From Acetobacteraceae bacterium (GTDB taxonomy: Bacteria; Pseudomonadota; Alphaproteobacteria; Acetobacterales; Acetobacteraceae): 38,013 nucleotides of DNA. Where the stretch lies: positions 1 to 38,013 of the forward strand of contig JARLIJ010000081.1 of NCBI GenBank assembly GCA_031291795.1, given 5' to 3'. Made by a program: the position numbers and the translations under genes. The notes beneath the pieces are model-generated. The model had not been told where the DNA came from. It did no database searches and saw nothing but the letters and a program-made list of their open reading frames with translations. Every line of letters begins with the position of its first letter. Position 1 is the stretch's first letter. This document shows, in pieces, positions 1 to 38,013 of this stretch.

Positions 1-44
1 CCGGTTTTGGAGACCGGCGCTCTAGCCAATTGAGCTACACCCCT
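1..44 (-). tRNA. tRNA-Trp (CCA), 3' part outside the window
   Basis: Read on the minus strand from 44 down, the sequence gives the 5' acceptor strand, the D arm and an anticodon stem-loop whose loop carries CCA, the tryptophan anticodon. The variable loop, T arm and 3' end lie beyond base 1. In many alphaproteobacteria this tRNA precedes secE and nusG, so those genes may lie just outside the window; that is inference. Confidence 0.9.
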
Positions 45-199
45 GCACGGCCGGCCGGCTTCCGGTCGGCTCGACCGGGCACCGCTTGCGCAGGGCGCGT
101 AGAAAGGCCGCGCACGGGCTTGTGTCAAGTAGCAGATCGGGGGGAAAGATCCCAGGGCCAGCCGGGGGACCGGTCTGCCGGGGAAAGTCGGCAGCGAAT

Positions 200-273
200 T
201 GGAGCGGGTGACGGGAATCGAACCCGCACAGCCAGCTTGGAAGGCTGGGACTCTACCATTGAGCTACACCCGC
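200..273 (-). tRNA. tRNA-Gly (TCC)
   Basis: A complete tRNA on the minus strand. The 7-bp acceptor stem pairs 267-273 with 204-210, the anticodon loop carries TCC, the T loop is the canonical TTCGATT type, and an encoded CCA follows the discriminator base at 200-202. It lies 155 bp upstream of tRNA-Trp on the same strand, so co-transcription is likely. I see no third tRNA or gene between them. Confidence 0.95.
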
Positions 274-358
274 CCAGTCGAAGGGCGGGGTCAACTTACC
301 GGCGCATCCGGTCCGGCGCAAATGGAACCGGTCGACGGCGCAACAGGGAGCGGCGTGG

Positions 359-670
359 TCAGGCGGAGGCGGGAATGATCTGTTCGAGCGCGTCGGCCAG
401 CGTGGTGAAACGTTGCGTCCGGCCCATCATGGGCTGCACCACGATACCCGAGGCGGAACGCCACACCATCCACCGCCGGAACGCGCTCTTCGCCGGATAG
501 AAGGCCAGAACCTCCTCATACTCGTCACCGTCGGTGCAGCCATCCAGTTCGATAACCATGCGCAGGTCGTGGTACTCCGACCAGCCTTGTGCGAGGTACA
601 GATCCGGCAACTCGAAAGCCAAGCCTGTGGGCAATGCCCGTTGAGTCTTCGGTGTGTTGATATCGAACAT
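359..670 (-). CDS. hypothetical protein, 103 aa
   Basis: I do not recognise a family. The protein has 103 residues, is acidic in the middle, and has no signal peptide or membrane segment. It contains a Trp/Arg-rich patch (FRRWMVWRSASG, about residues 64-75) and ends in a helix-like tail. The ATG at 670 has a plausible ribosome site (AAGGA about nine bases upstream on the minus strand), which supports translation. It is transcribed towards the tRNAs. Its upstream region is the AT-rich stretch carrying two matching palindromes, so it may be regulated there. Composition and start support a real gene; the function is unknown. Confidence 0.7.
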   Translation of the reverse strand: MFDINTPKTQRALPTGLAFELPDLYLAQGWSEYHDLRMVIELDGCTDGDEYEEVLAFYPAKSAFRRWMVWRSASGIVVQPMMGRTQRFTTLADALEQIIPASA

Positions 671-705
671 GCCTACTCATCCTTAGGAAGCATATGATGC
701 ACAAG

Positions 706-745
706 CATCACGAACACGTGATGAGTTGCGCTCACGGTCCCGTGA
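706..745. promoter_or_regulatory. paired operator-like palindromes
   Basis: CATCACG-AACA-CGTGATG (706-723) and TCACG-GTCC-CGTGA (732-745) share the core TCACG-N4-CGTGA. Their centres are 24 bp apart, a little over two helical turns. Two identical half-site sets at this spacing look like a tandem binding site for a dimeric regulator. They start 36 bp upstream of the 359-670 gene. The regulator is unknown. Confidence 0.5.
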
Positions 746-755
746 TACGCAAGTG

Positions 756-785
756 TTGTTATTGAGACTTGTTATGATCTATTAT
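756..785 (+). promoter_or_regulatory. possible sigma-70 promoter
   Basis: TTGTTA (756-761), an 18-bp spacer and TATTAT (780-785) read on the plus strand towards the small membrane protein at 1038. If real, the 5' leader would be about 245 nt. AT-rich DNA gives chance matches easily, so confidence is low. Confidence 0.25.
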
Positions 786-876
786 TGAAGTCAATTACGT
801 TATCTGAACATATATCAGAACGTTCATCTAACCCGCGGAAGAAATTGACTCAAGTTTACTGTATGTTCTCGTGGCA

Positions 877-895
877 GAATAGTATCGTACTATTC
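877..895. repeat. perfect 8-bp inverted repeat
   Basis: GAATAGTA, a TCG centre, then TACTATTC. It could be an operator or an RNA hairpin in the leader of the 1038 gene. No T run follows, so it is not an ordinary terminator. Confidence 0.4.
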
Positions 896-1037
896 AGAAA
901 AATTTACCCCCTCCTCTCCCACTGGTCTTCCCGGGAACCCGGGGGAACCGGCGGAAACTCCCGTGCCATCGTGAACGTACTTGCGGGCACTTCACTTAGA
1001 TGTTATCTCTATGCTATCACGAGCCTGAGAGGGTGAC

Positions 1038-1208
1038 ATGAATCGGCGGATCACAGCGCTCCCGCGACAGCCGCGCCAGGCTCCCGAAACAGACACCGCA
1101 ACCAGCGACAACGACTCGATTCGCACCGCACGCGGTTTCGCTATCGGAATCATTGTCTCGCTGCCGGTCTGGGCCCTGATCGCCTGGATGGTCTGGTCGA
1201 TCGCCTGA
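1038..1208 (+). CDS. small single-pass membrane protein, 56 aa
   Basis: The ATG at 1038 is preceded by a GAGAGGG ribosome site at good spacing, and the frame runs 56 codons to TGA at 1206-1208. The first 32 residues are polar and rich in Arg, Pro and Thr. Residues about 33-56 form one hydrophobic segment with several Trp (core GIIVSLPVWALIAWMVW), ending almost at the C-terminus. This is the layout of a C-tail anchored small membrane protein. It lies 64 bp upstream of the aminotransferase gene on the same strand and may share its transcript. I do not recognise the family. Good ribosome site and coherent topology support it despite its size. Confidence 0.6.
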   Translation: MNRRITALPRQPRQAPETDTATSDNDSIRTARGFAIGIIVSLPVWALIAWMVWSIA

Positions 1209-1247
1209 TTACCGCCTTGTTAGCCACCTGACCGGTGACTAATGTGC

Positions 1248-1269
1248 GGCCCGCACGATAAGGCGGGCC
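1248..1269 (+). promoter_or_regulatory. hairpin over the aminotransferase ribosome site
   Basis: GGCCCGC (1248-1254) pairs with GCGGGCC (1263-1269) across an 8-base loop. The 3' arm ends three bases before the ATG at 1273, and the only purine-rich ribosome-site candidate (AAGGCGGG) lies in the loop and 3' arm. The hairpin would hinder ribosome binding. It is visible in sequence; any regulatory role is inference. Confidence 0.4.
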
Positions 1270-1272
1270 TCG

Positions 1273-2637
1273 ATGAACGATCTCTCCCCGGCAGGCGATC
1301 TGCTGCTCGACGCTGACAAGCGTCACCTGATCCACCCCCTCCATCACCCCAAAGATCATGCTCAGGCGAAAATCTTCGTCTCGGGTGAAGGCGCCATGCT
1401 GCGCACGGCCGATGGCGGCGAGTATATCGACGGCCTCTCGGCACTGTGGAACGTCAATATCGGCCACGGCCGCAAGGAACTCGCCGACGTCGCGCAGGCG
1501 CAGATGGCGAAGCTGGCCTACGCCTCGGCCTATGCCGGTTTCTCCAACGAGCCTGCCATCCGCCTCGCCGAACGCATCGTGAGCCTGTCCTACAGCAACA
1601 TGGTGGCCGCCTATTTCACCACCGGGGGCGCAGAATCGAACGAGAGCGCCTTCAAATTCGCCCGCTACTACTGGAAGCGGATGGGCAAGCCGAACAAGGT
1701 CAAGATCATCTCGCGTCGCTATGGCTACCACGGCGTCACCCTGGCCGCGATGAGCGCCACCAGCCTGCCGGGCTACCAGAAGATGTTCGGCCCGCTGGTG
1801 CCGGAGTTCCTGCAGGTCGCACCGCCCTACCCGTATCGCTGGCTCGGCAACGGTGACGCCGGCATCGAGGCCGCGGACGCGGTCGAGGAAGCCATCCTCG
1901 CCCAGGGCGCGGACAACGTGGCCGCGATCATCGCCGAACCGGTGATGGGCGCCGGTGGCGTGATCGTCCCGCCGCCAACGTATTTCCCGCGCCTGCGCGA
2001 GATCTGCAACCGCCACGACGTGCTGCTGATCGCCGACGAGGTCATCACCGGCTTCGGCCGCACCGGACGCTGGTTCGCCCTCGGCCACTGGGGCGTCGAG
2101 CCCGACCTGATGTCGTTCGCCAAGGGCGTCACCAGCGGCTACCTGCCGTTGGGCGGCGTGCTCGTCTCCAAGCGGGTGCACCAGGCGATCGAGGACGCGC
2201 CGATGGACGAGAAGTTCATGCACGCCGCCACGTATTCGGGCCATCCGGTCTGCTGTGCGGTGGGCCTGGCGAACATCGACATCATCGATCGGGAAGGGCT
2301 GGTGGAGCGCGCCGCCGTCATGGGCAAGCGCCTGCTGGCCGGCCTGGAGACCCTGCGCCCGCTACCCAACGTCGGCGACATCCGCGGTCTCGGCATGCTC
2401 GGTGCCATCGAGCTGGTCGAGGACAAGGCGACCCGCAAGCCGGCTGCCGGCCTGGGTGGGCGCGTCGTGGCCGAGGCCATGAAGCGTGGCCTGATCATGC
2501 GCCAGCGCGGCGCCAGCGTCCGACCGCCGGCCAGTGGTGACTCGCTCTGCCTCGCCCCGCCGCTGATGACGCCCGAGGCCACGCTGGACCGCATTGTCCA
2601 GATCGTCGGTGAGTCGATCGAAGCCGCCACCGCCTGA
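1273..2637 (+). CDS. class III (omega) aminotransferase, PLP-dependent
   Basis: 454 residues, normal for class III aminotransferases that act on omega-amino groups, with pyruvate or 2-oxoglutarate as usual acceptor. Visible marks are the N-terminal HP-LHHPKDH segment, the GGAESNESAFKFAR phosphate-binding region, the pre-lysine metal-free acidic motif ADEVITGFGRTGRWFA, and the PLP lysine K284 in MSFAKGVTSGYLPLGG. It resembles the putrescine / taurine / beta-alanine-pyruvate aminotransferase group; the exact amine donor cannot be read from the sequence. The start is the only ATG before the conserved N-terminus and sits behind a hairpin. A hairpin at 2672-2696 follows the gene, and the next gene is convergent. 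Confidence 0.92.
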   Translation: MNDLSPAGDLLLDADKRHLIHPLHHPKDHAQAKIFVSGEGAMLRTADGGEYIDGLSALWNVNIGHGRKELADVAQAQMAKLAYASAYAGFSNEPAIRLAERIVSLSYSNMVAAYFTTGGAESNESAFKFARYYWKRMGKPNKVKIISRRYGYHGVTLAAMSATSLPGYQKMFGPLVPEFLQVAPPYPYRWLGNGDAGIEAADAVEEAILAQGADNVAAIIAEPVMGAGGVIVPPPTYFPRLREICNRHDVLLIADEVITGFGRTGRWFALGHWGVEPDLMSFAKGVTSGYLPLGGVLVSKRVHQAIEDAPMDEKFMHAATYSGHPVCCAVGLANIDIIDREGLVERAAVMGKRLLAGLETLRPLPNVGDIRGLGMLGAIELVEDKATRKPAAGLGGRVVAEAMKRGLIMRQRGASVRPPASGDSLCLAPPLMTPEATLDRIVQIVGESIEAATA

Positions 2638-2671
2638 AGCGGCGGTTCAACAAAGTGCCAAACAGCATCAT

Positions 2672-2696
2672 GGCCCCCGGAGCAATCCGGGAGGCC
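2672..2696. terminator. hairpin between convergent genes
   Basis: The stem GGCC-CCCGGA pairs with TCCGGG-(A)-GGCC across a GCAA tetraloop, with one bulged A. There is no T run. It lies 34 bp past the aminotransferase stop and 110 bp from the end of the convergent DUF1127 gene, so a shared terminator is plausible. Confidence 0.45.
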
Positions 2697-2805
2697 ACGA
2701 TACGTTTCGTCAGAAGATCGCGGCGGCTGGCTACCATCAACCAGGCTACAACCGAGCCTGGCCAGCAAGGGCGCCACTCCCCAAAAGAGTGGAACGCGGC
2801 GCGGA

Positions 2806-3108
2806 TCAGGCGGCGCGGCGGCCCATCTCCTGGCGGAAATCAGCCGAAAACACGCGGCTCAGATCGCCGCGGGTCAAGCCGATATCCATCAGCTCGCGGT
2901 CGGTCATCATCGACAACTCGCCCAGGGCGATGTCACGCTCGCGCCAGGCGCGGAAGGCCGTCACGAGGCCGCCCAGCCAGCCTGCGAAACCGCGCGGCTT
3001 CGCAACCGACTGTGCAGCAGTAAGGCTCGGCTCTTCCCACTTGGCGTTGACGTAGCTCAGCTTGGGAAGGTCGAGGGAGAACGTGGTCTTGGCAATTGGG
3101 GCACTCAT
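2806..3108 (-). CDS. DUF1127 domain protein, 100 aa
   Basis: The C-terminal half carries the DUF1127 (YjiS-like) signature: a Trp/Arg-rich helix (FRAWRERDIALGELSMM, about residues 52-68) followed by the LMDIGLTRGDLSRVF turn (about 74-88). The N-terminal 45 residues are less conserved. Small alphaproteobacterial DUF1127 proteins include RNA-binding regulators of phosphate and carbon metabolism (established for some Agrobacterium and Rhodobacter members); this protein's role is unknown. No cysteines or membrane segment are present. The upstream gap 3109-3303, shared with pepP, contains a short AT-rich patch near 3245-3285 that probably holds the promoters. Confidence 0.85.
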   Translation of the reverse strand: MSAPIAKTTFSLDLPKLSYVNAKWEEPSLTAAQSVAKPRGFAGWLGGLVTAFRAWRERDIALGELSMMTDRELMDIGLTRGDLSRVFSADFRQEMGRRAA

Positions 3109-3303
3109 GGTCTCAATCCATATCGAGCCGGCTCGAACGCAGCGTCCTCATGGCGGGGCGTCCCAGGCTCTGGTGTGCCGCTACATAGAGACCGTTACGA
3201 TCGGGGGAAAGCGCCGCTTTCCTGCCTCAGACATGCGCTGGATGCATAAAAAGGCGTCAAGTTATGCACACATTATTAGCCGATCGTTCGTGAGCCTCCA
3301 ACC

Positions 3304-5073
3304 ATGACCCCGCCGCCTCTCACCGCCCTCAGAACTGAACTTGCCAATCAGGGACTGGATGGTTTCATCGTGCCACGGGCCGATGAGCATCTCGGGGAAT
3401 ACGTGCCCGCCGCCGCGGAGCGGCTGGCATGGCTAACCGGCTTCACCGGGAGTGCCGGCATGGCTGCCGTGCTGGCTGAGCACGCCGCCGTCTTCACCGA
3501 CGGCCGCTACGTGCTGCAGCTTGCCGCGCAGACCGACGGCGCGCTGTGGGAACGGTTGCACATCACCGAAACGCCGCCCCCCGGCTGGCTGGCACAGCAC
3601 GCACCGCCGGCGGCCAGGATCGGCTACGACCCGCTCCTCATTAGCGAAGAAGCGCTCGGGCGCTACACCGAAGCCGGCCTGACGATGCAGCCGGTCACGC
3701 GAAACCCGATCGACGCCGTGTGGACCGACCGGCCGCTGCCGCCGGCCGAACCGGCCGAACCGCAGCCGCTCGGCTATGCCGGGCGCAGCGCCGACAACAA
3801 GCGCGCCGACATCGCCAAACTGCTGCGGGACGCAAAGCAGGACGCGGCGGTACTAAGCGACCCAGCCTCGATCGCGTGGCTGCTGAACATCCGCGGCGGG
3901 GACGTGCCGTTCACACCGTTCGCCCTCGGCTTTGCGCTGGTGCATGCCGACGGCGGGACAGACCTGTTCATGGACCCGGCCAAGCTGCCGCCAACCACCC
4001 GCGCCTGGCTGGGCAACAGCGTCTCGGTCGCCGGGCGGGACGCGCTGGCGCCTGCGCTGGGACGGCTGGCCGGAAAGCGGGTGCGGGTCGATCCCGCCGG
4101 CTCGCCGGTTTGGTTCGCCCAGCGCCTGCGCGATGCCGGCGCGACCGTCGTCGCTGGGCCGGATCCATGCCTGCTGCCCAAGGCCTGCAAGAACCCGGTG
4201 GAGCAGCAGGGCACCCGCAACGCCCATGCCCGCGATGCCGTGGCGATGTGCCGCTTCCTGCACTGGCTGGCGGAGACCGGCCCCGGCGGCCGGGAAACCG
4301 AGATATCCGCGGCGGCGAAACTGCTTGCCCTGCGCGCCCAGGTGCCACTGTTCCGCGGCGAGAGCTTCCCGGCCATTTCCGGCGCCGGCGAGCACGGCGC
4401 GATCATCCACTACCGCGTCAGCCCGGAGACCGACCGCCCGATCCGGCCGGACGAACTCTATCTGATCGACTCCGGCGCGCAGTACACCGACGGCACCACC
4501 GACATCACCCGCACCGTCTGGACCGGTCCCGGCACCCCGCCGGACGCGGTGCGCGCACGGGTGACGCGCGTGCTGAAGGGGCACATCGCGCTCGCCACCC
4601 TGGTGTTCCCGCAGGGCATCGGCGGCGCGCATGTCGATGCCTTCGCCCGCCGCGCCCTGTGGCAGGTCGGGCTCGACTACGACCACGGCACCGGCCACGG
4701 CGTCGGCAGCTACCTCTCCGTCCACGAGGGACCGGTCAGCATCTCCCGCCTCGCCCGCCCGGTCGCGATCGCGGCGGGCATGATCCTGTCGAACGAGCCG
4801 GGCTACTACCTGCCGGGCCAGTACGGCATCCGGCTGGAGAACCTGCTGATGGTGCAGCCGGCGGACCTGCCCGACGCGACGAAGCCGTTCCTGCGGTTCG
4901 AGACCATCACGCTGGCCCCGTTCGACCGGTGGGTGATCGATCCCACGTTGCTCGACCCGCCCGAACGGGCCTGGCTCGACGCCTATCATGCGCGGGTGCT
5001 GGCGGAGGTCGGCCCGCAACTCGGCGGTGCGGCGGCGGCGTGGCTGCGGGCTGCCTGCGCCCCGTTGGGCTGA
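3304..5073 (+). CDS. pepP: Xaa-Pro aminopeptidase (M24B)
   Basis: 589 residues, the length of the long cytosolic aminopeptidase P form. It removes an N-terminal residue preceding proline. The order is two creatinase-like N-terminal domains (about 1-300) and a pita-bread catalytic domain (about 305-530). All five metal ligands are visible: D389 and D400 (LIDSG...TTDIT), H465 (GTGHGVGSYL), E498 (NEPGYY) and E533 (FETITL). The C-terminal extension after 535 with WLDAYHARVL is typical of this subfamily. The EamA transporter gene starts 7 bp after the stop, so the two are probably co-transcribed. A close choice is any broad M24B family member, but the long form and motifs favour aminopeptidase P. 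Confidence 0.92.
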   Translation: MTPPPLTALRTELANQGLDGFIVPRADEHLGEYVPAAAERLAWLTGFTGSAGMAAVLAEHAAVFTDGRYVLQLAAQTDGALWERLHITETPPPGWLAQHAPPAARIGYDPLLISEEALGRYTEAGLTMQPVTRNPIDAVWTDRPLPPAEPAEPQPLGYAGRSADNKRADIAKLLRDAKQDAAVLSDPASIAWLLNIRGGDVPFTPFALGFALVHADGGTDLFMDPAKLPPTTRAWLGNSVSVAGRDALAPALGRLAGKRVRVDPAGSPVWFAQRLRDAGATVVAGPDPCLLPKACKNPVEQQGTRNAHARDAVAMCRFLHWLAETGPGGRETEISAAAKLLALRAQVPLFRGESFPAISGAGEHGAIIHYRVSPETDRPIRPDELYLIDSGAQYTDGTTDITRTVWTGPGTPPDAVRARVTRVLKGHIALATLVFPQGIGGAHVDAFARRALWQVGLDYDHGTGHGVGSYLSVHEGPVSISRLARPVAIAAGMILSNEPGYYLPGQYGIRLENLLMVQPADLPDATKPFLRFETITLAPFDRWVIDPTLLDPPERAWLDAYHARVLAEVGPQLGGAAAAWLRAACAPLG

Positions 5074-5080
5074 CCGAGGC

Positions 5081-6007
5081 ATGTTGCGCTCGCTCTGGCG
5101 GTCCGCCTGGACGCTGCTCGCCCTCGCCAACCTGTTCTGGGCCGCGAACATCGTCCTGGGGCGTGGCCTGGCGGGAAAGGTGCCGCCGATCACGCTGGCC
5201 TATTGGCGCTGGACCGGCGCCTTCGTGGTGGCGTTCGGCTTCGCCTGGCCCCATCTGCGGCGCGATTTCCCGATCCTGCTGCGGCACTGGAAGCTACTGC
5301 TGCTGCTCGCCGCCACCGGCATCGCCTCGTACAACACGATGTCCTATATCGGCCTGACGGGCACCACGGCGCTGAACGTGCTGCTGCTGCAATCCGCCTT
5401 GCCGCTGATCATCATCGTATGGGCGTTCCTGCTGTTCGGGGAGCGGCCGTCGCCGCGCCAGGCCACCGGCGTGGCGATTTCCCTCGCCGGCGTCGCCACC
5501 ATCGCCGCGCACGGCTCGCTCCAGGCGCTGGCATCGCTGCAGCTCAATCGCGGCGATCTGTGGATCGTGGCGGCCATGGCGGTCTACGGCATCTACGCCG
5601 TCACACTGCGCCGCCGTCCCGCGGTGCATCCGCTGAGTTTCCTGGTCGCCGCCATGGGCCTCGGCTCCTGCATGATCCTGCCGTTCATGCTGTGGGAGGC
5701 AGCGCAGGGCGCCACGATCCAGGGCGGCCTGCCGTCCTGGCTGGCGATCGCCTACACCGCAGTGTTCCCGTCCTTCATCGCCTACCTGTTCTTCAACCGC
5801 GGCGTGGAGCTGGTGGGATCGGCGCTGGCCGGCCAGTCGATGCACCTGATGCCGCTGTTCGGGAGCATCCTCGCGGTGGTGTTTCTGGGCGAGGCGCTGC
5901 ACCCTTACCATGCCGCCGGCATCGCATTAATCGCCTCCGGCATCGTCCTGGCGTCCATCCGAACACCCGTTCCGGTGCGCGCCGTGGTATCTCCCAAGCG
6001 AACTTGA
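5081..6007 (+). CDS. EamA/DMT family transporter
   Basis: 308 residues, with about ten hydrophobic helices in two EamA repeats (about 10-145 and 160-295). Family marks are FWAANIVLGR near the N-terminus, VLLLQSALPLIIIVWAFLL at the end of the first repeat and the LMPLFGSILAVVFLGE segment in the second. DMT exporters of this type move small metabolites or amino acids across the inner membrane; the substrate is not readable. The ATG at 5081 is chosen because it starts just after pepP and immediately before the first helix; the frame is open further upstream but only inside pepP. Confidence 0.88.
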   Translation: MLRSLWRSAWTLLALANLFWAANIVLGRGLAGKVPPITLAYWRWTGAFVVAFGFAWPHLRRDFPILLRHWKLLLLLAATGIASYNTMSYIGLTGTTALNVLLLQSALPLIIIVWAFLLFGERPSPRQATGVAISLAGVATIAAHGSLQALASLQLNRGDLWIVAAMAVYGIYAVTLRRRPAVHPLSFLVAAMGLGSCMILPFMLWEAAQGATIQGGLPSWLAIAYTAVFPSFIAYLFFNRGVELVGSALAGQSMHLMPLFGSILAVVFLGEALHPYHAAGIALIASGIVLASIRTPVPVRAVVSPKRT

Positions 6008-6078
6008 TCATCCCCGGCGCAATGGGCGGTTGTTTCGGGTAACGCTCCTCCCGACATGGCGAAAGTCGGGAAGGGCTT

Positions 6079-6984
6079 ATGCATCGGATAATCAGTGCCT
6101 GTTTGGCGGCCTCGGTCGTGCTGGCCGCGGCGCCGGCGCCCGCCCCCGCGCCTGCGCGGCCGGTCGTGCCGCGCGTGGTGCAGCAAGTGCCCCCGGAGCT
6201 GGCCGAGGCGATCCTCGGGCGCCAGGTCGCCGGACCCGACGGCAAGGATGTTGGCCGGCTGGTCGACGTCCTGATTGATGCCGAGGGCATCCCGCAGGCG
6301 GCGGTGATCGATTTCGGCGGCTTCATGGGTGTTGGCAATCGGCGGATCGCGGTGCGCTGGGACACGCTGCATTTCGCGCCGTCCGACCCGCACCGAGCGA
6401 TCGCGCTAGACATGACGCCGGACGAGATCAGGGCCGCGCCGGCCTATAACGATCCAACCAAGCCGGCCCAGGTCGTGACCCCAGAGCCCGCCATCAAGGC
6501 CGAGGCACCGACCGCGCCGCAAGCGGCCAGTGGTTCGGAAGGATCGCCACCAGCCGCCGCAGCGTCCGCCCCGGCACCGGCCACCACTGCGCCGCCGACC
6601 ACTGCGCCATCGACACCGGCGACCGCGCCGCCAGCTACTCCCCCGGCCACGGCACCGTCGACACCGGCAGCAGCCGTGCCGTCGCTGCCCGCTGCACCAT
6701 CGCCCTCGGCGCCGTCCGCAGCATTGCCCTCCGCGGTTCCCGCGACGCTCGCCGCCCCTTCGACACCTTTGCCGTCTGCTGCCGCCATGCCAGCACCGGC
6801 GGCGTCTGCCGCACCGTTGGCACCCACCCCGCCGGCCGCCCCCGCCACGGCCGCTCCCGCGGCCGCAACATCGGGCTCCGCCGCAGCAGCCGGCTCTTCA
6901 TCCGCGACTCCGACATCGACCCAGGCCCCGGCCGCGGGGTCCGGCACGATTGCGGCCCCACCCTCCACATCGCCGCAACGCTAG
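6079..6984 (+). CDS. secreted PRC-barrel protein with Ala/Pro-rich tail
   Basis: 301 residues. Residues 1-26 form a signal peptide ending in an Ala/Pro stretch. A PRC-barrel domain follows (about 40-115), with ILGRQVAGPDGKDVGRLVDV and a second half around IDFGGFMGVGNRRIAVRW. From about 140 to the end the chain is almost only Ala, Pro, Ser and Thr, low-complexity and probably extended. PRC-barrel proteins of this kind are usually envelope or stress associated; the ligand is unknown. The ribosome site AAGGG lies close to the ATG. The MFS gene begins right after the stop, so the two may be in one transcript. Tail length may vary between strains because of the repetitive codons. Confidence 0.85.
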   Translation: MHRIISACLAASVVLAAAPAPAPAPARPVVPRVVQQVPPELAEAILGRQVAGPDGKDVGRLVDVLIDAEGIPQAAVIDFGGFMGVGNRRIAVRWDTLHFAPSDPHRAIALDMTPDEIRAAPAYNDPTKPAQVVTPEPAIKAEAPTAPQAASGSEGSPPAAAASAPAPATTAPPTTAPSTPATAPPATPPATAPSTPAAAVPSLPAAPSPSAPSAALPSAVPATLAAPSTPLPSAAAMPAPAASAAPLAPTPPAAPATAAPAAATSGSAAAAGSSSATPTSTQAPAAGSGTIAAPPSTSPQR

Positions 6985-7006
6985 CCCCATGCCCCGGGAT
7001 GGAAGC

Positions 7007-8191
7007 ATGTCGGGGCGCGGACACCGCGCCCTCGATATGGTAAATTTCTTCGTGGCCGACGCCCAGACGGGCTTTGGCCCATTCGTCGCCGTCTACCTGA
7101 CCAGCCACAAATGGACCCAGGTCGAGATCGGCTTCGCGCTCACCCTCGGCACCGTCACCGCCCTGATAAGCCAGTTGCCCGCCGGCGCGCTGGTCGATGC
7201 CGTGCGCAACAAGCGCTTCGTCGCATGCGGTGGCGTGCTGGGCATCATGGTCGCAGCCCTCCTGCTCGCAATTTGGCCGGTGCCGCTGCCGGTGCTGGGC
7301 GCCCAGATGCTCCACGGCTTCGCAAGTTGCGTGGTGACGCCTGCCATCGCGGCCATCAGCCTGCATCTGGCCGGCCACGCCGGGCTGGGCGAGCGGCTGG
7401 GCCGCAACGCACGCTTCGCCTCGATCGGCAATGGCCTCGCCGCGGCGGTGATGGGCGCGACCGGCAGTTACCTGTCGAGCCGCGCGGTCTTCGTGCTGAC
7501 CGCAGTGCTGTGCGTGCCGGCCCTGTGGGCGCTGCTCGCGGTCGGGCGGGGCGCGCACTCCCGCCGGCAAACCACCACCCGGATCTGGGACCCCAAAGGA
7601 CTGAAGCGCCTGTTCAGCGACCGCCGGCTGCTGATCTTCGCGATCTGCGTCGCGCTGTTCCACTTATCGAACGCGGCGATGCTGCCGCTGGCCGGCGCCG
7701 CGGTGACCATGCGGGCCGGCAGCTTCGCCAATGTCATCATCGCCGCGTGCATCGTCGTGCCGCAGGCGATCGTGGCCCTGATGTCGCCCTGGGTCGGGCG
7801 CAGCGCGGAACGCTTCGGGCGCCGGCGGTTGCTGTTGCTGGGGTGGGCGGCATTGCCGTTGCGCGGCCTGCTCCTGGCCGTTCTCCCAGGAAGCTGGCCG
7901 CTGGTGCTTGGACAGGCGGTGAGCGGGCTGAGCGCTGCGGTGTTCGGCGTCATGCTGCCGCTGCTGGCGGCCGACCTGACCCGCGGCACCTCCCACTTCA
8001 ACCTCTGCATGGGTGTGCTTGGCCTGGCCATGTACCTGGGCGCGGCAGTCAGCACCACGATGTCGGGGGAGATTGCCGACCTCGCCGGCATGCCGGCCGC
8101 CTTCACCGCCCTTGCGATCAGCGGCCTGCTCGGAACGCTCCTGGTCTGGCTGGCAATGCCCGAGACGAAGACCGTGCCGGAACACGCCTGA
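7007..8191 (+). CDS. MFS transporter
   Basis: 394 residues with about 12 hydrophobic helices in two halves, joined by a basic loop (SRRQTTTRIWDPKGLKRLFS). The N-terminal segment LDMVNFFVADAQTGFGPFVAVYL and the AALVDAVRNKR-like loop after helix 2 (ALVDAVRNKRFVA) are typical of the major facilitator fold. The substrate is unknown; exporters of this type are often linked to drug or metabolite efflux. The start at 7007 follows a GGATGGAAG ribosome site. An in-frame ATG at 6989 exists but has no ribosome site. The convergent dehydrogenase gene ends only 6 bp after the stop, with no terminator visible between them. Confidence 0.85.
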   Translation: MSGRGHRALDMVNFFVADAQTGFGPFVAVYLTSHKWTQVEIGFALTLGTVTALISQLPAGALVDAVRNKRFVACGGVLGIMVAALLLAIWPVPLPVLGAQMLHGFASCVVTPAIAAISLHLAGHAGLGERLGRNARFASIGNGLAAAVMGATGSYLSSRAVFVLTAVLCVPALWALLAVGRGAHSRRQTTTRIWDPKGLKRLFSDRRLLIFAICVALFHLSNAAMLPLAGAAVTMRAGSFANVIIAACIVVPQAIVALMSPWVGRSAERFGRRRLLLLGWAALPLRGLLLAVLPGSWPLVLGQAVSGLSAAVFGVMLPLLAADLTRGTSHFNLCMGVLGLAMYLGAAVSTTMSGEIADLAGMPAAFTALAISGLLGTLLVWLAMPETKTVPEHA

Positions 8192-8197
8192 AGCGGC

Positions 8198-9166
8198 TCA
8201 ATCCTGCAGTTCGGGGATCACCCAAAGCGGCTTGTCGCCCCGGATCACCCGCTGGCAGTTGTCGAATGCGTTGCGGAACCGGGTGTATTGGTTGTCCCAG
8301 GTCGGCCCGGCGAAATGCGCGGTCAGCGTGACATTCGGCAGCGCGAACAGCGGGTTGTTAGGCGGCGGCGGTTCCTGGTCGAACACGTCCAGCCCGGCGC
8401 CAGCAATGGTGCCGGCCGTCAGCGCCTCGATCAGCGCCGGCTCGTCCACCACCGGTCCGCGGCAGGTGTTCACCAGATATGCCGAAGGCTGCATCAGCTT
8501 GAGCTGCGCCGCCCCGATCATGTGCTTCGTCTCCCGCGTCAGCGGCACATGCAGCGAGACGATGTCGGAGGTCCGCAACACCTCCTCGAACAGCGAGAAC
8601 CGTACGCCCAGCGTATCGGCCTGGTCCTCGGTCAACCGGAGGATGTCGTAGTACTGCACGTCCATGCCGAACGCCTTGGCCAGCCGCGCGGTCTTCTTCC
8701 CGATCGTGCCGAGACCGATGATGCCGAGGGTGCGGCCCTTCAGCTCATAGAGCTTCACGTCCTGCGTGTTGTTGCCCCGCCACCGCCCGGCCGCGACGTT
8801 GGCGTGCTGCCACACGATGCGCTTGGCGACGGCGAGCATCAGCAGGATGGCGTGCTCCGCCACCGCCGTGGAATTGGCCCCGCCATTGTTGCAGATCGGC
8901 ACCCCGGCCCGCCGTGCGGCCTCGATATCGCAGCGGTCGTAGCCAGCGGACAGCAGCTGTACGAGCTTCAGATTTGGCGCGGCCTTGTAGAACGCGTCGT
9001 CCATCGAGGGGTCGCCGAAGCCCACCAGGCACACGGCATCCGCCAAGGCGTCCTTGAATGCGGGTGTGCCGGAGCGGGCAACGACCATGTCGAGGCTGGG
9101 CGGCACCAGCTCGTGCGCGATGCTGACCTCATTCAGCGGATTGTCGGCGAGGATGATCTTGGCCAT
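8198..9166 (-). CDS. D-isomer specific 2-hydroxyacid dehydrogenase
   Basis: 322 residues, NAD(P)-dependent, interconverting a 2-oxoacid and a D-2-hydroxyacid. The Rossmann motif GLGTIG is at 151-156, followed by D174, which favours NAD. The catalytic triad is present: R236 (NTCRG), E265 (FDQEPP) and H284 (LTAHFAG). The flanking catalytic domain is formed by the first about 100 and last about 30 residues. It belongs to the glyoxylate/hydroxypyruvate reductase-like branch; the substrate is not defined. It is a different subtype from the dehydrogenase at 36663, which has a GxGxxP motif. The gene stands alone, convergent with the MFS gene. Confidence 0.9.
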   Translation of the reverse strand: MAKIILADNPLNEVSIAHELVPPSLDMVVARSGTPAFKDALADAVCLVGFGDPSMDDAFYKAAPNLKLVQLLSAGYDRCDIEAARRAGVPICNNGGANSTAVAEHAILLMLAVAKRIVWQHANVAAGRWRGNNTQDVKLYELKGRTLGIIGLGTIGKKTARLAKAFGMDVQYYDILRLTEDQADTLGVRFSLFEEVLRTSDIVSLHVPLTRETKHMIGAAQLKLMQPSAYLVNTCRGPVVDEPALIEALTAGTIAGAGLDVFDQEPPPPNNPLFALPNVTLTAHFAGPTWDNQYTRFRNAFDNCQRVIRGDKPLWVIPELQD

Positions 9167-9412
9167 CGGACTTCCCCTTACGATGCGGTTTTTCCGAGAC
9201 TAGACCGGCTCTCGCGCCCCGCCCAGGGCAGCACGTCATGTCCTTGCGGGTGAGGCGAGCATGGCTGCCATCCGAACTGGCGGCGCGCGCGGCTGGCAGC
9301 CGGCGCGCCCGATCCAGCGCCACCCCCGCCGATCTGGGTGCCGGCGGCGGATTGGTCGAGACATGGCGATGGTGCGCCGAAATGGATTACGCTTATTTTT
9401 ACCCGCCCTACT

Positions 9413-9709
9413 ATGGCGACAACACCGAAAAGTCTAAACGTACAGTTTCTTGGAAAAAATGGACTGCCGTGGGAAGGATCGGAATCCATATCGCGGCGGC
9501 TTCCTGCAATCGCCGGCGTGGGCGAGTCCCGCCAGCACGCCATGGACCGGTACGGCGCAGCAGCGGAATACTTCTACGGCCACTGCCTGCACATCGACCC
9601 GCGTTTCGCCGGCCCGCCCGGCGAATGGGAGCACCGGTGGCGGCCACACCCGATGGACACCACCCAGCGCGCCGCGGTGCCCGCCTGTCTGCCGGCCGCA
9701 GCGGAATAG
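9413..9709 (+). CDS. possible small hypothetical protein, 98 aa
   Basis: Unrecognised. The C-terminal 65 codons have the strong GC third-position bias of real genes here (region with MDRYGAAAEYFYGHCLHID and EWEHRWRPHPMDTT), but the first 30 codons are AT-richer and no clear ribosome site precedes the ATG. An in-frame ATG exists further upstream at 9338. It lies alone in the 9167-9822 gap ahead of the Mo-hydroxylase operon. It may be a genuine lineage-specific protein or a decayed fragment. Confidence 0.35.
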   Translation: MATTPKSLNVQFLGKNGLPWEGSESISRRLPAIAGVGESRQHAMDRYGAAAEYFYGHCLHIDPRFAGPPGEWEHRWRPHPMDTTQRAAVPACLPAAAE

Positions 9710-9739
9710 CCTCGGCGGCACGGTGGTCGCGGTAAGTTG

Positions 9740-9754
9740 TAGGACCCTGTCCTA
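9740..9754. repeat. 6-bp inverted repeat upstream of the Mo-hydroxylase operon
   Basis: TAGGAC-CCT-GTCCTA lies 69 bp before the ATG of the [2Fe-2S] subunit. It may be an operator or a small hairpin; nothing more can be said from sequence. Confidence 0.3.
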
Positions 9755-9822
9755 GCCAGCTCCCACCTCGCAGCCACCTCTGCCGCGGGCGGCGCTCTGC
9801 TGCCGCAAGGAGGTGTCGCCGC

Positions 9823-10275
9823 ATGCTTACGCTGACCATCAACGGCACGCCCCGGCAGGTGGATGTGCCCGACGACATGCCCCTGCTCTGGGTGTTGCGC
9901 GACGTCCTCGACATGACCGGCACGAAGTTCGGCTGCGGTATCGCGCAATGCGGGGCCTGCACGGTCCATATGAACGGCGAGGCCGTGCGCAGTTGCGTGC
10001 TGCCGGCCAGTGCGGCGGTGGGCCAGCAAATCACCACCATCGAGGCGATGGCCCAGCACCCGGTCGGCCATAAGGTGCAGCAGGCCTGGCTCGACGTCGA
10101 AGTGGTGCAATGCGGCTACTGCCAGAGCGGCCAGATCATGTCGGCGACCGCCCTGCTCGCCGCCACCCCGAAGCCCACCGATGCGGACATCGACGCGGCC
10201 ATGGCCGGCAATATCTGTCGGTGCGGCACGTATGTCCGAATTCGCGACGCGATCAAGCAGGTCGCGCAGAGCTAG
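9823..10275 (+). CDS. [2Fe-2S] subunit of molybdenum hydroxylase (isoquinoline 1-oxidoreductase / aldehyde dehydrogenase type)
   Basis: 150 residues, small subunit of a xanthine-oxidase-family enzyme that passes electrons from the Mo centre. The plant-type cluster is bound by C38, C43, C46 and C58 ([14 protein letters not shown]), the second cluster by C97, C100, C132 and C134 (QCGYCQSG and ICRCGTY). All eight cysteines are present. A near-perfect ribosome site AAGGAGGTG (9807-9815) precedes the ATG. The Mo subunit starts 10 bp after the stop and a triheme cytochrome c follows. This three-gene order matches the periplasmic aldehyde dehydrogenase of acetic acid bacteria and isoquinoline oxidoreductase relatives; the substrate is inferred only. 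Confidence 0.93.
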
Positions 10276-10285
10276 GAGGATGACC

Positions 10286-12454
10286 GTGGCACATACCGCA
10301 CTTTCCCGCCGCGCGATCCTGCGGATCGGGTTGGCTGCCGGTGGCGGCCTGCTGGCCGGCATGCATCTCCCCGGCTTTGCCCGCGCGGCGGATGCCGCCC
10401 CGCTGGCGCCGAACAGCTTCATCCGCATCGCCACCGACGGGACCATCACGCTCATCATGCCGGACGTGGAGGTCGGGCAAGGAATCTACACCTCGGCCAC
10501 GATGCTGATCGCCGAGGAACTGGAGGTCGGTCTCGACCAGGTGCGGCTGGAGGCGGCGCCGCCGGATGACGGCAGGACCACCGACCTTCTCAAGAGCTAT
10601 ACGAGCCCGGTGCTCAAGCAGCAGGCGACCGGCGGGTCGGCCTCGATCCGCGGCGATTGGCAGCGGCTGCGCCAGGCGGGCGCGCAGGTGCGAATGATGC
10701 TGATCGCGGCAGCAGCGCAGCGTTGGCAGGTCGATCCCGCGGCCTGCCATGCCGCGCGGGCGGTGGTGTCCGGGCCGGATGGGCGGCGCGCCGGCTATGG
10801 CGAACTGGCGGAAGCCGCCGCCGCACAGCCGGTACCAGCCACGATCCCGCTGAAGTCGGTGGACCAGTTCAAGCTGATCGGCACCAGCCCGCGCCGCCTC
10901 GACACGCCGTCCAAGGTCGATGGCTCGTGTGTCTACGGCATCGACGTGAAGGTCCCCGACATGAAGGTGGGCACCGTAGCGGCCTGCCCCGTGACCGGCG
11001 GCACGCTGCGGTCGCTCGATGACAGCGCGGCCCGCAAGCTGCCCGGCGTGCGCGACGTGGTGCGGATCGACAACGCCGTGGCCGTGATCGGCGATCATTT
11101 CTGGGCCGCAAAACAGGGGCTTGCGGCGCTGCAGATCGAGTGGGACCTGGGGCCGTATGCGCGGATGGCGACCGCCGACCTGGTGAAGGCGCTCGACATC
11201 GCCTCCCAGCGCGACAGCGACGTGATCGCGAAGCAGGAGGGCGATGCCGAGGCGGCAATCGCCAAGGCGGCCAGGAAAGTCTCCGCCGCATACGAGATCC
11301 CGTTCCTGTCGCATGCGCCGATGGAGCCGATCAACACCACGATCCACGTGCGGGCCGACGGCGCCGACCTGTGGGTCGGCACGCAGGTCCCCGCCCGCGC
11401 CCAGAAGACGATCACCGACGCCACCGGTCTGCCGCCGGAGAAGGTGCAGGTCCACAACCACCTCATGGGCGGCGCATTCGGGCGCCGGCTGGACGTCGAC
11501 TCCATCCAGCAGGCCGTGCTGATCGCAAAGCAGGTGAGCTACCCGGTGAAGCTGATCTGGACCCGCGAGGAGGACATCCAGCACGACCTCTACCGGCCGT
11601 ATTACTTCGACCGGCTGTCAGCCGGCCTGGACGACAAGGGCACGGTGGTCGGCTGGACGCACAAGGTCTCCGGCTCCTCCGTCACGGCACGCTGGGTACC
11701 GATCGGGATGCAGCAGGACGGCAAGCTTGATCCGGACGCGGTCGAAGGTGCCGCCGAAACGCCCTACGACCTTCCGGCGATGCGCGTCGGCTACACCCGG
11801 GTCGAGCCACCGGGCGTCGTCACCGCCTGGTGGCGCGGCGTCGGGCCCAACCATAACGTCTTCATGGTCGAGAGCTTCATCGATGAGCTCGCCGCCGCCG
11901 CCAACCAGGACCCGGTGGCCTTCCGCCGCAATCTCCTCGGCAAGAACCCGCGCGCCCGCGCCGTGCTCGACCTGGCCGCGGCAAAATCCGGCTGGGGCGA
12001 GACGCTGCCGCAGGGCGTCGGCCGCGGCATCTCGCTGCAATTCGCGTTCGGCACATACATGGCGCATGTGCTGGAGGCCGAGGTGACCCGACGCGGCGAA
12101 GTGCGCATCCGGCGCTGCACCGTGGCGCTGGACTGCGGCACCGCGATCATGCCCGACGGCGTGGTGGCGCAGGTCCAGGGCGGCCTGATCTTCGGCCTGG
12201 GGACTGCGCTGTACAACGAGATCACCTGGCAGGACGGCCGCGTCCAGCAATCCAACTTCAACGACTATCGCGCGATGCGCATCGACGAGGCGCCGCGGAT
12301 CGACGTGTACCGCATCGCCAACGATCAAGCCCCCGGCGGCATCGGTGAGACCGGCACAGTCGCGGCGGCGCCGGCGCTGGTCAATGCCATTTACGCCGCC
12401 ACCGGAAAGCGGCTGCGGCGCCTGCCGGTCGGCAGCCAGCTGGTGTCCGCGTGA
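10286..12454 (+). CDS. molybdopterin-binding subunit of periplasmic hydroxylase
   Basis: 722 residues. The N-terminus carries a twin-arginine signal (SRRAILRIGLAAGG, RR at 8-9), so the folded enzyme is exported to the periplasm. Mo-cofactor motifs include the GGAFGRRLDVDS loop, the RGVGPNHNVFMVES region, and the catalytic glutamate E688 in GGIGETGTVAAAP. It belongs to the IorB / aldehyde dehydrogenase large-subunit group, which lacks an FAD subunit and uses a cytochrome instead. I chose GTG at 10286: the AGGAGG site ends six bases before it, whereas the ATG at 10280 directly abuts that site. The stop overlaps the ATG of the cytochrome gene by one base. Confidence 0.92.
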   Translation: MAHTALSRRAILRIGLAAGGGLLAGMHLPGFARAADAAPLAPNSFIRIATDGTITLIMPDVEVGQGIYTSATMLIAEELEVGLDQVRLEAAPPDDGRTTDLLKSYTSPVLKQQATGGSASIRGDWQRLRQAGAQVRMMLIAAAAQRWQVDPAACHAARAVVSGPDGRRAGYGELAEAAAAQPVPATIPLKSVDQFKLIGTSPRRLDTPSKVDGSCVYGIDVKVPDMKVGTVAACPVTGGTLRSLDDSAARKLPGVRDVVRIDNAVAVIGDHFWAAKQGLAALQIEWDLGPYARMATADLVKALDIASQRDSDVIAKQEGDAEAAIAKAARKVSAAYEIPFLSHAPMEPINTTIHVRADGADLWVGTQVPARAQKTITDATGLPPEKVQVHNHLMGGAFGRRLDVDSIQQAVLIAKQVSYPVKLIWTREEDIQHDLYRPYYFDRLSAGLDDKGTVVGWTHKVSGSSVTARWVPIGMQQDGKLDPDAVEGAAETPYDLPAMRVGYTRVEPPGVVTAWWRGVGPNHNVFMVESFIDELAAAANQDPVAFRRNLLGKNPRARAVLDLAAAKSGWGETLPQGVGRGISLQFAFGTYMAHVLEAEVTRRGEVRIRRCTVALDCGTAIMPDGVVAQVQGGLIFGLGTALYNEITWQDGRVQQSNFNDYRAMRIDEAPRIDVYRIANDQAPGGIGETGTVAAAPALVNAIYAATGKRLRRLPVGSQLVSA

Positions 12455-13686
12455 TGCGGCGCCTCTGGCTGGCCATGGGGCTTTTCCTGCTGGGTGCAGG
12501 CGCCGCGCGCGCCGACGCGCCCGCGGACCTGGTGAAACGCGGCGAGTACCTGACACGCGCGGCCGACTGTGCGTCCTGCCACACCGGGCCGGATGGCCGC
12601 GAGTTCGTCGGCGGCTACAAGTTCACCCTGCCGTTCGGGACGCTCTATGCGCCCAACATCACGCCCGACAAGCAGACCGGCATCGGCGATTATACCGACG
12701 AGGAGTTCGTCGCCGCGCTCCAGCGAGGCGTCGGGCACGGCGGCAAGCACCTCTATCCGGTGATGCCGTACACCGCCTACACGCTGATGGGCCGCGACGA
12801 CGTGCTGGCGATCAAGGCCTATCTGTTCAGCCTGCAGCCGGTGCAGGCGGTACCGCCGCCCAACGCCATGCGATTCCCGTTCGACCAGCGCTGGCTGATG
12901 GTGTTCTGGAACCTGCTCAACAACCCGGATCACCGCTTCCAGCCGGACACCACCAGGCCCGCCGACTGGAACCGCGGCGCCTACCTCGTGGAGGCACTGG
13001 GGCACTGCCAGCAATGCCACACGCCGCGCAACTTCATGCAGGCGCTGAACACCGGCCAGCCCTTCGCAGGCGCGGTGGCGCAGGATTGGGTGGCCTACAA
13101 CCTGACCAGCGACAAGGAGTCCGGAATCGGCGCATGGTCGGATCAGGATCTTGCGACGTTCCTGTCGACCGGTCACGCCCAGGGGCACGGGTCGGCGTCC
13201 GGCCCGATGGCGGAGGCGGTCGACCATAGCCTGCGCTACCTCAACCCGGACGACATCCACGCCATGGTCGTCTACCTGCGCGGCATCCCGGCCATCCACG
13301 ATGCGCCGCCGCCGTCCCAGCCGCCGGTCGCCGACGCGTTGGGCGCCAGGGTGTTCCAGGACGCCTGTGCGAGTTGCCACCGGCCGGACGGCGCCGGGCG
13401 GGAGACCCCCTACGCAGCGCTCGCCGGCAGCCACAGCACCCGCGATCCGCATGGCGGCAACCTGCTGCAGGTCGTACTGCACGGCGGCAGGATCGCAACC
13501 GGCGGCGCCACCGCGTTCATGCCGTCGTTCAGTGGCGCCTACACCGACGAGGAGCTGACCGCGGTCGCCAACTGGACAATCGGCCATTTCGGCAGCCAGT
13601 CCGGCCAGGTGACCCGCCAGGACGTCGCCAAGGTCCGGCCGTCCAATGCGGCACCCTCCGCACAACGGGCCGCGCCGGGGTCGTGA
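12454..13686 (+). CDS. triheme cytochrome c subunit
   Basis: 410 residues with a cleavable signal peptide (hydrophobic core LWLAMGLFLLGAGAARA, about residues 4-20). Three covalent heme sites are present: CASCH at 39-43, CQQCH at 185-189 and CASCH at 305-309, each in its own cytochrome domain. This is the layout of the cytochrome subunit of alcohol and aldehyde dehydrogenases of acetic acid bacteria, which delivers electrons to membrane ubiquinone. Its position after the Fe-S and Mo subunits says it serves that enzyme. The ATG overlaps the previous stop (TGATG); an in-frame GTG one codon earlier is an alternative. A strong hairpin follows the gene. Confidence 0.92.
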   Translation: MRRLWLAMGLFLLGAGAARADAPADLVKRGEYLTRAADCASCHTGPDGREFVGGYKFTLPFGTLYAPNITPDKQTGIGDYTDEEFVAALQRGVGHGGKHLYPVMPYTAYTLMGRDDVLAIKAYLFSLQPVQAVPPPNAMRFPFDQRWLMVFWNLLNNPDHRFQPDTTRPADWNRGAYLVEALGHCQQCHTPRNFMQALNTGQPFAGAVAQDWVAYNLTSDKESGIGAWSDQDLATFLSTGHAQGHGSASGPMAEAVDHSLRYLNPDDIHAMVVYLRGIPAIHDAPPPSQPPVADALGARVFQDACASCHRPDGAGRETPYAALAGSHSTRDPHGGNLLQVVLHGGRIATGGATAFMPSFSGAYTDEELTAVANWTIGHFGSQSGQVTRQDVAKVRPSNAAPSAQRAAPGS

Positions 13687-13707
13687 TGGCGTAGGCGGGA
13701 AGGATTC

Positions 13708-13746
13708 CCCGTTCGTCGCTGCCTGACGGCGGCAGCGACGAACGGG
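13708..13746. terminator. strong bidirectional hairpin terminator
   Basis: A perfect 16-bp stem (13708-13723 with 13731-13746) and a 7-base loop sit between the convergent cytochrome c and htpG genes. The htpG stop is 10 bp away. No long T run is present on either strand, but stem length and placement support transcription termination in both directions. Confidence 0.75.
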
Positions 13747-13756
13747 ACGCGGCCGG

Positions 13757-15580
<1,824 letters not shown>

Positions 15581-15603
15581 ACGCGCCCTCCTTGCGAGGC
15601 GCG

Positions 15604-15631
15604 ATATGCGACGGGCAGCGGCAGGTTTCAA
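15604..15631 (-). promoter_or_regulatory. possible htpG promoter
   Basis: On the minus strand TTGAAA (15631-15626), a 16-bp spacer and GCATAT (15609-15604) precede htpG. TTGAAA at -35 and the C/G-rich spacer end resemble alphaproteobacterial sigma-32 promoters. That fits a heat-shock gene but was not tested against a matrix. Confidence 0.4.
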
Positions 15632-15656
15632 TACATGTGCGTAGCGGCGGAGCGGG

Positions 15657-15893
15657 TCAGGGGACCTTGGCAAGCCGGCTGGACTGCAGTGCACGCGCCC
15701 CGCGAAGCAGACCGTCGACCGAAATATCTTCGTCGATGTCGGGCCAATGGATGCCATATCCTGCGCCGCAGGGTCGCCAATGACTGCGCTGCGCCTGCGA
15801 AGCATTGGCCAGGCGGGGATACCAGGCGACCGGAACCGAGATCGCGCGGCCGTCGCGGAGCCCTACCGTCAGCGTTTCGCCGCTTACCGACAC
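15657..15893 (-). CDS. DUF2442 domain protein
   Basis: 78 residues from the GTG at 15893. The family signature is clear: [19 protein letters not shown], then [21 protein letters not shown]2442 proteins are small and are often encoded next to a DUF4160 protein, as here, in a unit suspected to be toxin-antitoxin-like. The homologous frame continues upstream with LSISEQAPDADPR, where relatives begin with Met; here that position (15941-15939) is CTG. So either CTG or the later GTG is used. The gene follows DUF4160 with a 16-bp gap and precedes htpG by 76 bp. Function is not established. Confidence 0.8.
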
Positions 15894-15909
15894 CGTGCTG
15901 ACACGAGGA

Positions 15910-16167
15910 TCAGCGTCGGGAGCTTGTTCCGAAATACTCAGGCCAGCCCTCCAGCAGCGTCACATGCCTCTCCCGCGGCAGCCGTAGCACCACAATCCCG
16001 GGTTCGCGGGCAGACGTACCCTCATTCCGAGCAAGTTCGATCCGCTCCAGCCAGAATTTGGCAGACACGCGGCCGCGATCGACATGGATATGCGGCGGCT
16101 CGTTCCAATCTCCGCTGAAGAAGAAGAAGAAGAACCGGCATCCCTCGATCCGCAACACCGTCGGCAT
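15910..16167 (-). CDS. DUF4160 domain protein
   Basis: 85 residues, the usual size. Family marks are MPTVLRIEGCRFFFF at the N-terminus, NEPPHIHVDRG (about 22-32) and the closing LLEGWPEYFG. Relatives are found in pairs with DUF2442, and some are proposed toxins; no activity can be assigned here. Six consecutive phenylalanines (residues 12-17), coded by TTC repeats, are more than relatives normally carry and could arise by slippage. The gene is divergent from the helicase with 94 bp between starts and lies upstream of DUF2442, probably as one transcript. Confidence 0.8.
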   Translation of the reverse strand: MPTVLRIEGCRFFFFFFSGDWNEPPHIHVDRGRVSAKFWLERIELARNEGTSAREPGIVVLRLPRERHVTLLEGWPEYFGTSSRR

Positions 16168-16261
16168 CTGGCCGGTCTTCGGGACAAAACGTCAACGAAC
16201 CGTCACCGTCCGCCGTCGATCGCGCTTGCATTCCGCAGCGCAGCAACCAAACATCACTCCC

Positions 16262-18772
16262 ATGACCGGCTTCGCTTCCGGATTCGCCCCACGCGTGAAG
16301 GCCGTCCTCGGCCCCACGAACACGGGGAAGACCCATCTGGCGATCGAGCGCATGCTCGCCCACGCCTCGGGGATCATCGGTTTTCCGCTCCGCCTGCTGG
16401 CGCGCGAGAACTACGATCGCATGGTGGCCATCAAGGGTGCCCGCCACGTCGCCCTGATCACCGGCGAGGAAAAGATCATCCCGCCCGAAGCGCGCTGGTA
16501 CTCCTGCACCGTGGAAGCCATGCCGCTGGACCGGGAGGCCGAGTTCGTGGCGGTCGACGAGATCCAGCTCTGCGCCGACCCCGATCGCGGCCACGTCTTC
16601 ACCGACCGGCTACTGCACGCCCGCGGCATGGTCGAGACCATGTTCCTCGGCGCCGAGACCATTCGCCCGCTGCTGCAGCGGCTGGTGCCCCAGGCCCACA
16701 TTGAGACCCGCCCCCGCCTCTCCCAGCTTACCTATGCCGGCCCGGCCAAGCTGGTGCGAATGCCGCCGCGCAGTGCGGTCGTGGCGTTCAGCGCCGCCGA
16801 GGTCTACGCGATCGCCGAACTCATCCGCCGCCGCCGGGGCGGCTGCGCCGTCGTGATGGGCCGGCTGAGCCCGCGCACCCGCAACGCCCAGGTCGCGCTC
16901 TATCAAGAGAAAGAGGTCGACTTCCTGGTCGCCACCGACGCGATCGGCATGGGCCTGAACATGAACGTTGACCACGTGGCGTTCGCCGGCCTCGGCAAGT
17001 TCGATGGCCACCGCCCGCGCCGCCTGACCCCGGCCGAGGTCGCCCAGATCGCCGGGCGGGCCGGGCGCGGCATGCGCGACGGGACGTTCGGCACCACCAC
17101 GCAATGCCCGCCAATCCCCGATGAGGTCGTCACCGCGGTCGAAGCCCATAATTTCGAATCGCTGGACCAGCTCTGTTGGCGCAACAGCGACCTGGATTTC
17201 GGCAGCCTCGACGGCCTGCTGGACAGCCTGGCCATGCCGCCACCGGGCCCCGGGCTGGTGCGCGGCAACGATGCCTCTGACTTGGAGACCCTGGCCGCCC
17301 TGGCGCGCGAGCCGGAGATCCGCAGCCTCGCACGGGGCAGGCGGCAGCTGCGGCTGCTGTGGGATGCCTGCCAGATCCCCGACTTCCGCAAGCTGGCCGA
17401 CGATACCCATACCCGCCTGTGCGCCCGCGTGTTCAACCATGTCGTGAAGGACGGTGCGCTGCCGACCGACTGGCTGGCCGGGCACATCGACTCCCTCTCG
17501 CGGGTCGAGGGCGACATCGACACGCTGATGCAGCGCCTGTCCGGCGTGCGCATCTGGTCCTACATCGCCGCCCGCACCGACTGGGTGCCGGATTCCACCC
17601 ATTGGCAGGCCCGCGCGCGGGAGGTCGAGGACAAGCTCTCCGACGTGCTGCACGAGCGCCTCACCACCCGCTTCGTCGATCGCCGCGCTGCCCATCTGAT
17701 GCGCCGGCTGGAGGCAGGCGACGGCGAGGACCTGCTGTCCGCCGTGACCCGCCAGGGCGATGTGGTGGTGGAGGGCCATCCGGTCGGCCGCGTGGAAGGC
17801 TTCATCTTCGTCCCGGACCCGTCCGCGGTGGGCGACGAGAAGAAGCTGGTCCAGCGCGCCGCCCGCCGCGCCCTGCGGGAGGAGATGCCGCGCCGTGTCA
17901 CCGTCCTGGAAGCCGCCCCCGACGCGGTCCTGGCCTGGACCGACGGCCAGCGGATCACCTGGGACGGCGTCCCGGTCGCCCGCCTGGTGTGCGGCGGCAG
18001 CCCGCTGCGTCCCCGCGTGCACATGCTGGACAGCGAGTTCCTCGACGGCGCGCAGCGGGAACGGCTGCGCACCCGGCTGCAACGCTACGTCGACGAGCAG
18101 ATCCGGATCGACCTTGCCCCGCTGTTCGCCGCCGCCGACGCCGCGGCCGAGGCCGGCACGATCCGCGGCCCGATCCATCGCCTGACGGAGGCGCTGGGCC
18201 TGGTGCCGGGGGTCGACGAGGAGACGCTCGCCCCCGCCCTGCACGCCCGCCTCAAGCCCCTCGGCATCCGCTCGGGGCGCTTCGCGCTGTTCCTGCCGGC
18301 GCTCCTGAAGCCGCACGCCGTGGCGATGCGGGCGCGGCTGTGGGCGCTGCATCAGGGCGTACCGGTGCCGGAGCTGCCGCACCCGGGCATGGTCTCCCTG
18401 CCGCAGCGCAGCGACTGGCCCGCCGGGTTCGCCGCGGCGATGGGCTGGATCGAGGCCGGCCCGCTGCTGCTGCGCCTGGACGTGGCGGAGCGGGTGGCCG
18501 GAGAACTTGGCTACGCCACGCGCCACGGACCGATCATGGTTGCCGCCGCCCTGGCCTCGCGCTTCTCGATCAAGGCAGACCTGCTGCCCGTCGTGCTGCA
18601 TCGCCTGGGCTTCCGCATCATCCCAGGAGGCGGCCTGGGGCCTGAGGTGTTCGGACCGCCCTCCCCTGCCATGCTGGTGCCGCAACGGCGCAAGCGGCCG
18701 CCCGTCCCTGCGCCAGTCATGTCGGTGCGGGCACACGGCCCGTTCGCCGCACTGGCGGCCCTCAAGCGCTGA
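16262..18772 (+). CDS. SUV3-like ATP-dependent RNA helicase
   Basis: 836 residues, superfamily 2. Walker A is LGPTNTGKT with K23, motif II is VDEIQ with D99 and E100, and motif VI is QIAGRAGRG. The helicase core (about 1-300) is followed by a long C-terminal region typical of the alphaproteobacterial relatives of mitochondrial SUV3. SUV3 unwinds RNA for decay in mitochondria; a similar RNA-turnover role in bacteria is likely but less documented. Start at ATG 16262 places Walker A at the normal distance. The S4 protein, ferredoxin and CarD genes follow on the same strand, a conserved order in this class. The N-terminal ATG has no strong ribosome site. Confidence 0.9.
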   Translation: MTGFASGFAPRVKAVLGPTNTGKTHLAIERMLAHASGIIGFPLRLLARENYDRMVAIKGARHVALITGEEKIIPPEARWYSCTVEAMPLDREAEFVAVDEIQLCADPDRGHVFTDRLLHARGMVETMFLGAETIRPLLQRLVPQAHIETRPRLSQLTYAGPAKLVRMPPRSAVVAFSAAEVYAIAELIRRRRGGCAVVMGRLSPRTRNAQVALYQEKEVDFLVATDAIGMGLNMNVDHVAFAGLGKFDGHRPRRLTPAEVAQIAGRAGRGMRDGTFGTTTQCPPIPDEVVTAVEAHNFESLDQLCWRNSDLDFGSLDGLLDSLAMPPPGPGLVRGNDASDLETLAALAREPEIRSLARGRRQLRLLWDACQIPDFRKLADDTHTRLCARVFNHVVKDGALPTDWLAGHIDSLSRVEGDIDTLMQRLSGVRIWSYIAARTDWVPDSTHWQARAREVEDKLSDVLHERLTTRFVDRRAAHLMRRLEAGDGEDLLSAVTRQGDVVVEGHPVGRVEGFIFVPDPSAVGDEKKLVQRAARRALREEMPRRVTVLEAAPDAVLAWTDGQRITWDGVPVARLVCGGSPLRPRVHMLDSEFLDGAQRERLRTRLQRYVDEQIRIDLAPLFAAADAAAEAGTIRGPIHRLTEALGLVPGVDEETLAPALHARLKPLGIRSGRFALFLPALLKPHAVAMRARLWALHQGVPVPELPHPGMVSLPQRSDWPAGFAAAMGWIEAGPLLLRLDVAERVAGELGYATRHGPIMVAAALASRFSIKADLLPVVLHRLGFRIIPGGGLGPEVFGPPSPAMLVPQRRKRPPVPAPVMSVRAHGPFAALAALKR

Positions 18773-18792
18773 CCTGACACGGGAGGGAGACG

Positions 18793-19122
18793 ATCGCGGA
18801 CCAGGAGGACCGGGACTGGCAGCGGCTCGACAAATGGCTGTGGTGCGCCCGCTTCATGCGGGCCCGCAGCGACTGTGCCGCCCTGGTCGGCCGGGGTGCT
18901 GTCCGTATCAACCGCCAGCCGACCGAAAAGCCACATGCACGGCTCCGCGTCGGCGATGTGCTGACCGTCCCGGTGCCAGGGACGGTACGGGTCGTGCGCG
19001 TTGTGGCGCTTGCCGCGCGTCGCGGACCGGCAACAAAGGCGCGGCTGCTCTATGAGGACCTCACCGATGCGCCGGCTGCATCTTGCGCCGGGGTTGAAAG
19101 CCCGGCATATCGCCCGGTCTGA
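18793..19122 (+). CDS. S4-domain RNA-binding protein with a non-standard start
   Basis: An Hsp15-type S4 protein of about 109 residues. The S4 motif [19 protein letters not shown] (about 12-30), then [15 protein letters not shown] and RVGDVLTVP, is complete only if translation begins upstream of the first ATG (18856). Between the in-frame TGA at 18775 and LDKWLW there is no ATG, GTG or TTG. The best position is ATC at 18793, three bases after a GGGAGGGAG ribosome site, reading (I)[17 protein letters not shown] at 18790 is the alternative. Hsp15 relatives bind stalled 50S subunits. The gene follows the helicase by 20 bp and precedes fdxA. The start could also reflect a base error (ATG to ATC). 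Confidence 0.78.
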
Positions 19123-19196
19123 ATTTGGCTCCCCGGTGTCTGGCCTCAAGGTCCCCGGCGTCGGGGGCATGTGCGTTTACCATCCGAGGGTCCCCC

Positions 19197-19529
19197 ATGA
19201 CCTACGTGGTCACTGAGAACTGTATCCGCTGCAAGTACATGGACTGTGTCGAGGTGTGTCCGGTCGACTGCTTTTATGTCGGCGAGAACATGCTGGTCAT
19301 CCATCCGGACGAATGCATCGATTGCGGGGTCTGCGAGCCGGAATGCCCGGCCGAGGCGATCGTGCCGGACAGCGACGACAAGGCGGCCGACTGGATCGAG
19401 CAGAACCGCACATACGCCGTGCTGTGGCCCAACATCACGCGCAAGGGCGAAGCGCCCGAGGATGCTGACGCGTGGAAGGATAAGCCCGGCAAGGCGAAAC
19501 TTTTCTCGCCCGAGCCCGGTAAAGCCTGA
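19197..19529 (+). CDS. fdxA: 7Fe ferredoxin FdxA
   Basis: 110 residues. Cysteine spacing matches Azotobacter ferredoxin I shifted by one: C9, C17 and C50 for the [3Fe-4S] cluster, and C21, C40, C43 and C46 for the [4Fe-4S] cluster; the free cysteines C12 and C25 are also present. It is a low-potential cytosolic electron carrier. The C-terminal half includes the conserved [16 protein letters not shown] segment. The ATG has CGAGGG about six bases upstream; the frame extends back to 19125 but without family similarity. It lies between the S4 protein and carD, which has its own promoter. Confidence 0.95.
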
Positions 19530-19548
19530 CGATCTTGGGGGCAACCCC

Positions 19549-19577
19549 CTGACGTAACACCTGTGTGATGCTATATT
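19549..19577 (+). promoter_or_regulatory. sigma-70 type promoter of carD
   Basis: CTGACG (19549-19554), a 17-bp spacer and TATATT (19572-19577) give four and five matches of six to the consensus. It lies 143 bp before the carD start, just past the ferredoxin stop. Confidence 0.55.
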
Positions 19578-19719
19578 GGGCGCTTGGAGATGGTCGTGAT
19601 GCCGCCCCGGGCAGGCTACGGCCATCGTAACCCACCAGGAGCAATCCGCGGGAGACGCCGGCTGCGGTCAGGCGGCAGTTCGCAGGAACGTGGTGCGTGA
19701 AGGACATGAGGTGTCGAGC

Positions 19720-20547
19720 ATGAAGGCAGCGGCCGGAACGGCGGTCTCGCGGCATCCCGAAACGGTGCATGCCCCGGATGAACCCACGCCGGTGGCCAAC
19801 CAGGCGAGCCCCGTGAAGACGCCGGCCAAGGCGGCGCCGGTCGCGGTGAAGAAGGCTGCCCAGCCTGCCGCAGTCGCAGCCGTCGCCAGCAAGACCGCCG
19901 AACCGACACGTAAATCGGGCGCAATCGAGGAAATCGAGGACGACCGGCCGGAGGTGGAGGTGGCTCCGCCGGAGCCCGTGGCAGAAGCGGCACCAGCCGC
20001 AGTGGCGCCGCGCCCGCCGCAGCACGGTCCGATGCAGATCCCCCGCGCCATGGCCAAGGCCGAAATCTTCGTGGAAGGCGACCATGTGGTCTACCCGACC
20101 CACGGCGTCGGCAAGGTCGAGCGGATTGCGATCGAGGAAATCGCCGGCCACAAGCTCGAGCTGATCCACATCACGTTCGAAGAGAACCGCATGACGCTGC
20201 GGGTGCCGGTGGCCAAAGCCCGCACCGCCGGCCTGCGCAAGCTCGCGACCCGGAAGATGTTCGACGAGGCGCTGGCGGTGCTCAAGGGCCGCGCGCGGAT
20301 CAAGCGGACCATGTGGTCGCGCCGGGCCCAGGAGTACGAGGCGAAGATCAATTCGGGCGACCCGTTGGCGATTGCCGAGGTGGTCCGCGACCTGCACCGC
20401 AATGCCGGCCAGCCGGACCAGAGCTTCTCCGAACGCCAGATCTATGAGGCGGCGATGGACCGCCTCGCAGCCGAACTCGCCGCGCTGGACAAGACCGACA
20501 AGTCGGCGGCGGTGACCAAATTGGCGGAATTCCTCAAAACGGTTTGA
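19720..20547 (+). CDS. carD: CarD family RNA polymerase-binding regulator with long N-terminal extension
   Basis: 275 residues. Residues about 1-115 are Ala/Pro/Lys/Glu-rich and probably disordered. The CarD/TRCF RNA-polymerase interaction domain begins at about 120 (FVEGDHVVYPTHGVGKV), and the helical DNA-contact domain follows (KMFDEALAVLKGRARIKRTMWSRRAQEY and onward). CarD binds RNA polymerase beta and stabilises open complexes, especially at ribosomal promoters. Typical alphaproteobacterial CarD is about 170 residues, so the extension is unusual. ATG 19720 is preferred, with GAGG eight bases upstream; in-frame GTG codons at 19690 and 19711 are alternatives. The neighbouring usp gene is convergent. 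Confidence 0.92.
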   Translation: MKAAAGTAVSRHPETVHAPDEPTPVANQASPVKTPAKAAPVAVKKAAQPAAVAAVASKTAEPTRKSGAIEEIEDDRPEVEVAPPEPVAEAAPAAVAPRPPQHGPMQIPRAMAKAEIFVEGDHVVYPTHGVGKVERIAIEEIAGHKLELIHITFEENRMTLRVPVAKARTAGLRKLATRKMFDEALAVLKGRARIKRTMWSRRAQEYEAKINSGDPLAIAEVVRDLHRNAGQPDQSFSERQIYEAAMDRLAAELAALDKTDKSAAVTKLAEFLKTV

Positions 20548-20554
20548 CACCTGC

Positions 20555-20597
20555 CCCGGGGACGACAATCCCGGGGACGACAATCCCTGGGACGACC
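20555..20597. repeat. 15-bp direct repeat, nearly three copies
   Basis: CCCGGGGACGACAAT occurs twice (20555-20569 and 20570-20584) and is followed by a degenerate third copy (20585-20597). Each copy has a short self-complementary CCCGGGG, so adjacent copies can pair as a hairpin 8 bp past the carD stop. It may contribute to termination between the convergent carD and usp genes. The remaining gap to 20696 is GC-rich with small hairpins and no gene. Confidence 0.6.
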
Positions 20598-20696
20598 GGC
20601 ACTCCCAGCTTCACGTCAGCGCCGCGGCGCTTGGTGGGGGCGGCGCGCGTGAGCGCCAGCACGCGCCAAGTCAGCATGCGCCAGTATCGGCGCGCG

Positions 20697-21566
20697 TCAG
20701 TGCGCCATCAGGACCGGTAACGGTGCATCGTCCAGCACGGCAAGCGTGAAGCCGCCAAACACGGCCTCACGCAAGCGTGCATGGCCGTAGCCGCCCATCA
20801 CCAGCAGATCGCAGCCGATGGAGGTCACTGCGGCCAGCAGTGCGGTCGCTGGCGGCCGCGTATCCTTCGGCAGCAGCTTTACCGCGACATTGCCGTTATG
20901 CCATCGCAAGGCGTGGGCAAGCCGCGCGGGGGAGCGATCCGCCTGATCGGCGCCCTCATCGACCGTGAAAATCAGCACGCGCCCGGCGCGGCGAATGAAT
21001 GGCAACGCGGCCGACACCGCGGCGGCAGCCTCCTTGCAGTCCTTCCAGGCGATGGCGACCGTGCCGTCGAGTGTCGGGCCGGACGTCGGCACGGCCGCAG
21101 CTGCGATCAGCACCGGCTTGCCGGTATCGAGCAGCGCCGCCTCTATCACGTCCAGCGCTGACCCACTCTCGCCCCGCCCAGCGACCACGAGGTCGACGGT
21201 GCGCCCATGCTCCGCGACCCAGTCGGCTTCATTACCCGTCTCGGTCAGAAATTCCGTGCTCAGCCCGGGTGTGCCGGGCCGATCCTCCAGGACGATGGCA
21301 TTTCGCCCTGCGAAACCGCGCCATGCGGCCACTGCGGCCTGCTCCCGCGCATTGGCTTCCACCTCCAGGCGGGTCAGCGTGGCCTCGAGGCCGGTCGCCA
21401 TTCCCATATCCGCGGCCGCCAGCGCCGCGACGTCCCGCTGCACGTCAGGACGAACATGCAGCACTGATATATGGCCGTCGAACAGGCGGGCTGCCGCCAA
21501 TGCGGTGGCATAGGCTGGTGCGTCGGACGCCTGGCCCCGCACCGGGAGCAGGATGAGTTTCGGCAT
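20697..21566 (-). CDS. tandem universal stress protein (UspA family)
   Basis: 289 residues, two Usp folds. The first (about 1-150) starts PKLILLPVRG; the second (about 155-289) ends with the nucleotide-binding motif GGYGHARLREAVFGGFT and the closing strand APLPVLMAH. Usp proteins help cells survive stasis, oxygen limitation and other stress. The ATG at 21566 is fixed by AGGAGGT six bases upstream. An FNR/FixK-like box lies about 150 bp before the start, fitting the oxygen-responsive control known for many usp genes. The first domain lacks an obvious GxxGxxxxxxxxxG(S/T) motif, so only the second may bind ATP. Confidence 0.92.
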   Translation of the reverse strand: MPKLILLPVRGQASDAPAYATALAAARLFDGHISVLHVRPDVQRDVAALAAADMGMATGLEATLTRLEVEANAREQAAVAAWRGFAGRNAIVLEDRPGTPGLSTEFLTETGNEADWVAEHGRTVDLVVAGRGESGSALDVIEAALLDTGKPVLIAAAAVPTSGPTLDGTVAIAWKDCKEAAAAVSAALPFIRRAGRVLIFTVDEGADQADRSPARLAHALRWHNGNVAVKLLPKDTRPPATALLAAVTSIGCDLLVMGGYGHARLREAVFGGFTLAVLDDAPLPVLMAH

Positions 21567-21714
21567 CGCACGACCTCCTGAAAGTCTGGCCGCCACGGCG
21601 TCAGTCCCGGAGGCGACAGCCCCTTTGGCCATGAACCGGTCTGGGCCCAGGAACCTCTGGGTCCGTCAACATACTGGCCCAATCCCAGAATGAGAGCACG
21701 CCCGTATTGCCCCC

Positions 21715-21728
21715 TTGACGCGGGTCAA
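21715..21728. promoter_or_regulatory. FNR/FixK-type binding site
   Basis: TTGAC-GCGG-GTCAA is a perfect palindrome matching the FNR/CRP-family half-site pattern TTGAY-N4-RTCAA. It lies upstream of usp on the minus strand. A -10-like CATTCT at 21692-21687 would place the transcription start near 21680, so the box would be centred about 41 bp upstream, the classical activating position. Confidence 0.6.
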
Positions 21729-21735
21729 TCGACTA

Positions 21736-23181
21736 TCAGGACTCCAGCATGCGCCGCAGCAGCTCGACATCCTCGGCGAAACTGCTGTCACACTGCATCA
21801 GCTCGCCGATCCGGCTGACGGCATGCATCACGGTGGTATGGTCCCGGTTGCCGAACTTGCGGCCGATCTCCGGCAGGCTGCGGCTGGTGAGCTGCTTGGC
21901 GAGGTACATCGCGACCTGGCGCGGCCGCGCCACAGCACGCGCGCGGCGGGCGGAGGACATGTCGGTCAGGCGGATATTGTAATGTTCCGCCACCTTGCGC
22001 TGGATTTCCTCGATCGTCACCCGCCGGTCGTGCGCCTTCAGGATATCGTGCAGCACTTCCTGCGCGGATTCCAGGGTGATCGGCCGGCCGAACAGGTTGG
22101 CATGCGCGACCAGGCGATTGAGCGCGCCCTCCAGCTCCCGCACGTTGGAGGTGATCTTGTGCGCCAGGAACTCCATCACCTTGCTGGGCACCGGGATTCC
22201 GGCGCGCGCGGCCTTGGCCTCCAGGATGGAGATGCGCAGCTCGAACGTCGTGGCATGCAGGTCGGCCACCATGCCGCAGCCAAGGCGGGTGCGCAGCCGA
22301 TCCTCCAGCCCCGACAGGTCGGAGGGCGACTTGTCCGCCGACACCACGATCTGCCGCCCGGCATCCACCAGGGCGTTGAAGGTGTGGAAGAATTCTTCCT
22401 GCGTGTTGTCCTTGCCGATCAGGAACTGCAGGTCGTCGATCATCAGCACGTCGACGCTGCGCAGGGTTTCCTTGAACTCCATCGTCGACTGGCTGCGGAT
22501 CGCGGCGATGAAGCGGTACATGAACTTCTCGGCCGACATATAGGCAACCGAGACCGGGCGGCGCTGCTCGCCGGCCTGGCGCGAGGCCATTTCCCAGGCG
22601 ATCGCGTGCATTAGATGGGTCTTGCCCAGCCCGACACCGCCGTACAGGAACAGCGGATTGAACCCGGCACTCGACGGCAGTTCAGCCACGCGCCGCGCGC
22701 AGGCATAGGCGAATTCGTTCGGCTTCCCCACCACGAACCCGTCGAACGTGAAGCGTGGATCGAGCGCGGCGGTCAGATCGGGGCGGGGTTCGGCGCGGTC
22801 TTCGTTCCGGCTGGCAGCAAACAGGGCGGTGGGCGGCTCGACAGGCGGCGGTTCGGCGGTCTGCGCCAGGCTTTCGGCCAGCGGACCGATCGGCCCCATC
22901 GCGCCTCCCACCCGGATTTCCACGCGCCGGACCGTGGGGACCTCAGCGTGCCAGAGTGCGCTGAGTCGATCACCATAGCGGCTGCGCACCCAGTCGCGCA
23001 GGAACCGGGTTGGCAGGTGAACGGTCACCTCGTCGCCGTCAACACCTGCGAGCGTCATTTGCCGCAGCCAGGTGCGGTATTCGACCTCACCAACTTCGTG
23101 CTGCAGGCGTCCCCGGATGCGGGCCCATTGGGCGGCGATTTGCGGCGTCTCCACGATTTCCAGCTCCGTGATCGTGGCCAT
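21736..23181 (-). CDS. dnaA: chromosomal replication initiator DnaA
   Basis: 481 residues, usual length. Domain I occupies about 1-90 (WLRQMTLAGVDGDEVTVHLP), followed by a Pro-rich linker. The AAA+ core has Walker A GGVGLGKTH (181-189, K187), Walker B VLMIDDLQFL and sensor segments. The domain IV DNA-binding helix has the signature FGNRDHTTVMHAVSRI. DnaA opens the replication origin with ATP bound. The ATG 23181 is preceded by GGAG. The AT-rich gap 23182-23617 separates it from rpsT, a common neighbour. I found no clear DnaA boxes there, so the origin is probably elsewhere. Confidence 0.97.
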   Translation of the reverse strand: MATITELEIVETPQIAAQWARIRGRLQHEVGEVEYRTWLRQMTLAGVDGDEVTVHLPTRFLRDWVRSRYGDRLSALWHAEVPTVRRVEIRVGGAMGPIGPLAESLAQTAEPPPVEPPTALFAASRNEDRAEPRPDLTAALDPRFTFDGFVVGKPNEFAYACARRVAELPSSAGFNPLFLYGGVGLGKTHLMHAIAWEMASRQAGEQRRPVSVAYMSAEKFMYRFIAAIRSQSTMEFKETLRSVDVLMIDDLQFLIGKDNTQEEFFHTFNALVDAGRQIVVSADKSPSDLSGLEDRLRTRLGCGMVADLHATTFELRISILEAKAARAGIPVPSKVMEFLAHKITSNVRELEGALNRLVAHANLFGRPITLESAQEVLHDILKAHDRRVTIEEIQRKVAEHYNIRLTDMSSARRARAVARPRQVAMYLAKQLTSRSLPEIGRKFGNRDHTTVMHAVSRIGELMQCDSSFAEDVELLRRMLES

Positions 23182-23578
23182 CCTGTGCTCCCATGCACCG
23201 GCGGTTGGCACCCGCCGAACCCTCAGCACGTGCCGCGGATTTCCACCGCGGAAGCGAAAACTTCCCACCCGGGCGTATCGGGGGGTCGGAAATTACGGGT
23301 GAAGGGCGGCCGGCTTGGCCGCATCGATGGAGGTAGGTTAAGGCGGCATGAACAGCGTGGCAATGGCAAACTTGAAGGGGCAGCACTATCGCAAATTAAG
23401 TCACCAGTTACGACAAATCTTGCAACAAGATTGCCAAATACGATGATCACTTCTCTGAAGTATGACTTATGTAGTATTGTGTCGCGGAGCAACGCTCGAC
23501 ATGACACGCACGATCAAACACAGTCCTGAGACTGCTTGCTCGCTTAACAGATATCACCATTACACTTGTCGTCACATA
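23182..23578. other. dnaA upstream region, AT-rich
   Basis: About 400 bp with no gene. The part at about 23380-23578 is AT-rich. A perfect inverted repeat AATCTTG-CAA-CAAGATT lies at 23416-23432, some 235 bp upstream of the dnaA start, and could be an operator. I found no close match to TTATNCACA on either strand. The dnaA promoter should lie here, but I could not pick one confidently. Confidence 0.5.
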
Positions 23579-23600
23579 CGGTCAACCTCCCGGTTGACCG
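23579..23600 (-). terminator. hairpin downstream of rpsT
   Basis: A 9-bp perfect stem (CGGTCAACC with GGTTGACCG) around a four-base loop lies 18 bp past the rpsT stop. No T run follows on the minus strand. It probably ends rpsT transcription before dnaA. Confidence 0.6.
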
Positions 23601-23617
23601 TTTGGACGAGGAAATTT

Positions 23618-23887
23618 TCAGCCCGCGACGAGTGCCTTGATACGGGCTGAAAGCCGCGACAGCTTGCGTGCGACTGTGTTGTCGTGGATCACGCCCTTGT
23701 CCGCCGCGCGCTGCATCTCGGGCTGCGCCGCACGCAGGGCCTCGGCCGCCGCGGCCTTGTTGCCGCCGGCGATCGCCATTTCGACCTTCTTCACAAAGGT
23801 CCGCATCCGCGACTTCCGTGCGTGGTTGCGCTCGGTGCGTCGCTCGGTCTGACGAATGCGCTTGCGCGCTGAAGCAGTATTGGCCAT
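23618..23887 (-). CDS. rpsT: 30S ribosomal protein S20
   Basis: 89 residues beginning [13 protein letters not shown], the standard S20 N-terminus, rich in Lys, Arg and Ala. It binds 16S rRNA early in 30S assembly. The family-typical C-terminal [13 protein letters not shown] is present. The frame continues upstream to 23923 with [12 protein letters not shown], but S20 proteins begin at MANTAS, so 23887 is the start; the ribosome site there is weak. The gene is upstream of dnaA on the same strand. Confidence 0.96.
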
Positions 23888-24047
23888 GTGCTCGTTTTGT
23901 TGTTTGCGCGATATAACAGCCACCCGCCGGCGGAACCGGCAGGTGGCGGGGAGGCGCTGTTCTAGGCATGCCGTTCCCCCGAGTCAAGAAACCTCGCTCC
24001 GGTCCGGTTCGACAAGGAACATGGCCGGAACTGCGACATTTCGGCCA

Positions 24048-25517
24048 TCACAGGATCAGGCCAGGCCGGGTTTCTGCGTCCAGCGGCCAGATCGGCCGCT
24101 GGACACGGGTGTACGGGATCCGGCGGTAGTCCCGGCTCAACGGGCCGTCGGCATCGACGTAGATCACGTTCTGCGCGACCGGTCCGAACGCCGCCATGAA
24201 ATGGTTGGTCGACTTTACCAGCAGCAATTTCAATTCGGTCGGCTCGATGCCGAGGTTGCGGAACAGCTCCAACCCCAGCGCCTGGGTGCGGTTGCTGATC
24301 AGCACCACCTGCACGCCGCCGACCTGCACCGCGGCGCAATCGCCCAGCGGCACCTGGGTCGGGCCGAAGCTCTGCCAGCAATCCCGCCGCAGGCCCGTCA
24401 CGGTCACTTCGGCGTCCGCCGGCGTGCCCGACGCCGGCCCCGTCTTGCCGCCGAAGCGCAGCGGGAAGCGGGCGCCCAGACCGGCATCGAAGCACAGCCG
24501 CACCGCGATCGGGTCCCAGATCGGCCCGACGGCCGCGTCCGACACCGCCCGCTCGATCAGCCGGCGCAAGATCGTGGTGTTGTCCGAGGGCGCGCCTCCG
24601 CCTGCGTTATCCGCCGGGTCGGCCATCACGACCGGGTTGCCGTTGAACGCCAGGGCTGCGTCGATCGCCGCCTCGACCGGCAGGTAGTCCGGTGCGGTGC
24701 GCCCGCGCATGCCAATGAACTCCTGGCCTATTTCGGTGGCCAGCCGGTCGGCCTGCGCCTTGTCGCCATCCGTCACCACCAGGATGCGGCCCGACAGCTC
24801 CGCGACGTCGGCATAGGGGAAGCAGTGGCAGATCGAGACCGACAGCACCCCGTCCTTGCCCTCCAGTGCGGCGGTCTTGTCGACGAAGGCGCGCATCAGC
24901 GGCAGCGTCGTGGGGTAGCTGCCGATCTGCCGGCAGTCGTACAGCGACATCACCGGCCGGATCTCCCGACGGATGGCCCGGAGCACCAGGGTGAGCAGGT
25001 CCTCGGCCCGCTCCACCACATCGGTGTGTGGAAATTCCTTATAAAGAATGATGATGTCGGACAGCCGCACGCGCTGCAGGGTCAGGTGGCAGTGCGGATC
25101 CAGCTCTACCCCGATCACGCAATCCGGCCCGACCAGGGCCCGCACCCGCGCGATCACGTCACCCTCCACGTCATCATAGCCATGGGCCACCATCGCGCCG
25201 TGCAGGCCGAGCAGGACACCGTCGAGCGGGAGGGCCGCCTGCACCTGGCCGAGGATCTCGTCGCGCATCGCCTCATAGTCGGCCCGATTGGTGGTGCCGG
25301 CCGGACTGGCGGCGAAGCAGCTGCCTTCGACCAGGGCGAAGCCCTCGGCGGCGGCCCGCCGGCGGGCAACCCAGAGCGGGGCGGTGCACATCAGCGGCGT
25401 ATCGTCGGGATGCTCGCCAGGACGGAGGAACACGCTCTCCTTGTAGGCCTCCAGGCTGGTGGGCAAGGGCGAGAAGGTGTTGGTCTCGGTGGCGATGGTA
25501 GCGGCGAACATGCGCAT
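24048..25517 (-). CDS. M81 family metallopeptidase (MlrC-like)
   Basis: 489 residues, full length for the family (MlrC of microcystin degradation is the named member). The zinc ligands are visible as D140 and H142 (ELDPHCHL) and H164 (FPHTD). Residues 1-290 form the DUF1485 domain (ATIATETNTFSP at the start) and the rest the MlrC C-terminal domain (MADPADNAGGGAPSDNT). Most relatives are not microcystin-related and probably act on small amide-bond substrates. ATG 25517 follows GGAGG. It is third in a minus-strand series with a PLP enzyme and a GMC oxidoreductase, behind a LysR gene, suggesting a catabolic set. Confidence 0.88.
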   Translation of the reverse strand: MRMFAATIATETNTFSPLPTSLEAYKESVFLRPGEHPDDTPLMCTAPLWVARRRAAAEGFALVEGSCFAASPAGTTNRADYEAMRDEILGQVQAALPLDGVLLGLHGAMVAHGYDDVEGDVIARVRALVGPDCVIGVELDPHCHLTLQRVRLSDIIILYKEFPHTDVVERAEDLLTLVLRAIRREIRPVMSLYDCRQIGSYPTTLPLMRAFVDKTAALEGKDGVLSVSICHCFPYADVAELSGRILVVTDGDKAQADRLATEIGQEFIGMRGRTAPDYLPVEAAIDAALAFNGNPVVMADPADNAGGGAPSDNTTILRRLIERAVSDAAVGPIWDPIAVRLCFDAGLGARFPLRFGGKTGPASGTPADAEVTVTGLRRDCWQSFGPTQVPLGDCAAVQVGGVQVVLISNRTQALGLELFRNLGIEPTELKLLLVKSTNHFMAAFGPVAQNVIYVDADGPLSRDYRRIPYTRVQRPIWPLDAETRPGLIL

Positions 25518-25633
25518 TTCGGCGGGCCTCCGGCTGGTGTCCTGCCCCGAAGTTCGCTGCCCTTTGCAGCGGATGTAGGGGATCAGCAGGCCACTGAAAA
25601 CAAAGGGCTGGCGTCCCCTGGCGGGCGTCGTTC

Positions 25634-26785
25634 TCAGATGCGCAACCGCGCCCCGATGATGGCAGCATGGTGCGGCGCGAGCGAGACCGGCGAGAACAGC
25701 AGCACGCCGTCCAGCCGGCGCGCGAGCGAGCAATGGATCGGCGGATCGCCCGCGGCCAGGCGGGCGGCGACCCCGTCGGGATCGCCGGTCGTGAGTTCCA
25801 GCAGCGGCACCGGCCGTTCCAGGATCCGAAGTTCAGGCGGATTGCCGGCCGCCGCGGCGATGGCTTCCAGGATTGCGCGCCATGCGACGTGCCGCGCGCG
25901 CTCGTCTTCACTGGCGAACCGTTCCAGCGCAACCAGCAGGCCGACGATCTCTTCCTTGCCGGTCTTGCAGGAGCGGCCGATGCCGTGCAGCGGCAGGCCG
26001 GGCAGCTGGGCCAGTGGCGCGAATTCCGCCGGCGGGAGGAACTGCGCGGGAAACAGGTCCAGGTCGAGCATCTGGATCAGCGCGGAACTGACCAGGTCGC
26101 GCCGGCCGCACAGGATGCCGGACGCCTGCGGGCCGCCGATCGCCTTGCCGCCGCTGAACGCGACCAGGTCGGCGCCCTCGGCCAGGAACCGCTGCAGGTT
26201 GCCGGCCGGCGGAAGCTGCGCCGCCGCGTCCACCATCAGCGGCAGTTGGTGCGCGCGGGCGACCGCGGCGACCTCCGGCAAGGTGGGCAGCGATTGCGGC
26301 TGAGCGAGCCAGAGGATGCCGGCGGTCTGTGGGGTGATCGCGGCCTCGATCTCCCATGGCGCCGCGTCGCGCACGCCGGGGCCGCTGTAGCGGTCCGGAA
26401 TGCCGACCTCCACGATGCGCCCGCCGGCCAGGGTCAGGACCCGGTCGTACATGTTGCGCTGGCTGCGCACGACCAGGAAGTCCCGCTGCGGTCCGGCGTC
26501 GGGCAGTCGATTCATCCGCGCCGGGTCGAGGCCGGCGAGGCAGGCAGCGGCGCCCAGCAGCAGGCCGGCCGAGGCGCCGGCGGTGACGATCCCCGCCTCG
26601 GCCCCTGTCACCCGTGCGATCACCCGGCTGGCGCCGGCCTGTAAGGCAAGCATGTCCACGCATTCGCCGGAAGCTGCCTGCATGGCAGCCGTGACGTCGG
26701 GGTGCATCCGGCCGCCCGACAGCCGGGTGACGGTGCCGCAGGCGTTGATCACGGTCGGTACGCCGAATTGGGCGTAGATGCTCAT
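25634..26785 (-). CDS. SelA-like PLP-dependent enzyme
   Basis: 383 residues, fold type I, of the selenocysteine-synthase / D-glucosaminate-6-phosphate ammonia-lyase group. It is not true SelA, which is longer. The PLP lysine is K214 in FSGGKAIGGPQASG and the ring-nitrogen aspartate D186 in MVDAAAQLPP. The N-terminus has the characteristic VINACGTVTRLSGG. Relatives catalyse beta- or gamma-elimination on amino acids or sugar acids; the substrate is unknown. The start at 26785 is the family N-terminus, with a weak ribosome site. The gene lies between the M81 peptidase (116-bp gap) and the GMC oxidoreductase (142-bp gap), a frequent companion arrangement for M81 proteins. Confidence 0.85.
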   Translation of the reverse strand: MSIYAQFGVPTVINACGTVTRLSGGRMHPDVTAAMQAASGECVDMLALQAGASRVIARVTGAEAGIVTAGASAGLLLGAAACLAGLDPARMNRLPDAGPQRDFLVVRSQRNMYDRVLTLAGGRIVEVGIPDRYSGPGVRDAAPWEIEAAITPQTAGILWLAQPQSLPTLPEVAAVARAHQLPLMVDAAAQLPPAGNLQRFLAEGADLVAFSGGKAIGGPQASGILCGRRDLVSSALIQMLDLDLFPAQFLPPAEFAPLAQLPGLPLHGIGRSCKTGKEEIVGLLVALERFASEDERARHVAWRAILEAIAAAAGNPPELRILERPVPLLELTTGDPDGVAARLAAGDPPIHCSLARRLDGVLLFSPVSLAPHHAAIIGARLRI

Positions 26786-26927
26786 GGCAGGCAGGCCGCT
26801 ATCGGCGTTGTGCCCGCGCCGCCGAGCGCCGTGGCTGTGCCTGGCACGCCAATCAAGGCGTCGTGGCTGTGCATGCGGCAAAGCTTCGGGTGCCCGGCCG
26901 AACGCCAGGCATGACAATGGCGGGCGG

Positions 26928-28547
26928 TCACGCCGCAACGGCCAGGGGCGCGCGGTCCTGGATCATGTCCGAGGCCTTCTCGGCGATCATGATGGTCCCT
27001 GCGTTGGTGTTGCCGGAGATCACCGCCGGCATCACCGAGGCATCCACCACCCGCAGCCCCTCCAGCCCGTGCACGCGCAGTTCCGCATCCACCACCGCCA
27101 TTGGATCGCTGCCCATCTTGCACGTGCTGGTCGGGTGGAACACCGTCCCACCGTTGTTCCGCGCATACTCCAGCAACTCGGCGTCGCCCTGCACCTCGCT
27201 GCCCGGGCGGTATTCCGAGGCAACAAGCGCCTGCATGTGCGGCGACGTCAGCAGCCGCCGCCCGATCTTCAACCCGTCCACGATCGTCCGCCGGTCGGTC
27301 TCGGTCGACAGGTAATTCGGCCGCATCGCCGGCGCATCCTCTGCCCGAGCGGTCTTGAGCCGGATCTCGCCGCGGCTTTCGGGACGCAGCTGGTAGACCA
27401 GCAGCGTGAAACCGGACCACGGGTGCAGCCCATCCTGCGGCCGGTCCGCGCTGAACGTCGCGATCGAGAACTTCACGTCCGGCGTCGCCAGCTCGGGGCG
27501 GGTCCGGGCGAACAGCGCGACCTCGGCGCTGATCACCGCCAGCGGCCCCTTGCGGAACAGGAAATAATCCAGCCCGGTCTTCAGCATGCGGACCTTGCTC
27601 TGCATCACATCATTGACCGTGATCGGCTGCTTGCACTTCAACTTGATGGCAGCCGAATAATGATCCTGTAAATTCTGTCCGACGCCCGGCAAATGATGCA
27701 CAATCGGAATACCCAGTTCGGCCAGATCTGCCTGCGGACCAACGCCGGACAACATCAGCACCTGCGGCGAGCCGATGGCGCCGCCACACAGCACCACCTC
27801 CCGCTTCGCCGTCGCCGTCCGGACCTGGCCATCCTGGCGGAACACCACGCCGACTGCCCGCCTGCCCTCGAATAGCACGCGTTCGGTGTGCGCCCGGGTG
27901 ATCACCCGCAGGTTCGGCCGCTTCATCGCCGGATGCAGGTAGCCCACCGCGGTCGAGCAACGCCGGCCGCGCCGCGTCGTGGTCTGGTGGTAGCCCACGC
28001 CATCTTGCCGCGCGCCGTTGAAATCGTCGTTGCGCTCATAGCCGGCGTCGTTGCAGGCGCGGATGAAGGCCTCGCAGATCGGATGCCCGTCTTCCACGTC
28101 GGACACGCAAAGCGGGCCGCCGGTGCTGTGGAAGGCGTCGGCCACCCGGGTCTGGTGCTCCGCCCGCTTGAAATAGGGCAGCACGTCCGAGGCCGACCAG
28201 CCGGCATTGCCCAGTTGGCGCCAGAGGTCGAAATCCTCATGCTGGCCGCGGATATAGACCATGCCGTTGATCGAGGAAGAGCCGCCCAGCACCTTGCCGC
28301 GCGGCCAGAAGATCTTCCGCCCGCCCGCGCCAGGATCCGGTTCGGTCTCGTAGCACCAGTTCACCCGCTTGTCGGCGAAGGTCTTGCCGAAGCCCAGCGG
28401 GATGTGGATCCACATGTTGCGGTCCTCGCCGCCGGCCTCCAGCAGCACGACGCGGGTGGCGGGATTTTCCGACAGCCGCGCAGCCAGCACGCAACCGGCC
28501 GACCCGGCCCCGACAATGACGAAATCCGCCTCGATCGCTTCGGCCAT
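26928..28547 (-). CDS. GMC family oxidoreductase (choline-dehydrogenase-like), copy 1
   Basis: 539 residues, FAD-dependent alcohol oxidation. The dinucleotide motif is GAGSAGCVLAARLSE near the N-terminus; PRGKVLGGSSSINGMVYIRG is GMC signature 1; GGAIGSPQVLMLSGVGP is signature 2; the catalytic histidine is H471 (FHPTSTCKMG), with the second active-site position in SGNTNAGTIMI. The substrate is unknown. It is clearly paralogous to the enzyme at 30200-31822 over its whole length. A run of nine G residues on the coding strand directly precedes the start region (28552-28560). LysR lies 90 bp upstream on the same strand. Confidence 0.92.
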   Translation of the reverse strand: MAEAIEADFVIVGAGSAGCVLAARLSENPATRVVLLEAGGEDRNMWIHIPLGFGKTFADKRVNWCYETEPDPGAGGRKIFWPRGKVLGGSSSINGMVYIRGQHEDFDLWRQLGNAGWSASDVLPYFKRAEHQTRVADAFHSTGGPLCVSDVEDGHPICEAFIRACNDAGYERNDDFNGARQDGVGYHQTTTRRGRRCSTAVGYLHPAMKRPNLRVITRAHTERVLFEGRRAVGVVFRQDGQVRTATAKREVVLCGGAIGSPQVLMLSGVGPQADLAELGIPIVHHLPGVGQNLQDHYSAAIKLKCKQPITVNDVMQSKVRMLKTGLDYFLFRKGPLAVISAEVALFARTRPELATPDVKFSIATFSADRPQDGLHPWSGFTLLVYQLRPESRGEIRLKTARAEDAPAMRPNYLSTETDRRTIVDGLKIGRRLLTSPHMQALVASEYRPGSEVQGDAELLEYARNNGGTVFHPTSTCKMGSDPMAVVDAELRVHGLEGLRVVDASVMPAVISGNTNAGTIMIAEKASDMIQDRAPLAVAA

Positions 28548-28636
28548 CTGGCCCCCCCCCGGTGCGTGTGCACGCATTGCAGCGACGCTATCGCGTCATG
28601 CACGCCACCGCCAAGGGCAATGCCGGGGCGCCGCTT

Positions 28637-29563
28637 TTATTCGGCGGCCAGGCTCCGCGTCCCCAGATCCATATGCATCCTGAAACTGTCCTCGATGTGC
28701 CGCGCCAGCGCGTCGGCCGGCGCCCGCGCGTGCCTGGCCTTCAGCATCAGGATGCCGAACTCCGGCAGCGGCGGCAGACCCTCGTCCGCTCGTACCGCAC
28801 GCAGCCCCTCCGGCAGCCAGGACAGGGTGGACACGGTCACCGCCAGCCCCGCCATCACCGGCGCATGGGTGCCGATCTGCGAGGCCGAGGTATACGCGAT
28901 CCGGTAGCGCCGCCCGGCCGCCTCCAGCGCATGCACCGCGGCGGCAGCCCACTCGCAGTCGTTCCCGGCCGCCGCGTAGCGTGCCTGATCGGCCAGCGCC
29001 AGCGGCAACGGATCCTGCCGATGCGGCGCGAAGCGGGTCGCGGTGATCCAGTGCAGCGGGCCGCGCCACAGCCGCACCGAGGGCCAACCCGGCGGCTGAT
29101 GCCCCTCGGAAATCAGCGCCAGGTCGAGCGCTTCGGCCTTGAGTTCACGCATCAGCTCGCTTGAGGGCAGGCACATCACATCCACCTGCACCGCCGGATG
29201 CGTCTCGGCAAAGCGCTTCAGGATCGTCGGGATATAGGCGAACGCGTAGTCATCCGGCGAACCGAGGCGGACCGTGCCGGAGATCGGCGGGGCCAGGAAG
29301 GCAGCGACCACCGCGTCGTTCAACGCAAGGATCTCGCGCGCACGGGTGAGCAGGAACTGCCCATGCGGCGTCATCTCGATCGCGCCCCCTCGGGTGCGGT
29401 GCAGCACGGTCTGCCCCAGTTGCTCCTCGAGGCGCTTGATCTGCATGGACACGGCGGACTGGGTGCGGCCGACGATCGCACCGGCCTCGGTGAAACTGCC
29501 GCCCTCGGCGATCAGCACGAAGGTACGCAGCAGGTCGGGGTCGATCCCGATGGGAACGCTCAT
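28637..29563 (-). CDS. LysR family transcriptional regulator
   Basis: 308 residues. The winged helix-turn-helix occupies about 1-65 (LLRTFVLIAEGGSFTEAGAIVG and SAVSMQIKRLEEQLGQTVLHRT), followed by a substrate-binding domain (about 90-295). It probably controls the GMC/PLP/M81 genes downstream on the same strand, which is unusual because many LysR regulators are divergent from their targets. I chose ATG 29563: a good promoter ends only 7 bp before it, implying a leaderless or near-leaderless mRNA. ATG 29569 is two codons upstream. No ribosome site is visible for either. Confidence 0.9.
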   Translation of the reverse strand: MSVPIGIDPDLLRTFVLIAEGGSFTEAGAIVGRTQSAVSMQIKRLEEQLGQTVLHRTRGGAIEMTPHGQFLLTRAREILALNDAVVAAFLAPPISGTVRLGSPDDYAFAYIPTILKRFAETHPAVQVDVMCLPSSELMRELKAEALDLALISEGHQPPGWPSVRLWRGPLHWITATRFAPHRQDPLPLALADQARYAAAGNDCEWAAAAVHALEAAGRRYRIAYTSASQIGTHAPVMAGLAVTVSTLSWLPEGLRAVRADEGLPPLPEFGILMLKARHARAPADALARHIEDSFRMHMDLGTRSLAAE

Positions 29564-29570
29564 GTGCATC

Positions 29571-29598
29571 AGTATACTTGATCGTACCATTCAGGCAA
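29571..29598 (-). promoter_or_regulatory. LysR gene promoter
   Basis: On the minus strand TTGCCT (29598-29593), a 16-bp spacer and TATACT (29576-29571). The predicted transcription start falls at about 29564, on the ATG of the LysR gene. Confidence 0.6.
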
Positions 29599-29629
29599 TT
29601 CGTTTTCCTGATTATGGGCAACCTGCCAG

Positions 29630-29643
29630 TGTGCAACTGCACA
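29630..29643. promoter_or_regulatory. operator-like palindrome TGTGCA-AC-TGCACA
   Basis: A perfect 6-bp inverted repeat in the 107-bp gap between the LysR gene and the double-DUF1127 gene. It lies 27 bp before the latter's start and just upstream of the LysR promoter. It could be an autoregulatory site or control the DUF1127 gene; the binding protein is unknown. Confidence 0.4.
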
Positions 29644-29670
29644 CAAGCCCTTTGGCACAGGAGAGATCAA

Positions 29671-30084
29671 ATGTCGTACCGGACCCTGGAGGGGGTGTCT
29701 CCGACCCTGTTCGGGGACGCAGCACTGCGCGACCGGATGAACGCTGCCCGGTCCGCGATGGACACGGCCCTGCGCACGATCGTCACACGCCGCGAATTGG
29801 TCGAGCTGGATGAGCGCGCTTTGGCCGATATCGGCCTGACGCGGGCCGAGGCACTGGCCGAGGCGAAGCGCAACCCGTGGAACATTGAGCCGCCGCGCCG
29901 GCCGGAGCGCCCGCGTCGGATCGCCATGTTGGTCGGCATGGTCCAGACGCAGCTGCGCGAGGCCTGGCGCCGCCATCGCTCGCGCCAGGCGATTACCGGC
30001 CTGAACGCACGCATGCTGAAAGATATTGGCGTCAGCTACGCCGAGGCCGAGTGCGAAGCCAACAAGGCGTTCTGGCGGCGGTAA
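29671..30084 (+). CDS. double DUF1127 protein, 137 aa
   Basis: Two DUF1127-like units lie in one chain: RRELVELDERALADIGLTR (about 45-65) and RHRSRQAITGLNARMLKDIG (about 102-121), each followed by an Ala/Glu-rich tail ending near a Trp (NPWN; AFWRR). DUF1127 proteins are normally 45-100 residues with one unit, so this is a tandem form. Some relatives are RNA-binding regulators. The ATG follows GGAGAG at good spacing. It is divergent from the LysR gene and convergent with the second GMC gene. Confidence 0.82.
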   Translation: MSYRTLEGVSPTLFGDAALRDRMNAARSAMDTALRTIVTRRELVELDERALADIGLTRAEALAEAKRNPWNIEPPRRPERPRRIAMLVGMVQTQLREAWRRHRSRQAITGLNARMLKDIGVSYAEAECEANKAFWRR

Positions 30085-30109
30085 CCGAGACCTGACGGCA
30101 GACGCGGTG

Positions 30110-30136
30110 CCATGGCCGTGGGGCGCGCGGCCATGG
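30110..30136. terminator. hairpin between convergent genes
   Basis: CCATGGCC (30110-30117) pairs with GGCCATGG (30129-30136) across an 11-base loop, between the double-DUF1127 gene and the second GMC gene. No T run; a modest shared terminator candidate. Confidence 0.4.
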
Positions 30137-30199
30137 GACCGCGAATTGCATGGCCAGCCGCCGATATCGCCAGCCGCCGAGCTCGACCGGTCGTGTGCC

Positions 30200-31822
30200 T
30201 TAAGCCGCCGCCGCAAGCGGTTCGCGCCGGCGCACCAGATCCGCGGCCTTCTCGGCGATCATGATGGTGGCGGCGTTGGTGTTGCCCGACACCACCGCCG
30301 GCATGATCGAGGCATCCACCACCCGCAGCCCCGCCACGCCGTGAACGCGCAGCTCCGCGTCCACCACCGCCATCGGGTCGCTGCCCATCTTGCAGGTGCT
30401 GGTCGGGTGGAACACCGTCCCACCGAATTGCCGCGCATAATCCAGCAGCTCGTCGTCGGTCCGCACCGCATCGCCGGGAATGTATTCGCTGCTGATGAAA
30501 TGCTGCATGTCCGGCGTCGCCAGCAGCCGCCGCGCCAGGTTCAACCCGTCCACGATCGTCCGCCTGTCGGTCTCGGTCGCCAGGTAGTTCGGATGCATTG
30601 CCGGCGCCACCGCCGGATCGGGCGATTTCAACTTCAATTCGCCGCGGCTCTCCGGACGGAGCTGATAGGCGGTGATCGAGAAGCCGGAGAATTTGTGCAG
30701 TCCCTCGGCCGGCCGGTCCGCGCTGAAGATCACCGTCGCGAACTGCACGTCCGGCGTCGCCAGCTCGGGACGCGTGCGGGCGAACAGCCCCGCCTGCGCG
30801 GCCGCGATCGTCAGCGGCCCGCGGCGGGCCAGGATATATTCCAGGCCGGTCTTCATCATGCGGACCTTGCTCATCATGATATCGTTGACGGTGATCGGGA
30901 ACCGGCATTTCAGGACCACGCGTGCCTGGTAGTGGTCCTGCAGGCTCTGCCCGACGCCCGGCAGCGCGTGCCGCACCGCGATGCCATGCGACGCCAGATG
31001 CGCGGCCGGCCCGATGCCCGACAGCAGCAGCAATTGCGGTGAGTTCAGCGCCCCGCCGCACACGATCACCTCCCGCCGCGCCCGAATCGTGCGGCTGGCC
31101 CCGCCCTGGCGATAGGTCACGCCGACCGCGCGCCGGCCCTCCAGCAACACACGCTCCGACAGCGCGTGGGTGATCACCTGCAGGTTCGGCCGCTTCATCG
31201 CCGGGCGCAGATAGCCGACCGCAGTGGAGCAGCGCCGGCCGTTGCGCGTGGTCAGGTGGTAATAGCCCGCCCCTTCCTGCACCCGGCCGTTGAAGTCGTC
31301 GTTGCGCGGAAAGCCGAGGTCCAGCGCGCTCTTGATGAATGCCTTGCTGATCGGGTCGTAGGTGTGCATGTCGGAGACCGCGAGCGGACCGCCGGTGCCA
31401 TGCAGTTCGTTGCCGCCACCGATCCGGTCCTCGGCGCGCTTGAAATACGGCAGCACATCGTCGAACGACCAGCCGGCATTACCGAGTTGGCGCCAGTGGT
31501 CGAAATCCTCGGCCTGGCCGCGGATATAGACCAGGCCGTTGATCGAGGACGAGCCGCCCAGCACTTTGCCGCGCGGCCAGAAGAAGCGGCGGCCGTTCAG
31601 GTCGGGTTCGGTCTCGTAGCACCAGTTCACCCGCGGATCGGCGATGGTCTTGCCGTAGCCCAGCGGGATGTGGATCCAGGGATTGCGGTCGGGTCCGCCG
31701 GCTTCCAGCAGCACGACCTTGCTGGCGGGATCTTCCGACAGGCGCGCCGCCATGACGCACCCGGCGGAGCCGGCACCCACCACGATGAAATCCGCTTCGA
31801 TGCTGTCCTGCCGTGCGACCAT
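30200..31822 (-). CDS. GMC family oxidoreductase, copy 2
   Basis: 540 residues, FAD-dependent. Motifs are GAGSAGCVMAARLSE, PRGKVLGGSSSINGLVYIRG, GGALNSPQLLLLSGIGP and the catalytic H472 in FHPTSTCKMG. It aligns end to end with copy 1 (26928-28547), sharing long stretches such as the STAVGYL-PAMKRPNL region, so the two arose by duplication; substrate preference may differ. The ATG 31822 follows AAGGAA at good spacing. It is divergent from the carbamoyltransferase operon with 156 bp between starts, so the two may share control. Confidence 0.93.
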   Translation of the reverse strand: MVARQDSIEADFIVVGAGSAGCVMAARLSEDPASKVVLLEAGGPDRNPWIHIPLGYGKTIADPRVNWCYETEPDLNGRRFFWPRGKVLGGSSSINGLVYIRGQAEDFDHWRQLGNAGWSFDDVLPYFKRAEDRIGGGNELHGTGGPLAVSDMHTYDPISKAFIKSALDLGFPRNDDFNGRVQEGAGYYHLTTRNGRRCSTAVGYLRPAMKRPNLQVITHALSERVLLEGRRAVGVTYRQGGASRTIRARREVIVCGGALNSPQLLLLSGIGPAAHLASHGIAVRHALPGVGQSLQDHYQARVVLKCRFPITVNDIMMSKVRMMKTGLEYILARRGPLTIAAAQAGLFARTRPELATPDVQFATVIFSADRPAEGLHKFSGFSITAYQLRPESRGELKLKSPDPAVAPAMHPNYLATETDRRTIVDGLNLARRLLATPDMQHFISSEYIPGDAVRTDDELLDYARQFGGTVFHPTSTCKMGSDPMAVVDAELRVHGVAGLRVVDASIMPAVVSGNTNAATIMIAEKAADLVRRREPLAAAA

Positions 31823-31942
31823 GCTGCGGTTCCTTTTGCCGTTTCTCCTCCGGCAGGAGCATGCAACCAGCCGGTTCGGCTGGGACCCGGCCGAAGCCGC
31901 GACCGCGGCCCGACGCGCCGCGCAGGGGGCACCATTACGGCA

Positions 31943-31970
31943 TTGCCACGGTGCCGGGACATGCTAGATT
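31943..31970 (+). promoter_or_regulatory. promoter of the carbamoyltransferase operon
   Basis: TTGCCA (31943-31948), a 16-bp spacer and TAGATT (31965-31970). The expected transcription start is at about 31977, two bases before ATG 31979. This excludes the upstream in-frame ATG at 31961, which lies inside the promoter, if the promoter is real. Confidence 0.5.
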
Positions 31971-31978
31971 CATTTCGT

Positions 31979-34240
31979 ATGAGCGCGGAATATGGCATGA
32001 TCAGGCTGGCGCCGAACGGCCGTTTCGGCCCGACACACCCATGGCTCGCCGCGCTGGCGCGGACCATCGCCTATCCGATCCTCAAGGCCTACGCGGCACG
32101 CCACGGTTTCCACACGCCGGACAGCGCCTATGCGCGGGCACAAGGCGCCGACCTCGCCGCGCGCCTCGCCCGCGGCGAGACGGTCCATCTGCTTGGCCTG
32201 GCGCCGGCCGGCCATAACAGCGGCGCCGCCCTGGTCGAGGTTTCCGCCGCCCAGGGCGTGCAGCTGCTGCGCAACGACGAGGAGGAACGCTATACCGGCA
32301 TCAAGAACTGCACCGACTACCCGCGGCACAGCGTCGCCGCCGTCCTGGCATTCGCCGCCGCGCGCGGCCTGACCATCCATAGCTGTCTGGCGAGCTGGGA
32401 CTTCGTCCGCCTCGGCGCCAGCCTGGCCGGCGCGATGGCAGCGGAGCTGCCGCGCAGCCGCAACTTCCTTGCGGCAGAGGCGTTCGGCGCGATGAACGCC
32501 CGCCACCTCGATGCCGCCCTCCGCAGCCCCAAGGCGTTCGGCCGCCAGATGAGATCCGGCCAGATGGGACGCGGCCTGATGGCACGCGGCCAGATGGGAG
32601 CAGGCCAGATGGGAGCAGGCCAGATGGGAGCAGGCTTGGCGATGCCGATCATCGGTATGCCGCATCACGGCAACCACGCCTGGTTCTCCCACGCCGTGTC
32701 GCCGTTCGCCGACAGCGCCGCTCCGGTGCTGGTCACGGTGCTGGACGGCTTCGGGGATAATGGCGCGATCTCGGTCTACCTGGCGCGCAACGGCCGACTG
32801 GCGCTGCTGGACCGCAACACCGACCCGTTCGACTCGCTGGGCGGGTTCTACAGCATGATCAGTTCCACCCAGGGCGGCTGGACCATCCTCAGCAGCGAGG
32901 GCCGCTATATGGGGGCCGTCGCCTGGGGCGACAGCGATCGGCTGACCAACGGGTATTACCGTCGCCTGCGCCAGATCTTCCATCTCGGCCCAGGCGGCAC
33001 GGTGCGGCTGAACCGCGCCCTGGCCAACTGGCCGCGCTGCCTGCAGCGCGCGCCTTACACGGCGGCGCTGACCGAGATCCTCGGGCCGCCGATCCCGCCC
33101 GAGGCGCTGTGGAACCCGGATGCGGTGCTGAAAATCGATGCTGGCGACAAGGCCCCCGGCGATGCCGACCGCTTCGACAAGGCCGCGGCGACGCAGCTCG
33201 TGTTCGAGGACGCGCTGTGCCACATCCTCGACCATCACATCCGTGCGACCGGCGCCAGCCGCCTCGTGCTGGCCGGCGGCACCGCGTTGAACGCGCTGGC
33301 CAATATGCGGCTGATGCAGCATTTCGACCGCGCCTATTACCGCCGGGTCCTTGGCCGCGACGACACGTTGCATGTCTGGGTGCCGCCGATCCCCAGCGAC
33401 CCGGGGGTGGCGGCCGGGGCGGCATACCAGTTCGCGTTGCATCATGGCGCGACCCACGCGGCACCGCTGCGCCATGCCTTTCACTGCGGCGATGCCCCCA
33501 CCGATGCGGCGATCGAGGCCGCCTTGCGCGCCGGCCCCGATATCGGCTGGACCGCGCTGCCCCGGCTCGACGGGCCGGCCAGCCGCGCACGCATCGCCGA
33601 TTTCCTGGCATGCTGCATCGCCAGGGATGGTGTGGTCGGCCTGTTCCAGGGCGCGGCCGAGACCGGCCCGCGCGCCCTCGGTCACCGCTCCATTCTCGCC
33701 AATGCCTGCAATCCGCGCACGTTGGAGACCATCAACCGGCGGGTGAAGTTCCGCGAGCCGTTCCGCCCGCTGGCGCCCATGACCACGCTCGCCGCGGCAC
33801 GGCGCTTCTGGGATCTGGAGGAGGGTGCGCTGGACGACGACGCCAACGCGTACGGCTACATGGTGCTGACGGTGATGGCCCGGCCCGAGGCGTATGATCG
33901 TGTGCCGGCTGTGATCCATCGCGACGGCACCAGCCGCATCCAGGTCGTCCGTCCCGATATCGATCCATTCACCCACGACTACCTCCTCGCGCTCGGGCGC
34001 CGCTGCGGGGTGGAGGTCTCGGTCAATACCTCGCTGAACGTCGCCGGGCCGATCGTGCAGACCGCCGGCCAGGCGTTGGAGGCCCTGCGCCGCGCCCGTG
34101 CCATGGACGGGTTGCTGCTGCTGGGCGCCGAGGGCGGGGCCTGGCTCGCCTGGCACGCCGTCGATACCCCGCCAAAGGATGGCGGCAGGCGAATCGGCAG
34201 CTGGTTGCGCGCGTGGCAGGACGAGCCGGCGCTCGCCTGA
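31979..34240 (+). CDS. carbamoyltransferase (NodU/CmcH/TobZ family) with a pentapeptide repeat insert
   Basis: 753 residues from ATG 31979. Such enzymes make carbamoyl-adenylate from carbamoyl phosphate and ATP, then carbamoylate a hydroxyl of a sugar or secondary metabolite. The N-terminal Kae1-like domain shows LAPAGHNSGAALVE, the metal-binding cluster HHGNHAWFSHA (H229, H230, H233) and DGFGDNGAISVYL. The C-terminal part shows ETGPRALGHRSIL, REPFRPLAP and NTSLNVAGPIVQT. Relatives are about 550-700 residues; here a Gly-Gln-Met-Gly-Ala repeat (residues about 189-221) sits just before the metal-binding histidines. Starts at 31961 and 31997 are alternatives; 31997 has a GCGGAA ribosome site. 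It probably heads an operon with the kinase, enolase-like and dehydrogenase genes. Confidence 0.88.
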   Translation: MSAEYGMIRLAPNGRFGPTHPWLAALARTIAYPILKAYAARHGFHTPDSAYARAQGADLAARLARGETVHLLGLAPAGHNSGAALVEVSAAQGVQLLRNDEEERYTGIKNCTDYPRHSVAAVLAFAAARGLTIHSCLASWDFVRLGASLAGAMAAELPRSRNFLAAEAFGAMNARHLDAALRSPKAFGRQMRSGQMGRGLMARGQMGAGQMGAGQMGAGLAMPIIGMPHHGNHAWFSHAVSPFADSAAPVLVTVLDGFGDNGAISVYLARNGRLALLDRNTDPFDSLGGFYSMISSTQGGWTILSSEGRYMGAVAWGDSDRLTNGYYRRLRQIFHLGPGGTVRLNRALANWPRCLQRAPYTAALTEILGPPIPPEALWNPDAVLKIDAGDKAPGDADRFDKAAATQLVFEDALCHILDHHIRATGASRLVLAGGTALNALANMRLMQHFDRAYYRRVLGRDDTLHVWVPPIPSDPGVAAGAAYQFALHHGATHAAPLRHAFHCGDAPTDAAIEAALRAGPDIGWTALPRLDGPASRARIADFLACCIARDGVVGLFQGAAETGPRALGHRSILANACNPRTLETINRRVKFREPFRPLAPMTTLAAARRFWDLEEGALDDDANAYGYMVLTVMARPEAYDRVPAVIHRDGTSRIQVVRPDIDPFTHDYLLALGRRCGVEVSVNTSLNVAGPIVQTAGQALEALRRARAMDGLLLLGAEGGAWLAWHAVDTPPKDGGRRIGSWLRAWQDEPALA
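32543..32641 (+). repeat. 15-bp minisatellite coding for GQMGA repeats
   Basis: The unit GGCCAGATGGGAGCA is present three times exactly (32588-32632), with degenerate copies upstream (32543-32587) and a partial copy downstream. All units stay in frame, so copy number can change in steps of five residues without breaking the protein. Confidence 0.9.
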
Positions 34241-34372
34241 CGGTGTCCGGAGGCGGTCCGCCCGTGGGACGCGTGTCGGGTCACGGCCCCGGTCGGGCCG
34301 TCTCGGCATCGGGTGCATGCTGTGGCAGGAGAAGATGGTAGTCGACCGCCATACCCGCTGGAGCCGTAAAGG

Positions 34373-35380
34373 ATGCCCTCAGCCGCCCCGCCCGCCGAGA
34401 TCCTGGAGGCCTTGCGCCGCATGGGCCTGCCGGCCGACGCCGGCACGACCGGCGAGCGGCTGACCGGTGGCGTCTCCTCCGATATCTGGCGCATCGATCT
34501 GCCCAATGGTCCGGTCTGCGTGAAACGCGCGCTTGCGAAGCTGAACGTCGCCGCCGAGTGGCACGCGCCCGTCGAACGCAACCGCTACGAGGCCCGCTGG
34601 ATGCAGCGCGCCGACGCCGCAATCCCCCACGCCGCCCCCCGCCTGCTCGGACAGGACGCAGCGAACGGCGCGCTGGCGATGGAATTCCTCTCGCCGCACG
34701 ACCATCCGCTGTGGAAGTTGCAGCTCCGCGACGGCCACGCCGACCCGGATTTCGCGGCGCGGGTGGCGCGCAGCCTCGTCGCCATCCATGCCGCCACCGC
34801 CGCCGATGCCTCGATCGCCGCCGACTTCCCGACCGATGCGATCTTTTACGACATCCGCCTGGAACCCTATCTGGTCGCGACCGGTCGCGCCCATCCCGAC
34901 CTCGCGGCGCAGCTTGACGGCCTGGTTGCCACCACCCAGGCCAACAAGCGCGCGCTGGTGCATGGTGACGTCAGCCCGAAGAACATCCTCGCCGGGCCGT
35001 TCGGACCGGTGTTCCTGGACGCCGAGTGCGCCTGGTGGGGCGATCCGGCGTTCGACCTGGCGTTCTGCCTCAATCACCTGTTGTTGAAGTGCCTGTGGAC
35101 GCCGACGGCGCGCGACGGCTTCCTCGCCTGTTTCGACGCATTGGCTGCCACCTACGCCGCCGGGGTGGCCTGGGAAGCACCGGCCGCGCTCGAAGCCCGC
35201 GCAGCCCGTTTGCTGCCCGCATTGTTCCTGGCCCGGGTGGATGGCAAGTCGCCGGTCGAGTACATCACCACTGAGGCGGACAGGAATCGCGTGCGCCGCA
35301 CCGCCCGCGCCCTGCTGGCCGCCCCGCCGGATCGGCTGGACGCGGTGCGTCAGGCCTGGACAAGGGAGCTTACCGGATGA
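34373..35380 (+). CDS. APH-type small-molecule kinase
   Basis: 335 residues, aminoglycoside-phosphotransferase / choline-kinase fold. The ATP lysine K51 (VCVKRAL), the probable helix glutamate E73, the catalytic loop HGDVSPKNIL (H197, D199, N204) and the Mg aspartate D216 (FLDAECAWWGDPAFDLAF) are all present, so it should be active. It phosphorylates a hydroxyl of an unknown metabolite. It lies 132 bp after the carbamoyltransferase, and its stop overlaps the enolase-like ATG by 4 bp (ATGA). Antibiotic resistance is possible from family membership alone, but the coupling to an enolase-like gene points to biosynthesis or catabolism. Confidence 0.87.
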   Translation: MPSAAPPAEILEALRRMGLPADAGTTGERLTGGVSSDIWRIDLPNGPVCVKRALAKLNVAAEWHAPVERNRYEARWMQRADAAIPHAAPRLLGQDAANGALAMEFLSPHDHPLWKLQLRDGHADPDFAARVARSLVAIHAATAADASIAADFPTDAIFYDIRLEPYLVATGRAHPDLAAQLDGLVATTQANKRALVHGDVSPKNILAGPFGPVFLDAECAWWGDPAFDLAFCLNHLLLKCLWTPTARDGFLACFDALAATYAAGVAWEAPAALEARAARLLPALFLARVDGKSPVEYITTEADRNRVRRTARALLAAPPDRLDAVRQAWTRELTG

Positions 35381-36663
35381 CGGACAGCAAGATCGCCTTC
35401 GTGCACGGCCGCCGGGTATGGGACAGCCGCGGCCGTCCCACCGTAGAGGCCGACGTATTGCTGGAAGGCGGTGCGGTCGGTCGTGCCATTGCGCCGGCAG
35501 GCGCCTCTACCGGCAGCGGCGAGGCGCTGGACCTGCGCGACGGCGGCGATGCATTCGGCGGCTACGACGTCCGCCACGCGGTCGAGAACGTGAATACCGA
35601 GATCGCACATGCCGTGATCGGCCTCGATGCGACCAACCAGGCGGCGCTCGACCAGCGCCTGATCGCGCTCGATGGCACACCGAACAAGTCCCGCCTGGGC
35701 GCCAACGCCGTGCTCGCGGTGTCGATGGCCACGGCACACGCCGCCGCCGCCGCGGCCGGCCAGCCGCTATACCGCTACCTCGGCGGGCCGGAGGCAGACC
35801 TGATCCCGCTGCCGCAGATCCAGATCTTCGGCGGCGGCGCCCATGCCGGGCGGCGCGTCGACATCCAGGACTTCATGGTGATGTGCCCGGCCGCCGACAG
35901 TTTCGCGCAGGCCCTGGACTGGACCGCCGAGGTCTATCGCGCCGCCGGCAAGCTGATGGCCGAGGCCGGCACCCTGGCCGGTGTCGCCGACGAGGGCGGT
36001 TGGTGGCCGGTGTTCGCCACCAATGAGCAGGCGCTCGACATGCTGGTCCGCGCCATCGAGCGTGCTGGCTTCCGCCCTGCCGAGCAGGTCGGCATCGCGC
36101 TCGACATCGCGGCCTCGGAGTTCGGCCATGGCGGGATATACAAACTGGCGCTGGAGGACCGCGCACTCGACACCGGCGGCATGATCGACCTGCTTGGCGG
36201 CTGGCTGCGCCGCTACCCGATCCTGTCGATCGAGGACCCGCTGGCCGAGGACGATGCCGATGGCTTCGCCGCCTTCACCCGCGCGCATGGCGAGAAGGTA
36301 CAGATCGTCGGCGACGATTTCCTGGTCAGCGACGCCGCCCGGGTGCGCGAGGCCGCCGCCCGCGGCGCCGCCAACACCGTGCTGTTGAAGCCCAACCAGC
36401 GCGGCACGCTGACCGAAACCCTCGCCGCCTGGGATGCCGCCTGCGAAGCCGGCTACGGCGGCATCGTCTCCGCCCGCTCCGGCGAAACCGAGGACACCAC
36501 GATCGTCCACCTCGCGGTCGGCTGGGGCGCCGGCCAGCTCAAGGTCGGCAGCTTCGCCCGCAGCGAGCGCATGGCGAAATGGAACGAGGCGCTGCGGGTG
36601 GAGGAAGCCCTTGGCGCGCGTGCCCGGTTCGCTGGCGGGACCATGCTGGGATCCAGCCACTGA
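35377..36663 (+). CDS. enolase-like protein with altered active site
   Basis: 428 residues, full enolase length and fold. Mg ligands are kept: D243, E286 and D313/D314. The catalytic pair K338 (yeast K345) and E206 (E211), together with K389 (K396), H156 (H159), loop S44 (S39) and the phosphate-binding R367-S368 (R374-S375), are kept. Two substrate-site positions change: A366 stands for H373 (SARSGETED instead of SHRSGETED) and D165 for E168 (QDFM instead of QEFM). DEGGWWP also replaces DEGGFAP. So it probably performs an enolase-type elimination on an analogue of 2-phosphoglycerate. It overlaps the kinase (4 bp) and the dehydrogenase (1 bp). It is unlikely to be the glycolytic enolase. Confidence 0.9.
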   Translation: MTDSKIAFVHGRRVWDSRGRPTVEADVLLEGGAVGRAIAPAGASTGSGEALDLRDGGDAFGGYDVRHAVENVNTEIAHAVIGLDATNQAALDQRLIALDGTPNKSRLGANAVLAVSMATAHAAAAAAGQPLYRYLGGPEADLIPLPQIQIFGGGAHAGRRVDIQDFMVMCPAADSFAQALDWTAEVYRAAGKLMAEAGTLAGVADEGGWWPVFATNEQALDMLVRAIERAGFRPAEQVGIALDIAASEFGHGGIYKLALEDRALDTGGMIDLLGGWLRRYPILSIEDPLAEDDADGFAAFTRAHGEKVQIVGDDFLVSDAARVREAAARGAANTVLLKPNQRGTLTETLAAWDAACEAGYGGIVSARSGETEDTTIVHLAVGWGAGQLKVGSFARSERMAKWNEALRVEEALGARARFAGGTMLGSSH

Positions 36664-37595
36664 TGAAAATCGTGTTCCACAGCGCTGCCGGCCCCGATCT
36701 GGCGGCGCGACTGGACGCGATTCCCGATCTGGACATCACCGCCTGCCCCGAGGCCGACGACGCCCTGCTGGCCCGCCTGCTGCCGGACTGCGATGCGTTG
36801 TGGCACGTTCTGAAGCCATGCACCGCCGCGATGATCGCCGCGGCCCCGAAGCTCCGGCTGATCCAGAAGATCGGCGTCGGCGTGAACACGATCGACCTGG
36901 AGGCAGCCAGGGCGCGCGGCATCCCGGTCTGCAACCTGCCAGGGACGAATTCCCGCGCGGTGGCGGAACTGGCGCTGACCCTGATGCTGACGGCGCTGCG
37001 CCGCGTGACGCGGTTCGATGCGGAACTGCGGGCGGGCATCTGGTCGAACCCGGACTTGCGGGACGGCATCGGGGAGTTGGGCGGACGCGTTGTCGGGCTG
37101 GTGGGTTACGGCGCCGTGCCCCGAATCCTCGCCCCTGTCCTGACCGCGCTTGGCTGCCGGCTGATCTACCACGCGCCGAGGCAGGTTGCCGACCCGCCGG
37201 GGCCGTGGCGGACGCTGGCGGACCTGCTGGCGGAGGCCGACCTGGTCAGCCTGCACGTGCCGCTGACACCGCAGACCACGCACATGATCGACACCGGCGC
37301 GCTGGCGCGGATGAAACCCGGTGCGGTGCTGGTGAACACCGCCCGCGGCGAGTTGGTGGACCAGCCGGCGCTGACCGCGGCTCTGCGCGACCGACGGCTG
37401 GCCGCGGCCGGGCTGGACGTGTTCGACGGCGAGCCGATCGACCCTGCCGACCCGTTGTTGACGCTGCCGAACGTGGTGGTGACACCGCATGTCGCCTGGC
37501 TCAGCACCGGCACGTTCGACCGGAGTTTTGCACTCGCCGCGGAGAACTGCCGGCGAGTGGCGGCGGGAGAAGAGCTGCTGCACCGGGTGGTGTAA
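36663..37595 (+). CDS. D-2-hydroxyacid dehydrogenase (operon-linked)
   Basis: 310 residues, NAD(P)-dependent. The catalytic residues are R228 (NTARGE), E257 (FDGEP) and H276 (VTPHVAW). The cofactor motif GYGAVP (148-153) has Pro where the third Gly normally stands. After the second strand the sequence is YHAPRQ, without the usual Asp that selects NAD, so NADP use is possible. The catalytic domain (about 1-100) is of phosphoglycerate-dehydrogenase type. The ATG overlaps the enolase-like stop (TGATG), showing translational coupling. The paralogue at 8198-9166 is a distant subtype. It probably reduces or oxidises the product or precursor of the kinase/enolase steps. Confidence 0.9.
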   Translation: MKIVFHSAAGPDLAARLDAIPDLDITACPEADDALLARLLPDCDALWHVLKPCTAAMIAAAPKLRLIQKIGVGVNTIDLEAARARGIPVCNLPGTNSRAVAELALTLMLTALRRVTRFDAELRAGIWSNPDLRDGIGELGGRVVGLVGYGAVPRILAPVLTALGCRLIYHAPRQVADPPGPWRTLADLLAEADLVSLHVPLTPQTTHMIDTGALARMKPGAVLVNTARGELVDQPALTAALRDRRLAAAGLDVFDGEPIDPADPLLTLPNVVVTPHVAWLSTGTFDRSFALAAENCRRVAAGEELLHRVV

Positions 37596-38013
37596 GGCTT
37601 GGACCCAGCGTAAGGCAGAGCGGCGGCAGCAAGGTGGCCGGGGCGTGGCTGGGTCTGCAGCCGCCCTGATCCGGTGGCCTACGATGTCGGCGGGCCGGGC
37701 GGCGTGCTCCTCGATGCGGCCGGGCGGGACCGGCAGAACCTGCCGATGCACGACGGCCCCGGACCAGCGCAGCACCGCATTTCAACACGGAGGACGGAAG
37801 GCGAGGGCCACTGAGGGCCACGGAGAGACTGTGCCGCGTGATTGGCCCGAGGCCTCTCCCGCAGCACGCGGCCTCCGTGGCCCTCGCCTTCCGTCCTCCG
37901 TGTTGAAATGCGGTCTCGCCAGGACCCCAGGCGCCGGGAAAGTCGGCGTGCCGATAGCGATCCGGCGCGCGGGGCCTGTCACACCGCTCAGCGATCGGCG
38001 TTCGGTCGCGTGA
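37596..38013. other. distal intergenic region
   Basis: No supported gene. The only clear element is the 139-bp foldback at 37775-37913. The last 100 bp are GC-rich and uninformative; they could be the start of the next region. Confidence 0.5.
37775..37913. repeat. large foldback element with perfect 37-bp inverted arms
   Basis: Bases 37775-37811 are the exact reverse complement of 37877-37913. The 65-bp centre contains a second 8-bp arm pair (37833-37840 with 37865-37872) and a direct 9-bp repeat of GAGGGCCAC (37803-37811, 37813-37821). It lies 180 bp past the operon end. The arms contain CACGGAGGACGG-type sequence of the kind seen in dispersed repeats of other genomes (recollection, not checked). 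It may be a mobile miniature element or a strong terminator. Confidence 0.85.

Follow-up and report, generated by a model that had tools for sequence, protein, structure and literature searches.

The window, i.e. the whole stretch of 38,013 nucleotides that was analysed (contig JARLIJ010000081.1 of an Acetobacteraceae bacterium), contains the following features.

30200..31822, minus strand: GMC oxidoreductase, divergent neighbour (Pfam, PRK02106)
31943..31970, plus strand: sigma-70-like site 5' of the carbamoyltransferase (consensus match only)
31979..34240, plus strand: carbamoyltransferase gene (ATG at 31979, stop ending at 34240; read from the DNA)
34373..35380, plus strand: small-molecule kinase of the APH/methylthioribose kinase fold, putatively a 2-hydroxyacid 2-kinase
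35377..35380, plus strand: overlap of kinase stop and enolase start, 4 bp, ATGA (sequence)
35377..36663, plus strand: enolase paralog with Asp165 and Ala366 replacing Glu and His (TIGR01060, residue comparison, tree)
36661..36665, plus strand: overlap of enolase stop and dehydrogenase start, 1 bp, TGATG (sequence)
36663..37595, plus strand: D-isomer-specific 2-hydroxyacid dehydrogenase (Pfam), putatively a 2-oxoacid reductase or acting in reverse

The sequence-only reading had described the kinase, enolase and dehydrogenase genes as coupled by the two overlaps, and reading of the DNA bears this out; the three genes share one operon. The coordinates agree with its placement of the carbamoyltransferase 132 bp upstream of the kinase (stop to start) and of the GMC oxidoreductase as a divergent gene, 156 bp from the carbamoyltransferase start. 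The carbamoyltransferase had also been credited with its own promoter; a sigma-70-like site is present, but the case is weak, with one site found 5' of the gene versus 0.3 expected by chance. Domain assignments are Pfam matches, all above the curated cut-offs, and the profile scan covered the nine proteins between 25.6 and 37.6 kb of the window.

The kinase matches Pfam APH with 51.8 bits, its sole Pfam match at a threshold of E 0.001, and matches neither PF13660 (DUF4147) nor PF02595 (Gly_kinase). The 15 best PDB matches of its predicted structure (model pLDDT 92.5) are methylthioribose kinase chains, with TM-scores by query of 0.73-0.80. The nearest solved fold is that of 5-methylthioribose kinase (MtnK; TM-score by query up to 0.80); identity is 14-16% and the equivalog model TIGR01767 scores 47.4 bits, below its cut-off of 275. 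No methionine-salvage genes were found among the nine window proteins scanned around the kinase. The kinase has at least 570 confirmed relatives in bacterial and archaeal genomes; HGDxSPKN and D216 are kept in at least 97% of 126 kinases.

The enolase paralog matches Enolase_N (171.3 bits) and Enolase_C (293.6 bits), and over its whole length TIGR01060 (eno) with 502.5 bits versus a cut-off of 300, thereby scoring as a phosphopyruvate hydratase; the earlier label "enolase-like" was too cautious. Asp165 and Ala366 correspond to the positions of Glu168 and His373 in yeast enolase (yeast numbering assigned by motif and spacing). Both are present in all 100 kinase-linked enolases compared (partial sequences, sequences with stops and identical copies left out) as well as in 25 of another 26 linked ones, whereas all 20 other enolases from relatives carry Glu and His. 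Trp210, Gly152 and Arg160, each differing from other enolases, occur in 99 of the 100. Intact in 100/100 are the Mg ligands and the Lys, Lys, Glu, His, Gln, Arg and Ser of the enolase site, including metal ligands D243, E286 and D313, the loop serine S44, and K338, K389, E206 and H156 (yeast Lys345, Lys396, Glu211 and His159). Because these residues are kept throughout, the natural substrate class would be a 2-phospho-3-hydroxy acid. Elimination from a phospho-hydroxyacid by the paralog appears plausible. Six residues, Glu168 and His373 among them, are listed as required in yeast enolase (PMC5237310). With two of these six replaced in 100/100, elimination could be weak or absent, and the paralog might be a weak or dead enzyme that regulates or partners the kinase, the latter acting on an unrelated alcohol; this is improbable, since a regulatory role gives no reason to retain the metal ligands, the two catalytic lysines and the equivalent of Glu211, which are present in all 100 linked enolases compared.

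In the tree, linked and other enolases are placed on opposite sides of one branch with support of 100/99. The linked side comprised 31 of the 100 (the window enolase, L091, L086 and 28 taken at random) and 25 of the 26 further sequences, the diverged L205 being left out; the other side comprised five plasmid enolases and the 20 from relatives, which are termed housekeeping by resemblance only. Judged by sequence, the kinase-linked enolases are monophyletic and share fixed replacements of two residues listed as essential; they are paralogs, i.e. second, altered copies. A further enolase is present in 28 of the 30 kinase-bearing genomes searched, while in the window's own MAG (69% complete) only the kinase-linked one was seen. 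The sequence-only reading had named as a finding against itself that this enolase is the only one of its genome and works on 2-phosphoglycerate; the 28 genomes speak against that case. A self-resistance or fluoride-tolerant enolase was considered and rejected: plasmid enolases do lie by crcB (L234, L235), L234 has the ordinary SHRSGE motif (this stretch of L235 was seen only in part), and neither has an annotated phosphotransferase gene nearby.

A lack of any linkage of kinase and enolase in other genomes had been set beforehand as a refuting finding, and the data contradict it: the enolase lies immediately 3' of the kinase in 108 of 119 kinase loci (some contigs counted twice). The kinase and the altered enolase type have identical occurrence, in the same 9 of 299 genomes drawn from the phylum, and together with the linkage this establishes that the pair is real and beyond chance. 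Across 126 pairs, kinase and enolase distances correlate (r 0.87; highest value in 500 shuffles 0.29), species relatedness being uncorrected. Kinase and enolase are separated by some kilobases in 9 of the 27 loci L201-L227, and two kinase loci (L087 and L173) have no enolase despite room for one.

The dehydrogenase matches 2-Hacid_dh (90.1 bits) and 2-Hacid_dh_C (180.5 bits), and none of the 21 specific equivalog models listed for it scores above its own cut-off. Its homologs occur in 64 of the 119 kinase loci and a PanE-type (ketopantoate-reductase-type) enzyme in 11, with no locus holding both; at kinase loci, one of these two unrelated families of 2-oxoacid reductases stands in for the other. 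Neither was found in 44 of the 119, in a search confined to close homologs and with some contigs ending early. Both families make (R)-2-hydroxy acids. The four-step pathway first proposed stands insofar as kinase and enolase paralog form a unit that a 2-oxo/2-hydroxyacid redox enzyme frequently joins, but not in its carbamoylation step.

The carbamoyltransferase has both Pfam domains (Carbam_trans_N 57.3 bits, Carbam_trans_C 148.9 bits) and scores 97.1 bits against the NodU equivalog model, below its cut-off of 1000. It is found in just 3 of 40 relatives' loci, in one of which (L069) the match is in two pieces only, residues 11-387 and 573-747. This NodU/TobZ-type enzyme is accessory, not core, and was rejected as a pathway step, the pair persisting without it. 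The GMC oxidoreductase (GMC_oxred_N 204.1 bits; PRK02106 639.3 bits versus a cut-off of 605) is sometimes kept, with a GMC-like gene in 14 of the 40 loci.

Neighbouring genes at other loci mostly serve sugar- or hydroxy-acid catabolism, encode transporters or are unrelated. In haloarchaea, mandelate racemase family dehydratases, aldolases and sugar ABC transporters lie near the module; in Roseibium and Paracoccus, an FAH-family hydrolase, an SDR and a sugar ABC transporter. Many kinase loci have no recognisable pathway neighbours, contexts vary between groups of loci, and gene context led to no known pathway shared across them. In 9 of 44 kinase-bearing genomes, the contig also encodes a short DUF1537-type kinase close to the module kinase. 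An Enterobacter plasmid carries a distantly related pair in a biosynthesis-like operon that also encodes an aminotransferase, a nucleotidyltransferase, an MFS transporter and a U32 peptidase. Of the two roles offered earlier, secondary metabolism or catabolism, these neighbours agree with the catabolic one. A secondary-metabolite route, in which carbamoylation, phosphorylation, elimination and redox act on one product, as in phosphinothricin biosynthesis, would account for the nearby carbamoyltransferase and for the plasmid operon, the only biosynthesis-like setting seen; it is nevertheless highly improbable given the rarity of the carbamoyltransferase, the strong divergence of the plasmid enolase (34% identity, Lys at the Glu211 position, Gly at 366) and the lack of any phosphonate gene family match for the nine proteins of the 25.6-37.6 kb region covered by the scan.

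The kinase and altered enolase, which occur together in many distantly related microbes, probably make up a previously undescribed route that leads from a glycerate-like acid to phosphoenolpyruvate or a related compound. The best explanation, which we rather favour, is a mobile catabolic module of 2-oxoacid reductase, 2-hydroxyacid kinase and enolase converting a glycerate-type acid to phosphoenolpyruvate or an analogue. We infer its reactions, direction, chirality and substrate as follows. The 2-oxoacid reductase (here the D-2-hydroxyacid dehydrogenase, elsewhere the ketopantoate-reductase-type enzyme) would yield a 2,3-dihydroxy acid, most likely of (R)/D configuration. The APH-fold kinase would phosphorylate its 2-hydroxyl with ATP, and the enolase paralog would remove the C2 proton and the C3 hydroxyl to leave an enol phosphate (phosphoenolpyruvate or something closely analogous) that would enter central metabolism. 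The substrate would lie within the glycerate family, either as D-glycerate or as a relative differing in its C3 group. L-Glycerate, which hexose-acid hydrolysis can yield, is put low because the reductase families make (R)-2-hydroxy acids and no change is seen in the base and metal residues. Sulfolactate was also considered, as were other C3 leaving groups, and no supporting neighbour was recognised.

In its narrow form the best explanation becomes a plain D-glycerate isozyme set in a dedicated operon, running from hydroxypyruvate via D-glycerate and 2-phosphoglycerate to phosphoenolpyruvate as the lower half of the serine cycle. This is possible but somewhat doubtful. The serine cycle segment comprises hydroxypyruvate reductase, glycerate 2-kinase, enolase and PEP carboxylase, and the reductase, kinase, enolase, PEP carboxylase order in Rhizobium matches it. 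As evidence that also favours the broader catabolic module, 8 of the 27 loci L201-L227 (the search query's own locus counted) contain a PEP carboxylase gene, that of L219 scoring 1124.9 bits versus a cut-off of 815 with the usual motifs by eye, and in Rhodococcus opacus PD630 one lies about 18 kb off. C3 acids would arise from neighbours of the aldolase, FAH-hydrolase and galactarate-dehydratase-like kinds. However, a PF13660-type glycerate 2-kinase gene is already present in 39 of 44 kinase-bearing genomes versus 62 of 101 kinase-free ones, and on this ground the kinase was also rejected as a substitute for that enzyme; PF02595 occurs in 8 of 145 genomes, none of them kinase-bearing, the numbers being small. 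The further enolase of most kinase-bearing genomes searched likewise counts against an isozyme set, and the fixed Glu-to-Asp and His-to-Ala changes would not be expected of a mere isozyme. A tentative alternative, which we consider quite possible, is a neofunctionalised enolase that, with its own APH-fold kinase, would convert a 2,3-dihydroxy acid distinct from D-glycerate (C3-substituted or otherwise different) by phosphorylative dehydration to a substituted phosphoenol acid, with a single origin and spread over Pseudomonadota, Actinomycetota, Bacteroidota and haloarchaea. Damage control, whereby a toxic 2-hydroxy acid or the phosphate of one would be removed by the pair and not used as food, would suit four loci with the module genes alone amid housekeeping genes (L072, L074, L076, L080); it is unlikely in view of the transporters and LacI-type regulators found with the module in Roseibium, Paracoccus and Rhizobium.

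In titles and abstracts of the open-licence literature no description of the kinase-altered enolase pair was recognised, which does not prove its absence. Most linked enolases seen in annotated plasmid records bear the name phosphopyruvate hydratase, and models built from genomes would therefore assign them to glycolysis. Should the substrate prove new, the catabolic module would provide an additional route, for an acid that may be used by many bacteria of soils and plants. Carboxyphosphonoenolpyruvate synthase of phosphinothricin biosynthesis is an enolase relative with a specialised role, and is likened to the paralog by role, not by sequence; no phosphonate families were matched by the nine window proteins scanned. 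The PdxA2 tetronate pathway has another kinase family and no enolase. The same is described for the DUF1537 pathway in PMC10580937. Both resemble the module as acid-sugar catabolism with a kinase and a dehydrogenase, and DUF1537/PdxA2-type tetronate genes lie downstream of it in several loci. The serine-cycle segment shares with the module the order of reaction types. A PEP carboxylase gene stands beside dehydrogenase and kinase in Rhizobium clusters, and no PEP carboxylase match came from the nine window proteins scanned. The segment differs in that the module kinase has the APH fold rather than PF13660 or PF02595 and the module enolase site is altered. Enolase is among the most conserved enzymes, a change in its site is seldom expected, and an altered enolase with its own kinase poses a directly testable question of enzyme evolution. 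The paralog shares with ordinary enolase the whole-length TIGR01060 match, metal ligands, catalytic lysines and Glu211 and His159 equivalents, and differs from it in Asp and Ala at Glu168 and His373 (100/100), in Trp210, Gly152 and Arg160 (99/100) and in its kinase linkage.

The genes considered here are as follows.

30200-31822, minus strand: GMC oxidoreductase gene, divergent from the next
31979-34240, plus strand: NodU/TobZ-type carbamoyltransferase gene
34373-35380, plus strand: APH-fold small-molecule kinase gene
35377-36663, plus strand: enolase gene
36663-37595, plus strand: D-2-hydroxyacid dehydrogenase gene

The sequence-only reading had proposed an undescribed four-gene pathway of the plus-strand genes. 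Its coordinates, overlaps of 4 bp and 1 bp, 132-bp gap and divergent GMC gene agree with the DNA, and its gene families with Pfam and NCBIfam matches.

The kinase-enolase pair is conserved. The kinase is present in 44 of 145 relatives (E 1e-20 or better). Of the 119 kinase loci compared (L061-L180, with some contigs entered twice), 111 contain an enolase of the type found in the window, hereafter linked enolase. In 108 it immediately follows the kinase at a distance of no more than 600 bp and in the same orientation; in three (L129, L145, L158) it is farther away or on the opposite strand. Eight loci are without it: two have room for the gene (L087, L173), and in six the kinase is near a contig end or on a short contig. 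In 299 genomes drawn evenly across the phylum, the window's own among them, a profile search for the kinase (threshold E 1e-30) and a DNA pattern for SARSGE[ST]ED (exact matches only, which the haloarchaeal form SARSGETSD would escape) matched the same nine genomes. Two of these, G182 and G245, have the kinase and enolase genes on opposite strands, with about 8 and 5 kb between them.

The window's enolase is a paralog. At least two enolase matches were found in 28 of the 30 kinase-bearing genomes searched; the window's genome (4.87 Mb, 417 contigs, 68.81% complete) yielded the linked enolase only, because the assembly is incomplete, and G091 an ordinary one only. In the same search linked enolases were 58-91% identical to that of the window (short contig-end pieces excepted), as against mostly 46-52% for the other enolases where the match was long. 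G026, counted as lacking the kinase, carries a linked-type enolase at a contig end.

All 100 linked enolases compared with 20 other enolases of relatives have Asp165 in place of Glu and Ala366 in place of His, and Trp210, Gly152 and Arg160 differ from the other enolases in 99 of the 100. All 100 retain the usual residues at the positions of Lys345, Lys396, Glu211, His159, Gln167, Arg374, Ser375 and the three metal ligands. PMC5237310 lists His159, Glu168, Glu211, Lys345, His373 and Lys396 as required in the yeast enzyme. Yeast numbering was assigned by motif and spacing rather than by alignment to the yeast protein; the spacings H159-E168 (nine), K345-H373 (twenty-eight), H373-K396 (twenty-three) and D320-K345 (twenty-five) are the same in the window's enolase. 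Another 26 linked enolases come from plasmid records and the phylum genomes; 25 of them, among them those of Rhodococcus, Persicobacter and two haloarchaea, keep both changes, and the sole exception is a diverged Enterobacter protein. In an unrooted tree of 81 rows, a branch with support 100/99 parts 56 linked enolases from 25 others, so a single origin of the linked type would be the simplest reading.

The exception is encoded on an Enterobacter chuandaensis plasmid (NZ_CP097174.1, L205, 10256-24160), where a distant kinase and the diverged enolase, with Lys at the Glu211 position and Gly at 366, are mutually divergent. Its neighbours (U32 peptidase, aminotransferase, nucleotidyltransferase, M14 peptidase and MFS genes) look like a small biosynthetic cluster. 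Plasmid enolases of Micrococcus luteus (L234) and Rhodococcus qingshengii (L235) adjoin CrcB-family and pyrophosphatase or PAP2 phosphatase genes, in what look like fluoride-tolerance islands.

A general mechanism, in which a 2-oxoacid reductase, a 2-hydroxyacid kinase and the enolase convert a glycerate-type acid to phosphoenolpyruvate or an analogue, is rather probable. That the acid is other than D-glycerate is given not quite an even chance; the fixed enolase changes, presumably located beside the substrate C3 hydroxyl, favour this, as do the further enolase already present in these genomes and the fact that 39 of the 44 kinase-bearing genomes have a canonical glycerate 2-kinase gene. The plain form, with D-glycerate and 2-phosphoglycerate as substrates, is considered somewhat unlikely; gene context and PEP carboxylase favour a C3 product and therefore these substrates. 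Both narrower readings fall partly under the general mechanism, and the three estimates are not meant to add up to a total.

For the reductase step of the general mechanism, 64 of the 119 kinase loci contain a homolog of the window's dehydrogenase and 11 have a gene of the ketopantoate-reductase type; no locus has both, and in 44 neither family was found within the locus DNA searched. One of the 11 was scanned (TIGR00745, 269.7 bits, cut-off 141.35). Shared ancestry may account for part of this exclusion, since 10 of the 11 come from records labelled as Burkholderiales or families within it. The dehydrogenase of Rhizobium, Cupriavidus and Rhodococcus is of a more remote kind (35-40% identical). 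A second window gene (8198-9166, minus strand) also clusters with 2-hydroxyacid dehydrogenases.

Surroundings are varied, and one known pathway does not account for all of them. Rhizobium clusters contain PEP carboxylase, an extradiol-dioxygenase-like VOC protein, FMN reductase, alcohol dehydrogenase, FAH hydrolase and a CMD protein, most of them also present in Rhodococcus. Roseibium and Paracoccus clusters contain LacI, kinase, enolase, FAH hydrolase, SDR and a sugar ABC transporter, and haloarchaeal ones mandelate-racemase-type dehydratases, aldolases, a sugar transporter and an IlvC paralog. In 9 of the 44 kinase-bearing genomes a DUF1537-type kinase gene is found downstream, near the module's kinase, in some cases accompanied by a PdxA-type gene. 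Single loci have an HpaI/GarL-like aldolase, SDR and galactarate-dehydratase-like gene (L166, models below cut-offs), a gluconolactonase family gene (L077) or an IlvD/EDD dehydratase (L133); in L072, L074, L076 and L080 the module lies amid apparent housekeeping genes. In L122 a PEP-mutase/isocitrate-lyase family gene (3866-4729; methylisocitrate lyase model 250.3 bits, below the cut-off of 354.4) is immediately upstream of the kinase, behind apparent TRAP transporter genes.

Of 40 relatives' loci, 14 have a GMC-type gene; three have the carbamoyltransferase gene, placed between kinase and GMC gene. L065 has no carbamoyltransferase gene, and there the GMC and kinase genes are direct divergent neighbours, which suggests that the carbamoyltransferase was inserted or is specific to certain lineages. 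Two repeats lie in or beside the operon.

32544-32635: 15-bp unit repeated in tandem 6.1 times, in phase with the carbamoyltransferase reading frame and just ahead of the HHGNHA motif
37774-37914: 43-bp inverted repeat, 98% complementary, 3' of the dehydrogenase gene

The former adds 25 residues that are missing from three relatives' copies; the latter, with similar 32-bp copies on two contigs of the same genome (C41, C334), could be a small mobile element or a palindromic one. Elsewhere in the window, 24048-26785 contains an M81-peptidase-like gene (named by appearance) and a DgaE-like PLP gene (TIGR01437 155 bits, below the cut-off of 385). L070, L077, L078 and L093 have similar genes next to the module, together with a D-threonine-aldolase-like gene (named by appearance). 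Adjacent dnaA-like and small rpsT-like genes (21736-23806, named by appearance) have counterparts close to the module in L069, L071 and L083. A DUF1127 protein with two domain stretches (29671-30081) is encoded beside the LysR gene.

The kinase structure model has a mean pLDDT of 92.5, and its 15 closest solved chains are methylthioribose kinases; this is the nearest solved fold, but the methylthioribose kinase family model scores far below its cut-off. The APH catalytic residues are kept in at least 97% of 126 kinases together with Lys115, Arg162, Lys239 and Arg288, four residues that would suit an acidic substrate. No description of a kinase-coupled enolase lineage with the double change was recognised in the open-licence literature searched; this lineage is therefore apparently new, whereas enolase and APH-type kinases are known.
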